Assembly (NCBI GenBank): GCA_905221605.1
Contig: CAJNDS010002527.1
Span: 129,501 to 193,500, forward strand
Reading direction: 5' to 3'
DNA: 64,000 nucleotides
DNA from: Symbiodinium natans
Lineage: Eukaryota > Sar > Dinophyceae > Suessiales > Symbiodiniaceae
A program made the position numbers and the translations under genes. Below the pieces are notes generated by a model. The model had not been told where the DNA came from. It was given only the letters and a program-made list of their open reading frames with translations, and made no database searches. Shown piece by piece: positions 1 to 64,000 of the stretch. Each line of letters opens with the position of its first letter. Position 1 is the stretch's first letter.

Positions 1-54
1 TAACAAGCCTTTAAACCTAAATCAGGCAGCACTACAGCACATGATGTAACAAGA

Positions 55-175
55 AACCCTAAACCCTAAACCCTAAACCCTAAATCCTAAATCCTAAACC
101 CTAAACCCTAAACCCTAAACCCTAAACCCTAAACCCTAAACCCTAAACCCTAACCATAAACCCTAAACCCTTTAA
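55..175. repeat. telomere-type (CCCTAAA)n block
   Basis: About sixteen CCCTAAA heptamers with occasional variants (CCTAAAT, AACCATA). The block is followed by ordinary sequence on both sides, so it is interstitial rather than a chromosome end. Confidence 0.9.
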
Positions 176-1730
176 GCCTAAATCAGGCGTTGCAAGCACA
201 TCTCAGGTGCTAGCTGCCCGCATCGCCCTCAGCCACGAGTCTGCGCGCGTAGCCCTGCTGCTCCATGAGCCGCGGCCCTGGGGGACATGTCGTTTCAGCT
301 TCTAACCCTAAACCCTGAACCCCAAACCCTAAACCCTAAACCCCGGGCTTCTGACCCTAAACCCTGAACCGCAAGCCCTAAACTCTAGGGTTTTGGGGGG
401 GGGGTTTTGTGGGAGCTTCGGGTGCTTCGATTTTCTGGGCACCTGACCCCCCCTCAAGTCACTGAAGCCTTCAGATTGAAATAAGATTGCACCCAAGGCT
501 CCTTGAGCCATGAAGTTTCCAAGCCTCCTAAACCCTGGGGCACGAAATCGATTGGGCTTCGGGCTTAGGGCTTAGGGTTTAGGGTCTAGGGTTTAGCGTT
601 TAGGGGTCGGTGGGGCAGCATTGTGAAGCACGGTGCGCGCCTTAAAAGGTAGATGGTGTTTCTGGGTGCAGCGCCCACTGACCAACACGCAATAATTTCC
701 AAGAACTCTAAAGCCTCGAAAAAACTCAAAGCCGTAAACAGAAAATGCCCTAAATCTTAAGTTCAGTCCTTCACACCCCCCACCCCGCCTCCCCCCCCTC
801 CCCTTTGAAACCGCATCCTGAACCCCGAACCCTAAGCCCCCCCATAGGGTTTAGGGTTCAGGGTTTCGGGTTTAAGGTGTAGGCGTAGGGTTTAAGGTGT
901 TCAGGGTTTAGGGTCTGGCTTGAGCTCCACAACCCGAAGCCTTTCCTGGGAGGCGCAGAAGTATACACACATGTATATATGAGCGCCTGCCAAAATTATG
1001 TTTCTTGAAGCCAGTACTACGGTGGACACGAGTTGTTGCGAACATCAGCAAACCATGGAAAGCGATATGGGCCCCACCTAAAGCGATAACCTTAGTTACC
1101 ACATTTCAACCTGTTTTGCTTGATGTGGTCCCGCAGTCCCATAGTATGTAAAGCGATATGGGCCCCACGTAAAGCGATAACGTGGTATCCCGCGACCTCG
1201 CACCGTGAAAGTGATTTTGTCCGACGCTCATATATATTTATAATACACATATATATATATATGTCCAAACATATACTCTGTGTGTGTGTGTGTGTGTTTT
1301 ATGAGTGTGTGTGTATTTCTATATATACCCCCCGCCCAATAGCACGTTTGACGTTCTCAGGTCAGGCTTTGGGGTTTGGGTTTAGTGTGGCGCCGACAGT
1401 TCACAGCTAGCCCTGAAAACACCCATGGGGTGGAGGTGGCGGCGCACGGCCAAGCAGCAACGGCGGGGCCGCGGCCGCACAGTCGGATGCCCGGCTTGCT
1501 CCAAGGGCTTCAGGGGTGTAGCGTTTAGGGTTTAGACTGGGGGAAGGAGGAAAGGGTGTTTTGTGATGTTGGCTGTGCACCACAAGTCGCCCGGATCCGA
1601 TGTCCTCAGGCAAAGCCCAAACCTCGCACCCCGAAAAGCCAACCTAAGCAGCAACAAAAAGACAACCCTCAACGCCAAACCCTAAACCCCAAACCCTAAA
1701 CCCTCAGACGCTGGTTCAACTTCGCCCCAC

Positions 1731-1731
<1 letters not shown>
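176..1731. other. gene-free repeat-rich stretch
   Basis: No convincing gene. It holds scattered single telomere heptamers in both orientations, a (TA)n/(TG)n tract near 1,240-1,310, and a 32-bp direct repeat containing AAAGCGATATGGGCCCCAC at 1,059-1,090 and 1,150-1,181. Open frames here are under 100 codons, many are built from translated telomere repeats, and they lack domain-like composition. Confidence 0.7.

Positions 1732-1774
<43 letters not shown>
1732..1774. repeat. poly(C) tract, 43 C
   Basis: An uninterrupted run of 43 C on the plus strand. Its length may be unreliable because homopolymers are prone to assembly error. Confidence 0.9.
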
Positions 1775-1776
<2 letters not shown>

Positions 1777-1854
1777 AGGCGGCTCGCGAGGCGCTCGCGA
1801 TGTCCCTGGGGCGCTGGGAACTCCGAGGTCCTTCGTTGGGAATTTGGGTTCGAG

Positions 1855-1970
1855 GGGTTCGAGGGGCTCGAGGGGTTCGAGGGGCTCGAGGGGCTCGAGG
1901 GGTTTAGGGTTTGGGGTTAAGGGTTTAGGGTTTAAGGGTTTAGGGTTTAGGGTTTAGGGTTTAGGGTTTA
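1855..1970. repeat. GAGGGGTTC/GAGGGGCTC repeats grading into (TTTAGGG)n
   Basis: About five 9-bp units (CGAGGGGTT or CGAGGGGCT) run straight into TTTAGGG heptamers. The gradation suggests that variant repeats arose next to a telomere-type block. Confidence 0.8.
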
Positions 1971-2520
1971 CCCCTGGACTCAGAATGGCCCCAAACCTGT
2001 TTTTTTTTGATAGTAGATGTCCTTAGAAACTTATGCGCGGGCTTGTAGTATAAAGCCTACAGAGTGGGGCGCTTGCGGTTCAGGGCTTGGGGTTTGTTGT
2101 TTAGGGCTAGCTAGGGCTCTTCGCTCAGGGATCTGGGTGTTGAGATTCCGTTTTTTGTGCTTAGGGCTAGCTATAGGGCTCAGGGTTTGCGCAGCAAGTG
2201 GCGCCTTTTGGTCTCAGATGTTAAGCCCACAAGCTGGGATATCCCCTTCTGGTTGGTGTCCTTCGGCCCTCTGGTTTAGAGTTTTGGTTTTTGATCCCCG
2301 CCCACCCCCGCAAGCCACCTAAACACGTCAAGAGAAGCATTCAAGTTTAGGGTTTAGGGTCAGGAGTATGAGACACAGACTGTAAACACTAGAGACGTTT
2401 GGGGTTGCTGAGCTTTCAAGCCTCAACCCCTCAACCCTACGCCCCAGGCCACACCTCACAAGCCCCAATTTTTCCGTAAACCCTACAGTAAACCCTACAA
2501 ACCCCACAACCCCACAACCC
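1971..2520. other. gene-free stretch
   Basis: Mixed sequence with single TTTAGGG/CCCTAAA copies and short open frames only. I see nothing supportable as a gene. Confidence 0.6.
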
Positions 2521-2525
2521 CACAA

Positions 2526-2650
2526 CCCCTAAACCCTAAACCCTAAACCCTAAACCCTAAACCCTAAACCCTAAACCCTAAACCCTAAACCCTAAACCCT
2601 AAACCCTAAACCCTAAACCCTAAACCCTAAACCCTAAACCCTAAACCCTT
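2526..2650. repeat. telomere-type (CCCTAAA)n block, near perfect
   Basis: About seventeen tandem CCCTAAA units with almost no variants, among the least decayed blocks in the window. It is flanked by CCCCACAAC repeats on the left and unrelated sequence on the right. Confidence 0.95.
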
Positions 2651-3214
2651 CCCTTAAAGACCGACTGGCACGCCATGGAGGCCTCCTGGAGCGCTGGGCG
2701 GAGTCCGCGCAGCAGCCGCCCGATCTCAACCCTAAACCCCAAACCCCAAACGCTAAACCCCAAACCCTAAACCCCAAGCCCTAACCCTAAATTCGAAACC
2801 TGATTATACCCTAGGCCAGGCTTGCTGAAGATTCGGGTTCGGTTTTGCTAGCCCCTTGGGGAGAGCGGATGTTGGCTTCTTTTTGGGGTGTAGGGTTTTG
2901 GGTTTTGGGTTTCTGGCCCACTTACAGGGGATGATCGTATACCACCCTCAAAAGGTACTACATCGGAGCTTCTAGGCAGGGTTTAGGGTTGGGGTAGCTT
3001 GGGGAGGTTTTAGTGACCAGGCCCTTATTCCCGTTTTTAGATTTTGAATTCCTTACAGGCCCCTTTAAACCAAAATGGCACACTTTTTGTTCCTGAGTTC
3101 TCTTGGGTCTAGGCAATGTCATAGTTGGAGCAAGGCTGAGTCGAGCAGAGATTGGGGGTGGCAGCAAGACTGCTTCAGCCAACACCCAACATTCTACCTC
3201 TGTAAGGAGGGAGG

Positions 3215-3290
3215 GGTTTAGGGTTTAGGGTTCAGGGTTTAGGGTTTAGGGTTTAGGGTTTAGGGTTTAGGGTTTAGGGTTTAGGGGGGA
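3215..3290. repeat. telomere-type (TTTAGGG)n block
   Basis: About ten units, in opposite orientation to the block at 2.5 kb, so neighbouring blocks cannot derive from one simple telomere. Confidence 0.9.
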
Positions 3291-3486
3291 CAAAGGGAGG
3301 TTTTCACCTCCCAAACCCATCCAACACCCGACTTAAAGCTCTCTACCCTCGACTCCAAGCTCTAAATCCCCAATCGAACCAACCCTAAACCCTAAACCCT
3401 AAACCCTAAACCCTAAACCAAGGAAGCCCTAAGCCCTCATAATTCAATGACGCAAACCTTCAATAAACCCTACCTGGACCCTAAGA

Positions 3487-3610
3487 GTATGTAAACAAGT
3501 AGCCCAAAACCCCTTAAAAAGGGCAATTACTTTACGTAGTTTGGCCCTACCTTGAGTATGTAAAAAAGTAGCCCACAACCCTTAAAGGCCATTACTTCAC
3601 ATATTCTTGG
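3487..3610. repeat. ~50-bp direct repeat, two diverged copies
   Basis: Two copies of a segment beginning GTATGTAAA(C/A)AAGTAGCCCA and containing a TTAAAGGCCATTACTT-like core, starting about 70 bp apart. Function unknown. Confidence 0.6.
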
Positions 3611-3656
3611 GGGGTGTTGATACACCCTAAGCCCCTACATCTGCCATTATTTTACC

Positions 3657-3762
3657 CTGAACCCTAAACCCTAAACCCTAAACCCCAAACCCCAAACCCT
3701 AAACTAAACCCTAAACCCTAAACCCTAAACCCTAAACCCTAAACCCTAAACCCTAAACCCTT
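3657..3762. repeat. telomere-type (CCCTAAA)n block
   Basis: About fourteen heptamers with some AAACCCCA variants in the left part. Confidence 0.9.
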
Positions 3763-3889
3763 TACATATTTACAATTTTGAAACTCTCAAGATCGAAGCC
3801 TTGATCCCGAGACCCAGTCGAGGTTGCGAACTGAGCGGTGGCTCGATGAAAAGCGGCACACGGAGAAGGTGCAGGCCCGGACCCTACTT

Positions 3890-3962
3890 GGGTTTAGGGT
3901 TTAGGGTTTAGGGTTTAGGGTTTAGGGTTTAGGGTTTAGGGTTTTGGGTTTTGGGTTTTGGG
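3890..3962. repeat. telomere-type (TTTAGGG)n block ending in TTTTGGG variants
   Basis: Eight to nine TTTAGGG units followed by three TTTTGGG variants. It lies about 130 bp from the oppositely oriented block at 3.66-3.76 kb. Confidence 0.9.
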
Positions 3963-4431
3963 ATTCTTGGAGGTTCATGCGTAGTTATAAGTAGGGTTGT
4001 AAAGTATGGTAACTAATGATTCTTCAAACCCCTCACTTCGGGTACTTATAACCCTACTTAGAACTACCAATGAACCCAGGTAAAACCCCGCTCACATGAG
4101 GTAGGGTCAAAATTACTGTTCTCGGTGAGTTCATTTTTTGTTCCCCTCTTGCCGACTGGTTTGTGCTTATGTGGTTCAGGGTGGGTACCCACCCTGGTAT
4201 GGGCTAGAGGGGGAGGGACATGCTCGTAATTGTCGGCGCTTTGGAACACGAAGAAGATACGCGGCTACACAGCAACGCCAAATAGAGGATGGCGAACCTG
4301 GAGGGAATGGGGGTGGGGGGCCCAGGGCCCGGGAACCCGGGATCATGTGTGGGGTGTCTTTTTTGGGGATAGCAATCCTACTTCGTACAGCAGCTGGCAT
4401 AAGCACAAGCATCGTAGCGACAATGCTACTC

Positions 4432-4665
4432 GTAGTAATACCAGTGCTAGGAGTAATAATAATAACAACAATAGTAATAATAATAACAACAATAGTAATA
4501 ATAACAACAATAGTAGTAGTAATAATAATAATAACAGTAGCAATAATGGTAATGACAACAATAGTAATAACAACAATAGTAACAATCATAACAACAATAG
4601 TAATAATAATAACAACAATAGTAAGAATAATCACAACAATAGTAATGGTAATCATCACAATCGCA
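4432..4665. repeat. (AAT/AAC)n trinucleotide microsatellite
   Basis: About 230 bp of interleaved AAT, AAC and AGT triplets (AATAATAACAACAATAGT-like higher-order units). Every frame is open, giving poly-Asn, poly-Ile or poly-Leu. This explains the long apparent ORFs on both strands between 4.1 and 4.8 kb. Confidence 0.9.
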
Positions 4666-6059
4666 AGAGCAGCTGTATGAAACCTACGGAGGGCTTGCCC
4701 AGAGTAAGGAGCCACGGCCCTTCGAAAAACGAAAGTCCACAGATCAAACGTTAGTCTCAACTCTACACCTGGACAAGACACCCAATGTGTTGTAGGGTTT
4801 AAGGTTTCGTGTCATAGGGTTTAAAGCCCTACCTAGAGTATCTCTGTACCTTACTTATAATAACGAAGACGATGTCTTTCTTGAAGGCGTATGTAGGACT
4901 CGCGATGCAACCTCGAAGCCTCAAACGTCAAGAGCCCCACATCGCCCAGGATTTGCAGCGCCGAGCGTCGGCTGTCCGCCGAATGGTGGCCGACAGCACA
5001 GGCCTCCTTTCCTTGATCCTACTTGGAGGTTCATGGTACTTACTAACCAATTATAACTGGGCTTATAACCCACTAGTACACTATGTTCTTTTCAGCAGTT
5101 CAGGGTTGCGCCGGGGGGGCGGAGCGGTTAGACTCTGGAGCTGCGCTCAGTTCTCAGGGTTCAGGGTCTAGGATAGGAGACCTGAGCCGCAGCGATGAGG
5201 TACTTTCTCCACGCTGGTCCTTCAATCTTGGCGCAACGCAGTGTGCGCGGCGCTCGGGGGTGAACAAGTGCCGGGCTTATCAAGAGGTTAGGGCGGTTAG
5301 GATTTATGGCTGATAAGGCTTCGGGGCTTCGGGGTTTACGGTTTAGGGTTTAGGGTTAGGGTTTAGTGTTTAGGGCCAAAAGCGACCTCAAAGTGACCAA
5401 ATCCAAAAGGCGAAAACTCGGGAATTGTAGGCTCCGGCCTGGTCCTGTTTTGATTTCGCGCACGCGCTGGCCGAGCCACCCTAGATCCTTGCCATCAAAA
5501 GTATTCCTTGAACCCTCCGCCCTAAACCCTAAAACCCTCGGCATCCCGAAGCCCCCGAGATCCCAGCACCCAAACACCCAGGCCCGAAGCCCGAACACCC
5601 CCCTCAAATCTCCCTAAAACCCTACTGTTTAGGGTTTAGGGTTTGGGGTTTAGGGTCCCTCAGACCCCCTACCCTAAACCCCTCAAAACCGGCCGAGGCG
5701 TCCTGCGCCAGGAGCGCCGCCGGCACCTGACCTCGGTTGCCTTGGCTTCAGGCGCTCTGACAGGGGCAGCCAGGGTTAGGGTTTAGGGTTCAGGGTTCAG
5801 GGTTCAGGGTTCAGGGTTTAGGGCGTCTCGCCGCGCAGCGGCAGTAAGTGCCATGTGTAAATGGCGCCCCTACACACCCAGGGGGTGTGGGGGGGCGGCA
5901 TGTCACGCGAAGGCATCTGTTTTGAATGTAATCCAACAATTTTCATTGGTGCTGGTTCCTTTCTCCCACCCGCTGTGAGCTTTCACAGGCCACAACCCAA
6001 ACCACTACCATTTAGGGTTTAGGCTGTCGCTCTCAATTCCCACCATCACGAACGCTTCA

Positions 6060-6182
6060 CATCAGGGGGGGGCCAGGTTGGGGGAGCCAAGGAAGGGGGG
6101 GAAATGGGAGGGGGGGAAGAAGAAGGGGGGGGGCGGGGTCGGGAGGGTTAGGGGGGGAGGGGGGAAATGTAGGGGGCTTTCC
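6060..6182. repeat. G-rich purine tract
   Basis: Plus strand strongly enriched in runs of four to nine G separated by A/AA, with potential for G-quadruplex or triplex structure. No coding signal. Confidence 0.7.
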
Positions 6183-6421
6183 GGCAGGCGGGGTGAAAAT
6201 CATGATTGATGTCGTCGGGTTCCTAAGGCTAAGAATCGCAGAAGTGGGGTCTGTCCTAAGCAGATGGAGTTTGCGGCAGATAGAGTTTGGGACTTCATAT
6301 ATATATATATACATATGAGTATGGGGGGTTTAGGGTTTTTAGGATTTAGGATACTTCGCTAGCCTATATGACAGCAGGACCTGGCATGGCCACGGCAAGA
6401 AGCTACAAACGAGCCTAGGCT

Positions 6422-6490
6422 TAGGGTTTAGGGTTTTAGGGTTTAGGGTTTAGGGTTCAGGGTTTAGGGTTTAGGGTGTAGGGTTTACAT
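6422..6490. repeat. telomere-type (TTTAGGG)n block
   Basis: Eight to nine units with small variants (TTCAGGG, TGTAGGG). Confidence 0.85.
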
Positions 6491-6725
6491 AACAGTGCCG
6501 GACAGAGTCGCCACCAGACGGCATTCGCAGTTTTCAGTAGCATGGTGGTAGCTAGCTAGTGGCAGTCCTCAAACATTTCGCGCCCAAATCAGACACCACA
6601 CTTGTACACGTATCTTTTCATGAGCTGAACATGACGCGTCAACCGTAAGAAGCCGCTGGCAGGTCTTGACGCAACGGGCCGGAGGCGCAACTTGGCCTCA
6701 GAGGTGAGTAGCGCTCTGCAGGAAG

Positions 6726-6810
6726 GTTTAGGGTTTAGGGTTTAGGGTTTAGGGTTTAGGGTTTGGGTTTAGGGCTTAGGGCTTAGGGTTTAGGGTTAGG
6801 GTTTAGAGTT
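6726..6810. repeat. telomere-type (TTTAGGG)n block
   Basis: Five perfect units grading into GCTTAGG and TTAGGG variants. Confidence 0.85.
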
Positions 6811-7286
6811 CGGGTTCGGAGAAGGTGCCGTGTTTGAAGATTTCTGGCCCCAAAAACGTCGGGCTTACAGCAATATTGGGCGGCCCAGGTTTCATCTTGT
6901 CACACTGGCAGCAGCTGGCGATCGAGACGCGGCAGGCCAGGGCCGAAATTCCCTAAAACTTGTGCCCCGGATGCCTATGCGGGAGTTTCCGAAATTGGGG
7001 AAACCTTCTTGGGGTCCTTATCAGAAGGGACTCCCACTATGTGGGGGTTTAAATTGATTAGGGGCCCCCTGTTTTCCTAAACCCCCATATGTCTCCCGCT
7101 TCGCCTTTTTAGGGAGGCCCTTGGGGTAGTTCACATCTTCCTTCTTGGGCCTGTAGAGGATCATATTCAGGAATATGTTCCCAACAGGGCTTCAGGGGCA
7201 CCGCTTTCGAGCCTTTGCTCTCCATTCTTGCAAGGGCCTGCAAGACTGTAGAGCCCCTAAACCCAGTGGGCCCTAGACCCTTTAGA

Positions 7287-7395
7287 CCCTAAACCCAGAA
7301 CCCTAAACCCTAAACCCTAAACCCTAAACCCTAAACCCTAAACCCTAAACCCTAAACCCTAAACCCTAAACCCTAAACCCGAACCCTAAGCCCTG
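7287..7395. repeat. telomere-type (CCCTAAA)n block
   Basis: About thirteen nearly perfect CCCTAAA units, then decayed copies. Confidence 0.9.
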
Positions 7396-8073
7396 AATGA
7401 ACCCTCAGCGGACGTCCCAAGCCCGTGTGTGAAGGCGCGAGCCGACATGCGGAGCCGAAGGGACACTTGGGAGCACGTTTTGGCTAGGTAGGCTTTTGGG
7501 ACATTTTGGAATACTCCTGGTTTAGGGTTCAGGGTTTAGGGTTTAGGGTTTAGGGCTACTAGGTCGGCCCTTCTTGCGACATTTTGTATTTTCCCCTATT
7601 GGGCGAAAAGAGGGCCATCCTAGAGTGGGTGTCTAAGTCCCACCTTCAGGAAGTTGCAGGGTGCCTTGCAGAATCTGAGGGTTTAGGGTTTAGGGTGTAG
7701 GGTTTAGGGTTTAGGGTTTGGAGATCCTTAACATGGCTTATTAAGGGATGTTCCTTATATAAGGGGCATTGGGCTCTTTGGGAAAACCTAATACGGCGTA
7801 ACCCTGCACCTGACACTGATTGGGAAGAAGGCAACCTTAAACCCCATGATTCGGCCTTCTAAACCTCAAACTCCCTATTTACAGAGTCAAGCCGTAGCTT
7901 GCTCCTAGTTAAGCCCTAGCCCTGACTGGGGTTTCAGGTTTAGGGTTTAGGGTAAGGGTTCAAACCCTAAACCCTAAATCCTTTCACTGTTCAATCCGGC
8001 TCCTAACTAACCCCGAAGAAGGCCCCAGCGCCTAGAGCTTTGTGTTTAGGGCGGATATCCTTACTGTTGGTAC

Positions 8074-8162
8074 GTAGGGAATGAGGGAATGAGGTGCCCT
8101 ATATCCCCCTATATATACCCTTTGAGGCATGACATAGGGTACCTCATTCCCTCATTCCCTAC
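8074..8162. repeat. long inverted repeat (hairpin), possible MITE
   Basis: The left arm (8,074-8,101) and right arm (8,134-8,162) pair over about 28 bp with one mismatch; the core is TAGGGAATGAGGGAATGAGG. The ~32-bp spacer is AT-rich (TATATATA). No obvious target duplication or protein. It resembles a very small foldback element, but that is inference. Confidence 0.75.
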
Positions 8163-8413
8163 TAGCCAAGAGTAAGTATCTCAGAAGCCTCGACACTTTT
8201 GCCTCCAAAGCCTCTCACTCCAGATTCTGCCGAACCCTTCAGGGCTGCAGATTTGCGGGCTACACCCAAAACCCTAAACCCTAAACTGTTAAGGCAGGGG
8301 AGGATGTAGGGCAGGCCCTGTCCCCCGCCCCACCACGCCTTCCAAACCGGAGACGCTTAGGAGGGGATCCGCCAGCTTTGCAAAGGCGGATTCGGGTTTC
8401 AGGGCTCTAGGAT

Positions 8414-8452
8414 TTTCAGGGTTTAGGGTTTAGGGTTTAGGGTTTAGGGTTT
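8414..8452. repeat. telomere-type (TTTAGGG)n block
   Basis: About five units. Confidence 0.8.
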
Positions 8453-8618
8453 AATGAGGGTTGAGGGTTTCAGGGATTTAGGATTTGCGGGCTTGGAGCT
8501 TCAGGATCAGGGGTTTAGAGTTTGAGAGGCTAGGGCGCTGCAGGCCAGCTTGGGCCAGGGCCATTTTTAGGGTTTAGGGTTTAGGGTTTACCTGTGGAGG
8601 TGTTGGTGTCAGGGGCGG

Positions 8619-8620
<2 letters not shown>

Positions 8621-8650
<30 letters not shown>
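8621..8650. repeat. poly(G) tract, 30 G
   Basis: Thirty consecutive G, then A and six more G. It mirrors the poly(C) tract at 1.73 kb on the opposite strand. Confidence 0.9.
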
Positions 8651-8651
<1 letters not shown>

Positions 8652-9624
8652 GGGGGGTTCAAGTTTTCTTCGGTGGCCCAAGCAAGGGGACCTTGTTTCA
8701 AGGAACCGCCCCTATGTCGCCTATGTCTTGTTGCCCATGTCAGATTCTCAGATGTGCAGTAAGAGTTGTGTGCTTTTGGAGCCAGGGTTTAGGGTTTAGG
8801 GTTTAGGCTTTAGGGTGTGCTTTAGGAGCCAGGGTTTGAGGTCCCAGCGAGACATGATAGTGGCGAAGCAACAAGGAAGCAGCGAACATCGGAAGCTTGC
8901 AAGGCCTCATGGGCCTGCTGCAGTCAAGCCACGACGACCTCGCGGGGTCCTTGCTCATCCGCATGGTTTGGCAGTCGCCTGGGGCTCAAACAGAGGAGGG
9001 GTTTGAGCGTGGACTTGAGGGGGAATGAGGTTTAGGGTGTAGGGTTTAGGGCCCAGGGTTTAGGGATAGTCTTGGATTTTCTTGGGGTAAGGTCGGAAAG
9101 GGGGGCTGAGAAGGTTTGTGCTGGGGTTGCAGGGCGTTTGAGGGGCTTACTGCGATGGCCTGTTTGGTGTTCCACGTTCCTCGGACACAAGGCTGTTTCG
9201 GGTATTGAGGATTTCGGGCTCAATGAGCAGCACCGGTTGCCATGATTTGATCTTCACACTTTTAGCCCCCTGCTGAAGCACTTAGAGGTTTCTTCTGCGG
9301 TTTCGAACCCTATTCAAGCCGCATTTGGGTTTAAAGGGTTCAGGTGCGGCAGTTCGATCACTGGCTTCCCGAAAGCGCAAGGCTTAGCTAGCGTTTGCTT
9401 ATGGTCGAGATTAGGGACGAGGCTTTTAGGCCCTAAACCCTATAAATCCTAAACCCTCAACCCCAAACCTAAACCATAAAACCCTTTTCAGGGTTTTTGG
9501 GTGTAGGGTGTACGAGACAAACATAGCTAAGGTGGCTGTGCTCAGCGACCTCCGGCCAGGTCCGTGTGTGTTGGGCTTCGGTGCTTTTGCAAGTATGTTA
9601 GGACTATACATGTGTATAATACCG

Positions 9625-9685
9625 ACACACACATATATACATATATATATATATACACACATGAATGAATATATGTGTGTGTATC

Positions 9686-9725
<40 letters not shown>

Positions 9726-9845
9726 CATGTATGCGCATATGTATCTGCATATGTATATGTATATCAATGTATACGTTGTGAGAACTACATAAACAAAACA
9801 TAAATCAATATAAGCAAATATGAAAACAAATAAATAAATAAATAA

Positions 9846-9881
<36 letters not shown>
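9625..9881. repeat. (TA)n, (TATATG)n and (AAAT)n microsatellites
   Basis: A compound AT-rich simple-repeat region: TATATA/CACACA to 9,665, TATATG-type units about 9,688-9,765, AAAT units 9,826-9,850, then pure (TA)n to 9,881. Translated Tyr/Ile/His-rich ORFs over it are artefacts. Confidence 0.9.
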
Positions 9882-9884
<3 letters not shown>

Positions 9885-10204
9885 CCATGGACCTTTAGGT
9901 ATAATGCGATGACTTGCTTTGGGTTTTACTTCAACAGTACTAACAGTTATCAAATGAGTACTTGCGTTTTATATTATACATATTGCAACTAAAGGTACGT
10001 GTGAGAGATGTTCAGAGTTCCCAATCCTTCAAGCTAAACCCTTAAACCCTAAGAGGAAACAGCTATTCCACAAAACCCGTGAGAAGCTCCCTAACCCCTG
10101 TGGCCTTAACCCTGAGAGTTCTCAGAATTCGTCCGTAAACCTAAACCCTCGTCCCTACACCCCAAAGCGCCTCAACCTTCAAGCTATGTCATATAGAGGC
10201 CCTA

Positions 10205-11605
10205 GACTCTAAACCTTAAACCCTAAACCCCAAAACCTAAATCTAAACTCCTGCAACCCTTATAAACCCTTAAAGTTCAGGCGTGCCACTCCAGGAGGAT
10301 GCTGGCAGCTGGAGAGGGCAAATGAGCCGGATAGAAACGAGCGCAAACACAGCCTTGATCTACAGCCAGAGTTCGGAAAATCCCCTCCCCCCAGCTGGGA
10401 GAGAGGCAACCAATCCCAACCCTGGGGCCTTTGGCCTGAAGGTGAACACGCACAATGATGTTTGTGATGAATCGTGCTAGAAAAAAAGATGTCCCGTCTA
10501 TATGATGAGCGCGCTTTTGGGCCCCGAGTGCAACACTTGGCCGCACTCCTAATCTTGTTGCAGCTGCGGCTGCAATGTCTACAATGACGATGGTTGCAAA
10601 TCCCGAAGTGGTACGCTAGACCCTAAACCTTAAACCCTAAATCCCAAAACCTAAACCCTAAGCTCCTGCAACTCTCCTAAACCCTTAAAGTTCAGGCGTG
10701 CCTCTCCAGGAGGATGCTATCCCAACCCTGAGCCTTCGGCCTGAAGGTGAACACGCACGATGATGTTTGTGATGAATCGTGCTAGAAAAGAAGATGTCCC
10801 GTCTATATGATGAGCGCGCTTTTGAGCCCCGAGTGCAACACTTGGCCGCACTCCTAATCTTGTTGCAGCTGGGGCTGCAATGTCTGCAATGACGATGGTT
10901 GCAAATCCCGAAGTGGAACCCTAGATCCTAAACCTTAAAGCCCAAACCCCAAAACCTAAACCCTAAGCTCCTGCAACCCTCCTAAACCTTTAAAGTTCGC
11001 GTGCCTCTCCAGAAGGATAGCATAGTTCGGAAAATCCTCTCCGGCTGCCCTTCGCAAGAGTCAAAGAAGACATCTTCGCAAAGAGTTGCTTCAAAGCGTA
11101 GGCTGTCTGCGGCTAGCCCTGCTAAATGGTCAGCAACTTTATTGCCAATCCTAGGTACGTACGACCAATGAACCCGGATGGAGGTGTGGGTGAGTTTTTG
11201 CCACATTGCATCAAGTTTTCGGACGACGTCCTATCTATGGAGCCGCAGGGCTCAAGCAAAATGCTTCACAATATTGATGCAGTCACCTTGTATGACGACT
11301 TCCTCAATTTGACTGCGCGCAGCGTGCTCAAGCGCTTTATCAAGAGTTGCCTCGGCAACATGTATTTCAACAAACATGGAATCAGGGGAGAGGAATCCAA
11401 TCCCACCCTGGGGCCTTTGGCCTGAAGGTGAACACGCACGATGATGTTTGTGATAAATCGTTCCAAAAACCAAGATGTCCCGTCTATATGATGAGCGCGC
11501 TGGGCCCCGAATGCAACACTTGGCCGCACTCCTAATCTTGTTGCAGCTGCGGCTGCAATGTCTGCAATGACGATGGTTGCAAATCCCGAAGTGGAACCCA
11601 AAAGA
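10205..11605 (-). repeat. three partial copies of an RNase H-bearing unit with telomere-like linkers
   Basis: Three units share a ~180-bp core containing GTGAACACGCAC and CTTGGCCGCACTCCTAATC, at about 10,434-10,618, 10,739-10,918 and 11,422-11,601. The first two cores end in CCCTAAA-like linkers (about 10,619 and 10,919) that introduce a shared CTCCTGCAAC..GTGCC(A/T)CTCC segment. Unit lengths are about 410, 305 and 680 bp, so the copies differ by internal deletions. The repeat includes the decayed RNase H reading frame described separately. Confidence 0.75.
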
Positions 11606-11770
11606 CCCAAACATAAAGAACCCAATCCCATAGTCGAGTTCTCTGTCCGAAAAACGGCCTCGGCAGCCTTCGGATAAATTTTCACTCTTCCCGGGGGACT
11701 TGATCTTGAGCGAAGCGTCAAGATTCGAGCGTCAGCATGACTGTGACATGCCTTGAGAGATTGAAACATA
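10982..11770 (-). pseudogene. decayed RNase H domain of a non-LTR retrotransposon
   Basis: Three reading-frame pieces on the minus strand together look like a type I RNase H of the kind fused to plant and algal LINE reverse transcriptases. Near 11,690-11,660 a PPGRVKI motif resembles the usual domain start. At about 11,370-11,256 the pattern AEATLDKALEHA followed by EEVVIQGDC fits the conserved Glu helix and the Ds-type aspartate strand. At about 11,160-11,100 the piece WSYVPRIGNKVADHLAGLA fits the C-terminal VPRxxNxxAD motif. The pieces lie in different frames with stops between, and no reverse transcriptase is seen nearby, so this is a dead 3' fragment. The two shorter copies at 10.28-10.92 kb keep only the middle part. 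Confidence 0.65.
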
Positions 11771-11899
11771 TTTGGGAGTATGCATATCTAGCTAGAGGGC
11801 TAACCGGACAGCGCACGAAAGGCCTTGTACTATTTGCCGATAAACTTAAAGTGCGCAACGGCGGCTTCCCCCTGCGAATTGCAAACCAATTGCCATCTA

Positions 11900-12175
11900 A
11901 TTGTCTGCTACTAGCGGTTCTGCTGGTTTGACTAATCGTTAAGTGGCGGCTGGCCAGATTATGAGCAAAATGTTGCACATGTGCAAAATGTTCAAGTTAA
12001 GCTGCAGAGTGCGTTGATGTTTTTTTTGCGTCTGCAAAAACCAAGACTTAACCTCGCGATGGAGCGCCTCAGTAGAATTAGGTCCTGAAGGTAGCAGCGA
12101 CAGAGCCTCTGGGCATCGGTTCCATCAATTTATGTATGGTTTCACTAGGTCTTCTGGCGCGAGCAAACGTCAAAA
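11900..12175 (-). pseudogene. decayed second copy of the transposase catalytic-Glu exon
   Basis: On the minus strand, translation of about 12,100-11,960 gives STEALHREVKSWFLQTQ followed by HQRTLQLNLNILHMC. This matches the exon at 12,790-12,660 (SNEALHSEIKSWFLQTQ, HQSTLLLKLKILRMC) residue for residue over some 35 positions with substitutions. At DNA level the stretch 11,968-12,170 aligns with 12,670-12,845. After this the copy has stops. It is a tandem partial duplication of the transposase end, or the remnant of a second element. Confidence 0.7.
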
Positions 12176-12867
12176 CTTCAGAAACAACCAAACCTGAGTT
12201 CACACGGGCCGCCGACGATAACGCGATTTTACCGATCTAATTGCTGTTAATTAGTAAGTTCAAGTAACCTGACGTCGACACACTGTTAATCTGGCAGTCT
12301 TCTTTGCTCCTTGCATTCGCAACTGTGAGAATCAACACACTCAGCCAGCACTCTTCCGTGCTCCCTGTGTGCGCAGCTTTGATACACGTGCCTTAGTGAA
12401 GACCGTGCGCTTTTGATGTCTCTTGGAGACACACGCGGCAGGTCTGCGCATTTTCCACTCTCGCACCTTGCGAACTTCATGCAAGCGTTCAGAGGCAAGA
12501 GAAAGTGTGGCCTTAAGGAGCGGTCCTTCTTGTGACCAGCACTCGCGACACCAAGACTGCCACGTGTCCTGCGACCACGGCGATGTTCCTGTCAGCCTCG
12601 CCAGCAGCATGCGGCTGCTGATCTGACGAAGAGTCGGGCTGCAGTTCGCCATATGATGAGGCAGGATCTTGCACATGCGTAAAATCTTTAATTTCAAGAG
12701 CAAAGTGCTCTGATGAATTTGTTGCGTTTGCAAAAACCATGATTTGATCTCACTGTGCAGCGCCTCATTCGAAGAAGTTCCTGATGGCAATAGTGCAAGA
12801 ACTCCAGGGCCTTGGTTCCATGTATATGCGTGCGTTCTTCACGTCTTATCGAAACCGAAAAAATCAA

Positions 12868-12896
12868 AAAAAAAAACACACACACACACACACATA
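12868..12896. repeat. short (CA)n within inferred intron
   Basis: An A-run then (CA)n between transposase pieces 3 and 4. It reads as Cys-Val repeats on the minus strand and is most simply intronic. Confidence 0.6.
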
Positions 12897-15833
12897 GATC
12901 TGAGGAAAAAACGTACGGAATGTCTCCACCGCAAGTTGTTGAAAAGCCATTCCGTTCTGTCTGGATCGGCCGCGCACCAAAGGACATGTCCTACACGTTG
13001 ATTGGCGCCGGTGACCTTTCGATCCATGTCTTCCGGAAACATTGAAGACAGCGCCGCCAGTGCTTCAATAAATTCGAGCCTAGATCGAAAGGGTGTTGAA
13101 CCGTCCAGCGTCGCCACGATCTGCTTGGATTTGGCTTTGTTAAAGGAGCTTTTCTCGATGTGGTTCCTGCGGCTCCTCTCCGCTTGGCCGAGACCGCGCA
13201 CATCGTACCCTAAGTAAAAAACACCCCAATGACTCGCAGCAGTTGCATTGTCCACCATGTCAAACTTGCGCATGATCTTTCGCAAGAATACTGCTCCTGG
13301 TGTCTTCTTTCGCCAGGTGGCATACCTGATGAGCAGAACGTTGTTTCTGAATTATTGAGTACTGCTTGCGGTCATTATCAAAGGAACCATGGACTTATCT
13401 TAAAAAAATGCTTCGCTCCAAATAAGATTCTCGTACACAATGCACAAGTGAATAGGATCCAGTGCCAAGCATTGCAAGTTCGGCATAATGCGTCGAAGTT
13501 CTGCATATAATTTGTGGGTGGCATTGTCCGACGCCACGCACTGAACTTGCTTAAGGCCTTCTGCCGGAAGGTGCGTGGCTAAAGCAAGGCAAACCTCCTC
13601 TGCTCGTTCAGACGAAACAGGGATCATCGCCAGGACGGCCCCCGTGCGTCCTCTGACAGAAAGAACTCTTCGCAATGCGGTTTCGTCATCAAAGGGCGCC
13701 TGGTTGCGCTTCTCTCTGCTGGCTCTGTAAGATTCTTGCCCTATGACGCTCATGCAACACTTAATAGTCGCATCGATAGACACATACTCGAACTCTTTTG
13801 AACGGCAGAAGTCGTTCATGATGTCCGCGTCGATCCGCTTCACGTCAGTGGAGTAAAATATGTCCTCGATGATCGGCCACCAGTGCCGCGTATGAGTCGG
13901 CAGCAAAGAAACGAGCTCGGAACCAGTTCGAAGGATCGAGCTGGTTATTCGGATCTTAGCCTTATCTGAAAACAAAATAGAACAGTCACGTACATGTGCA
14001 CATGCGATCATGCACATTCCGTATTAAGCATGTTCTTTCGTTATTATCATGAATAAAAATTCCATATGCAGATCCAAGAGCCTCGTTGCATTTGGCATAA
14101 CAAAGAAGTAGTTCCCGGTACACTAAATCTGCGAAATCCCACGTGTAGTGAAGATTGCGGACTCGACGAACTACTTCAGATTGGATCAGAGTTTCTAAGT
14201 TCCAGAATTCAGGGCCCTGACCTGTGAAGACTAACCGGATCTTTTTGTCGATGTAGTTGCTAGTCCCGGTGATTTTTGGAAGAACCGTCTTGCCCAGAAT
14301 CTCAGCGCTTCGTTGCAGGTAATTGCCTGCATTGTTTTTGTTAATTTGATCGTTGTCAAACAGGGCACAGCAGACTTTAAGCTGTTTAGTGCCGCTGCAG
14401 ACGTACTGCCGCGCAGAGGTGTGATAATTCTGGACATGCAAATGGAGTCGTCCAGGGCTTTGAAAACGACGAAATGGGCACAAAAGGCATCGATGCTGCT
14501 TGGCAGAGATCTTCTTCAGAAAATCATTAACTTCTTGTTGCATGTGCGCAAGTAGAAGATCTCCAGCATGCACGCTTGAATCGTCCTGATCTGCGTCATC
14601 TGGCAAGGCGCCTTCGTCATCGGAGACAGTTTCCGGAGCTTGGCATTCCACGTGTCTGTGTAAAAGCTTCTGCCACTCTGAGTTTACCTCACCGGCTCCA
14701 GCGTGAAGGCCGAACAGGACAGCGTTCGCTTGAACTACTTTGCTGTCTGCTTCTTCAGCAGGAGGACCAGGATAAATTCTGAAAGTAACTAATGTAGCAG
14801 AATCAAGAGCCTTGTGCGCATACTCCTGTAGTTCCAAGGTAGTTAAAACCGCTTTCCATCTTTGGTCCCACACATCCACTGACAAGTCGTCGTGCACGTG
14901 ACAGGCGATGCAGTGTGGATTGCCATCGTGTTCCATATGCACAATGTATTGCCCTGGTTCGTCCACTGTCATGCCATACGCAGGCGCGGCGTTGATGCGG
15001 AGCTCATCAAACAAATATCCATAGCATCGGGAGCCAGCGATTTGTGCTTCAGCATTTTTGTGGTTCTCTTGCGAGATACACTGCAGAATGTCGTCCAGCC
15101 TATTCGGCATCAGGCGTGCCAAAGCTATAGGAATGCAATTCCCACGCTGCAGCAAAACGTCGTTGATGTCTCTCTCGGAACCCTCATGAGTTGCTCGACA
15201 ATGTTCTCTGAAAAAAAGGTGCTGCTTCTCGACCACAACGACCTGGAAACCTGTTTTCTCTGAAATCGCAGCGGCGGCTTGCTCGCATAGGCTAGTCGAG
15301 GTCACCGTTTCAGGCAGGCCTCCCACCCGAATGCCGTCGAAATGTAAAGAGACATGTTGTAAGCAATGCTGTTGAAGCATCTTTTCCCAGGCTTCCAGAA
15401 CGTAGTCTTCCAGCGCTGCGTACAAGTAAAACAACGTCGAGGCTGCAGGGTTCTGTTTGTCAGGAAGACTCTGAACTCTTGCGTGAACTTCAGGTAAGAG
15501 AGAACACGCCAGCCACCGGAGATATAGTGCCGCTCGCTGGAAATTGTTCATGAAACTGTTGTTGACCAATGAGTTTGGCAAGGAGCCACCGAATAGACAT
15601 TGCTGCAACAAGCGCTTGCCCTCTGGTAGGCTTGTTTTCAATTCTTGGCTGCAAACGCCAGCACGATCGTGCGCGCAACGCTGGAAAACATCTAGGACGT
15701 CTTGGCGAATGCAGTTGTTTGTGTTGAGCTTCTGCAACAGCTGAAGAAGTAAACAAAATATTGAATTCTGAATGTCCAGATCATGTGTGTTTGGACATAG
15801 AATCCGTTGCAACCTCCGCGAAGCACATTGAGC

Positions 15834-15835
15834 TC
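15834..15835. other. candidate 2-bp target-site duplication (left TC)
   Basis: The dinucleotide TC directly precedes the left terminal repeat and again directly follows the right one (24,168-24,169). Removing the segment plus one TC leaves a continuous minus-strand reading frame. Confidence 0.55.
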
Positions 15836-15861
15836 CCCCGAGGCTCCGCTTAGACTATTTA
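15836..15861 (+). repeat. left terminal inverted repeat, 26 bp
   Basis: Starts CCCCGAGGCTCCG and ends CTATTTA. It differs from the right repeat only at positions 14 (C/A) and 19 (A/G). Confidence 0.85.
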
Positions 15862-15975
15862 CTGCCAAACTATAGTCAAGTTAAAATTTAACTATTAGTT
15901 AATTTTTGTAGTTAAAATTTATCCACAAATAGTTTATTTTTAACTCCTGAATATAGTGTAAAATCTATATTTTCC
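15862..15975. repeat. left AT-rich subterminal block
   Basis: Contains repeated GTTAAAATTTAAC- and TTAACTATTAGTTAA-type motifs shared with the right subterminal block, plausible transposase-binding repeats. The second motif is a near-perfect palindrome. Confidence 0.7.
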
Positions 15976-16057
15976 ATGCTGCGATTTTGAAGCGGGTGCT
16001 GGTTTTGAGGTTCACGTCATGTCCGGCATGGGGGGGGGGCAGGGCGGGTAAAGAAAT

Positions 16058-16079
16058 CCGATAGCTTTTTGGCTCTAAG
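16058..16079 (+). other. relict spliced-leader-like sequence
   Basis: CCGATAGCTTTTTGGCTC-TAAG resembles the dinoflagellate spliced leader with two one-base insertions and a small change in the middle. It sits 30 bases before the ATG at 16,109. Confidence 0.5.
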
Positions 16080-16108
16080 TGTCAGCTAGTGCGTGACCGT
16101 TGAGAGCC

Positions 16109-17473
16109 ATGGCTAAGCAAAGTGTCCTCGCCCTCGCTTTCGCTGCTCAGCAGCTAGCCTCAGAGGCCGAGCCCAAGCCAGAAGCAGAGACTGCTCCTGA
16201 AGGAAGCCCCGAGCCGACCGAAGATAGGGCACCAAAGGCCAAGGCAGCCAAACCGCAGACGAAGGCGAAGGCGAAGGCCAAGGCCAAGGCCAAGGCCAAG
16301 GCGAAGACCGAGGCCAAGCCTAAGAAGGCCCCCTCGAAGAAGAAGGGTGAAGAACCAGAAACCGCCCAGCCGGAGGGGGCCGAGAAGCCTGCCAAGCCAG
16401 AGCCTCCTGAGCCACAGACTGAGGAGCCGAAGGCTGAGGAGCCGAAGGCTGAGGAGCCGAAGCTTGAGAAACTGTCAGCTGGAGCACGCCTGAAAAAGCG
16501 TGCTGCCGAGCTCGAGCTGCCGGACCTCGAGCACCTCGAGTCGGGACAGACAACGAGCCAAAACAGGCGAGACAAAAACAAGTCGCACTTCTTTGAGAAG
16601 AACCTGTCTCAGCTTCCCCAAGTGGTGCAAGAGCTCTTCGAGTCGAAGCAAGTGAGTCGCTCGGACAAAACTCGCTTGGTGAACGAGAACGTCGAGAAGG
16701 GCCCAGAAGGAAAGTGGCACTTTGCTCTGAAGCCGACCGTCCTCGAATCGCTCACAACCTCGTACTCCTCGGTTATGGGGAAGACTCGCGACAAGGCATA
16801 CCCCAAGGCCGTGGCGATCGGGAAATGCGGCGGCGAAGCCAACTTCGTCCGCGGCCTCCAGGAGGGGGACATCGAGGCCGTCGATGAAGGGGGCAAGAGG
16901 ATGTACAAGTTCAGGTGTGTGGAGATAGAGACGGCCAAAGGCTGCACCTCCCAGACCAACCACAAGCAGCAGGAGCATGCTTCGGCGGATGCCACGAAGC
17001 AGTTCCTCGCCTTCTGCGAGAGCTTCCAGCCTGAGTTGGTGCCGTCTGCGAGCTTCCAAGACGGCGACGACCTTCCCCCCTTGCAGAGCTCCAGCACGAC
17101 AGCCCCCTCTGCCAGCCTTGCGGCCTCGAGCCGATCGAGCCCGATCCCCTTGGCCATCTGCGACGGTGCCGTGGACCTGCAGCCAGCAGACCCCAAAGTC
17201 CTGGGCAAGGTCGAGGATGCCCTTAACTGGTTGTCTACTGCCAAGACAGCGACAATGAAGCTGAAGAAGCTTGAGGGCTCGGTCACCTACACCAATCTCA
17301 AGCAGGAGCTTGATGCCACCTGGGAGGTTCTCCTGCCCCTGCAGGCGAACCTTGAGCAGATCAGGCTTTGCGGGAAGGCTTCTCTCACCAAACTGAAGGC
17401 TGTGATGAAGCAGTTCAGCCAGCGCCTTCTGCAGGCGCAAGAGCTGATCAAAAGCATCAATGCCTTGCAGTAG
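16109..17473 (+). CDS. Lys/Ala/Glu-rich mobile-element protein of unknown function
   Basis: 454 codons from the ATG at 16,109 (context GCCATGG); an upstream in-frame TTG exists but is unlikely. The first ~140 residues are Glu/Pro/Ala/Lys-rich with a poly-(Lys-Ala) run near residues 50-70 and repeated EEPKAEEPK units, a composition typical of DNA-binding tails and also of biased dinoflagellate proteins. A more complex domain follows (about residues 155-305: FEKNLSQLPQVVQELF, GKWHFALKPTVLESL, IGKCGGEANFVRGLQ, MYKFRCVEIETAKG), then a Ser-rich linker and a C-terminal helical, probably coiled-coil segment (from about 360). No catalytic motif seen. It opens the plus-strand cargo of the TIR element and has spliced-leader-like sequence just upstream. 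I recognise the style of protein as dinoflagellate but not a function. Confidence 0.75.
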   Translation: MAKQSVLALAFAAQQLASEAEPKPEAETAPEGSPEPTEDRAPKAKAAKPQTKAKAKAKAKAKAKAKTEAKPKKAPSKKKGEEPETAQPEGAEKPAKPEPPEPQTEEPKAEEPKAEEPKLEKLSAGARLKKRAAELELPDLEHLESGQTTSQNRRDKNKSHFFEKNLSQLPQVVQELFESKQVSRSDKTRLVNENVEKGPEGKWHFALKPTVLESLTTSYSSVMGKTRDKAYPKAVAIGKCGGEANFVRGLQEGDIEAVDEGGKRMYKFRCVEIETAKGCTSQTNHKQQEHASADATKQFLAFCESFQPELVPSASFQDGDDLPPLQSSSTTAPSASLAASSRSSPIPLAICDGAVDLQPADPKVLGKVEDALNWLSTAKTATMKLKKLEGSVTYTNLKQELDATWEVLLPLQANLEQIRLCGKASLTKLKAVMKQFSQRLLQAQELIKSINALQ

Positions 17474-18259
17474 AGGGGAAGCTCTGTCGATCCCAGAGGC
17501 CTTGATCGCCACTATCAGATCGGGCCAGTGGGACCGGCTAGCGAACTTAGCGAACCGAGGTTAACACCAGCTGTGCACACGAGAGGGACTCGTGTCGGGA
17601 AGCTTGTGTTGGAAAAGGTGCGTGGCTCTTGCGCTTTAGGTCGTGGCGTGAGGAGGAGGGTTCTAGCTTTAAGTGGTGTAGGAGGGTTCGAAGGGCTTCT
17701 CGTGCGCAGTGCTTTGTGCTGCTGTTTGTGGGCTCAAAGCTGGCCCTCCCGGTCGCACTGGGATGCCCAAAAGTTCGAGGCCGGGCTCTGCCTAAAAACG
17801 GGGGGGGGGGGGGGCTAAGAGGGTTTAGGGTTTAGGGTGCAGGGTTAAGGGACCTATAGGAGAGCCGAAAAGCTTCACTGGGGAGGTTTGGCGGCCACAG
17901 GCTGGGCAGAGATTCCCTCACCAGACCACTCCCTTGTGGAGGTTTGGCGGTGAGGGTCTCTGCCAAGCCTGTTGGCCAGACCCCCTTGGAAGCCAGGCGG
18001 CCTTGCAGGGCATTGGGTTTTGAAGTTTCCCGAAAAACTCAACCAACCCTGAACCTCGACTCCCGAAAAACTCAACCAGCCCCTAAACCCTAAACCCTAA
18101 ACCCTAAACCCTAAACCCTAAACCCTAAACCCTAAACCCTCAACCCTAAACCCTAAACCCTAAACCCTAAACCCTAAACCCTAAACCCTAAACCCTAAAC
18201 CCTAAACCCAACCCCTGTGCAGGTCGAGGACTCCGTGCTCTTGGTCGGTCTGCACCAGC
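17474..18259. other. intergenic stretch with telomere-type repeats
   Basis: No gene. It holds a 12-14 G run near 17,802, short TTTAGGG copies at 17,821, a GGTTTGGCGG direct repeat about 17,886 and 17,941, and the long CCCTAAA block below. Confidence 0.7.
18079..18208. repeat. telomere-type (CCCTAAA)n block inside the TIR element
   Basis: About eighteen units, nearly perfect. It ends about 50 bp before the ATG at 18,260 and is followed by TGTGCAG/G, a possible 3' splice or trans-splice acceptor. Confidence 0.9.
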
Positions 18260-18985
18260 ATGCCGCCCCCCAGAAGCCCCTTCTCGCCCGTCAGGCGTAG
18301 CTCGACGGAGGACAGTGCGTGCAGGGACAGGCGCCTCGACCTCCCACCCGCCTCCGAGCTCAGCCCGCAGAAGATGGAGCTCCTCAACAAGAAACTGGAG
18401 GAGGCAAAGCAAAGCCAACAGGAGGCTGAGCCTGAGCCCAAGGACCAGGAGTCCAAGGACCGCCGGGAGGAGAGTGCCCGCTCGTCCCTGGCCAGGTCTG
18501 AAGAAAGGTCCGAGTCCCCACTCCCGGACACGGCCCTGCGGCCCACCCAAAAGGCGTCGGCCGAGGGCTTGTACTGTTGCTTCTGGGGCACCCAGAAGTG
18601 CAGAAAATTTTTACAGTCCTGGTGGGCCTACAAGCAGCACCTCCAGTGCAAACACTCTTTCTCGCGTCGCAAGGCTCACCTGTTTGCTTCCGAGCAGTGG
18701 CGGGAACTGCAACAGAAGTTCACCCAAGCCCAGGACCCCCAGCCAGAGCCGAGGGTGAGGCTGACGTCTGTGGCAAAGGACACCAGAAAGCCCAGCGAGC
18801 CCCTAGGCCCACCTCCTGCACGACCAGCCAAGGCACTGCGGTCGGAGGCTGGCTCAGACGAGACACGGTCGCAGCAGGCCGCCTCGAGCTCTGCTGGCCC
18901 GTCTGCCGAGGGCATGCAGCTCATGAAGGACATGTGGTCCGAGGTGGCCCAGCTGGTCTTCCGGAAAGGCGGCAAGGGCAATTGA
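18260..18985 (+). CDS. C2H2-like zinc-finger protein
   Basis: 241 codons from ATG at 18,260. The N-terminal 100 residues are charged and Ser/Glu-rich with a short predicted helix (LLNKKLEEAKQSQQE, about 41-56). A zinc-finger-like segment follows: Cys106 or Cys107, Cys114, His127 and His132 (spacing C-x6-C-x12-H-x4-H) in YCCFWGTQKC..YKQHLQCKHS, with basic residues after it. The C-terminus is Pro/Ala-rich and ends with a helix (KDMWSEVAQLVFRKGG). Likely nucleic-acid binding, by inference. It is second in the plus-strand array and the only one of the six ORFs without a clear spliced-leader-like sequence upstream; a telomere-type block ends about 50 bp before the start codon instead. Confidence 0.7.
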   Translation: MPPPRSPFSPVRRSSTEDSACRDRRLDLPPASELSPQKMELLNKKLEEAKQSQQEAEPEPKDQESKDRREESARSSLARSEERSESPLPDTALRPTQKASAEGLYCCFWGTQKCRKFLQSWWAYKQHLQCKHSFSRRKAHLFASEQWRELQQKFTQAQDPQPEPRVRLTSVAKDTRKPSEPLGPPPARPAKALRSEAGSDETRSQQAASSSAGPSAEGMQLMKDMWSEVAQLVFRKGGKGN

Positions 18986-19046
18986 GAGCCGAAGATCGGC
19001 AGCAGCGTCTTCCAGCTCGCGGAGCCAAAAAAAATCGAGCCAGTTG

Positions 19047-19260
19047 AGGGTTTAGGGTTTGAAGGGTTATAAACGTTTTTCCTTAGGGTCAAGGCAAGGG
19101 TTTAGGTGTGAGTTTCGCTTAGAGTCTTCGGGTCTTAAACTAGTACCCTAAACCCTAAACCCTAAACCCTAAACCCTCAACCCAAAACCCAAGACCCTCT
19201 GAGACGAAACCCAAGGATGCGAGCTTCTGTGCCTTCAGAGGTTTAGGGTTTAGGTCGACG
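19047..19260. repeat. scattered telomere-type repeats
   Basis: Decayed TTTAGGG and CCCTAAA copies in both orientations between two ORFs, with a small CCCTAAA run at 19,143-19,180. Confidence 0.8.
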
Positions 19261-19320
19261 GATGTGTCGGGTGTCGGGCTGCGACATGTTGCGACCTTAG
19301 GTCGCCGAGGACACGATCCT

Positions 19321-19332
19321 TCTTTGCTCAAG
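19321..19332 (+). other. relict spliced-leader-like sequence
   Basis: TCTTTG-CTCAAG equals the 3' end of the dinoflagellate leader with one G missing. It lies 49 bases before the ATG at 19,381. Confidence 0.45.
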
Positions 19333-19380
19333 TCAGGGCATGGGCTTGAGGGTAGCTCCAGCACCCACCGTGCTTCAGCC

Positions 19381-19620
19381 ATGGACGAGAAGAAGATGGA
19401 GCTGACCGTCCAAAAGCGAGCCCAGTTTCTCGTGAGTTTGGTCTCCAGACACCCAAACCTGGACTCCGACTTTGTGAGGAGCTTGTTTCTCGACGAGGAC
19501 ATGCTGGCCAGTACTCCCAAACGAAAATGGGAAAGAAAGGCCGGGAGAGCCAGGCAGCTTTGCAGACTGCTGAACGAAGGCCCTTCTTCAGTCATCCTGA
19601 AAGCAAGCTGCGCTTCATGA
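19381..19620 (+). CDS. small charged protein, unknown
   Basis: 79 codons from the ATG at 19,381, the first ATG after the spliced-leader-like sequence; the reading frame is open further upstream only with non-ATG starts. Helical and basic (MDEKKMELTVQKRAQFLVSL, RKWERKAGRARQLCRLL). No recognised domain. The segment SLVSRHPNLDSDFVRSLFLDED recalls the KFLSKHPEKKEFFKEAL segment of the 147-residue protein at 23.5 kb, so the two may be distant relatives. Real gene status is moderate: short, but in line with its neighbours and carrying the same upstream signature. Confidence 0.5.
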   Translation: MDEKKMELTVQKRAQFLVSLVSRHPNLDSDFVRSLFLDEDMLASTPKRKWERKAGRARQLCRLLNEGPSSVILKASCAS

Positions 19621-19779
19621 GTGGAATACTCTGGAGTGCCAGAAGACCAGACGTCCTGGCATAAGCTCCGGACCGGGCACAAGGCCCTTCTATGAACCCC
19701 AGAGCTGCTGGCCAGAAAACTTCAAGTCCGAGCCGGATTTTTTTGGAGAATTGTCGTCCGGAGCGAAATTTTCGGTCAG

Positions 19780-20335
19780 ATTTCACGGAAGTTTCGCGGG
19801 AATTTCGACGAAACTTCCACGGTGATCGCGGGAGTTTCGCGGGAATTTCGACGAAACTTCCATGGTTTTCGCGGAAGTTTCTATGGAAATTTCCACTGTT
19901 TCGCGGAAGTTTCCATGGTAACTTCCATGGTTTCGTTGAAGTTTCGACGCTTTCATGGAAACTTCTATGGTCTTTGTGGAAACTTCCATGGTCTCACGGG
20001 AATTTCGACGAAACTTCCATGTTGTCGCGGAAACTTCCATGGAAACTTCCACGGTTTCGCGGAAATTTCCATGGAAACTTCCACGGTTTCGCGGAAATTT
20101 CCATGGAAACTTCCATGGTTTCGCGGAAGTCTCGCGGGAATTTCGACGAAACTTCCATGGTGCTCGCGGGAGTTTCGCGGGAATTTCGACGAAACTTCCA
20201 CGGTGCTCGCGGGAGTTTCGCGGGAATTTCGACGAAACTTCCACGGTGCTTGCGGGAGTTTCGCGGGAATTTCGACGAAACTTCCACGGTGCTTGCGGGA
20301 GTTTCGCGGGAATTTCAACGAAATCTCTACGGTTT
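19780..20335. repeat. tandem array of GAAACTTCC-containing units (43-bp and 32-bp periods)
   Basis: The right part has four to five 43-bp units (starts at 20,161, 20,204, 20,247, 20,290) with core GGGAATTTCGACGAAACTTC. The left and centre have shorter units, about 32 bp, with TTTCCATGGAAACTTCC and palindromic CCATGG. Frames are open on both strands because the unit has no stop, so the 100-220 codon ORFs here are artefacts. Confidence 0.9.
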
Positions 20336-20375
20336 TCCAAGAATTTCAAGAAGAAATTAAAGTTCTCATCTGCTG

Positions 20376-20396
20376 CCGTCTCCCTCTGGGCTCAAG
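20376..20396 (+). other. relict spliced-leader-like sequence (16/21)
   Basis: An ungapped 21-base match from CCGT to GGGCTCAAG; 16 of 21 positions agree with the dinoflagellate leader, including all of the last eight. It lies 36 bases before the ATG at 20,432. Confidence 0.6.
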
Positions 20397-20431
20397 ACAA
20401 TTCTTAATGTCAGGGCTCGTGGTGTAGTGGA

Positions 20432-22168
20432 ATGGAGAGAGCCGTGCTCGGAGGCTCCAGGCAAGGAGTTCGTCAGAGAACTGCCCAGCTGCATGCTGTG
20501 CCTGAAGAATCAGAGCTGGCCCTTCACCTTTACCGACAGTTTGCGTGGGGTCACCAAAGCTTGGCCCAAATTAGGTTAACAGCCAGACTGGCCAAGGAGG
20601 AGCTGCAGCTTCGCGGGGCAGCTGTGCCGAGGCACCTTTCAGTGCTGGCAGATCTCGGAGGTGCCACAGATTTGACCCACAATCTGTGGAGGGACTTGGA
20701 GCGACGAGTGCAGCAGCCCTTTCTTCGGGTCAGCTTCGAAGTGCTTCCTTTGAAGCCCGAGCCTGGAGCAGTTCCTTTCTTCAAACCGACTGAAACTTTT
20801 GAAGCCCTCCGAAGCAAAAGACCCGAAGCTTTCAGGGAGCTGGTGCTACCGTCAACTGATAAACTAGCCAAGTTTTGGCGAGATGTTGGACAGCACCCAG
20901 CTTTGCGTATGCACCCAGTCAAGAAGGTCCCAAACTATGAGACTCGGGCGGTCCCACTCGTTCTTCACGGAGATGGAGTTCCCGTGACTTTGATAGGTGC
21001 CTCTCAGAAAAGTTGTGCCTTCGTCAGCTGGCGAAGCCTGCTATGTGAACGTGCTGCCTCAAGATGTCAGCACCAACTCATATGTGCTGTCTGGACCGAC
21101 ATGATCATCACAGGGCGAGGGGGGGGATCCACCGTCGAGAGCCTTTGGGCTATCGTTTGCGACTCTTTCGACAGGGCCCTGGACGAAGCAAGTACACATA
21201 GCCGGCCTTTTCCACTTTTAGTGTTTGCCAGCGGAGACCTGGAGTGGTTTAGCTTGGCACATGGTCTTCCCAGATGGAATTCGTTGAATCCTTGTGGGTT
21301 GTGCCGAGTTGCACGACAGACAATGTTCCACTACAAGCGGGTGCCCACCGTGCCAGCAGACACTTGGCATGTGCCCAGAGATGGTTGCCACGTTTTGTGC
21401 CGGAAGACTCTCTGCCCGGCCTCTGTGTTCCCCGACCTCATGCACACGAAACACCTTGGCGTGGACCAGAGAATCTGTGGGTCAGTCGTTTGGCTGCTGA
21501 TACACCAAGTCATGGAAGGCGACGTCGAAGCCAATCGCCGACAGCTGGTGACAGAGATACATGCCCACCGACAGCAGCCCAGCGACAGGCCAGTCAGGAG
21601 GCTTACAGCCGGGATGTATTTGGGCAAGACCAGCGATGCCGACTGCCTGCAGTCCTACCCGTGCTTGCGAGCCAAAGCGGCCGAGACCAGAGCGACTTTG
21701 GCGGCCCTGAAGGACGTTTGGCGGGAACGTATGGATGCTGGGAACGAGCTTCATGTCCTGACAAACATCGTGCTGGATCTCAGCAATTTCATCGACACAG
21801 AGGTTGCCGCGTCTCAGGAATGGCATCCCACTGTGGAGGAGAGTGCCCAGCTGCTCACAGCTGCTGTTACCCTCACTCAGTGTCTGACGAAGCTAACAAA
21901 AGACTACCTCCGGCAAGGGAGGCATCTTTTTCAACTGACTTTCAAGTCTCACTGGCTCATACACTGTATGCAGTACTCGGAATTCATGAACCCGAAGTAC
22001 TTGTGGACCTATTCCGGCGAGGATTACATGTCCAGGTGTAAGACGTTGCTCAAGTCTTGCTTGAATGGCAGGAAGCCGTTGTCGGCACTGCAGCGGTTTG
22101 GCAGACAGTACAGCAGAGCGATCTGCGTAGAGCTGGACAAGGAGAGCCACCGACCCGTGTTTCTGTGA
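20432..22168 (+). CDS. DDE/RNase H-like transposase candidate
   Basis: 578 codons from ATG at 20,432, single exon. The order of conserved-looking acids suggests an RNase H-fold transposase of the TNP2/KDZ/Plavaka type: LVLHGDGVPV (Asp181), ASGDLEWFSLAHG (Asp269) followed by a Cys pair (NPCGLC, 288/291), the motif FPDLMHTKHLG (Asp335, His338), and near the C-terminus KSHWLIHCMQYSEFMNPKYL then TYSGEDYM (Glu530). The D-x-x-H-x4-G pattern and the NP..W...GED ending are what I know from large dinoflagellate gene families. It would be the enzyme that moves the TIR element around it. Spliced-leader-like sequence lies 36 bases upstream. No intron or frameshift seen, so it may be intact. The family call is inference; which acids are catalytic is not proven. 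Confidence 0.7.
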   Translation: MERAVLGGSRQGVRQRTAQLHAVPEESELALHLYRQFAWGHQSLAQIRLTARLAKEELQLRGAAVPRHLSVLADLGGATDLTHNLWRDLERRVQQPFLRVSFEVLPLKPEPGAVPFFKPTETFEALRSKRPEAFRELVLPSTDKLAKFWRDVGQHPALRMHPVKKVPNYETRAVPLVLHGDGVPVTLIGASQKSCAFVSWRSLLCERAASRCQHQLICAVWTDMIITGRGGGSTVESLWAIVCDSFDRALDEASTHSRPFPLLVFASGDLEWFSLAHGLPRWNSLNPCGLCRVARQTMFHYKRVPTVPADTWHVPRDGCHVLCRKTLCPASVFPDLMHTKHLGVDQRICGSVVWLLIHQVMEGDVEANRRQLVTEIHAHRQQPSDRPVRRLTAGMYLGKTSDADCLQSYPCLRAKAAETRATLAALKDVWRERMDAGNELHVLTNIVLDLSNFIDTEVAASQEWHPTVEESAQLLTAAVTLTQCLTKLTKDYLRQGRHLFQLTFKSHWLIHCMQYSEFMNPKYLWTYSGEDYMSRCKTLLKSCLNGRKPLSALQRFGRQYSRAICVELDKESHRPVFL

Positions 22169-22242
22169 CCAGGCCGAAAATAGCCTCTCGGTAATTAAGC
22201 ACTTGCGTGCCTGCTCGTGGCACTCATTGACAGTATCTGTAT

Positions 22243-22263
22243 CGCAATGCACGTTGGCTCAAG
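22243..22263 (+). other. relict spliced-leader-like sequence (14/21; last ten identical)
   Basis: Ends in TTGGCTCAAG, identical to the last ten bases of the dinoflagellate leader, 51 bases before the ATG at 22,314. Confidence 0.6.
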
Positions 22264-22313
22264 ATCTGTAGTTTAGGTTCCCAGCCCCTGTCCCTAGGAT
22301 TGCCTTGTAAGCC

Positions 22314-23336
22314 ATGGAGCTGTCTGTTCGCAGCCGGATGAGAGTTTTGGAGACCGTGACTGTGTCCAAGCTGCAAGAGGCCACGGAGGAGGGTCTCAAG
22401 CAGCTGGGCCATCGAAGCCTGGAGCGGCTGATCCACGGACTCGACAATATGACATGGAAAACGGCCCTCACCGGCCACCTGCCTCAGGTCTGCGCCATGG
22501 AGGCCCTGTTGCTGTGTCTCCTGCACGTCTGCACCAACGGCCTGTTGCCACACAAGATGCTTGAGAAGGCGTTGCTTGCTTGCCACTCAGCGTCGAACTT
22601 CGACATGAACAAGCCTGCCAATGCCACGGGCCCGAATTGGAAGGAAACTTGCATCAAGTATTTGCTCATGAGGCTGCGAATGATCACAGCCAAGATCCGA
22701 GAGCTTGCTGGGAACAAGCGTCTGCGGGAGCAGGTTTTCAAAAAAACCTCGCAGCAGCAACAGCAAAGTCTGATGAAGCTTTGCCGGGTAATCAACCCGG
22801 AACTGCAAGAATGCCAGTCCACCGAGCAAACCTTGGCGGTTCAGGATGGCCAAACATCCGACGAAGAAAGGGCCATCGAGGCCAACTTCAAGCTCTTGAC
22901 TGCCGAAACACCTGAGAGGGTCCCAGCCACAGTGTCCTCTGCTAGCAGCTCTGCGAAGAAGCCCAGCAGCGACTTTCTCTCAGAAGCAACGAAGCGTGCC
23001 CTGCAAGCAGCCATGGCGACCAGCCCGGCGAAGCCTCTCAGCAAGAAGGCCAGGATGGAGGCAGCCCGAGAGCCTGAGGCAGCAGAGGAGGCTGAGGCTG
23101 AGGCTGAGGAGCCCCCGGTTCTCAAGAAACCAGCCTGCCGGAAACACTTCAAGAAGCCGGATGCAGCCAAGCAAGAAGAGTTGTTTGCCGACGGCTTCCC
23201 TTTGGAGCACTACGGGTGCTCCAGGTGCAGAAAGAAGCCCCACGGCTGTTCTCAGTGCAAGGCGTGGGCAGTGGAGGGACGCAAGGGATACTTTATCACA
23301 TCCACTGGCAAGGTTGCTCGGAAGAAGCAAGGGTAG
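22314..23336 (+). CDS. helical protein with C-terminal Cys4 zinc-binding motif
   Basis: 340 codons from ATG at 22,314 (GCCATGG). Residues 1-185 are helical with Leu-rich segments (MEALLLCLLHVCTNGLL) and a poly-Gln stretch near 147-151. Residues about 205-275 are Ala/Glu/Ser/Lys-rich and probably disordered. The C-terminus has a Cys4 site, Cys302, 305, 312 and 315 (C-x2-C-x6-C-x2-C, in YGCSRCRKKPHGCSQCKAW), followed by a basic tail. This suggests a nucleic-acid or chromatin binding role, by inference. It starts 146 bp after the transposase-like ORF and has spliced-leader-like sequence between them. No known family recognised. Confidence 0.75.
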   Translation: MELSVRSRMRVLETVTVSKLQEATEEGLKQLGHRSLERLIHGLDNMTWKTALTGHLPQVCAMEALLLCLLHVCTNGLLPHKMLEKALLACHSASNFDMNKPANATGPNWKETCIKYLLMRLRMITAKIRELAGNKRLREQVFKKTSQQQQQSLMKLCRVINPELQECQSTEQTLAVQDGQTSDEERAIEANFKLLTAETPERVPATVSSASSSAKKPSSDFLSEATKRALQAAMATSPAKPLSKKARMEAAREPEAAEEAEAEAEEPPVLKKPACRKHFKKPDAAKQEELFADGFPLEHYGCSRCRKKPHGCSQCKAWAVEGRKGYFITSTGKVARKKQG

Positions 23337-23443
23337 ACTGTAGCGGTAGCGAGCCGGTTTTGAGGTCAGCCTGCGACAGGCTGGAAAAAATCAAAGGGGA
23401 GAGCGTCTCGAAGCACATACTTTCGGTTTGAAATCTTGATTGT

Positions 23444-23464
23444 CTGCAGCCATTTCGCCTCGAG
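23444..23464 (+). other. relict spliced-leader-like sequence (16/21)
   Basis: Ungapped match with AGCCATTT intact in the centre and CTCGAG at the end; 16 of 21 bases agree. It lies 34 bases before the ATG at 23,498. Confidence 0.6.
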
Positions 23465-23497
23465 CTTCTTAGTTTCTTCTGCACCCCTCCCTCCAGC

Positions 23498-23941
23498 ATG
23501 GGAGCCAGAAAGGCAAAACCCTCACAGCAGAAGACTGTGAAGAGCGGCCAAGAGAAGAACCAGAAGCTTGACACTGCTAGCGAGTCAGAGGCGGAAGCCA
23601 GCAACTCAGCAGCAGGGCCAACTGTGGAAGTCTTGGACAGCCCGGAGAAACCGCAGGGGCTCTTGAAGGAACGGATCCAAGCAGAGGACACACTCTGGCT
23701 GCTGGGCCACTTCGGGGCCAAGGCGCAAAAGTTCTTGTCCAAGCACCCTGAGAAGAAAGAGTTCTTCAAGGAAGCCTTGGAAAGAGCCAGTCTGTACGAA
23801 AAGAAGGCCAAACACATCTTGAAGAGGAACCTCTTCAACTTGAGGGCGGACAGCAGTTTCGACCACTCTGCAGCCCGATGGCATGCTGTGCAGCTCTCTG
23901 TTCTCTGCACCCAACACACCCGTGCTCTGAAAACTGAGTAG
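23498..23941 (+). CDS. small basic protein, unknown
   Basis: 147 codons from ATG at 23,498. Lys/Glu/Ser-rich N-terminus (about 50 residues), then helical segments (TLWLLGHFGAKAQKFLSK, EFFKEALERASLYEKKAKHI) and a short C-terminal region with SSFDHSAARWHAVQL. No catalytic or metal-binding motif seen. It is the last cargo ORF, about 70 bp before the right AT-rich subterminal block of the TIR element, and has spliced-leader-like sequence upstream. Function unknown. Confidence 0.65.
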   Translation: MGARKAKPSQQKTVKSGQEKNQKLDTASESEAEASNSAAGPTVEVLDSPEKPQGLLKERIQAEDTLWLLGHFGAKAQKFLSKHPEKKEFFKEALERASLYEKKAKHILKRNLFNLRADSSFDHSAARWHAVQLSVLCTQHTRALKTE

Positions 23942-24009
23942 TCGCTGCCTCGAAGACTTGAAAAAGGGCCGCCTGGAAAACATAACCATGTATGACTCAA
24001 ACCTGAAAA

Positions 24010-24141
24010 TAACAATTTTTTAGTATAAAAATAGACTATTTTCATAGTTAAATTTTAACTTTGGGGATAAGATAAATTTTAACTATTTTTATGAAATAGT
24101 ATTAATTTTAACTATTAGTTTATTTTTAACTATATAGTCTA
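24010..24141. repeat. right AT-rich subterminal block
   Basis: Repeats of TTAACTATTAGTTTA, GTTAAATTTTAAC and AAATTTTAACTATTTTTAT-like motifs, matching the left subterminal block in composition and motif content. Confidence 0.7.
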
Positions 24142-24167
24142 TAAATAGCCTAATCGGAGCCTCGGGG
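24142..24167 (-). repeat. right terminal inverted repeat, 26 bp
   Basis: Read on the minus strand it starts CCCCGAGGCTCCG; 24/26 identical to the left repeat. It also supplies the last codons and the stop of the interrupted minus-strand gene. Confidence 0.85.
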
Positions 24168-24169
24168 TC
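24168..24169. other. candidate 2-bp target-site duplication (right TC)
   Basis: Matches the TC at 15,834-15,835 on the other side of the TIR element. Confidence 0.55.
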
Positions 24170-26452
24170 CTGCGTCACGAGCATATGCTCTCGTGCGCAC
24201 CAGATCATGAAAAGATCGCTCGTAGCGAATGTGCGCAGCTGTTGGAGAAGTAGACAGGGTCTGTTCTGACTCTTGAATAGATGACGCCGGAGCTGATTTG
24301 CGCAATCTTCGTCTCTTCGCCGGCTGGGATGAAGTTGATGTCTCTGCTTGGGCCAGAAGCCTATTCAGAGTTTTCTCGCCTTCGTGAATCTTCTTGATCA
24401 ACCTTTCGTATTGAGCCTTCTTCTCTAACCGGGCTGCGTCCGGTTTGCCGGTTTTTCCAGTATGCTTAATAGCTTTGACACAAAGATCGCAGTGCTCAAG
24501 CAGCGTGCAGACGTTCGTCTCTCTGTCGGCGTTCCCGAAAGCATACTTCCTGACGGCCTCCAAGTCATGAATTTCTTGATGAATGGGAACCTTGCATTCA
24601 GCAGACATTGCGATGAGCTCATCGAGACGCTTGTTAACTAAAACGCAAGGCATAGCAGCATCCTTGTACTTCTCACTTTTGACGTCCAACTGAATCATGA
24701 GTTTATGCTGCAGAAGAGCATCCCAAATCTTGTCCTTGTCCAGCTCGGTAGGATGATTGGCCGGCAGCTTGAAGTACTTCCACATACCTTTGGTTATCAC
24801 AAACTTCTTGTTGTCCAAGCAGTATTCCTGCACAGATAACAGAACATTCTTGAGCTTGTCCAAGAAGACATCTCGCTCGTCTTGACTCTCCGGGTCGACC
24901 GGAACATGCAGGTTGGGGTGTGGTTCTTCGGAACGTTTGCGAGGCTTGAGTCCGCAGGCTTCTCGCATGCGATCTTCCGTTAAAGGTTGGGCAGCGTAGG
25001 TCTCGATCATGCTGCGACACGTTTCAGCGCTTTCGGAAATCTCGAATGCATGCTGTAGGCGCAGAGCCGCTGCGATACAAGGTTCGCTTTTCAAAAAAGA
25101 TTTCAGCCCATCATCTTTTCGGAAATAGCCATCTTGATGAGCGTCTGGGTAGTGGACATCAATGGGCGCCTTCAATGAAGCGTGCTTTCGGTTCCCATAC
25201 TAAGCCACGTCTGAAAACAGAGTAGAAATATTTCTCGCTGACTCCAGTGAACCTGATCATGCTGTTCACTTCGTACCTCTTCCACCCCACCAGCTCAATC
25301 ATCCTGGTCTCGTAGCCATAGGGCTTGCGTCCCGCGATGCCATCTGCTGACATGGTTTTCTTGAACAGGTCCTCCCGCATTTTTCGGCAGTTTTCGGGTT
25401 TTTCCTGCGCCGTCAAGATAAAGCATCCTGCGGCCTGTTCGACCTGTTTGCGCATCTCTGTTTCATCGTACCAAATATTTGGATCGATGAATTTGTGGTT
25501 GGGCTTGTAGACAGCGTCCAGATGCGAGCTGTACAGGGATTGGCCAACTCCTGGCACGCGTGATTGCGGAACAAAAAAAAGTAACATCGTTAACTTAGCA
25601 TGTGTCCATACGCCCTCTCAAGATCGATACACATCTATAGTCATATATTTTTTTACACTGATCATCTTGTATTGTCTTTGCTATAGTCAATAGTGAGAAT
25701 TACATCTGGTGCCTCCAGGACTGACGCCAATGAAGCAGCGCACGATGTTCTCGCCGCGCTTGGCCAAAGCGATAGCCGCTTGATTGCAGGCAAACACCTG
25801 AAAGGCGATCACTATGAAGGAGCTTGTATAAATATGTTGGCACTTGCAGGATTTAGTATATAAAATAAGCTAGACACAAATGCCGGCTGCAGCCCAAGCT
25901 GCTTCGTTGTTCAGCCAGAAAGTTTCAGCGTAAAATCTTTCCAGTCTTTCCTGAGCAACCTGCAACGCTGGATCGCCCATGTCACGCAGAAGGCGATGCG
26001 GGACGTGCAGGTACAAGTTATCACTTGCCTGTCCCTGAACAAAACTGCAGTTTTGGCCATCTTTGTCGTAGACCACGGCACAGTCCGCATACGCGATGCC
26101 GGATGTTCGTTCCTGCGGACTGTCGCACCACTCCACCACCAAGTGAAAAATTTTATCTTCTAGAAGCTTGCCTTGCAGCACGCCAGAAGCTTTTGTTAGA
26201 GAATCTGCAGTGCCTTGGCAGCGGCTACTGTATCTTTCTCCTTGCACGACGTCGGCTTGCGCATCCATCTCCTCGCCGACCACTGATCTCCCTCTGCGAG
26301 CTCTTGCGGGAATATGACCTCTCGCAGCATCCTCGCAGCTGTTCAGTAGAGAATTAGGGCCATTGTTTTCCCTCAAGAGCTTGTCGACCTCCTCCCGGAC
26401 ATTCTCGTCCGTCACAAGTCGCGCAGATCCCATTAGCCTGAAAATGCCTTCC

Positions 26453-26479
26453 AGATGCAAGAAAAATTTTCTTGCATCT
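26453..26479. repeat. 27-bp near-perfect palindrome at a frameshift
   Basis: AGATGCAAGAAAA and its complement TTTTCTTGCATCT flank one central base. The minus-strand reading frame of the helicase-like gene shifts within or right beside this palindrome. Confidence 0.8.
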
Positions 26480-29400
26480 TGCGAGAGTACTCTGAGGTGG
26501 CACGCCACGATGAAGACGAAAAGCTCCGTCGCGAAAGAAAAAAATATTACCGTCGTGGCAACGCATGTGTACATCTCCCTCCACGATCCATAGAAACATA
26601 ACGAGTTCTCGCACATGCAAATCTGTCAAGCGCAGCCGATAGGCTGCCAAGGCACCAGTAACAACGCGCAGCAGCTTCTCATCAATGTCGGGAAAACGTG
26701 TCTGGACTGAAACCCTAATACGATCAACGTACTCAGGAATGCTCGGCTCAGATGAAGAAGGTCGAGGCATGGCGCCTTGCAGGTTCATGTTGGCTTGAAT
26801 CCGCAGCTTTTCGAAATCGCTCTTGAACTTGGAAAATGTGCTTTCCGCTCCTGGAATCGTGCGTCTGGTTCTCGCTTTAGATAGAAGAGCCTGTCGCGCT
26901 TGATCTTCATCGTTTTTCTTCTGCAAAATCATGTCAAGCTCTTGCTCGATTCGCAGCTCCGGACTTGCCTCCATCATGTCTTCGCGATCTCTATCCAGGA
27001 AAGGAAAGCTTTCTTGTGTCGCTGCTTCTTCCTCATGATTCATTCCATGGCCTGGCATGAAAGTGTCTTGTGAAACGGCTCCTCCACGGACGTCTGGGCC
27101 GAAATACTCTGTCATATCTTGTCTGCCATGTCGTCCGATAGGAAAAACTTGCTGGACAAGGAAAGCGATCAGGCTTCGCATCCAATCCTCGTAAGTCTGC
27201 TCTGCTGAAAGAGGATGCTCAATGCGAGCAACAAACAACGCTTGCGTTGCAGAGTTTCTTCGCAAGAGTGTGTGCACGTACATGTAGAGAAGTGTCATCT
27301 TGTGTGGATAGTCATCTCTCAGCATTGCGATCAGGTTCCTCGTCTGGAACATAGCTTTTTCCCATTGTCTTTTGCTTCGGTAAGCAGCATTCCTAGGATC
27401 CGGCAAAAGATGAAGAGCAACTGGATAGGTTTCGAAGAAATACGCGTTTTGACGGAAGGTGCCACCCACGACTCTGGCTCGATGCTCCTGGGTGCGCACA
27501 GATGCTCCTCCCACGTAGTCGGAAAGATTCAAACGACATGTCGAACACGACCTCCAAGGATTTTCACCGACATGCTGCGCGCAGACCCAGGTGCAACAAG
27601 CAGGGCACACGGACCATCTTGGAAACAGAAGACTGTGAGTCTCGTTGCACAGGGCACATTTGATATGGGCGTTGAAGAGAATATTGGACGGCAGAGGCTG
27701 CAACTGCAAATCTTGATTCGTGCCTCCTCCTTGACTGCAGTATGCCCAAACGTACAGCCTAGCCAGCGGCGCCGCCATGTCCGGCGCGTGTTGTTGGCAT
27801 CTCATGGACGCCGCAGAGACGCCGTTGAGTTCCACCGAAAAGAAACGTTGGTTCCACCGCAAATGAAAAGTGTTTGGAACATCAGACTTGACTCTGGCAG
27901 CAGCTACATGAGGACGCAGATCAAAGCTGTTGTAGCCAAAAGACCAGGTCTGCTGTTCAGCACGCAGATTGTCTACTCGAACGTATGATCTGGCAGCTCT
28001 CCCTGGCTCTTTCACTCCAATATATAGACCTCGGACGATGGATGAAATTTGAAGTTTGAAAAACGCCATGCCCATAAGTGGCTGCAAAGACTCCACTCCC
28101 CGAAACGGAGTGCGGCCGATAGGAACAGGTGCCACTTCCCACACAAGCTTAGCTTGCGATGGGATCTGGCCAAGCATAGCCATCTGTGGCATGTTAATGC
28201 AGAGGCTTCGGCAATGCTCCAAAATACGAAAAACTTGACGAAGTCGGCTCTGGTCATCAAATTCTGGAATGTTTATGGACAGATCCAGTTCGCGCCACTG
28301 CTTGCAATCACAAACAACCGCCTTCATTTGCGTGGACACAGATGCCAAATTCTTCAGGTAGAACCAAGAGAAAAAAAAGGTCGGCAAAGCCTGTAAGACC
28401 TCCACCGGAAGCGCACCGCCCGCCTGATCTCTCCGAGTCTGCATCATGGCTTCTGTGGCCGCTTCCATGCGTGGAACTTCGTCTACAAAAGGCTTGCTGC
28501 CGTTGTCGGGATGACAACATACAATGAGCATGCGCGACACGGACAGGTCATAGTACTTCTCTAAAATGTACCTGTAGGCATTGAGCTGCAGTCTGTACTG
28601 CATGCCGGCGCAGTCGTCTAGATGCTGCAAAGGGCGCCGCATCTTCATAGAGGAGCTAAACTTCTGTCGTAGCTCGGCACTCCTTTTCCAGTCGGCAAGA
28701 AGAAATGTGCCGTCAGGAAGTCTGGCGCAGAAGTCAATGGATCCCGCCAAATTTTCCTCCTCTGCAAAAATAGTCCATTCTGTTCGCCAAGCCGTGCATT
28801 TTGGCTCACACTGCAGAAAATATCGTAAAAGACGAAATTCGGGGGATGCGGTCGGAACCTTGTGACCGTTCAAGTGTGCCTCAAACAGAAAATGCATCCA
28901 GGTCCCGTACAACGATGCTTCTGCTCCGTGGGCTTGCCATTGAAGGCGAATCTCTTCTGCTGAAAGGCACAGCATTGAGATGTGGTCTGTCAGTCCATAG
29001 ATCCTGCGCAGTGCCTGGCTGATCTGTGCTTCGTCTCGAGGAGAGGCAGCGTAAAGTTCCACCAGCTCCGGACACGCCATAGCCACGCGAGCAAATGAAA
29101 AAATAGAAGGGTTCTGCTTCAAATAGCCTGCCCTAGGCCAGCGAGGGCCGCTCATCATGGCATCGATCACCTTGGCTTCATCGAATCCAGCGCAAAAGGA
29201 ATGAATCATGCTGGTGACGGAGCCGTTGGTTCTTTTGTCATCCACGAAGTAAACATGGTCCTCAGCGCGAAAATGCACGCGCGAGTCTCGTGGATGAGGA
29301 TGCAAAAACTTGAGCACATCCACGTTAGGCACCTGTGTGAGGTCCAGCGCAGCAGGGGTTGCTGGCACCTCAACTTCACTGGCATGAAGCAGTACTGGCA

Positions 29401-29610
29401 GCTGGCCTTCCATGCAGGCGATTCTTCTGCCTTTCCTTCGCACAGCTTCCAGCCTAGATTCCGACAAACGCTTGCGTTGTGCTTGACTAAGCACATTCGC
29501 ACCTCCAACGCTGTCTGCGTTTTCAGCGTCAGAGGATTGATAACGTTCGTTCGATGGGAAATCAAGTTCAGAATGTGCTGGGAACTCGCCCGGTGATCAA
29601 TTCTGAGGGT

Positions 29611-30674
29611 TGGGTTGTTTTTATAAAGGAATGCATATCGACCTTACCACTGTAGACTGACACACCAGTAAGGCGACTTACACAGTCCAGATGTAGACAG
29701 CTTGAACAGTTGTCTTGTTATGTCTTTCACAACTATACGTGGCACCGTGTTTGGGTCAGTTGTGACACAAGTAAAGTGCATTCAAAGCTTGTAACGCATG
29801 TAAACAGCTTCAAAAGTATGTGCTTGCGATGACTGTGATCAGGTGCAGTGCAGGTGTGCTGATTGCTGATTGTGTAATTGTGTATTGCATGACACGGGCC
29901 TGGCATGGTATGTATTTTTGTTGGATGCATGGTGACCTCGAGTTGACATGACTGCCGCTTGCATGACTTGCATGTTTGAATACGTGTGTGTGCATTGTGT
30001 GCATGTTGGATGCATGGTGACCTCGAGTTGACATGACTGCCGCTTGCATGACTTGCATGTTTGAATACGTGTGTGTGTGTGTGTGTCGTGTGTGTGTGTG
30101 TGCAAGTGTGCATGTTGGCGCATGGAAGCATTGAGCTATATGTCTTGCACTGTGACTCCTTTTTTCTCACCGCACGCTACGTCCCGCTCGTCCCCGGAGT
30201 CCCCAAGTGAAACTCAGTGAAACTGTTTCGGTGACCTCAGCGCAAGCAACATCAATACCACAACAACCAAGACAGGACAATCAATCATCATGCACAAGCC
30301 ATGACAGCCAACATCATTGAGTCATTGTCTCATGATGCAACGCAAGGCAAAACGTGCGTGTGTGTTTTGTTTGCTGCTCCGCAGTGATGCAGCACGGTGA
30401 CGCTGACGCAGTGATGCCGGGCCGGGTTGCGCAAATCCCAATCTACGCACTAGCTCGACCCAACATCAGAGCGATTGCGCTTCCTCCACTGGCGGTCTTG
30501 CTTCTTTCTCATGAAATGAAACAATTGCTAGAGGGTGATAGTGATTGTCTAACAGTGTGACTAGTGATAGCGATTGTCTAACAGTGTGACAAAGTTGTGA
30601 CGGCATTGCTGAAGCACGCCGTGAGCAAGGAAGCGGAGAGTGGAGAGTAAGCAGACCTTTGCACAGCTGCGCAA
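29611..30674. other. intergenic stretch with tandem duplication
   Basis: No supportable gene. It contains two copies of a ~70-bp unit (29,921-29,995 and 30,006-30,080; period 85) with GGATGCATGGTGACCTCGAG and TTGAATACGTGTGTG, followed by (GT)n to about 30,103. His/Thr-rich ORFs here are simple-repeat artefacts. Confidence 0.7.
29921..30103. repeat. 85-bp tandem duplication plus (GT)n
   Basis: The two copies are virtually identical over about 70 bp, indicating a recent event. Confidence 0.85.
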
Positions 30675-33600
30675 CTAGCGCAACAGGAATTGTACATCCT
30701 TTGATGCGCCGTCCTTCTTTGTGACAATCTGTTTGGCAGTTGCATCCGCGTCCTCTGCCTTGGCCTCTGTACATGATGATGCTTGCAAGGCCCTCTGGAA
30801 GCCGGCCGCTCCCAGCGATGGCTGATCCTTGTTGGAACCTTTCGACTTCACTGGCGGCTTGTTTTTCTCGCACTCGAGTTGCGAGCGTGTCAAACCAAGC
30901 GTAACCCCATCCTGCTCGTCACCGAGCCGTTCCTGCGCAGCGCTCACGGCGATGATCACGTCTACATGTGTGACGACATGTGCAACTTCACAACTGCACA
31001 GCATTCCAGCCAAGCACGTGGTCTATGAGCAACTTCAGACGGTGAGCAGGACAACGCAAGATCTCATGTTCATCATGTGTTCAAGATCAGCGTGGGCAAC
31101 AACGCTTGCAACTTGCACTCCACGATAAACAAGAGTCTGGGCAGCAAGTGTTCTACGAAACCTGTTCAATCCAATCCTTGAGGCTTTCCAAGGTTACCGT
31201 TCGAGGAATCAAAAAGTAATACGTGACATGAACATCCACACGGGCTCCACTCCTCAGATTCAGATTCAGATGCAGTGACGTGATGAATGCGCCGGGCACA
31301 GCTGGGCAGAGACAAGCAAGCACAACATCACACAGGTCGGCTCCACTACATACTACAAACAACGGTTGTGCAATACATGCATACATGTGTCGGCACATCG
31401 AACTTCAGCGTCTGCGTCTCGCTGTCGACAACCAGGACCGACTTTGCTGCGTTCTTGGATGGCTTGCTGGAATCGGGGTCCGCCACCACTTTCATCAGAT
31501 ACGGAGCACACGGACAGGCAGATGTCAACTTGTCAAACCCCTGCTGGTGCATGTAAAACTTCAGATGGTGGCCGCCCAAAATCGCCTCACCAACCTAGCA
31601 AGCGCGCAACACGTGCAGCAACTCAACTCAACTGAATGCGAAGCCAATGAATCAACTGAATGCGAAGCCATGAAGGTCAACAAGTTAACAAACATCAACT
31701 TGCCTGGAGAGCTTTCTGGCCATACTCTGCAGTAATTGCCCCGAAGAGGTACAACTTGAGTCCAGCTTTGAAGTCACCAAAGCTTGCGGTCACTGGGTTT
31801 TTGGTCCCTGATGTGAAGTCTAGCTTCACGTTCGCCATGGTTTCACGCTCAGACCATGCCCTTAGGAGACAACTGCAACAGTACCACGACACAACACTTG
31901 TGTTGCATTGCAAGACTGCAAGAACGAACCAAGACATACTAGAAACATAAACAAGAGAATAGGAGGCAACGTAACACGATAACACTTGTGTTACAGGCTG
32001 TAAGAGGCAACTGGCAACATAGCAATTGTGGCACAAGGCTGCAAGAACGAACCAAGGCAGACTAGCAACGCTAAAAAACAGATGCACTTTCACGAACCAC
32101 AACTATGCTCGACTTGCCACACAGCCAACTAGCCAACGTCAAATGGCATTCGACACAGCAAACGAGCCAACTGCAAAATGACTTGGGGTCAGATGGCTTC
32201 GCCATGAGGTGTGACTGCAAACTAAACATCAGGCATTCCATGTCCATCACGTTGGCAGACTCCATCACGTCTGCGGATGAGTTGAAGGTGTAGACCGTCT
32301 TCAACGGGACACTTGTCTGCGTGATCTTGACCAGCTCGCTGCTGGCAGCGTTGCGAGGACGCTGGATTTGCCTTTCGTGCATGATATTTCCCTACGAAAC
32401 TCTAAGAAAACTACTGAAAGTCGAACATCATCAAATCAATACTCCATACCTTCGTATGGGCTGCGGCTAAGCCACCCTTCGGGCTGTCGTGCAGCGGCCG
32501 GGGAACTGCCACCGGTTCCAGTTCCAGCTGGGTCGTCCTCAACCTTGACTGCCTCTGTCGCTGCAGCAAAGTCTGTCAGCGGATCGGCTATCTGCATCTT
32601 GAGCATGTAGGAATACTTCTTGGTCACCTCGATGTCGCACGACAGGAAGGTGTCCGGAAGTTTCTTGTGCTTGAGCACGTAGCCGATAAGCTTCGTCCAA
32701 GCGGTGGACCACTCGGACTCATCTGCCACGGTGGAGGTCATGAGGCCCTCCAACGAGACCATCACGGCGGATGGGGCGTGTGGTGACCTGCATGCCTTGA
32801 TGGTGTTCAAGGCCTCCAGAGCGTCGTTGATTTTGAAGTCGACTGGCATCTTTGCCTTGCCCCGCGTCTCCGCCTTCTTAGCTATCAGACTCAGCACGGC
32901 CTGCGCAATCCAATTTGGCCAAGGCAACACAAGCGTACAGGAGCCTGCAACTTACAACTGCAACAACCGCCAACATGCGGCTGCAACATGTAACAACATG
33001 CCATGTGTGGTGTGCTGCGCGCTACAAGCATAGTCACCGCGATCGTGACGTTGAAACGCACGCCAGCAAGCGCGCAGCACAAGCACAAACACAAGTCCAA
33101 GCAACTCAGCGCTCAACTACAACTACTCAACCTCGTAGGCAGCAATGGGACAATGCGCTACACTAGGCCCGAGGCTCCGTGCCTCAAGGGCATGGACCAA
33201 GTACAATGCACGGACGGATGTCAACATTTCCAGAATTTCGTTGTTGAGCTTGAGGACAGTCTCCTCCGACACACCTGCCTGAAGCGAGAACACACATCTA
33301 CACATCCGCAGCTGCACAGCCCAGCAGCTACGATATTGAAGCGAAGCAGCAACTGCTCAGTCACACCACACGCAAGCAACAGCAGCATGACACCTTGCAT
33401 GGTACCTCTCCTGCCTCTCCATCCGGTAGATTCACCGCCTCTGGCACGCACAGGAAATGGGACCACTCTGGCAAATGGTCCTTCGCGTCATCATTCTCCG
33501 GAATTGCTGAAGCTTTCAGGCACATGGCTGTGGTGAAGGCAGACACAGCCAGCGGGACATTCTCAAAGATAGCCTCTGCCACAGTGAACATGAGGTCACC

Positions 33601-33960
33601 TAACGCGAGCTGGTGCTGTGCGAGGCCGGCATCGTTCAGGCGCTTCATGACAGCTGAAACGGCCGCCACATACGACACATGATCGGTCACTTTGTTGCTG
33701 TTGTTGGTCACCACCCAGCGATGAACAGACTTGGCAGAGTCAGAGTTGAACCAAAGGTTCACGGACTTCTCGCCCGGCTGGGCCTGCTGTGAACTCGCTG
33801 TCTGCAATGTTTCCGTCAGAAACGCAAGGACATTGCCAGCTGGCCCTGTGGGCAGTGAAGCTTTCAATTCTGCGACACCCTTTCGCACCAGGTCTTGTAT
33901 CGCTGCTCGTACCTCCGGCGGCCACAGGCAATCCAATTCTTTGTTAATTTGTAGAATTCT
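30675..33960 (-). CDS. multi-exon gene of unknown function
   Basis: At least seven exon-like blocks, all minus strand and separated by short intron-like spacers of low coding character. From 5' to 3' they are: about 33,955-33,405 (starts after CCAG; RILQINKELDCLWPPEV to DGEAGE); about 33,270-33,160 (EETVLKLNNEILEML); about 32,900-32,450 (FKINDALEALNTIKA, TKLIGYVLKHKKLPDTF); about 32,385-32,160 (KTVYTFNSSADVMESANVMD); about 31,860-31,735 (NVKLDFTSGTKNPVT); about 31,575-31,400 (HLKFYMHQQGFDKL, AAKSVLVVDSETQTL); about 31,290-31,155 (HLNLNLRSGARVDVHV); with a possible tail to 30,675 (Lys/Ala-rich). No domain recognised. The exon at 33.9 kb has an in-frame stop just before its AG, so more upstream exons, perhaps the gene at 34.5-36.9 kb, may belong to it. 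Exact splice sites are not resolved. Confidence 0.5.
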
Positions 33961-34540
33961 TGCTTTCGCTGGTGATTAGCGATTGTTTCTCTTGATGGTT
34001 TGTTTGATTGGGCGGGCTGATTCGCTGTCAGTCACTCTGTTCTATAATTATTCTACGTTGTGTGTTCTGTTCCGCAGCACCTTTCTTATCGAATATCGAA
34101 TCGCCTCCTTGTCTCCTTAACGTTGTCTCCGAATTCTTATCTCCCACGAATCGTTACGAATCGTTCCCTAGCTTGATCTACCACGTCGGATGTGCATGTT
34201 GAATTTTCTTACTAAAAAGAAGCCGGGGGCCCATGGGGTGTAGTCATCCATTTGTTGTGGCTGAGTCGTGGCTGTAGAATGGATGTATCGATGTGTGTGC
34301 ATTCTCTTGCCCTCTCTGCTTTGCAATCTGCCTGTGACCAAGTCTTGCGCTGCTTCCCACGGATCGTGACAGTCTTTGTGAATGCCAGCTCCAAGGCGAA
34401 GCCGAGGGCAACACCCACAACCTCTGCCAGTTCGGGTCGCACGAGTTCGTCCATGCCTACACCGCAGGCCAACGTTACAATAACGACATGAAGCAGCACT
34501 ATGTGAGAATTTCCTGAAGCACTGTACAAGAGCGAAAAAG

Positions 34541-36864
34541 CTATTCATGGGCCCGGGCCAAGCTACCTCCAGCTGCGTAGGCCAAACAACTGAGCACGTC
34601 GTCAATCCACCAACGGGGCCTGCTTGAGCCATTCCCTTCGTCGTCATCCTCTCCTGTTGCTGGCATGGCAATGGACACGTCTCCCTCCATGTCCTGCACC
34701 GACATCTCGACATCCCCGCCTGCGCCGCTTGCCGATGCCGACGCCTTTGCTTTGGCCTTAGCCGCCCTGCCCTTGGGAGCGTTGCGGCGAGCCTTCTTCT
34801 TGGGCTGAAGAAGATCGCTAACGTCTACAGCAGTGGGCAACGATGATGCCCCTGTGTTCTGGTCCGCCGCAGCACGCTTTGCTTTCCTCTCGGCGGCAGC
34901 CGCTGCTGATTTGATAAACGGAGCTCCGGCCACCTCTGTGAGAACTCGGTTGAGAACGTCGGGGCTGTGCTTTGCGAAGCAAAACCCACACGCCGGACCT
35001 GCCGGAGAAACCATCGGAACCTGGAACATGAACGTGAACATGAATCCATGAAGCCCATAACATGTCAAGAGTGTCAACAGTCAACGGCCAACAGCATCAG
35101 CACATAGCTTCAACATGGCAATGGCAACAAGCTCAATAGCTTCAACATGTCAATGGCAACAAGCTCAATGAATCAAGGTTGAGTCAAGAGCAGCTGGCAG
35201 CAACATCATGCCCACGGTGCGTCAGTCAACATGGAGATACCGCATACAAACACGCAAGCATTGATCAAACGTGTCATGCCTAAGCATCGCACTGCAGCGC
35301 AATCATCAACACACAATCAACCAAGGCGTGACGTAGCATGGTGTGGCATGGTGCAACACAGCAATCAGCATGGCTAGCGGTTAACATGACATGGGAGGCA
35401 TAATTCCTTGACGCCAGAGGGCAAGCATCTTGCATCCTTGCATCCACAAGATAACCATCAGTTCGCGTGGATAGCACGGCAGAAGTGACTGCGTGATGAT
35501 CTTGGCCCACGACAGCAGGTTCTGCAAGCAAGGGAGTGCCTCGAGCTCAGCATGGTTGAAGTCGGTGTGCTCCCCGAACAGCTCCGACCATTCACGCAAG
35601 CAATTGAGGTCCCTTGACAAGGCGTTGAATGTGCGCTTGGCGAGGTCGAACAGTTGTCCTGTCTTATAGCGCGGGAAGTTCGCCTTCACGAACTCGCTGA
35701 CCAGTTTCCCCCATGAGCAGTTCGTGGACGTCAGGCCGTTGATTTCTGCGTGTTTGAACCACGCCTGCCAAGAGGCCCAGTGCTCTGATCTACAAAGACT
35801 CTACACCGCTACACCTGGACCTACACCGAGCAGCCAAACTCCACCACACGTGCCTGGCCTGGTCGACCTCTGGCACGCCCAACACCATCTCCATGAACGT
35901 GGTTCCGAGTCCGGAGTGAAAATCGTTGTGAATGTCACGGAGGAAACTAGGATTAGGACACGCAGACCAAACGCATAAGCAGCTACATGAGACTCACATG
36001 TACTCAAGAGACTCACACGTACTCAAGCAACTAGAATATCCGACATCCTCCCAAACATCCAGGCCACATGCCCACGCAGTCCGGCATCTTGCTGCTGAAT
36101 ACCCGCACATCTGTTAGGCCCCGTTTGAGTGTGGCCTGCACGTTGACGTTGTCGGGCCGTTCAGCAGCTGCGACATACAATGCGTCTGACCTTAGCACGC
36201 GCGTGTTACTCGAGACTCGAGACATATAAACAAAATCTACCAACCGCCCCAACCGCAAGCAAAAGAAATAATTTCCGGGTCATGTCTGGCTGCAGCGTCC
36301 CGAACGTCAAAGCCAAGTACATCTTTTTTTCGGCATCCCACACCATCCAAGCTTCACCGCGCACACCCTGCACGATTCCACTCTGGAAAATGCGCGCGAC
36401 GTAAGCGCGCACGCAGTTGCCCGTTTTTCTCATGTTGAGAGGATGCCGCGTGATGCAGCGCGAGCCATCCGGTTTGAAGAACGGGATGGTTTGTTTGTCT
36501 CCCTCCTGCAAGCAGACAACAGTTTGTCATGCACCATACACTTGCAATGACTCGGGTTCACTTAATTGATGCTCGCAGTTACTGTCAGTCGTCACTATGC
36601 AAAATCTCCTGGTAGCATTGGAAAATTCTGTCCAGAAGGATAGTGCCTTTCTCGCTGTCATCAGTCATGTTGAACCTCGTACAAAGATCCATGTCATCTC
36701 CGAACAGAACCTCCTGTGCTTGCTTGTACCTCGGTGGCGTGTGCGGCTGCTCCCCTCGCGCGGACGGCTTGAGGGCAGCCGAGAGACGATGCCGTGGTCA
36801 TGTCCAACGAGGGTTTCGTTTTCGACTTCTGACTCGCACCACTTGCTGCGTTGCTGCTCATCAT
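34541..36864 (-). CDS. multi-exon dinoflagellate-family gene, unknown function
   Basis: Likely start ATGATGAGCAGC at 36,864. Exon-like blocks in order: 36,864-36,727 (MMSSNAASGASQ to AHATE, followed by a GTACAA donor); about 36,700-36,600 (LFGDDMDLCTRFNMTDDSEK); 36,511-36,250 (DKQTIPFFKPDGSRCITRH, AWMVWDAEKKMYLAL); about 36,170-36,060 (NVNVQATLKRGLTDVRVF); about 35,945-35,838 (DIHNDFHSGLGTTFMEMV, HVWWSLAA); about 35,785-35,400 (HWASWQAWFKHAEINGLT, KLVSEFVKANFPRYKTGQL); about 35,030-34,550 (GPACGFCFAKHSPDVLNRV, then Lys/Ala-rich nuclear-type tail). The HNDFHxG-x-GT motif and the W-rich block are features I associate with abundant dinoflagellate families of unknown role. The last block ends at AG/GTAGCTTG, a good donor, so the gene probably continues downstream, possibly into the gene at 30.7-33.96 kb. 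Confidence 0.55.
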
Positions 36865-37724
36865 GATGCCTTTATGCCAGGCTATGTGAGTAATGCATAC
36901 AATCATACAATGTCGAACTTGCAAGTCATGAACAGCAGCATGACTCATGACCACGCCCACAAAGGGAGCAAGCATGACATGTCATCATGTCATCACACGA
37001 GACGCGTGAGTCGCACGGTGGTGCTGAGCCTGCCTCGCCGAACTTCGGGAGAACACAGCGCACTACAACAACTCACAAATCTACTCAGCTGGGCTGCGGT
37101 TCTCAGTAACAAGTAACAAGTAACAAGTCACATCACAAGTAACAAGCCATGCGCACACATGCCAGCAGACATGTTCAAGCAATATGTCTGTTTGTGCATG
37201 CCCGCATGCTCACACCCTTGGGCCGGGCCGGCCCCGCAACCACCAGACTGTGACATGCTGAGGCTCGAACACAGAGAGCCGGAAAGCGGAGCCGAATGAG
37301 TCGGCTGGCTGCCCACTCCAATCTGTACAATCGACAAGTCGACAACAAGCCTGCAAGCCCGCACGTGTGTTTCATCAAGCTCATCAAGCAAGCAAGGCAC
37401 AATAACAACGGAGCGACATGAGACATGGCCCTGGCACACGCACCGAACTTGCATTAGCACGACTGCACTGCATGTCTGTTTTCAGCCACCAGATTTGCAG
37501 CCCCCAGATCTGATGTGATGTGTTGCACGCCTCGTGCTCATGGATCCTAGCGCACGTGTCGCACGTGTCACTTCACTTCACGCGCATGAATGTGTGCACC
37601 CACCCTCCCCCCACTATTCCAGTTCTATTCTATATTATTTTCTTTTGCTACAGAAAACACGAGCCATGCGCCACGAGAATGCGTGGTACGAAGCCCAGCA
37701 GCGTCAACAGCTGTCATTGAAAAT

Positions 37725-40700
37725 TCATTTGCGGCGACAGCTACCTCTGCCAGCAATCATGGCCGCCATTCCTTTCAGTGCTGGTGAAAGACGACTACTA
37801 CTACCGGGCTGTTGCTCAGTGCCCCTTGCATCACTGCCACTGCTCTTTGATGTGCCCTGCGACAAGACATAGGCTATCGAGAGTCCGACGCACTCTGCGT
37901 GCATCGCATTCCCAGCCTGACCTATGCGGCTCGTGCGGTCATTGTCCGCGGCCGCTGTAAGCATTGCTCGACGGCAGTTCTCCGTGCTGTAGTCGTCATT
38001 GTCGTAGTCGTCCATGGCCCACGTGCACACTGCGACCCCATGAGAGAATGTCTTGAGAATCGGGATGCCCTGGCAAGCCAACGCCTCACGGCTTGTGATC
38101 CACCTGTGGTGTGAGTCTGACCTGAGACAACAGTCATGAGTCATGAGTCACAGCCAGATGGATAGCACTTGCGCAAGCTCAAGATGACATCATGCTGACC
38201 GTAACATCGACAAGTGCGACAACAGCAACAACACAGCACTCATGTCATGACTGTCATGACTCGACTCGCAACATGTCGCATAACACTTTGTTCTGTGACA
38301 TGTGCTTTGAATAACGGCCGTGGGCTGTGGACTCTTAACAAAAATGTCAACACACAGGAAAACATCATGACAGCTGGCCGCCAGCCACGAGACCGAAAAC
38401 GTGTACTGAACTTTAGCGCTCAACTGCTCAACCGTCATGACAGACACAAGTTCAGAGAAGCCCGAAAACATGCAAGCAAGCTACCACAAAATGCCACTGT
38501 TCTTAATCAGCGTGCGCAAATGACGCGCAGTGGAGATGTTGGCACCGAAGTCCGGGTCTTGGTTCAGTTGGAACACCTGACCTTGCGACAGCGTCCGATA
38601 CAGTTCCAAGTGCTCTTGTTCGCCTTTGTTCAGCGCTCGCCAAAATGGACCCAACGGAGTTGGGTCCAATGGGTTCAGTCGCGCCGGTTGGGTGTTGCCG
38701 TTGCCGTGGTTTTCGTCATCTTGAGTCTCTTGAGTCTCTTGAGTGTCGTTCCATTGCCACTGGCTTTGTGACCGCCCTGCTGCCCAAAGCAGCTCTTCTC
38801 GTAGCTCGACAGGGCCAGCGACGAGGAACACGTCCCAATCTGGAACGCCGACACCGTCGACACCATTGTCTTCTGGGATGTACTGTCGAATGAAGAGTCT
38901 GCTCCACTGATGAAGCGGCTGCGTCATTGCCCCGGTTTTGGTTTTGTGACGAAGCACAGTGTAGCGTCTCTTCCTGACGATTGGCCAGCCAAGTTCAAAC
39001 GGATCGAGAAGCGCGGTATCCACGTGATACATGTGTCCCAGCACCGCAGCAAGGACGTGCGTGGCAAATGCCGGCACGTTCTCTTGAATGACATAAGCGT
39101 CCTCCAAAAGGAGGCGCAGCGCCAGCCAGCAGAACAAGTGGCCGGTAGTAGGCCCACACAAGCCTTTCTTTTGGCCACGAGGCGAAAAGTCAATGCAGGG
39201 CGTGCCTGCAACATGAAGGTCTGCGGGTTGTGCCTCAGGCAACTCTTGACAACACAAAACACATGCGCAACAAGGCTGCGGTTGCATGAGGCCAACAAGT
39301 ACATGCAGATGAGCCACAGTACACTTCTTGTTGCACTTCACACAAAACGCGTCGGCACGAACAAGTGAGTTGATCTTCATGGATTTGAGGAGGTCTGTCA
39401 TGACCGTAACAAACATGCCCTCACTCAACAGAGTCTCAACTTTCGCAGCCATGTGATCTTGCCAAAAGTTGTGTATGTCGCCGTATATGCACGAAGGCCC
39501 ATCAGGTGAAGTCATCAACTCGTCTTGCGACTTCGCGTACCATTCTACGCCATACAAATTGACGAACCGTGGACGTTTCTCGAGTGGCAGTCCAAGGCCA
39601 CTGGCTATTGCAAGCGACATCATGCTGAGGGCAATGCCAGGTGTGTCTATGCCAGAAAATGCTGTCGAAATCCTCAAGCCGTTTGCACGTTCATTCATGC
39701 GGTGAAGCACCTGATTCTTCTGTGTCTCCGTGCTGGACTCGCCCATATTGCACAGGCGATCCATCATCTTCTCAGGCCACCGCATGAGATCTCCCAATCG
39801 ACTCTTCCTGTCTTGCTGCCGGAGCATGTGATGAGCAGCTCTCGATGCATTTTTGTCATTGTCATCTGAGGCATCCTCATCAGAATCAAAATCAGCATCA
39901 CGAGAACGGTGCTCAGGAACAGGAACATGTGCAAGGTCAGACTCACCCTGTTCACCCAGGTCAGTGCGGTGGTGCTCAGGCTCAGGAACATGAACATGTG
40001 CAAGATCGGACTCACCCGGTTCCAAGCATTGAGGCTCACCCAAGTCAGTGCTGCCATGACCTAGAACATGATCACCCACATGCGCAAGCTCATCCAAATC
40101 AGTTTGGTCATGACGGTCATGACTGTCTTCACGGGGGATCGCCTGTGCTTTGTCGGTGAGCTCCGTCTGCTGGATCACCTGAGCATTGTTGGTAGACTCC
40201 GTCGACGGGATCACCACATTGGTGGTGGACTCTGTCGATCCATTCTCCGGAATTCGATTGCAACCTTCTGTCTTGTGTTCTTGGCTCACTTGTGTTTCGA
40301 GGCTCGCCGAAGCAGAATCAAGCGCCACAGCAGGCCCATCAGTTTTGACAGCCGCTGTCCCTGATTCACCGCCAACACACTCCATCGCACCATCAGCAGG
40401 TTCTTGAACAGTAGGCGGTGCAGCAGCCACCTTCGCTTCCGGGATCTCCGCGCAGCATGCCTGAACACCCTCCGCGCCCGCCGCCTCCGCCACGGACTCT
40501 GCAGACTCTGCAGCCGGCGTCTCCTCCTCTGCCGCAGGCTGCGCAACTCCATCAGCCACAAGAGCCTGTGCTGCGGCTGCGACCTGATGAGAAGGCAACT
40601 CAAAGGCAGACTCGCTCGATCCAACCTGTGTTGGTATAGAAACTGGCTTCTCAATCTGGTGACTGTCCGCATGCTGGCTCGCAGTCTCGTGTGTCTTCTG

Positions 40701-41009
40701 AGCCTTCTTGTTTTTTTCGGCTGCTCCACTGCAGTTGTGCCAAAATGCAGCGATGGCTTCCTGTTGAATGGGCTCGTACTTGATGGGCGAACCACTAAGG
40801 TTTCGCTTTAACGATCTGCTTGTTAAAGTTGGTGATGTGTTGCACTGCGACGCGCTTGTCGAGGTAGTTGGTGCGTGGCTGCTCTTTGGCGATGCATTTC
40901 GCCCCGACCGGACTGGCGATGCTTTGGGTTTTGCCTTTGGCGCCTTTGGTGCCTTGAGTGTCTTGGGAGGCTTCTGTTGTGACTTCGCCGCGGACCTCTT
41001 GGGTGGCAT
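37725..41009 (-). CDS. C5 cytosine DNA methyltransferase, two exons
   Basis: Exon 1 runs from ATG at 41,009 (MPPKRSAAKSQQK; the frame is open to 41,036) to 38,485; exon 2 from 38,121 to the stop at 37,725; the 363-bp intron has GT..AG ends and joins a split Trp codon in frame. Numbering is from the open frame. Residues 1-430 are disordered and Ala/Pro/Ser/acidic-rich. Catalytic motifs: I STAFSGIDTPG (about 457-467); II VEW (497-499); IV AGTPCIDFSPRG with catalytic Cys614; VI QENV (651-654); VIII RKRRYTVLRH (688-697). Exon 2 gives RWITSREALACQG (target-domain end) and motif X IGQAGNAMHAECVG. A Cys-rich insert between motifs II and IV (CVKCNKKC, then CCACVLCC, about 565-596) may bind zinc. It should transfer methyl groups to cytosine in nuclear DNA. 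Similar enzymes are known as retrotransposon passengers in Symbiodinium; no reverse transcriptase is seen here. Confidence 0.82.
38122..38484 (-). other. intron of the methyltransferase gene (GT-AG, 363 bp)
   Basis: Donor TTTTGTG/GTAGCTTG and acceptor TTGTCTCAG/GTCAGAC on the minus strand. Splicing restores TGG (Trp) across the junction and places the target-domain and motif X segments in frame. Confidence 0.75.
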
Positions 41010-41036
41010 CGTGGACGCGTACACTATAACCACCAA

Positions 41037-42117
41037 TTGCTCACCAAAATCTACCGGCTATCGTGGCTGCTCACACTACTCGCTCAGAAAAGTCTACAAG
41101 TTGCTCACGAAAGTCTAACGCCGTCGTGTATGCTTGAACTACTTGCTCAATGAAGTCTACAATTTACAGCATTGAGTCTTGAGCAAGGGACATACCGGCC
41201 CGGCACAAAAGCTCAATCACACGTGCACACAGTCTCAAACACGAGAGCATGCGATTACAAGCACAAAACCACGGCAGCGGTTCATGAGCATGCGATCGCA
41301 AGCACATGAACAAGATGTAAGACGTAACACCAAACAGTAATGTGCATGTGCACATGCTGCAGTCCACCCAGCAGTGATCGCCAGCGTGCCTGCCTCTGTG
41401 CACCAAAGCGATGTGTTGCATAAAGCACACCTCCAAGGCGTTCGTGAACATAGTTGTGATGAATGGTCTATTGCACGCAAATTGTTTGCGTAGCCTCTAG
41501 CCAAGCAACTTTCAAACATCATGCTGCGCAACCCCGTTTGACTGTCCAGCTCGGGCAGCACGTGCAAGCACACAAGCATCATGTAGCGCAAACATGTCCA
41601 ATCGCACAACTCAATCGCACAGACGCATACTCTTGATGAACAGTCAAGCAGTTCAAGCACACACACACACAGACACACACACACACACACACACCCACAC
41701 CCACACCCACACCCACACCCACACCCACACCCACACGCACACGCACACGCACACGCACACGCACACGCACACGCACACGCACACGCACACGCACACGCAC
41801 ACGCACGCACACACGCACAAACATCATGTTGTGATCAGATTGCCGATCATATTTGAAGTGTTATGTCGTTAACGCAGCATAAACAAAAACAATAAATACA
41901 ATGTGTGTTCAGCAAATGCATATCACAAGTTGTCTAATCTGTGTGAGAAATTGATTTGATTCAGCTTATTATGATTGACGTGAGTTTTTGTAGATATGTT
42001 AAAAGCTATTAAACATTAACCTCCTGGTGCGTCAAGATTATTCATTAAGGATTCTTAACGCCTTAAAATTTAAGTTCTGAGGCCTGAAGGCCCTGAGTGC
42101 CTTCTGGCCCCCAACCC
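41037..42117. other. intergenic stretch with microsatellite and AT-rich segment
   Basis: No gene seen. It holds a compound CA-type microsatellite and an AT-rich segment (about 41,870-42,070) leading to the palindrome array. The Ala/Cys/Val-repeat ORFs over it are artefacts. Confidence 0.7.
41657..41820. repeat. compound (CA)n, (CCCACA)n, (CGCACA)n microsatellite
   Basis: Three successive blocks, (AC)n then ACCCAC units then ACGCAC units, about 160 bp in all. Confidence 0.95.
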
Positions 42118-42642
42118 TCTCAGAACTCGAGTTTTGAGGCCCTCATTCTCTCAGAACTCTAGTTCTGAGGCCCTCACCATCTCAGAACTCGAATTCTGAG
42201 GCCCACAGCCCCCTCAGAACTCGAGTTCTGAGGCCCTCATCCCCTCAGAACTCGAATTCTGAGGCCCACAGCCCCCTCAGAACTCGAGTTCTGAGGCCCT
42301 CATCCCCTCAGAACTCGAGTTCTGAGGCCCACCGCCCCCTCAGAACTCTAGTTCTGAGGCCCACAGCCCCCTCAGAACTCGAGTTCTGAGGCCCACCGCC
42401 CCCTCAGAACTCGAGTTCTGAGGCCCACCGCCCCTCAGAACTCGAGTTCTGAGGCCACAGCCCCTCAGAACTCGAGTTCTGAGAGTCTCACCCCCCTCAG
42501 AACTCGAGTTCTGAGGGCCACAGCCCCCTCAGAACTCGGGTTCTGAGACCCATACCCTCTCAGAACTCGAGTTCTGAGACCCTCATCCTCTCAGAACTCG
42601 AGTTCTGAGGCCCACAGCCCCCCTCAGAACTGGAGTTCTGAG
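42118..42642. repeat. palindromic tandem array, 32-bp period
   Basis: About sixteen to seventeen copies of the 20-bp palindrome CTCAGAACTCGAGTTCTGAG separated by 10-13-bp C-rich spacers of a few recurring types (GCCCTCATCCC, GCCCACAGCCC, GCCCACCGCCC). Some copies have CTCTAG or CGAATT centres. Fading copies extend on both sides (about 42,070 and 42,650-42,700). No cas-like gene exists nearby and the spacers repeat, so this is not a CRISPR array. Confidence 0.95.
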
Positions 42643-43500
42643 AGCCCTCAATGCCTACGAACACAAGTTCTGAGTGATTAGACGCCTAAGGACAATAATT
42701 CTGAGATGGCGGCTGAAGTTCTAGTGGTTCATCCAATAATTCAAACGATGCTGTGTGGCCTTATAAATTTGTTAAATTAATTGTACTTTTATCACCACTT
42801 ATCTTACACAATCAGACTAGTTGCAGCAACAATGTCAAGCACAACCACGTACGCGTGCAACCCATACGCTGATCAAGCGCAAGACAAACCAACAGCTCAA
42901 GCAATCAAACGCATTCAAGCCAACGATCAAGCGCAACAGAAACAACACAGCTCAAGTCAAGACAATCAATCGCATTCAAGCCGACGATCAAGCGCAACAC
43001 AAACAAACCAGCTCAAGCAATCAATCGCATTCAAGCCGACAAACCTTGCGCATGAGAACGTGCAGCTGCAGGCTGCAGACCTTCACAAGGTCAGAGCAGG
43101 AAGAGTTCAAGTGTGTCACTTAACGTGAAGAAGTCACATGTAGTCACATGTACCATCTGAGTGCAGCGCGACACAACATCACGGAAGATTGGGTTGACCT
43201 CACGCGAGACAAGCGGAAACAGTGACAACACATAGCATGCTACGTCGCTGCTCCAGAGCATGTGCTAGGCATGCATGTATTGCTCAGATGGGCTGGCTCT
43301 TGCTGACTCATTTTCCCACGCGGAATGGTGGTATCGAGCGCCGCCGCCGTCGCGGCCACCACAACCACCAACCACAGTCTTAGCTGAGGCTCGTGTCAAT
43401 AAAGCTCGCAGGCACTCAAGCACTCAAACACTCAAGCACACAAGAAGCTGGACGACTTGACATGCAAACATAACGTACGTCAAAGTTGCTCCCGCATCTG
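42643..43500. other. intergenic stretch
   Basis: No convincing gene. From 42,890 to 43,070 imperfect repeats of CAAGCAATCAA/CGCATTCAAGCC give Gln/Ser/Thr-rich open frames on the plus strand, best read as low-complexity DNA. Confidence 0.6.
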
Positions 43501-43824
43501 CTAGTCAATGTCTTGGTCCTCGTCCTGGGGCTTGTCCTGCAAAGGTCGCATGAATTATGAACATGAAGGGTTCATATTGTATAACTACTAGATACACAAA
43601 ATATATGTATATGTATATATATAGTTATTTATTTCTCTGTTATACTTATATTTATTATTCATATGTGAACAATGAGCACTGCGATGAAGCAGTAGACTGA
43701 CCTTGTGCCCCCGTTTTCCAGCGGAGCGTGCCCTTGCCTTCTTCCGCCTGACGACCTCCAGTGTTCAGTATTATAATAACAAAGCCCAATGAGCCAAACA
43801 GATGTGCATCAAAGAAACACAGAG

Positions 43825-43829
<5 letters not shown>

Positions 43830-43862
<33 letters not shown>

Positions 43863-43930
43863 AGAGAAAGAGAAAGAGAAAGAGAAAGAGAAAGAGAAAG
43901 ATAAAGAGAAAGAGAAACAGAAAGAGAATG
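43830..43930. repeat. (GA)n then (GAGAAA)n microsatellite
   Basis: AGAGAG run followed by about twelve GAGAAA units. Confidence 0.9.
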
Positions 43931-43956
43931 AAGAGAGAGAGGCGGGAATAACCAAG

Positions 43957-44779
43957 TCAACAGCTCAGCGCTGCCTCTTTGATTTCTTCAATGTCTTTGT
44001 CCACCTCTTCTCTCGCTCGCCTAATCTCCGACTCCGTCACTGACGAGCCCGCAGATCTCGATCCCGACCGCTTCTTTACGCTCGCCTGACAGCAAGCAAA
44101 CACAGTCGCAACTTGACAACAGGTGGCCAAAGGTGAGAGCAAGACATCTAGCCTTAGACTCCTTGGTCTTCGCCTTGTTATCGTGAGGTTTATCCTGCAC
44201 GTTGAAAGCATGGAGCGACCCACACACGACATAGAGCTTGAATCTCGCCCATACAGTATGTGGGATTGTTCTAGCTCCTGCGCCTGCCGCCGTGACCGTC
44301 GTGTTGGTTCCGCATTGACCTTCTTGGCCGGATTGGCCGCTCGGGCTTTCCTCTTGGGCTGCCGCGGCTGCCGGTTCTTCTTGGGCTTAGCGGCCACTGG
44401 TCCATGCTCGGCTGGCGAAGATGTCTTTGCCTGGGGATTGCATTTGGACGACGACGATGGTGCGGACGATGATGGCTCGGCAGTCACAGGCTCCTGCACG
44501 TCATGCTGTCCCGTGTCAACAAGTCACATGAATCAATCATATCATGTTCACAATGGGCACAAGACGCACTAATCGATTTGATTCACGACTATCGTGCTCC
44601 CGCGTGGCAGACCGCGACCGCGACCGTCGCGACTTCCTTGAAGGTGGACTTGAACTCCCTGATCCCGAGCTGGACTCCGAACTCGACCCGCTCGGCGTCC
44701 GCTTCTTCTTGTCCTCATCCGGACTCGCCTTCTTCTCCCTTTCAGTCTGATCATCATCATCATCATCATCATCATCTTT

Positions 44780-44816
<37 letters not shown>

Positions 44817-44945
44817 GCTGAATCATCCACCGCATGCACTGATGCAGCATCAGCCACAGAGTTCGCGCCCCCCATGTCGGCCAGGGATGCCCGTAAAGCT
44901 GCACGAAGTAAAGCATCTTCCTTTGCCGCAATGCTTGCCTAAGGA
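43957..44945 (-). CDS. acidic/Ser-rich protein with UIM-like motif, multi-exon
   Basis: A first block begins after an AG near 44,942: ASIAAKEDALLRAALRASLA then DMGGANSVADAAS. The stretch EDALLRAALRASLAD fits the ubiquitin-interacting motif pattern (acidic, L-x2-A-x3-S-x2-D). Two poly-Asp runs follow (encoded by (CAT)n at 44,751-44,814), then Glu/Lys and a Ser/Arg-rich SR-like tail ending near 44,580. A second block (about 44,510-44,240) is Ser/Pro then Lys/Arg-rich (KPKKNRQPRQPKRKARAANP), nuclear in character. Further blocks to 43,957 (SARSAGS-type Ser/Arg, REEVDKDIEEIKEAALSC) may be exons in other frames. The 5' end is not found. Possibly the 3' part of the gene containing the proline-rich or zinc exons upstream. 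Function unknown; a ubiquitin-binding role is only suggested. Confidence 0.45.
44751..44814. repeat. (CAT)n microsatellite coding poly-Asp
   Basis: Two runs of CAT triplets separated by CTTTTT. On the minus strand they read as poly-Asp with a short Glu-Lys break, within an apparent exon. Confidence 0.85.
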
Positions 44946-45076
44946 GACAGTTGTGCATCGAGCAACACAATCAAGTAAACATGTTTGTTACCAGACATGT
45001 TGATGCTTCACTACACGCAAACATGCACAACATGCACAACGCAGCAACACAGCAACACAGCACAAGTCAAGCGCGA

Positions 45077-46294
45077 TCAAGCAGCATCCTTCACCATGGA
45101 ATCAACCGGCTCTACTAGGTCAGTGCCTCGTAGAGAGTACTGGTGTACATCACGTGGAACGAACTCATTTGCTGGCGGCGCGTGCGCTGTGGGTGGCATG
45201 CCGCCTGGCACGCCTGGTGTTGGCGGCGCGTGCGCTGTGGGTGGCATGCCGCCTGGCACGCCTGGTGTTGGCGGCGTGTGCGCCGCAGGCGGCCGTAGCA
45301 AGTGTGGTCCTGGCCCGCCGGTCATGTTCATGTTCGTGGGATTGTCAACTCCGGCGCCCATAAAGCCCTGCGCCATCGCACGGGGCATGGTGGCGCTATA
45401 CACGTGTGTGTGCGTCACAGGCACCATGCCGGGCATACTCATGGTATATGGCAGCCGCAGGCCTGTGCTTTGCAAGAACTGCATGTATGCTGCCTTCATA
45501 CTGGCCTGTTGCGGGTCCAGTTGGGGGACAGGCATAGTCGGCATGGTGGCTGGTTGGGGCGCACGCATGGCGGCTTGGCGGTGCAAGGGCTCGAACGGTG
45601 TCGAAAAGGGCCGGGCCACGTGGGGCGGTTCCGGTTGCGGCGCAACGTACGGCGACGGCTGGGGCGGAAGTGGCGGGAAGGGATCTGCGCCTGGGCCTGG
45701 GCCTGCATCAGCATCTTCTTCGGAGCTTGATTCTGACTTCACGTGTGGTGCCATGGATGGGCGCACCTTCGTCTGCTTCGCCGGAACTGGAACCTTCGAC
45801 TCGGTCTTGGAGACTTCGGACGGTGGTGGTGGTGGCGGCGGCGCCGGTGCCTTCAAGGGCTCGGAGGGCGGAGGGAGCGGCGGCGGTGGCCCGTGAGGCT
45901 TGGGCGGCGGCGGCGGCGGCGGTCGCAGTGGCATGATAAACTCCCGCGGCACTAGCGGTGGAGGCGGAAGACCCAAGCTGGCCAATGTGACAACCGACTC
46001 ACCACGCGGAGGCGGCACGGACTTTGGCGGCGGCGGCGGTGGCGGTTGTTTTGGAGGGGTCGTTGGTGCTGCTGTGTGCCCCTCGGCTGGCCTGGGCCCA
46101 GGCGGCTCCCTCCGCAGATCCGGCCGTGGGAGTCGCGGCCGTGCCTTTTGTGGCGGGCGGTCTGTCGGCGGGGCGGCCGGGGAAGTGTATTTAGCTGTCA
46201 GGTTTAAACGCGTGTAATCCTCAGGCGATTTCGGAATCGGATGTGAACGCTCGTGCCTTTCTGCACCGAGCTCATCATCATCAGAACTAACCAT
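45077..46294 (-). CDS. proline-rich low-complexity protein
   Basis: About 405 codons from ATG at 46,294 (MVSSDDDELGAERHE; the frame extends 16 codons further upstream to another ATG at 46,342), no intron needed. Poly-Pro runs of six to eight residues recur through residues about 70-160, as in profilin- or WW/SH3-binding proteins. A central acidic SSSEEDAD segment follows, then Pro/Met/Ala-rich sequence with QASMKAAYMQFLQSTGLRLP, and two to three 16-residue tandem repeats (TPGVPGGMPPTAHAPP, 48-bp units at 45,173-45,290). No enzyme domain. It could be an exon of a larger gene, with the zinc-binding exon upstream and the acidic protein downstream. The opposite strand is also open over 300 codons but reads as Gly-rich shadow. 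Confidence 0.6.
   Translation of the reverse strand: MVSSDDDELGAERHERSHPIPKSPEDYTRLNLTAKYTSPAAPPTDRPPQKARPRLPRPDLRREPPGPRPAEGHTAAPTTPPKQPPPPPPPKSVPPPRGESVVTLASLGLPPPPLVPREFIMPLRPPPPPPPKPHGPPPPLPPPSEPLKAPAPPPPPPPSEVSKTESKVPVPAKQTKVRPSMAPHVKSESSSEEDADAGPGPGADPFPPLPPQPSPYVAPQPEPPHVARPFSTPFEPLHRQAAMRAPQPATMPTMPVPQLDPQQASMKAAYMQFLQSTGLRLPYTMSMPGMVPVTHTHVYSATMPRAMAQGFMGAGVDNPTNMNMTGGPGPHLLRPPAAHTPPTPGVPGGMPPTAHAPPTPGVPGGMPPTAHAPPANEFVPRDVHQYSLRGTDLVEPVDSMVKDAA
45173..45290. repeat. 48-bp tandem repeat (about 2.5 copies)
   Basis: Units start at 45,173, 45,221 and 45,269 with near identity; each encodes 16 residues of the proline-rich protein. Confidence 0.9.
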
Positions 46295-46769
46295 GGTTGC
46301 AGCAAGACAATGTAAGACAGACCAACTGACTTCACACTTCACAATTCACAATGCTAACAAGTTCATGTCGCATGTCACATCAAGGCCCTGTCATTGCACC
46401 TGACTGATTGCTCACATAACAACTAACAACATGACATGACATGCAAAACATGATGCACACAAACATGGACACACACACACTGTCAGCTGCAGCCCCGTGG
46501 GCTCAAGCCCCAAAGCCGCGGAACTCGCACATGCAGAACGTGAAATACTGCAGCTGCAACAAGCTGAAGTGCATCCATCAAACAGCAAGATGCGCAACGG
46601 TCAGTCCAGTCTGATGGCAAAGCGGCGAAAGCTGAGCATCGCACTTCTCCACGTGTAGGTCACCACACCACACAACCTTAGTCAGTCACGCAGTACGCAT
46701 GAAGCGACAGCACCGTTGCACACATCATGCACCAACTGTCCGAGTGCACAGCGGCTCTGTCAGTGGAAG

Positions 46770-47215
46770 TCAGTCGGCTAATCTCAATACTGCTTGGCAC
46801 AGCGCGCATGCAACCTGTGGAATCCTGGCACAGACACAGCTTAAAGTCAGCAGTAAGCAACAACGACACCGAGGACCGATGACCAACAGGCTGGGCCTTG
46901 AAGGAGGAGAAGTGGATGATGATGATGATGAAGATGGTGACGATGGTGAAGTTGTCAAGACATTCCAGACATCGACGACACCCAAAGCAGGCAAGGACCG
47001 CGCAAGGCATGAACGCAATCCTTTCAACAGCTTGCCATGCTGCTTTAGCAGCGCCTGTCGAACCATCGGATGAGAAAGCTTTGATGCCAACACGCGCGCG
47101 CAGTTGTCATGCCAATGCTTGCCGCACACAGCACAACGACGTGGGCCCTCGCCACACTGTAAAGTCTTCTTCTTGCAACAGCGACAACGGTGGCCCTCCT
47201 GACATGTGTCTTATC
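46770..47215 (-). CDS. Cys/His zinc-binding exon(s)
   Basis: Minus-strand translation of about 47,205-47,090 gives GHRCRCCKKKTLQC then RRCAVCGKHWHDNCARV, a cluster of eight Cys/His (C-x-C-C..C..C-x2-C..H-x2-C) resembling a PHD- or RING-like knuckle. Downstream, in one of two open frames, is MVRQALLKQHGKLLKGLRSC. Start, end and joining exons are not identified; it may belong to the transposase-like gene upstream or to the proline-rich gene downstream. Called from the Cys spacing only. Confidence 0.4.
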
Positions 47216-47468
47216 ACGAGACGTTTAAAACAAATAACACACACACACACAAGTGCAACTCCGCAACATTCAACTCGCAACTCACAGCTGAGACTGTCGC
47301 AACTCCAGCTCTCATGGATGACAAGTGTGGTGGTCACATGCACTTGCGCAGCAACACAACACAACCGCAGCATGAAGCACTGACAGCCTACCCGCCAACA
47401 TGTGCATGAACAGCAACACAATTGCAGCGTGACATACTGACAGCCTACAAACTCTCGGTACACCGAGG

Positions 47469-50400
47469 TCACGCTAGCGAGGATGTGTACAAGGCCCTCT
47501 CCTCCACCACTGAATCAAGAGACACCAGTCGACACACCAGAGACTCGTAGAACTCCATGACGGTGAGGCACGCCTCTGGCACTTGGTCCCTGTCTGCGGA
47601 TGTCTTCTTCACCTTTTTCATAGCTGCGTTCACAAATGGGATAAGGACTTGAGCGTGACGCTCGTCACATAGGATTTCGGGATGACCCATGCCACCCCGC
47701 AAGCCTGTTCGAGCGTAGGTCGTGTCTGCAACGCAATACAAAACTTTCGAGTCTTGATCAAGGTTCACGTGCCTTGCTCTTCTTTCAAGGACGCCGTGCG
47801 TCGGGTGATTGTTCAACCACGTTACCCAAAGTAGTTCTGGAACATCCGTGTTTGCATCTGCATTCCCGTTCATGGGTTGGCCCCAGCGACACCGAACACA
47901 CCTGCAATCATCAAACTTCTGTGGCGACATCAGGACCAGACTGATGGACCTGCTTTCCCCGAGCTTCCTGTTGCACTGCATCGCACAAACAGCACGCAAA
48001 GCTTTAATTGTGTTCATGCAAGAATAAGCCCAAGCATTTGACGCAGACTCCGACAAGAACCATGTGTCCATGTCCATGTCCGAGTCCATGTTCATAGTCT
48101 GTGTGTCCCCGTCGCAATCGTTGGCGTCGTGATCTACTAAGAACTGTGCGGCACACGCTGCAGCAGACGAAGCTTCATCAGCGTCATCACTTGCTGAGTC
48201 CGCGCTATCATCGGCATGGGCATTGTCAGCTAGGGAGCTTGCTACATCGGCGTCACCAACACCTTCGAGGAACACAGCGACCTTATCCGTTCCCGGCAAC
48301 GAATGCTTTCTCTGATTTCTTTGTCTCACCAGAAGGAGAAGTGCCTCCTCCTCTAACTCTGCTTGTGTTTGCGAGCACGAACCAAACGCCACTGCACCTG
48401 CCACGCGCGCAACTTCTCTGGACGAAGGACGGTCCTGACGGTCCTCCCTGGCCATTGCACGGTTGATCTCTTGGTGTTCGTGCTCTGCTGCGTCTTCATT
48501 GTCCTGTTCAACGTCTTTGTCTTCCATGTGCTCGTCGTCACCTCCCTCAGAGCCTGATGCATCCATCATGTCGGCATCCGCAGCAATGCTCATGTACGCA
48601 CGATCTTGGTCATCAGCAGCATCACCGCCGTCGTCATCATCACCATCATCTTTCAGTGCCTTGTCAGTATGCTCTGGCGCGGCTGGTTGCGCCTCACCCT
48701 TGGCCTTGGCCTTGGCTTTTTTGGGTTTGTTCGCAGCTCCCGGCATCAAAGTCTTTCTCATGACAAAGAGCTCCACTGAAGCACCCAGAACAGCATCCAC
48801 CCGCAAGTAGCCTGGTGATGTGAAAAGCTGTTCGCACATGTCGACTGTCAGGAACGCTGCCCTGACTGAGAACGATTCACCACGCACACAGGCATCATAG
48901 TACTTGCCGAAAAGCAACGTTGACTCAACAGTGTCTGCATAGTTCGACCCATCGTGCAACCACCGAACACATTCGCAAACATCATGAGTGTCAGTGTCAG
49001 CCGCACGGCATTTGAAAATTTGCAGCCTGGAAAAGCATACGCTGTGCGAGAACTGATCTGTTGCTACGTGGAAGGTGGTCTCTGTGTTGTCAACGGATGG
49101 CACGATCAACAGCGCCAAGCCGGCAGGCGTGTGCAATTGCTTGACTTTGTCCTGCTGTTTTTTTGAAAGCTTGCGCATTCTGCCGCTACAGCCCCCCGTT
49201 GTCCACTTGTAGCCAAGATTGTACGATCTAGCCCACGCCACGGCCTTTTCCCAGCGTGGGCCCCAAACATCACCCAGGAACAAGTTCGCGTTGGGCATTA
49301 TGCCACGGGAGAGCAAGTCAGCAATTTGCAGAGAGCAATTCTGAGTCGGCTCAACCGCAACCGCGGCTGCTTCTGCAGGATGTGGTGGCGGAGGTGGCTT
49401 CGCACCGTCGCCTGCGTCCTGGATTGCAGAAGAGCTGCCAGAGCTGCCAGTGAAATCAGGAAACTCCAATGCTGGGGCTGACGACCACCGCTGCGCATCA
49501 GCTAGAATACTTAGGCTGGCTGTTGCAAAATCCGATAGCTCCGTAAGCTCGCGCTCTGCAAGAGCCTTGATAGTGGAAAACTTCTTTCCACATGCTGTGA
49601 CTCCGTCAGCCTGGCCGAGTAGGTGTTTGATCGTCAACCTGGAACTCAGAAGCTCTAAGCTAATGTTTGGACATCTTCGCCCCAAAAGTTTGACAATGGA
49701 GTTGAGGCCTTCAACAGCCTGCGTTTCTGCGTACATGAACTTTGAAATCATGATCAAGATCGACCACAATAAGCTCCCATTGGGCGACGATGCATCTGAT
49801 TTCTTGAAGGTGCCCGACTCCGCAATAGCTTTTAGTTCTGACACACAGAGCCTCTTGATTGCTCTCGTGCTCGGGTCCGTCCGATCAAGTCCAAGCACTT
49901 CTTCAGCCACTCCTGCAGCAATACACACAGACCAAACACTTGACCAAGCACTGTGCTGCACTGCATATCATGCATCGAAGGCCCGTGCAAGCAGGATCAT
50001 GTCATGCCACCATTTCAAGTCTTCAAGTGAAGTCCTCTTCGCTTCGGGCAATGGCGCAAAGGATGTTCCTTGATGAGCCAGAGCAGTTTGAAAGGGTACC
50101 TTGGTACTCACCAACAAGCCAAACCAACAAGGACCAAGATGCCAACAAGCCAAACCAACAAGCCACACAACTCAACTGAGACTACCATGCTACAATTGCT
50201 GCAATCGCCTACTAACCTACTACATTCGCTACCTGACACAACAGGGCACTGGCGCAGAGGATACATGATGCGCCTCTGAAAGGAGGACCACTGCTGGAAG
50301 AGGACCCTTCTTGCAAGCAACGCCAACGCACGCTGTCCGGCTGGGTCATCACAGAACAGGTTGTCGCAGCCCGACATTTCAAGGGCTCTTCTGATAATAG

Positions 50401-53107
50401 CATCCATGTTCTGGAACAGCACCCTGAACTCTTCATGTAGCTCGTCGAGCTTGCCCGTGACGAGTTGCTTCATGACCTCGCCGGCATTGTTCTTCCCAGC
50501 ATGTAGCTGAACGAACGCCATGAAGTGCCGTAGCGGCGATCTCAGACAGCGTGCGATGGTGAGCAGGTACCAGAAAATAGGGTGCTGTATGGAGTCAAAC
50601 GTGCCTTGGTACCATTTCGAGAGCTTCAGGCGATATGCGTGGGAATCATCTTCAGCGTTCGGGTCAAGGGCATCTGTCTTCGGACCGCTGGGTTCACCTG
50701 CGCCTCAGATGAAATCAAGTCAATTAAAGCAGCAATCACCCGCACGCAATCAATCCAAACAGCACAAGCAGTCATGCCATGTCATTGCACCAATCAAGCC
50801 AGTGAGAAAGCCCAATCAGCAATCACAAGCAATCATGTCATGTCATAGCAGCAATCAAGCCAGTGAGCAAAGCCAACCAGCAATCACAAGCAACCATGCC
50901 ATCGCATGCAAGTAACGCAAGTATCGTGACACAAGCAAACACAAGATCAGATCAAACAACGTCTAACGTCCACTGCAACAGCTGCATGCGCGATACCGTG
51001 TGTCAGTCATGTCCATGCAAACCCAAAGCACGCATATGTTTGCTCAGGACAGCCAGGAGAGTAGGCACCACTCGTTCGCGGCCTCGAAGCAACATGAAGT
51101 CTTCTGCCGCCTCGACTGATCCCCACCTGCCACTCACAACTGCCAGCGGGTACCGCCGCCCTAGCTTTGCAATCTCCAGGCATTCGTCACCAAATGCTGT
51201 GTCCCATGCAGTCATTATATCTGAAGCTCGCTCACGCCAAGTGTTGACGATCTTACTCAGCGATCCGTAGTACTTCCTGAAGCCCTTGAGCACAGACGTG
51301 TCAAACAGGCTGCTGGTCAGCTCGTCAAGAAGCACCAGCCCGTCTTTGACACATGCGTGGAACATGTGTAGGAAACATGATCCAGGGATGTAGACAATGT
51401 TTGGGCACTGGGATGCTTCGACAGCTTCTGCGATGCATCGTTTCCTGCAGCTTTGGTCAGACCCCTTGTCAGTCACGTCCATGTACAAGAACACATGTTT
51501 GTTGGAGATCGTGGGCTTCCTGCAGCGCACACATGCGCACACAACGACGTTCCACGCAATGCTGTGACTACACACACTGCACTACACACGTCGAATCGAT
51601 GAGTCTACTAGTTACGCAACACAAATGTTACCCAGGATGCGCAGACTTCAGATCTGTGACGATGTCTTCCCACAGAGGAACGCCGGCTGACTTGAGCTGC
51701 TTGTTCACCAGTCCGTTGCAGTCTTGCGCAGACTTTCCTGTAACCACTTGCGTGTCGGTCCTGCTGGCACACTATGTTCGAACAACCAACCCGCAAAGCC
51801 ACGTGTGCCGAATACCCCACAAAAGCAACTTGTAGGCTGAGGTCCCTACAAGCATCTGACACATTTCACGGCAGATGAGGCGTCGTACTTCTTCACGGCA
51901 TCCGTGTTGTGGATCCAGGCGAAGTCGACATCTAGCACATGGAGTTTTTCACGGCGCCAGATTGACGAGTTGGTTGCGTCACATCGTATGGACACCGTGG
52001 ATAACTTCCATGAGCCATTTCCTATGTCTGCCGGATCGCAGAAGCCTGGTTTGTCTGGGCTTGCATCGGCCTCGACAACAGCGTAACAAACGTTCTTCAT
52101 TCTGCACAGAATTGACGCAGCAGTGCGCACCTCGGCGCGCGTGACCATCATGCGTGACATATCCCGCAGAATAGTTGCACCGAAGTCTGCCGAGGCGATG
52201 TTTGATAGATTTCTGCGAATCCCAATTGCGAAGACACTTGATCGCGAAACCCTTTTCCCAGACTTGCCGACCGAAACAATCTCGAGGCTAGATTTCAAAC
52301 GCTCGTTGTCAAGCAGCTTTTGTTTTTTTACCAGAGCTTCTGCTTGAAGCTTGTTGGCGCGCTTCAAAACTCTCACTTGCTTCCGTGCTTCTTGGTGTTT
52401 CTGGGTCATCTGCAGCAACGCGTTGGACGACTTTGCAGCAACAAGCCTGCATTGCGCAGGTGGCATGGACTCATAATCCTTTTGCGAGAGTTGCCGTAAT
52501 GCTGCTGTAGTCCACCGCTTCACTACCCTCGAGGAAGCGATGCTGCTTGTCTCGACTATGTCAAGTGGGTCGTTCTCTGCGTCGTTGCTTCGCACTTGTG
52601 TGGTCTGGGACTCCAGATCAGAAGTCGACCGCCCCGAAGCCAGACCAGACGTCATGGATGCCCTGCTGGCTCCACTACACATGGTGTGTGAGCGGCGCAA
52701 TCGACAAGGCAAAGCATTTGGATCCAATTGAGAAAGTGGTTCGCGATGTTCGCCGAGCGGAACCACAGCTTCAGCTTCAACTTCCATAATCTCGTCGCCG
52801 CTATGGTCGCAGTCATCCACAAGTATGCTCTGTGCCGGGTTCTGTGCCGGCTTGCTATTACAAGACATGAAGGGGAGGTTCAGCTGTTGTAGAACCGACT
52901 GCGCGTCGGAATGCTGAACCCACACTTGCATGAACTTGCGATCATCCTTCTGCCCGCCAGCCTTGGCCATAACTGGCATACATGTAATGCAACAAAGCAA
53001 GCAATCAATGCGCAGCGCGGTCACAAGCGACGGCCATCACAGTTTTTTTTTTCTGATGCGTCGTCGTGGTTGTGGTTGTGGTTCGTGATTGTGATTGCTG
53101 CGGTTGC

Positions 53108-53138
<31 letters not shown>

Positions 53139-53890
53139 GCTGTTGCTGTTACTGTCGCTGTTCCTGTTGCTCTTGTTGTCGCCTGTTGCGGTCGCTGGTG
53201 CTGGTGCTGGTGCTGGCGCTGGTGCTGGCGCTGTTGCTGGTTCTGGTGCTGGTTCTGGTGCTGTTGGTGCTGTTGGTGCTGTTGGTGCTGTTGGTGCTGT
53301 TGGTGCTGTTGGTGCTGTTGGTGCTGTTGGTGCTGTTGGTGCTGTTGGTGCTGTTGGTGCTGTTGGTGCTGTTGGTGCTGTTGCTGTTGGTGCTGTTGCT
53401 GTTGGTGCTGTTGGTGCTGTTGTTGCTGGTGTTGCTGTTGTTGCTGTTGTTGCTGTTGTTGCTGTTGTTGCTGCTGCTGTTGTTGTTGTTGTTGCTGTTG
53501 CTGTTGCTGTTGCTGTTGTTGTTGTTGTTGTTGTTGACCATGCGCATGCGCACCCAAGCACGAATACAACCAAGTGAGACAACTGAGCACACGCACTGAC
53601 GACAAAGCATCGCGAACAACTGCAAGGGCTCCGCGCTTGTCCATGCGACGTGATGTCTGCAACATCTCTACTAACAGCTCGACAAAAGTGGATCGTGGGT
53701 ACACCCGCCCGCAATCCAAGTCGACACCGGTGCTGTTGGCAAACATCAGCAGCCTTCTTGCAGCCACTGCTTTCTCCATTGCTCTAATGAATGAGTTAAC
53801 AAATATATCAGTTGACATATACACTACACTTAGATATACATCGACCAGACTGGAAGTATTGGATACTGCATCCACCACCTCTTGCTGAAA
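47469..53890 (-). CDS. large multi-exon transposase-like gene (dinoflagellate mobile family)
   Basis: Exon-like blocks from 5' to 3': about 53,889-53,830 (EVVDAVSNTSSL); about 53,775-53,600 (MEKAVAARRLLMFANSTGVD, up to a GTGCGT donor); about 52,968-51,850 (MAKAGGQKDDRKFMQVWVQ, a coiled coil at EARKQVRVLKRANKLQAEAL, SVFAIGIRRNLSNIASADFG, CDATNSSIWRREKLHVLD); about 51,770-51,632 (TQVVTGKSAQDCNGLV, followed by GTAACA); about 51,530-51,030 (HVFLYMDVTDKGSDQSC, PGSCFLHMFHACVKDG, SGRWGSVEAAEDFML); about 50,700-50,250 (LSKWYQGTFDSIQHPIF, NLFCDDPAGQRALALL); about 50,095-49,985; and 49,915-47,469 (AVEGLNSIVKLLGRRCPNI, an acidic middle, then RGGMGHPEILCDERHAQVL). The C-x2-H-x2-H, GRWGSV and EGLNS motifs are ones I recall from repeated dinoflagellate genes; a transposase role is inference. 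The start is probably further upstream. Confidence 0.6.
53090..53537. repeat. (GTT)n and (GTTGGTGCT)n minisatellite, probably intronic
   Basis: 9-bp units GTTGGTGCT from about 53,254 to 53,425, flanked by GTT/GCT triplets. All three minus frames are open (poly-Gln/His, poly-Thr/Ala, poly-Asn/Ser). It sits between a good donor (TCGTCA/GTGCGTG near 53,602) and an acceptor (ATGCCAG/TTATGG near 52,971), so intronic placement is favoured over a coding poly-Gln tract. Confidence 0.8.
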
Positions 53891-54056
53891 GTCTGCTGGT
53901 TAGGCAGCTCTAAACATGTAACCCAAGCTTGCCATGTATCTGTTTTGTTACGTGTTCACTTTAAGCAAGCCGTGCCCCTGCACGGCTTGAGAAAGAAAGT
54001 CCGGACCAAGAGCACTACATGTCAACCGCATGCAAACTCAACAGCAGCAAGCACAG

Positions 54057-54350
54057 CCCTCAAGTTTTCAAGCACAACTGCACGGAAGCACCATGCGCAA
54101 GCAACAAGACGTTGTGCGGCACACAAGCGCAACTGCACACAAGCACAAGCACAGCTCTCAAGTTTTTAATCACAACTGCACAGAAGCACCATGCGCAAGA
54201 AACAAGACGTTGTGCGGCACACAAGCACAACTGCACACAAGCACAAGCACAGCCCTCAAGTTTTTTAAGCGCAACTGCACAGAAGCACCATGCGCAAGCA
54301 ACAAGACGTTGTGCGGCACACAAGCACAACTGCACACAAGCACCATGCAC
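54057..54350. repeat. 98-bp tandem repeat, three copies
   Basis: CAAGTTTT begins each unit at 54,061, 54,159 and 54,257; units contain GAAGCACCATGCGCAAG and ACAAGACGTTGTGCGGCAC. No gene assigned; the Thr/Gln/His-rich open frames arise from the repeat. Confidence 0.9.
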
Positions 54351-54727
54351 AAACAACAAGACAACATACACTCAATCACAACCTTCCATGTTTTTTCCAT
54401 GCATCAGCACAAAATAGCAATGCTTTTGGAACACAGAGCAAGGCGAGATTATGCTCAGCAACTCAAAACAAGTCACACATGATCACTAAAACACAACTTT
54501 CTCTGCAACCGTCAGGTGATTTTTTATGTCTTGAGCCATGAACTTCTTCGAGTACCAACATCGAGAACATTGTGTTCCCGCCGGCAGAATGTCTTGTGTT
54601 ATAGGTCATCTCGTGTGCAAAGAACCAGAGGCTGCGAGCAGGGATACATGAGCTCAATGGCCAGGCCTATCTAAACATGGTAGCCCCGGGTCACCCTGAG
54701 AACTGTTCCCCGGGAATAGTTCTGAGC
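54351..54727. other. intergenic stretch
   Basis: No gene or clear repeat seen. It separates two minus-strand genes. Confidence 0.5.
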
Positions 54728-56399
54728 TTATCCTGAACCTGCCAACCAACCCCAACGAACGTTCTCATCAGAGGATACTGCAAGAAACCGCGAGGCAAGG
54801 TTAGTCCTGACAGTCTGAATGTCATCCGAAATACTGCTGTCATCATCGGACTGTTCTTCTGCTGCCTCATGATTCAATAGCAGCTCTTGCAAAAGTGCAG
54901 CATTGGGACGAGTTGGCTGAGGAGTTAGCAGCACCGGCTGCGGAGGTTCCTGCTGCCACCACGCTTGCTGCCACATCCATTGTAGAAACTCCTCTGCAGA
55001 TGCATCTTCGACGTGCTTGCCACCAACGGCATCGTCTCCGGTGAAATAACGCAGTGGCACTCTTCGACACACAGGACAAATTGCGTCGTCTGCGTGTTCA
55101 GTCCTGTGCGAGGCACACATCCAGTTCCTGCACATAGGACAAATCGCCCACCTGCACAATTGCACGGCGCTTGTTCGACCGCAGGTAAAGCACCTGCAAG
55201 AGCGAGGCTTACTTCAGCAGACAACTATGCATTAAAGCGCCATGTAGTAAGTTGCTATGTGCTCAGACATTTTTTTCGCGAAGTTTATTTAGCATGGTAT
55301 ATGTTATTTGTTTAGCCAATCACTACACCAGAATTGGCCTTGGCTGCACGTCAGACGCCACTGGAGTCAGCATGGGCAGCAAGACAGGCCGCTGCTGTGT
55401 TCTTTCTTGCCGCAAGAAAATCCATACAAAAATGAATGAGAACGGCGCCGGCGCGTTCTCTGCTTCGGCATGCAGCCATGCCCGACAAAGGAGCTTGCCG
55501 TTCACATCCAGCTGCATGCTGCGTGCATTCCATCGTAGAAGAACTACATTGGGTGTTCCTGGCGGCATGAGCAGTTTGTGAGCTTTGGAATCAGGAAGAC
55601 GTACAGGCGAACTGCCTGTCAGGCCAGCGTAAATCTCGGAGTCCGTGTCGTGTGGGTTTTCCACCATCACGTAGGCTCTCTGATCGGATGCAACACTCTT
55701 CACGCCAAAGTACACAGTTCTGGCGTTTGAAGGTAAAGTCAAAGAGTATCTAGCCGCTCCAAAAAGAGGGTGCGATGACTCCCACCCCTGGACCTCATCG
55801 CCAGGCAGCCTGAGTTGATGTGCTCTCCATGTAGCAAGGCAGTGATGAGGCACACGCTCCGCCCAAGCAAGCTGCGGAATGTCCAGGGTGATAGTCCTGG
55901 CTTGACGAAAACGGTGCAGTGCCCGGCACGCGCGTGCTCCGTCGCGGCAAAGCTCAGGGACATCCAGCCTGATGTGCTTGTCGGACCAGTAATTCTTTTG
56001 GTATACAAGATCTCGCAAGAGAATGGAGCAAGCCGCCAGACATTGTATGTCTGTGTATACCCACAGAAAAAGTGGGATTTCCCTGAGGAGTTCTTCCGGG
56101 AACTGGTCCCACGCCCCACCAACCGCATCTGTCAGCGATTTCTCATAATCATGTGCCAAGGCCGCATCCGTCAGCAAATTCTCGAAATCATGTGCCAAGG
56201 CATTCGCGTCGTGCGTGGAAATTCCCCAGCAGGCGACCTTATAAGCTGGCAGGTACACCAGGCAGTTTGCACCTTCGAATCCTCCCTTGAAGCCAAATTT
56301 TCGGAGTAGAGGAGAGAAAGGGTGCATGGTGTAGCCATCTTCTGGCGGAGTTGCTGCGTAATCTTCCGGCAAAGCAACGTTCCTGCGCCGGATGAGCAC
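54728..56399 (-). CDS. F-box/SPRY/RING-like protein
   Basis: Two exon-like blocks on the minus strand. The first (56,399-55,323, 358 codons open) has a short tandem duplication (ALAHDFENLLTDA/ALAHDYEKSLTDA), an F-box-like segment (QFPEELLREIPLFLWVYTD), a linker of Leu-rich character and a SPRY-like region (VYFGVKSVASDQRAYVMVE, VVLLRWNARSMQLDVNGKLL). The second (about 55,195-54,728) has a RING-like Cys/His cluster (CFTCGR..WAICPMCRNWMC..H..ICPVCR) and an acidic Ser-rich tail. The order and motif spacing match residues 366-655 of the nuclease-helicase gene at 24-29.6 kb. Such proteins typically act as ubiquitin ligase adaptors, but that is family knowledge, not shown here. Upstream exons probably exist; the block before 56,400 needs a splice or frameshift. 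Confidence 0.55.
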
Positions 56400-56846
56400 G
56401 TAGTCGCCATCCCGAGTGTATTGCTCCAGATGCGTTCAATTTGGAATCGGAACTGACTCAAATAGGTGGCTCGAAGGCCACTGAAGTCTGGCCACCTGAC
56501 ACAGAAACGGCCACATCTTGCAGAATGACATAAAGAAACGATACACGCATACACGGCGCGCGAACCTGTATGACTAACTCGAAAAACAAATGTGTCTTGT
56601 TAAGATGATCTATTTGTCACTGGAGTCCACCTTGTTGTCCTTCTCGTTTGTTACTCTCGTCCTGGCCTCCTGATCATGATTAAGAAAGAATTAACACACT
56701 GCAGCAGCGCAAACAAACCGCGCACGCTCGCTACACAATCATGTTTCAGCTAAAGTCTCAGCGCAAGCACTTGCATGCAAGGCCAACCGCACCTGCTTCT
56801 CTCTGCGACGCTCTTTCCTCTCGATTTCCTCCTTCATGCTTGCATT

Positions 56847-59000
56847 TCACGTGAAACGCAAGATGTATGACGGAATACTGCGGAGTATCAAGACAATTGT
56901 CGGAAAAGGCAAAGCCGTTGCGCCTGAGTCCTTCGTTGCGCCTCTTCGTTGCGGAGAAGAAGCCATTCCTGCGAAAGAAATATCGTTATGATCAACACAA
57001 ACTGGCTGTCTTAAAATTGCAAAAACTTGACACTTGTATGTGAAAAGAAACGAGACAAATGTCCTTCTGCTGGCTGGAAAACAAAGGCGGCAACGTGTGC
57101 GGTTCAGGAATTTCGCCACCGTGCTGTTCTAGGTCAGCCAAAAACTGCCTCAACAAACTTGTCTTCCACGGTGCGTCTTCCACGACTCCCAAACGGCGCG
57201 CCCATCTGCTTGCTTCATGTTCGGATCCTGTCCTGTTGGCACAGCTTTCATGAAAGCGTAGTACTGCTTTTGATTTTGATCTTTTTACCCGCCTGCTTTC
57301 AGCCACATGCCGGTTTCTCCTCTGCCACCGATTGTGCACTGAAGCTCCCCCAGCCTTCATTACAAGAACTATACATTTGCAGCCTAACAATGCATGACAA
57401 CGATTGTTTTTCTGTTCAACTGATTTAGCACGGTCGCAGTAATTTCAGCATCGACTGGATGTTCTCGGAATGTCGTCATCACCGGTGTCTTCCTTTCATG
57501 TTAAAAAAATAATCAGCTCCCGAAAGAAAATAAAAAAAAAAAAAAACGCATGCGAGGAGCTCTCTGCTACCGCCGCAAAGATCACCACTGTCCGCCACAG
57601 TTTCTGCATCGCACGCCTCACACCAAGTAACAGCATAGCACGCTCCGAATAACATCTGACAAGAATATAGCATCCGCCTGCACTATGAAAAGAGCTTCAA
57701 TCTTGTTGGGGTTGAGCTCCAGATAGAGAAAGTCACGTGACCACTGAAGAACTGCTTCATTTCGGAAGCTCAAACAAAGAGGCTGCCATTCGTGCTTTCT
57801 GTGACCCAGATTGATGCAGAAGCCGTCTGAGTTTCTTCGCAGGGCAACGAAGTGGTTGTTGAAATTGGCCACGAAGTTCCCATGAAGGCTCATGCAATGG
57901 AGAGGCACAGATGTGAGGCAATGCCTCAGGCGCTGCTGCGTTCCATTTTGCCATGACTCTTCATGATTACATGCAGCGTAGCGGCTTGAAAGGAGCCAAA
58001 AAGCGGTTGCCATCGGCGAGGGCCCAGTAGGGACCGTGGCCCACGTATGGGATCTTGAAACCGAAGCATCTGAGACTGTCGATCAGACACACTTCCTCGA
58101 ACACATCGCCTTGTCCTGCGGAATGTATATGTAATTGAGAAAAAAAACATATGTATTATAATCGTGAAAAATCGGTCTCCTGGCCTTCACCATGGTTTTC
58201 ACTGCGCAGTGGCATCATGCCTTTCGAGCAGACTTTGGCTACGCGCATCATTTACTGGTGGCTTTACTTATTCTGTTGGAGCCTGATCGCAGATCCTGCA
58301 AACGAAGGCTGCTGCAGGAGCCGAAAAGTCTGGGACCTGCGACGAGGACTTGAAAGAGGCAGAACAGAAACTTATACTCACGGAACCTCTGCCGGAGCGA
58401 TGGCCCTTGTACCACGCGGCTCGGTGGATCCGCGTCCAGGATCGCAAGTCCTGCGTCACTAAGCAACTCCGCCGCACAGTGTATTCACACCACATCAAAT
58501 TACAGCTCAACGTTCTTTGTGATCATCAGGCTGCCTTGGACACCCCAATCTTGCTCGTGGTAGCCCTGCTGCGCTTCCAAATCGAATGCAATAACGGATC
58601 ACCTGACCAGGAAGTGATAATCCAACCATGTCGGCTCAATGGACATGCTACAGGAAATTCTATATTCTTATTTTGTTTGAGTCAAGACAAAGCACACCAT
58701 CCAGATGGCTCCATGAAGATTGTCTCCACTATATCTGTCGTCTGCTTCTTCGCGAAGCCGATGTAGTTCCCTGAGCTCATAAAGCTTGAACCGCAAGATG
58801 CACTTAGAAACCATTTCTGCTACGCTACATCGGACGTCACCAGGCAAGTTAGCGTTCAGCACGGCCATCATCTTCTTCTGCTCGCTGTCGTGGGCCTGCT
58901 TCAAAACACTGGTACGTTTGAATTCTTTTCCACGCACGTTCACAGCCTCGATCGTCTTCAGGTAAATTCCTGCAAGATACTTCTTCACCCTGACAACGGA
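56847..59000 (-). CDS. exon candidates of an unknown protein with peptidase-like segment
   Basis: Minus-strand pieces with protein-like composition: about 58,985-58,720 (KKYLAGIYLKTIEAVNVRG, MMAVLNANLPGDVRCSVAEM); about 58,110-57,965 (VCLIDSLRCFGFKIPYVGHG); about 57,920-57,670 (HCMSLHGNFVANFNNHFVAL then RRNSDGFCINLGHRKHEW); about 57,260-57,060 (EASRWARRLGVVEDAPWK). The CLIDSL Cys and NNHFVALRR His could be the pair of an OTU/UCH-like cysteine peptidase, which would suit a neighbour of an F-box/RING-type protein, but spacing across unresolved introns makes this weak. They may be 5' exons of the F-box/SPRY gene just downstream. Boundaries not resolved. Confidence 0.35.
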
Positions 59001-59049
59001 TTGTATTGATGCTTGCTACTACGCTGACTTCCGGATGAATCAATCAACA

Positions 59050-61540
59050 GACTCCACGCTGCGCCTGGCACGGAAGTGCACGTTGAATGCGAAGTCTTGC
59101 GAGCCCGCGGGCGAGTGCCTGATATAAAAAAAAACACGCGGCTTAATCTTCTCGCGTGCTTAAGGCTGAGGCTTCACAACGAAGTCATTCTTGCTGTTCT
59201 TCTGCCTAATTGCGCATCTGCGTGTAACAATCATGCAGGTGAAAAAAAATCCATGCACCATCAACCAAGGTCCGTACTCTGCCAAGATCAATGTATCCAG
59301 ATAGCTCTTCGTTGGCCTGCTTCGAACTGTCTTGCTTGCAAGTCAGAGTATCACTACAATAAAAGCCAAGGTCTGTGCTCTGCCAACAGCAACTTCTGCG
59401 GTGCATCAAAACAAAGATCAACATCGACTCAGCCAGGATCGAGGCTGGAGAGAAGTCGTGAGGATTTCATGGACGTGGGTCTTTTTCTCCTGAACTTCAC
59501 GTTCAATTCTGAGCAAGTAACCAAGACTAAATCAACGCCAGCAAGCGCACCCACAGGCGCAAAGGGTTCAGGCAGTTGGCTGGATCATTGAACAATTCCG
59601 TCCTCAGTGTCCGCTTCCGTGCATGGCCTTGGATTCGCAACAAGCATTTATCGTAGTCTTATAATATTCAAGCTTCCCTAGGCATCTGACCTGTTCTTCC
59701 GCCAGCGGCCATCTTCTCTTAAAAACCCTGGCAGAGCGCAGCACATCATGCAGTCTACACATAAAAGAAGACCAAAGCAGGCAAGATGATCATTGCGGGA
59801 ACTTTTTTTTCGACGAGGGGAGCTGATCAGGCTCGGCCATGCATGCGGCCTCGCACCTGAGTTGCGTTTTTAATAATAACCATAAAATCGTTGCACTCCA
59901 ATGCAAGCTTGCGGCTGAATGCGTTCCCCGTCGCGAAGTCCACCGAACCCTGCGTGAATGGTTTTGACAAAAGGATTTTAAATTCAACTCATGTAACGTT
60001 CTATATCTGCAGACTAGTGTCTTTCTGCCGCGCGAGCGATTGCAGGGCTCAGCGTCAACCTGAAGCAAGACCATGATCGTTTATCTTCTTGCGCCATGTC
60101 GAAACTCACACTACGATAGTCTACGAAAACTCTTCTAATAATGATATATGACGAAAGGCTCCATGTCTTCGTCCACGAACCAGGTGTACTGTGAGAACCT
60201 GTTCATGCCGACCTGAAACGCTCGCAACACATTGATTCATTGCTTCGAGATAACTGTCTGACTGTGGCATTCATCTTGGTCCCTGACAAAGAAATCGGAT
60301 TCGAATTGGGATAGCTATTGAAAGCTGAGGGAATGACTGGTTCTGCTCAAGCCGAAACTACGTGTGCAACGACCGGCTTGTAAAAGACTGGATGGTCTTT
60401 TAATAATTCTGCTGCTGCAATGACTCAAACTATTCACACCTCTAAACTTAAAGCAAAGAAAAATCATAGGGATCTCGGCACCTGTGTTCAGCATCCATTG
60501 GCCTTGTTGTTATCATCTGCGTCACGCAATTGTAAATACTGAATCAACTGAGACCGGGCGAACAGTTCTTTTTTTTTAACTGCGCATGATTGCCGTGAGA
60601 CTAAACAATGCACCTGCAGAGATGCTTGGCGTAGGTGCAGTAGTTGATTGTCGACTCACCCGAGCTCCATCCCTCAAAGCCTTATGTTTCCGTATGTCTG
60701 GCCTTCTCTGCTTGGTAATTGATGATATATCATCAGAAAAGCTGCGCATCTAGAAATTACATGTCCGGCTATGTGTTTTTTTTCAGTTCAAGACAACATA
60801 CGATTGGCTCTCTACGTTTGTGTACTGGCGTCCTGTACTCTTGTCTCGTCTGAGCACAGTAAATTGTACATTGAGGCTGGTAATGTGTCGCCGTCATTGG
60901 ACCTGTTCTGTGAATTATTGCGCAGATCATCGGCAACATCTCTACACATGACGTCGCAGTTTTTCTCGATAGCTTCTAGCTCCTTACGCAAAAGAAAAAA
61001 ATTGTATAATGAAATCGACTGGTAGAGCGCCTCTGTCCGTATCCTTTCGAGCTGTGACTCGCGTAATGATGCATCATGGCTGCGTTAGCTGCGCCCACAC
61101 GTGAAACTTCATTGATAAAAGCGTGGCTCCCGTTGTCAGCGTGGCCACACACATTTCACATTCGTGAACCTTTGATTTTCTTCATTTACCGTACAAAATT
61201 ATCTAAGCTAACACATGCACACACTCGCCGATTTATCGCGAGAACTGGAGACATAACGTCACTCATTTCGAGCTGCTATTCGAGTATGCATCATGACTGC
61301 AGGATTGCCTCCGTAAGTGAACTTTATCCATAAAAGGGCGGCTTCCGTTGACAGGATCGCAAGAAACAATTCACAATCGTGAGTCGCCAAGGTTTATGAT
61401 ACAAAGTCACCTATAAGAACTTGAGCCACACTCGCTGATTTATCGCTTCACGATCAGGTCATTGCTGCTCTTCGCACGAGACGAAGCATTCGAGCTTGTT
61501 CTGCACCCCATTTTCACAGCATCTACGCCATATCGCAGCA
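59050..61540. other. no gene identified
   Basis: Mixed AT-rich sequence; only short open frames with no motif. Nothing repeats strikingly except imperfect similarity between about 61,010-61,180 and 61,225-61,400 (CTGCATCATGACTG/CATAAAAG-type words). I see no supportable feature. Confidence 0.5.
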
Positions 61541-61919
61541 AACCCTAAACTCTAAATGTTAAGCCTAAACCCTAAACCTTGTAATATGATTTCCGTTTCC
61601 AAGCATAACAGAGAGTTCAGGGTTCAGGGCTCAGGGTAGGGTTTCGGGTGGGAGGGAGGAATTGGCCGGGGATGTGGGCGTGTGTTTAGGGCCCGAGGTC
61701 CAGCGAGTCGAAGATTTTTTGCATGGCAGCCGCAGTCGTTGGGTGCCTCTATGTCGGCAAGTCAGAGTTCAGGTTTTGAGCACTGAGGTTTTGGCTTAGG
61801 CTCGATGGTTTGGTTTTTTACATTTAGGGTTTTTAGGTTATTTCAGGTTTAGAGTTTAGTGTTTCGGGCAAGAGCCCTGGTATGAATCAAAGATGATAAT
61901 CCTTCCTAGGGTTTAAGTT

Positions 61920-62155
61920 TTGTACGGTTTAGGGTTTAAGATTTCTGATGGTTTAGGGTTTAGGCTTTAGGGTTTAGGCCTTAGGACTTAAAGTTTAGGG
62001 CTTAGGACTTAAAGTTTAGGGCTTAGGGCTTAGGGTTTAGGTTTAGGGATACTTATATAAAGGGGCTCGGGTTTAGGGTTTAGGGTTTAGGGTTTAGGGT
62101 TTAGGGTTTAGGGTTTAGAGTTTAGGGTTTAGGGTTTAGGGTTAGGGTTTAGGAC
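61920..62155. repeat. telomere-type (TTTAGGG)n block with GCTTAGG variants
   Basis: Variant copies (AAGTTTAGGGCTTAGGACTT repeated twice near 61,989-62,030) then ten or more TTTAGGG units from 62,069. Confidence 0.9.
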
Positions 62156-62700
62156 GTTTAGGCTGGCAGGTGTAAGCTTGTCTTCACAGGGCTAAACCTT
62201 AAGCCCTTTACCTTTCATCTCCCAGTAGGAACCATGCATACCCTAAACCCTAAGCCCTAAACCTCTTAGTAGTTATTCGATCCCTATATTCCTTAAAGAG
62301 GCCTTGATCTGTGCATCCTACAATGAGCATCCCTATAGTAGTCATTATTCCGATCCTATATTCATCCCTCAGCTGAGGTTAGGTGGGCATAGGCTTCGGG
62401 TTTCAGACTTAGGGTTACTCTAACCCTAAAACCTAAACCCTAAACCCTAAACCCTAAACCGGAGGTGTTGAGGGCCTGAGGGCTTTGAGGGTTTTGGGAG
62501 GCTCGGGGTGAAGGAGTGTTGGCTTGGGACTTTAGGTCCTTGCGGCCCGTAGGTCCTCAGGGCCTAAGGGCCTTAGGATCTTACGGCCTAAGGATCTGAA
62601 GGCTTTTTAGGGCCTCGGGTTTTGGGTTGACAGTAGGGTTTGAGGTTTAGGGTTTAGGGTTTAGGGTTCAGGGTTCAGGGTTTAGGGTTTCGAGCTTGGG
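62156..62700. other. gene-free stretch with telomere-like and GGCCTTAGG-type repeats
   Basis: Short CCCTAAA and TTTAGGG groups at 62,425-62,460 and 62,641-62,690, and AGGGCCTTAGGATCT-like repeats near 62,540-62,610. No gene. Confidence 0.7.
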
Positions 62701-62703
62701 GGG

Positions 62704-63515
62704 TCTACGACGGTCGAGGTACCTCGCTCGCTCGACACCTGGACACGCGGGCTCAGGTCGGAACGCTCTGCCGCCCCTTTCGGCGGCTTGGCTTACTTTG
62801 TGCGGTAGAGTTGCTGCGAAGCTACAGCCCCTTGTCGTTTCCAGGCAATCCCTTCAAGCCCTAAACCCCAAACCCTAAACCTTCACTTCACACCCTGACA
62901 TAGGAGCCTTGCACAAGTGCAGCGCTCTTCAAGGCGCGTGTCATCTGCCCAAGGACGGTCCCTTGACTCTGGAGGTTTGGAGTGGGGGTATTTGGGGATG
63001 TTAAGGGGGTTGAGGGGAGCTTAAGGAAGGTTTACGGGGTTTAGGATGTTTTCGGAATTTAGGAAGTTTAGGTTTAGGGGGTTTAGGTGTTCGGGTTCAA
63101 GGTTTAGGGCGTCTACGACGGTCGAGGTACCTCGCTCGACACCTGGACACGCGAACTCAGGTCGGAACGCTTTGCCGCCCCTTTCGGCGGCCTGGCTTAC
63201 TTTGTGCGGTAGAGCTGCTGCGATGCTGCAGCCCCTTGTCGTCTCCAGGCAATCCCTTCAAGCCCTAAACCCCAAGCCATAAACCCACCACTCCACACCC
63301 TGACATAGGAGCCTTGCACAAGTGCAGCGCTCTTCAAGGTGCATGGCATCTGCCCAAGGACGGTCCCTTGACTTTGGAGGTTTGGAGTGGGGGTATTTGG
63401 GGATGTTAAGGGGGTTGAGGGCGGCTTAAGGAGGGTTTACGGGGTTTAGATTGTTTTCGGAATTTAGGAGGTTTAGGTTTAGGGGGTTTAGGTTTTCGGG
63501 TTCAAGGTTTAGGGT
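62704..63515. repeat. 408-bp tandem duplication
   Basis: Copy 1 from 62,704 and copy 2 from 63,112 both begin TCTACGACGGTCGAGGTACC and end in a GGTTCAAGGTTTAGGG-type run. Copy 1 has a CTCG insertion and there are scattered substitutions. Telomere-like words are embedded in each copy. Confidence 0.9.
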
Positions 63516-64000
63516 TTAGGGTTTAGGACTTGGGGGGATTTGAGGTTTATGCGCCCTAAACAATAAACGTAGGCCCCTCTTGTACCGCAGAGGATGCGGG
63601 CGATGGCTTGAGGAAGGTCGATGAAGGGTTGAGAAGGCGAAGGCCTAAAATCCAAACCTAAACTCTCAACCCCAACCCTTATACCACCTAAGCCCTGAAA
63701 ACCCTAAACCCCCTAAACCATAAACCCTAAACCATAAACCCTGAAACCTTGAATCCCGGAAGCCCTGAAACCCTCAAACCCTCAGTCTTAGCCTGAGGAT
63801 CCGATTTATGTTCCAGGTGTCAGGGTCCTGAGCCCTCATCCCGGAAAGGCTTAGGGTGTAGGGTTTAAGGTTTAGGGTTTAGCGTTTAGAGTTCAGGGTT
63901 TAGGGCGTTCCATCTGGCCCCTTGGCCATCGCACCTCTGCCCAATTTGCACGTCTCAGGCACAGCAGCTTCCTCGCAGCAAGCCACATGACGCTGCAGCC
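63516..64000. other. gene-free telomere-repeat-rich end
   Basis: Decayed CCCTAAA and TTTAGGG groups (63,690-63,750; 63,855-63,905) with no coding region. Confidence 0.7.

Follow-up and report, generated by a model that had tools for sequence, protein, structure and literature searches.

The segment at 15836-24167 of the 64-kb window, the whole stretch of Symbiodinium natans DNA analysed here, is very likely a complete, recently mobile and probably cut-and-paste dinoflagellate DNA transposon of 8,332 bp, in which g4 is a candidate DDE transposase of CMCT layout. In our view a known kind of transposon takes a new form here, one that has several genes and has moved recently. The element, its genes and its target are laid out as follows.

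13986..15835, minus strand: downstream half of the target gene, which belongs to a repeated family with 73 matching stretches in the genome
15834..15835, no strand: target-site duplication TC, left copy; exact 2-bp overlap at empty sites L050 and L059
15836..15861, plus strand: left terminal inverted repeat of 26 bp; contig C558 has the same end with 0 mismatches
15862..15985, no strand: left AT-rich subterminal region with AGTTAAAA repeats
16058..16079, plus strand: leader-like sequence before g1, a gapped match ending 29 bp before the ATG; 1/1000 permuted queries
16109..17473, plus strand: g1, 454 aa, putative accessory protein with a Lys/Ala-rich N-terminus and a conserved C-terminal part; homologues on C1 and C270, 30% match on C2022
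18260..18985, plus strand: g2, 241 aa, candidate DNA binder; Cys/His cluster C-x7-C-x12-H-x4-H, read by eye, also in the C1 copy
19312..19332, plus strand: leader-like sequence before g3; 27/1000 permuted queries
19381..19620, plus strand: g3, 79 aa, weak gene call; second copy 100%, C270 83%, no match in C1
19780..20340, no strand: internal 43/32-bp satellite array upstream of g4; C1 matches part of it
20376..20396, plus strand: leader-like sequence before g4; 2/1000 permuted queries
20432..22168, plus strand: g4, 578 aa, candidate DDE transposase with the CMCT layout; conserved residues in relatives
22243..22263, plus strand: leader-like sequence before g5, ending 50 bp before the ATG, as in the C1 copy; 8/1000 permuted queries
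22314..23336, plus strand: g5, 340 aa, candidate DNA binder; C-terminal C-x2-C-x6-C-x2-C cluster, read by eye, also in C1
23444..23464, plus strand: leader-like sequence before g6; 3/1000 permuted queries
23498..23941, plus strand: g6, 147 aa; second copy identical, unmatched in C1 and in the available part of C270
24006..24141, no strand: right AT-rich subterminal region with AGTTAAAA repeats
24142..24167, minus strand: right 26-bp terminal inverted repeat
24168..24169, no strand: target-site duplication TC, right copy, backed by empty-site relatives
24170..25175, minus strand: target gene, upstream half

An earlier note on this DNA had described a 26-bp inverted repeat with a flanking TC, and the two ends are indeed identical at 24 of 26 positions once the right one is inverted. 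No 26-mer inverted match between the end regions, each taken as 700 bp, scores higher, and 200 mononucleotide shuffles gave at most 20. As a counter-control, 285 pairs of real segments were drawn at random from the window, and 6 of these pairs reach at least 24; their segments start at 1.4-9.9, 17.9 or 61.3-62.3 kb. AAACCCT arrays are common in these parts, and we infer that they cause the high scores. The AT-rich subterminal repeats are likewise present: read inward, AGTTAAAA occurs twice in the left 150 bp and four times in the right 190 bp; it is absent from both strands of the element interior and occurs twice elsewhere in the window.

The flanks had been read as halves of one minus-strand gene of another mobile family, interrupted precisely. 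Deletion of the element plus one TC (8,334 bp) does restore a single minus-strand stop-to-stop frame of 959 codons, and the proposed search for empty sites with an intact flanking gene found two paralogous ones, that is, relatives of the target gene that have no insert. The first, L050 on contig C2058, matches at 98.2% over 600 bp left of the insert and 96.7% over 700 bp right of it, with flank matches that overlap by exactly 2 bp. The second, L059 on C1917, has the same 2-bp overlap (76.7% and, over the initial 62 bp right of the insert, 85.5%). These insert-free relatives confirm the TC duplication; the element landed in a copy that was still open, from a different repeated gene family, and split it.

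Other segments with the same ends were also found. A relaxed end pattern (at most 2 mismatches) identified six ends in the genome, which form three pairs belonging to the window copy, a second copy and a divergent copy on C1; the control gave 0. The second copy is identical at 8,242 of 8,252 aligned bases, with 10 mismatches and two gaps, and is flanked by CA/CA, unlike the TC of the window copy. The C1 copy has ends that agree with each other at 24 of 26 positions, AA/AA in its printed flanks, the gene order g1-g2-g4-g5, and termini that read CCCA..TGGG as against CCCC..GGGG in the window copy. Its g4 shows 65-69% amino-acid identity, and third codon positions are the most changed in all six comparisons with C1. 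The duplications at the three end-bearing copies are thus TC, CA and AA, all of 2 bp, and g4 lies between matching ends in all three, split over two frames in C1. The earlier note had named two outcomes that would count against it, a lack of any second copy and flanks not adjacent in relatives; the copy exists and the flanks are adjacent. The result is a bounded, recently mobile dinoflagellate DNA transposon with empty sites and comparable copies.

Just a single near-identical partner copy is known. Around the C2022 relative, 9.4 kb searched with an 11-bp exact seed gave pairs of at most 17/26, none with a 2-bp duplication and no convincing ends. Beyond this genome, viral_contigs and genome_contigs yielded no copies of g4 and no match to the exact end pattern, and viral_contigs had no match for g5 or for the ORF at 26354-29494. 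We ruled out a Polinton or virus-like element by the 2-bp duplication and by the lack of any above-cut-off Pfam match in ten ORFs, and an introner because the element interrupts a frame and has several genes inside (compare the portion of PMC9860276 on introners).

The claim of several co-oriented genes holds for six on the plus strand: one ORF has 79 aa and the other five have 147-578 aa. When the element was randomised 200 times under a Markov-1 model, the longest ATG ORF averaged 162 aa, with a 95% level of 224 and a maximum of 290. Both g1 and g5, like g4, are longer than all of these and g2 exceeds the 95% level only, while the lengths of g6 and g3 fall within the Markov-1 range and do not speak for a gene; we treat these two as weakly supported, putative members of the gene set. 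Relative to C270, little constraint is seen at the end of g1 (dN/dS 0.63) or in g3 (0.73). Pfam matches stayed below family cut-offs for all ten ORFs scanned, six from the element and four from its flanks.

The candidate transposase had been proposed from a DDE-like appearance, and its layout is kept in relatives. It consists of D181, D269, C288-x2-C291, DLMHTKHLG at 335, H507-x3-H511 and E530. In an alignment of g4 with 12 relatives, D269 and both Cys are kept in all 12 covering rows, D181 in 5 of 6, D335, H338 and G343 in 13 of 13, and the His pair together with E530 in 11 of 12; L033 is without the H(3)H-E part, and L015 ends short of it in the aligned frame. The order D-D-C(2)C-H(3)H-E alone arises in 1,247 of 20,000 shuffles of g4, so the layout counts as evidence because relatives retain it at 21-26% identity. 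g4 shows constraint, with dN/dS of 0.08 in the comparison with C1, where dS is saturated, and of 0.25 in that with C270 (dN 0.023, dS 0.092). In Pfam, whole g4 had no significant match; scanned as three pieces, its best hit was at chance level (E 0.19) and was no transposase, and the 13 aligned members had none that was significant (one chance-level match, E 0.15). PDB gave none by sequence and, as best profile match, an unrelated GTPase (E 0.6); a single-sequence AlphaFold model was unusable (mean pLDDT 38). Since it has many divergent relatives and no significant Pfam match in the members scanned, g4 could be of use in annotating dinoflagellate genes that are still unnamed.

We propose that g4 recognises the observed CCCCGAGG... 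ends and inserts with a stagger that leaves the 2-bp duplication, a catalytic role suggested by its conserved residues. By analogy, g2 and g5 with their Cys/His clusters would probably bind the AT-rich subterminal repeats and aid assembly of the transposition complex. TnpA of En/Spm binds subterminal repeats and helps to build such a complex. En/Spm and plant CACTA elements share with the window element several proteins, subterminal repeats and a DDE transposase; unlike it, plant CACTA elements have CACTA termini, 3-bp duplications and two proteins from alternative splicing. The conserved g1 would be an accessory protein. The ends and transposase might serve as a genetic tool in dinoflagellate algae.

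The earlier note's view that this is no standard described family stands in part. On residues, the g4 layout is that of the CACTA/EnSpm (CMCT) clade, and the 2-bp duplications fit it; the dinoflagellate multi-gene form with spliced-leader-like marks was not described in the literature searched, mostly without subscription papers. In the portion of PMC12730594 that treats it, the clade comprises EnSpm, Plavaka, ESTA, Lanisha, Chapaev, Mirage and Transib, has C(2)C and H(3-4)H between the second D and E, as here, and duplications of 2-5 bp. Some of its elements have a further gene, TET/JBP (PMC12730594); the extra genes here include none that is TET/JBP-like by Pfam. Most have CA..TG ends, unlike the CCCC..GGGG here (PMC12730594). 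Given these ends and the lack of a significant Pfam or PDB match, the element counts as a candidate member of the clade.

There are likenesses to the CACTA-related TRC elements of animals and fungi, as given in excerpts of PMC1636069: a terminal repeat beginning CCC, a 2-bp duplication, two Asp about 80 apart, CxxC and a DxMHx3LG motif. Sizes agree as well (a 27-bp repeat in Tribolium, a 9.2-kb element in Aedes and a 560-aa transposase in SmTRC1, against 26 bp, 8.3 kb and 578 aa here), and 8.3 kb also resembles En/Spm and other plant CACTA elements (PMC1636069). From D onward, the TRC motif [LVI]-D-x-[LM]-H-x3-L-G (PMC1636069) is found in 12 of 13 aligned rows (L036 is without the later L) and in 16 of 20,000 g4 shuffles; the preceding residue is Pro in g4 and L in 3 of 12 relatives (L019, L034 and L036). 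Unlike SmTRC1, described in those excerpts with one ORF, this element has about six genes with spliced-leader-like marks, and unlike TRC elements it has no Transposase_21 match. That profile (PF02992) went unreported for g4 and the 13 aligned members at E<=1 and for the three g4 pieces at E<=10; a genome search with it found no match, which carries little weight since its 14 controls were also unmatched. Sly1-1 of Neurospora is likewise a large CMC element (11.5 kb) with a transposase and a second gene, whose terminal repeats and duplication were shown through strains that are without it; unlike here, it has only one other gene, and the two are divergently transcribed in a related fungus (portions of PMC4592977).

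These comparisons bear on whether g4 represents a new superfamily-level DDE lineage that shares only the catalytic layout with CMCT and lies outside the EnSpm/CACTA branch. The absence of a significant Pfam transposase match in g4 or its 12 relatives, the termini that are not CA..TG, the 260 residues from D269 to E530, and the diversity of relatives in the same genome (64 stretches match, and some of the genes are in two parts) all favour this, but DxMHx3LG, CCC ends and a 2-bp duplication coincide with CACTA-related elements (excerpts of PMC1636069), and we consider such a lineage somewhat unlikely. Far less probable is a non-autonomous or passenger element in which all six genes are cargo and the ends were moved by a transposase coded elsewhere. 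It would suit the frame loss of g1 in the second copy, at a 67-bp gap, and the missing matches for g3 and g6 in C1 and for g5 and g6 in C270, where losses are not proven because parts of C270 read N. Against it, g4 is found inside these ends in every end-bearing copy and is under constraint.

Spliced-leader marks had also been claimed, and leader-like sequences do lie 29-50 bp upstream of the start codon in five of the six genes. Using the leader as given in the relevant portions of PMC6050394 and PMC12014239, the match total is 84/126, against a permuted mean of 62.4 and maximum of 73; it was reached in 0 of 2,000 permutations and in 0 of 3,000 random sets outside the element and 0 of 3,000 inside. 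Against the 15-nt relict, five genes score 11-12/15 and g2 8/15. In C1, the leader score is near background before g2 and g4, as it is in C2022 before both genes tested. The presence of such a sequence before five of six starts suggests that the genes probably yield separate mRNAs, each trans-spliced to the leader.

There is a little under an even chance that these sequences are selected trans-splice acceptor sites that resemble the leader 3' end, and not relicts of retroposition. The 3' end is best kept (GCTCAAG in g3, g4 and g5), the distance from the start codon stays within a narrow range, and the 50-bp spacing of g5 persists in C1 despite near-saturated synonymous sites. The 5' half, however, matches too, in g1 (CCGATAG), g4 (CCGT) and g6 (AGCCATTT), and leader relicts upstream of coding regions are a known mark of dinoflagellate retrogenes in the portions of PMC6050394 and PMC12014239 concerned, a mark that the sequences here resemble; the relict screen in the latter used option -m 5, which we read as five mismatches. 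A more speculative and rather unlikely origin is that reverse transcription of spliced-leader-tagged mRNAs supplied the gene set: each gene would have entered as a retrocopy together with a leader relict, now a promoter or trans-splice acceptor; the element would then move as DNA and grow by RNA. Whether spliced-leader relicts can arise from, or persist within, DNA transposons is now a testable question. The host genome itself contains 205 exact DinoSL copies, compared with 0 for the control.

The multi-gene element is bounded by terminal inverted repeats of 26 bp (24/26 identical) and is flanked by TC at each side. The stretches just inside its two ends are 71% and 77% AT, versus 44% in the interior, and the octamer AGTTAAAA, read inward, occurs twice in the left subterminal stretch, four times in the right and nowhere in the interior. 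These ends are as the earlier note had described them, including the AT-rich subterminal repeats. Its proposal that the flanks are halves of one minus-strand gene is borne out by removing the element plus one TC, which yields a single minus-strand stop-to-stop frame of 959 codons. The features concerned are as follows.

15836-24167, genes g1-g6 on the plus strand: the element, 8,332 bp
13400-15812 and 24170-25175, minus strand: the interrupted target gene, from a family with many of its matching stretches in open frames of >1,000 codons
26354-29494, minus strand: an ORF of 1,046 aa adjoining the target gene

The downstream half of the target gene has 73 matching stretches in the host genome. 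A relative at locus L050 has no insert and is 95% identical to this half in protein, and its matched stretch carries two stop codons of its own. It matches the flanks at 98.2% over 600 bp left of the element and at 96.7% over 700 bp right of it, with exactly 2 bp shared between these matches. A second relative without the insert, L059, joins both flanks with the same overlap at lower identity. The peptide spanning the join aligns in one piece through all nine relatives tested (L050, L060 and the mutually close L052-L058, from 12 target-gene loci) at 49-97% identity. The insertion of the element into the target gene is real. Neither the interrupted gene nor the adjoining ORF has a significant Pfam match; by our reading, the former is DDE-transposase-like, and the latter may encode a nuclease-like protein and belong with it to one mobile element.

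The earlier note had allowed that no second copy with these ends might exist. A search of the host genome with a relaxed end pattern found six ends (control, 0), forming three pairs: the window element and two others. The earlier note's observation is confirmed, and neither of its refuting conditions, the lack of a second copy or flanks that are not adjacent in intact relatives, held. Contig C558 carries copy 2, which is 8,252 bp long, has CA at each side and aligns to the window element with 10 mismatches and two gaps, one of 67 bp within g1 and one of 13 bp beside a telomere-like array. Its g1 does not stay in frame; at the protein level the other five genes show 99.6-100% identity. Contig C1 carries copy 3, bounded by ends that match each other (24/26), with AA at each side and 67% DNA identity over g4, which is split over two frames. 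It retains the order g1, g2, g4, g5; g3 and g6 gave no tblastn match there at E 1e-3.

More relatives are also present. At C270:115800-124800 (L048), identities are 96% for g4, 83% for g3, 88% for the C-terminal part of g1 and 34% for g2; the sequence analysed reads N at either side, where its ends would lie. This mosaic of g4 at 96% versus g2 at 34% hints at gene exchange between elements. On contig C2022, a g1-like gene precedes a co-oriented g4 relative of 620 aa, and no recognisable ends lie within 9.4 kb. A g4-like gene, 29% identical to g4, lies at eight places (L022-L029) with equal scores, which may reflect a recent expansion of its own. Its N-terminal matches form a second piece nearby, so this gene perhaps has two exons.

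To the transposase candidate g4 and its 12 aligned relatives no significant Pfam or PDB match was found. In g4, D181 lies within VPLVLHGDG and is separated by 87 residues from D269, and further motifs are C288-x2-C291, DLMHTKHLG at 335, H507-x3-H511 and E530. The relatives were picked from 30 g4-related loci, leaving out N-terminal pieces and near-duplicates, and the alignment spans 21-96% identity, with ten relatives at 21-26%. D269 and both Cys are conserved in 12/12 covering rows, and D335, H338 and G343 in 13/13. Both His and E530 are found in 11/12 (L033 differs; L015 ends short of the region), and D181 in 5/6 (L021 differs and is misaligned by our reading). The signature order by itself is weak evidence, being present in 1,247 of 20,000 g4 shuffles; the DxMH motif alone occurred in 16, and no shuffle showed the order once the two sequence motifs were required as well.

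PMC1636069 describes CACTA-related elements that have CCC ends in animals, and gives as their features 2-bp duplications, two Asp spaced by about 80, CxxC and a [LVI]-D-x-[LM]-H-x3-L-G motif. The window element closely resembles them in ends, duplication, motifs and size. CA..TG ends are absent from it and no match to the Transposase_21 profile was obtained, so it is a candidate rather than a formal member of CMCT, the clade of CACTA/EnSpm-type transposons. The element is CMCT-like, a known kind of transposon in a new form that carries several genes and was recently mobile. The earlier note's view that it is, as far as known, not a standard described family is only partly supported.

Compared with C1, third codon positions carry most differences in 6/6 comparisons (two pieces each of g1 and g4, g2, and the N-terminal part of g5), with dN/dS of 0.08-0.30 that is only indicative because dS is 1.2-4.1. 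Against C270, g4 gives dN 0.023 and dS 0.092 (ratio 0.25), and the ratios are 0.63 for the g1 end and 0.73 for g3. Judged from these substitutions, the transposase g4 is under constraint, a claim that does not extend to g3 or g6.

From the termini, the conserved residues and the duplication seen at each of three sites, g4 would probably pair both ends, cut, and insert with a 2-bp stagger. By our reading, g2 and g5 contain one Cys/His cluster each. Since these clusters are kept in the C1 copy at only 33% (g2) and 40% (g5 C-terminal part) identity, g2 and g5 are likely binders of the subterminal repeats, by analogy to En/Spm. g1 may be dispensable in cis, given its disrupted frame in copy 2. Each gene would probably give its own leader-spliced mRNA.

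The 21-nt dinoflagellate spliced leader has 205 exact copies in the host genome (reversed control, 0), which identifies the host as a dinoflagellate. Within 100 bp before the starts of g1-g6, the best ungapped matches to it are 14, 10, 14, 16, 14 and 16 of 21, with only g2 at background; ten long ORFs outside the element, with mechanical starts, score 9-12. The sum of 84 was reached by 0/2,000 permuted leaders (maximum 73) and by 0/3,000 random-place sets outside the element and 0/3,000 inside. With gapped matching, 0/1,000 permutations attained the six-gene sum, and the permutations per 1,000 reaching the score of each gene were 1, 830, 27, 2, 8 and 3 for g1-g6. In C1, the tested starts of g1, g2, g4 and g5 score 14, 12, 11 and 13, a sum reached by 1/2,000 permutations, and the g5 mark lies 50 bp before the start, as in the window element. 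Neither gene on C2022 is preceded by a mark (sum 20 versus a permuted mean of 20.3). Leader relicts serve as a retrogene mark in PMC6050394 and PMC12014239. Judged from DNA, the marks here may be either remnants left by retroposition or acceptor sites kept by selection.

Several repeat arrays were also observed. Immediately upstream of the transposase gene, at 19780-20340, TTTCGCGGGAATTTCGACGAAACTTCCACGG-like units of 43 and 32 bp form an array that shows inverted symmetry, and a related array is present in the C1 copy. Many short telomere-like AAACCCT/TTTAGGG arrays lie at 1-9000, 17820-19260 and 61900-63900; within the element they occur in both the g1-g2 and the g2-g3 interval. Elsewhere in the window, at 42106-42647, a unit of 31-32 bp that contains the palindrome CTCAGAACTCGAGTTCTGAG is repeated about 17 times.
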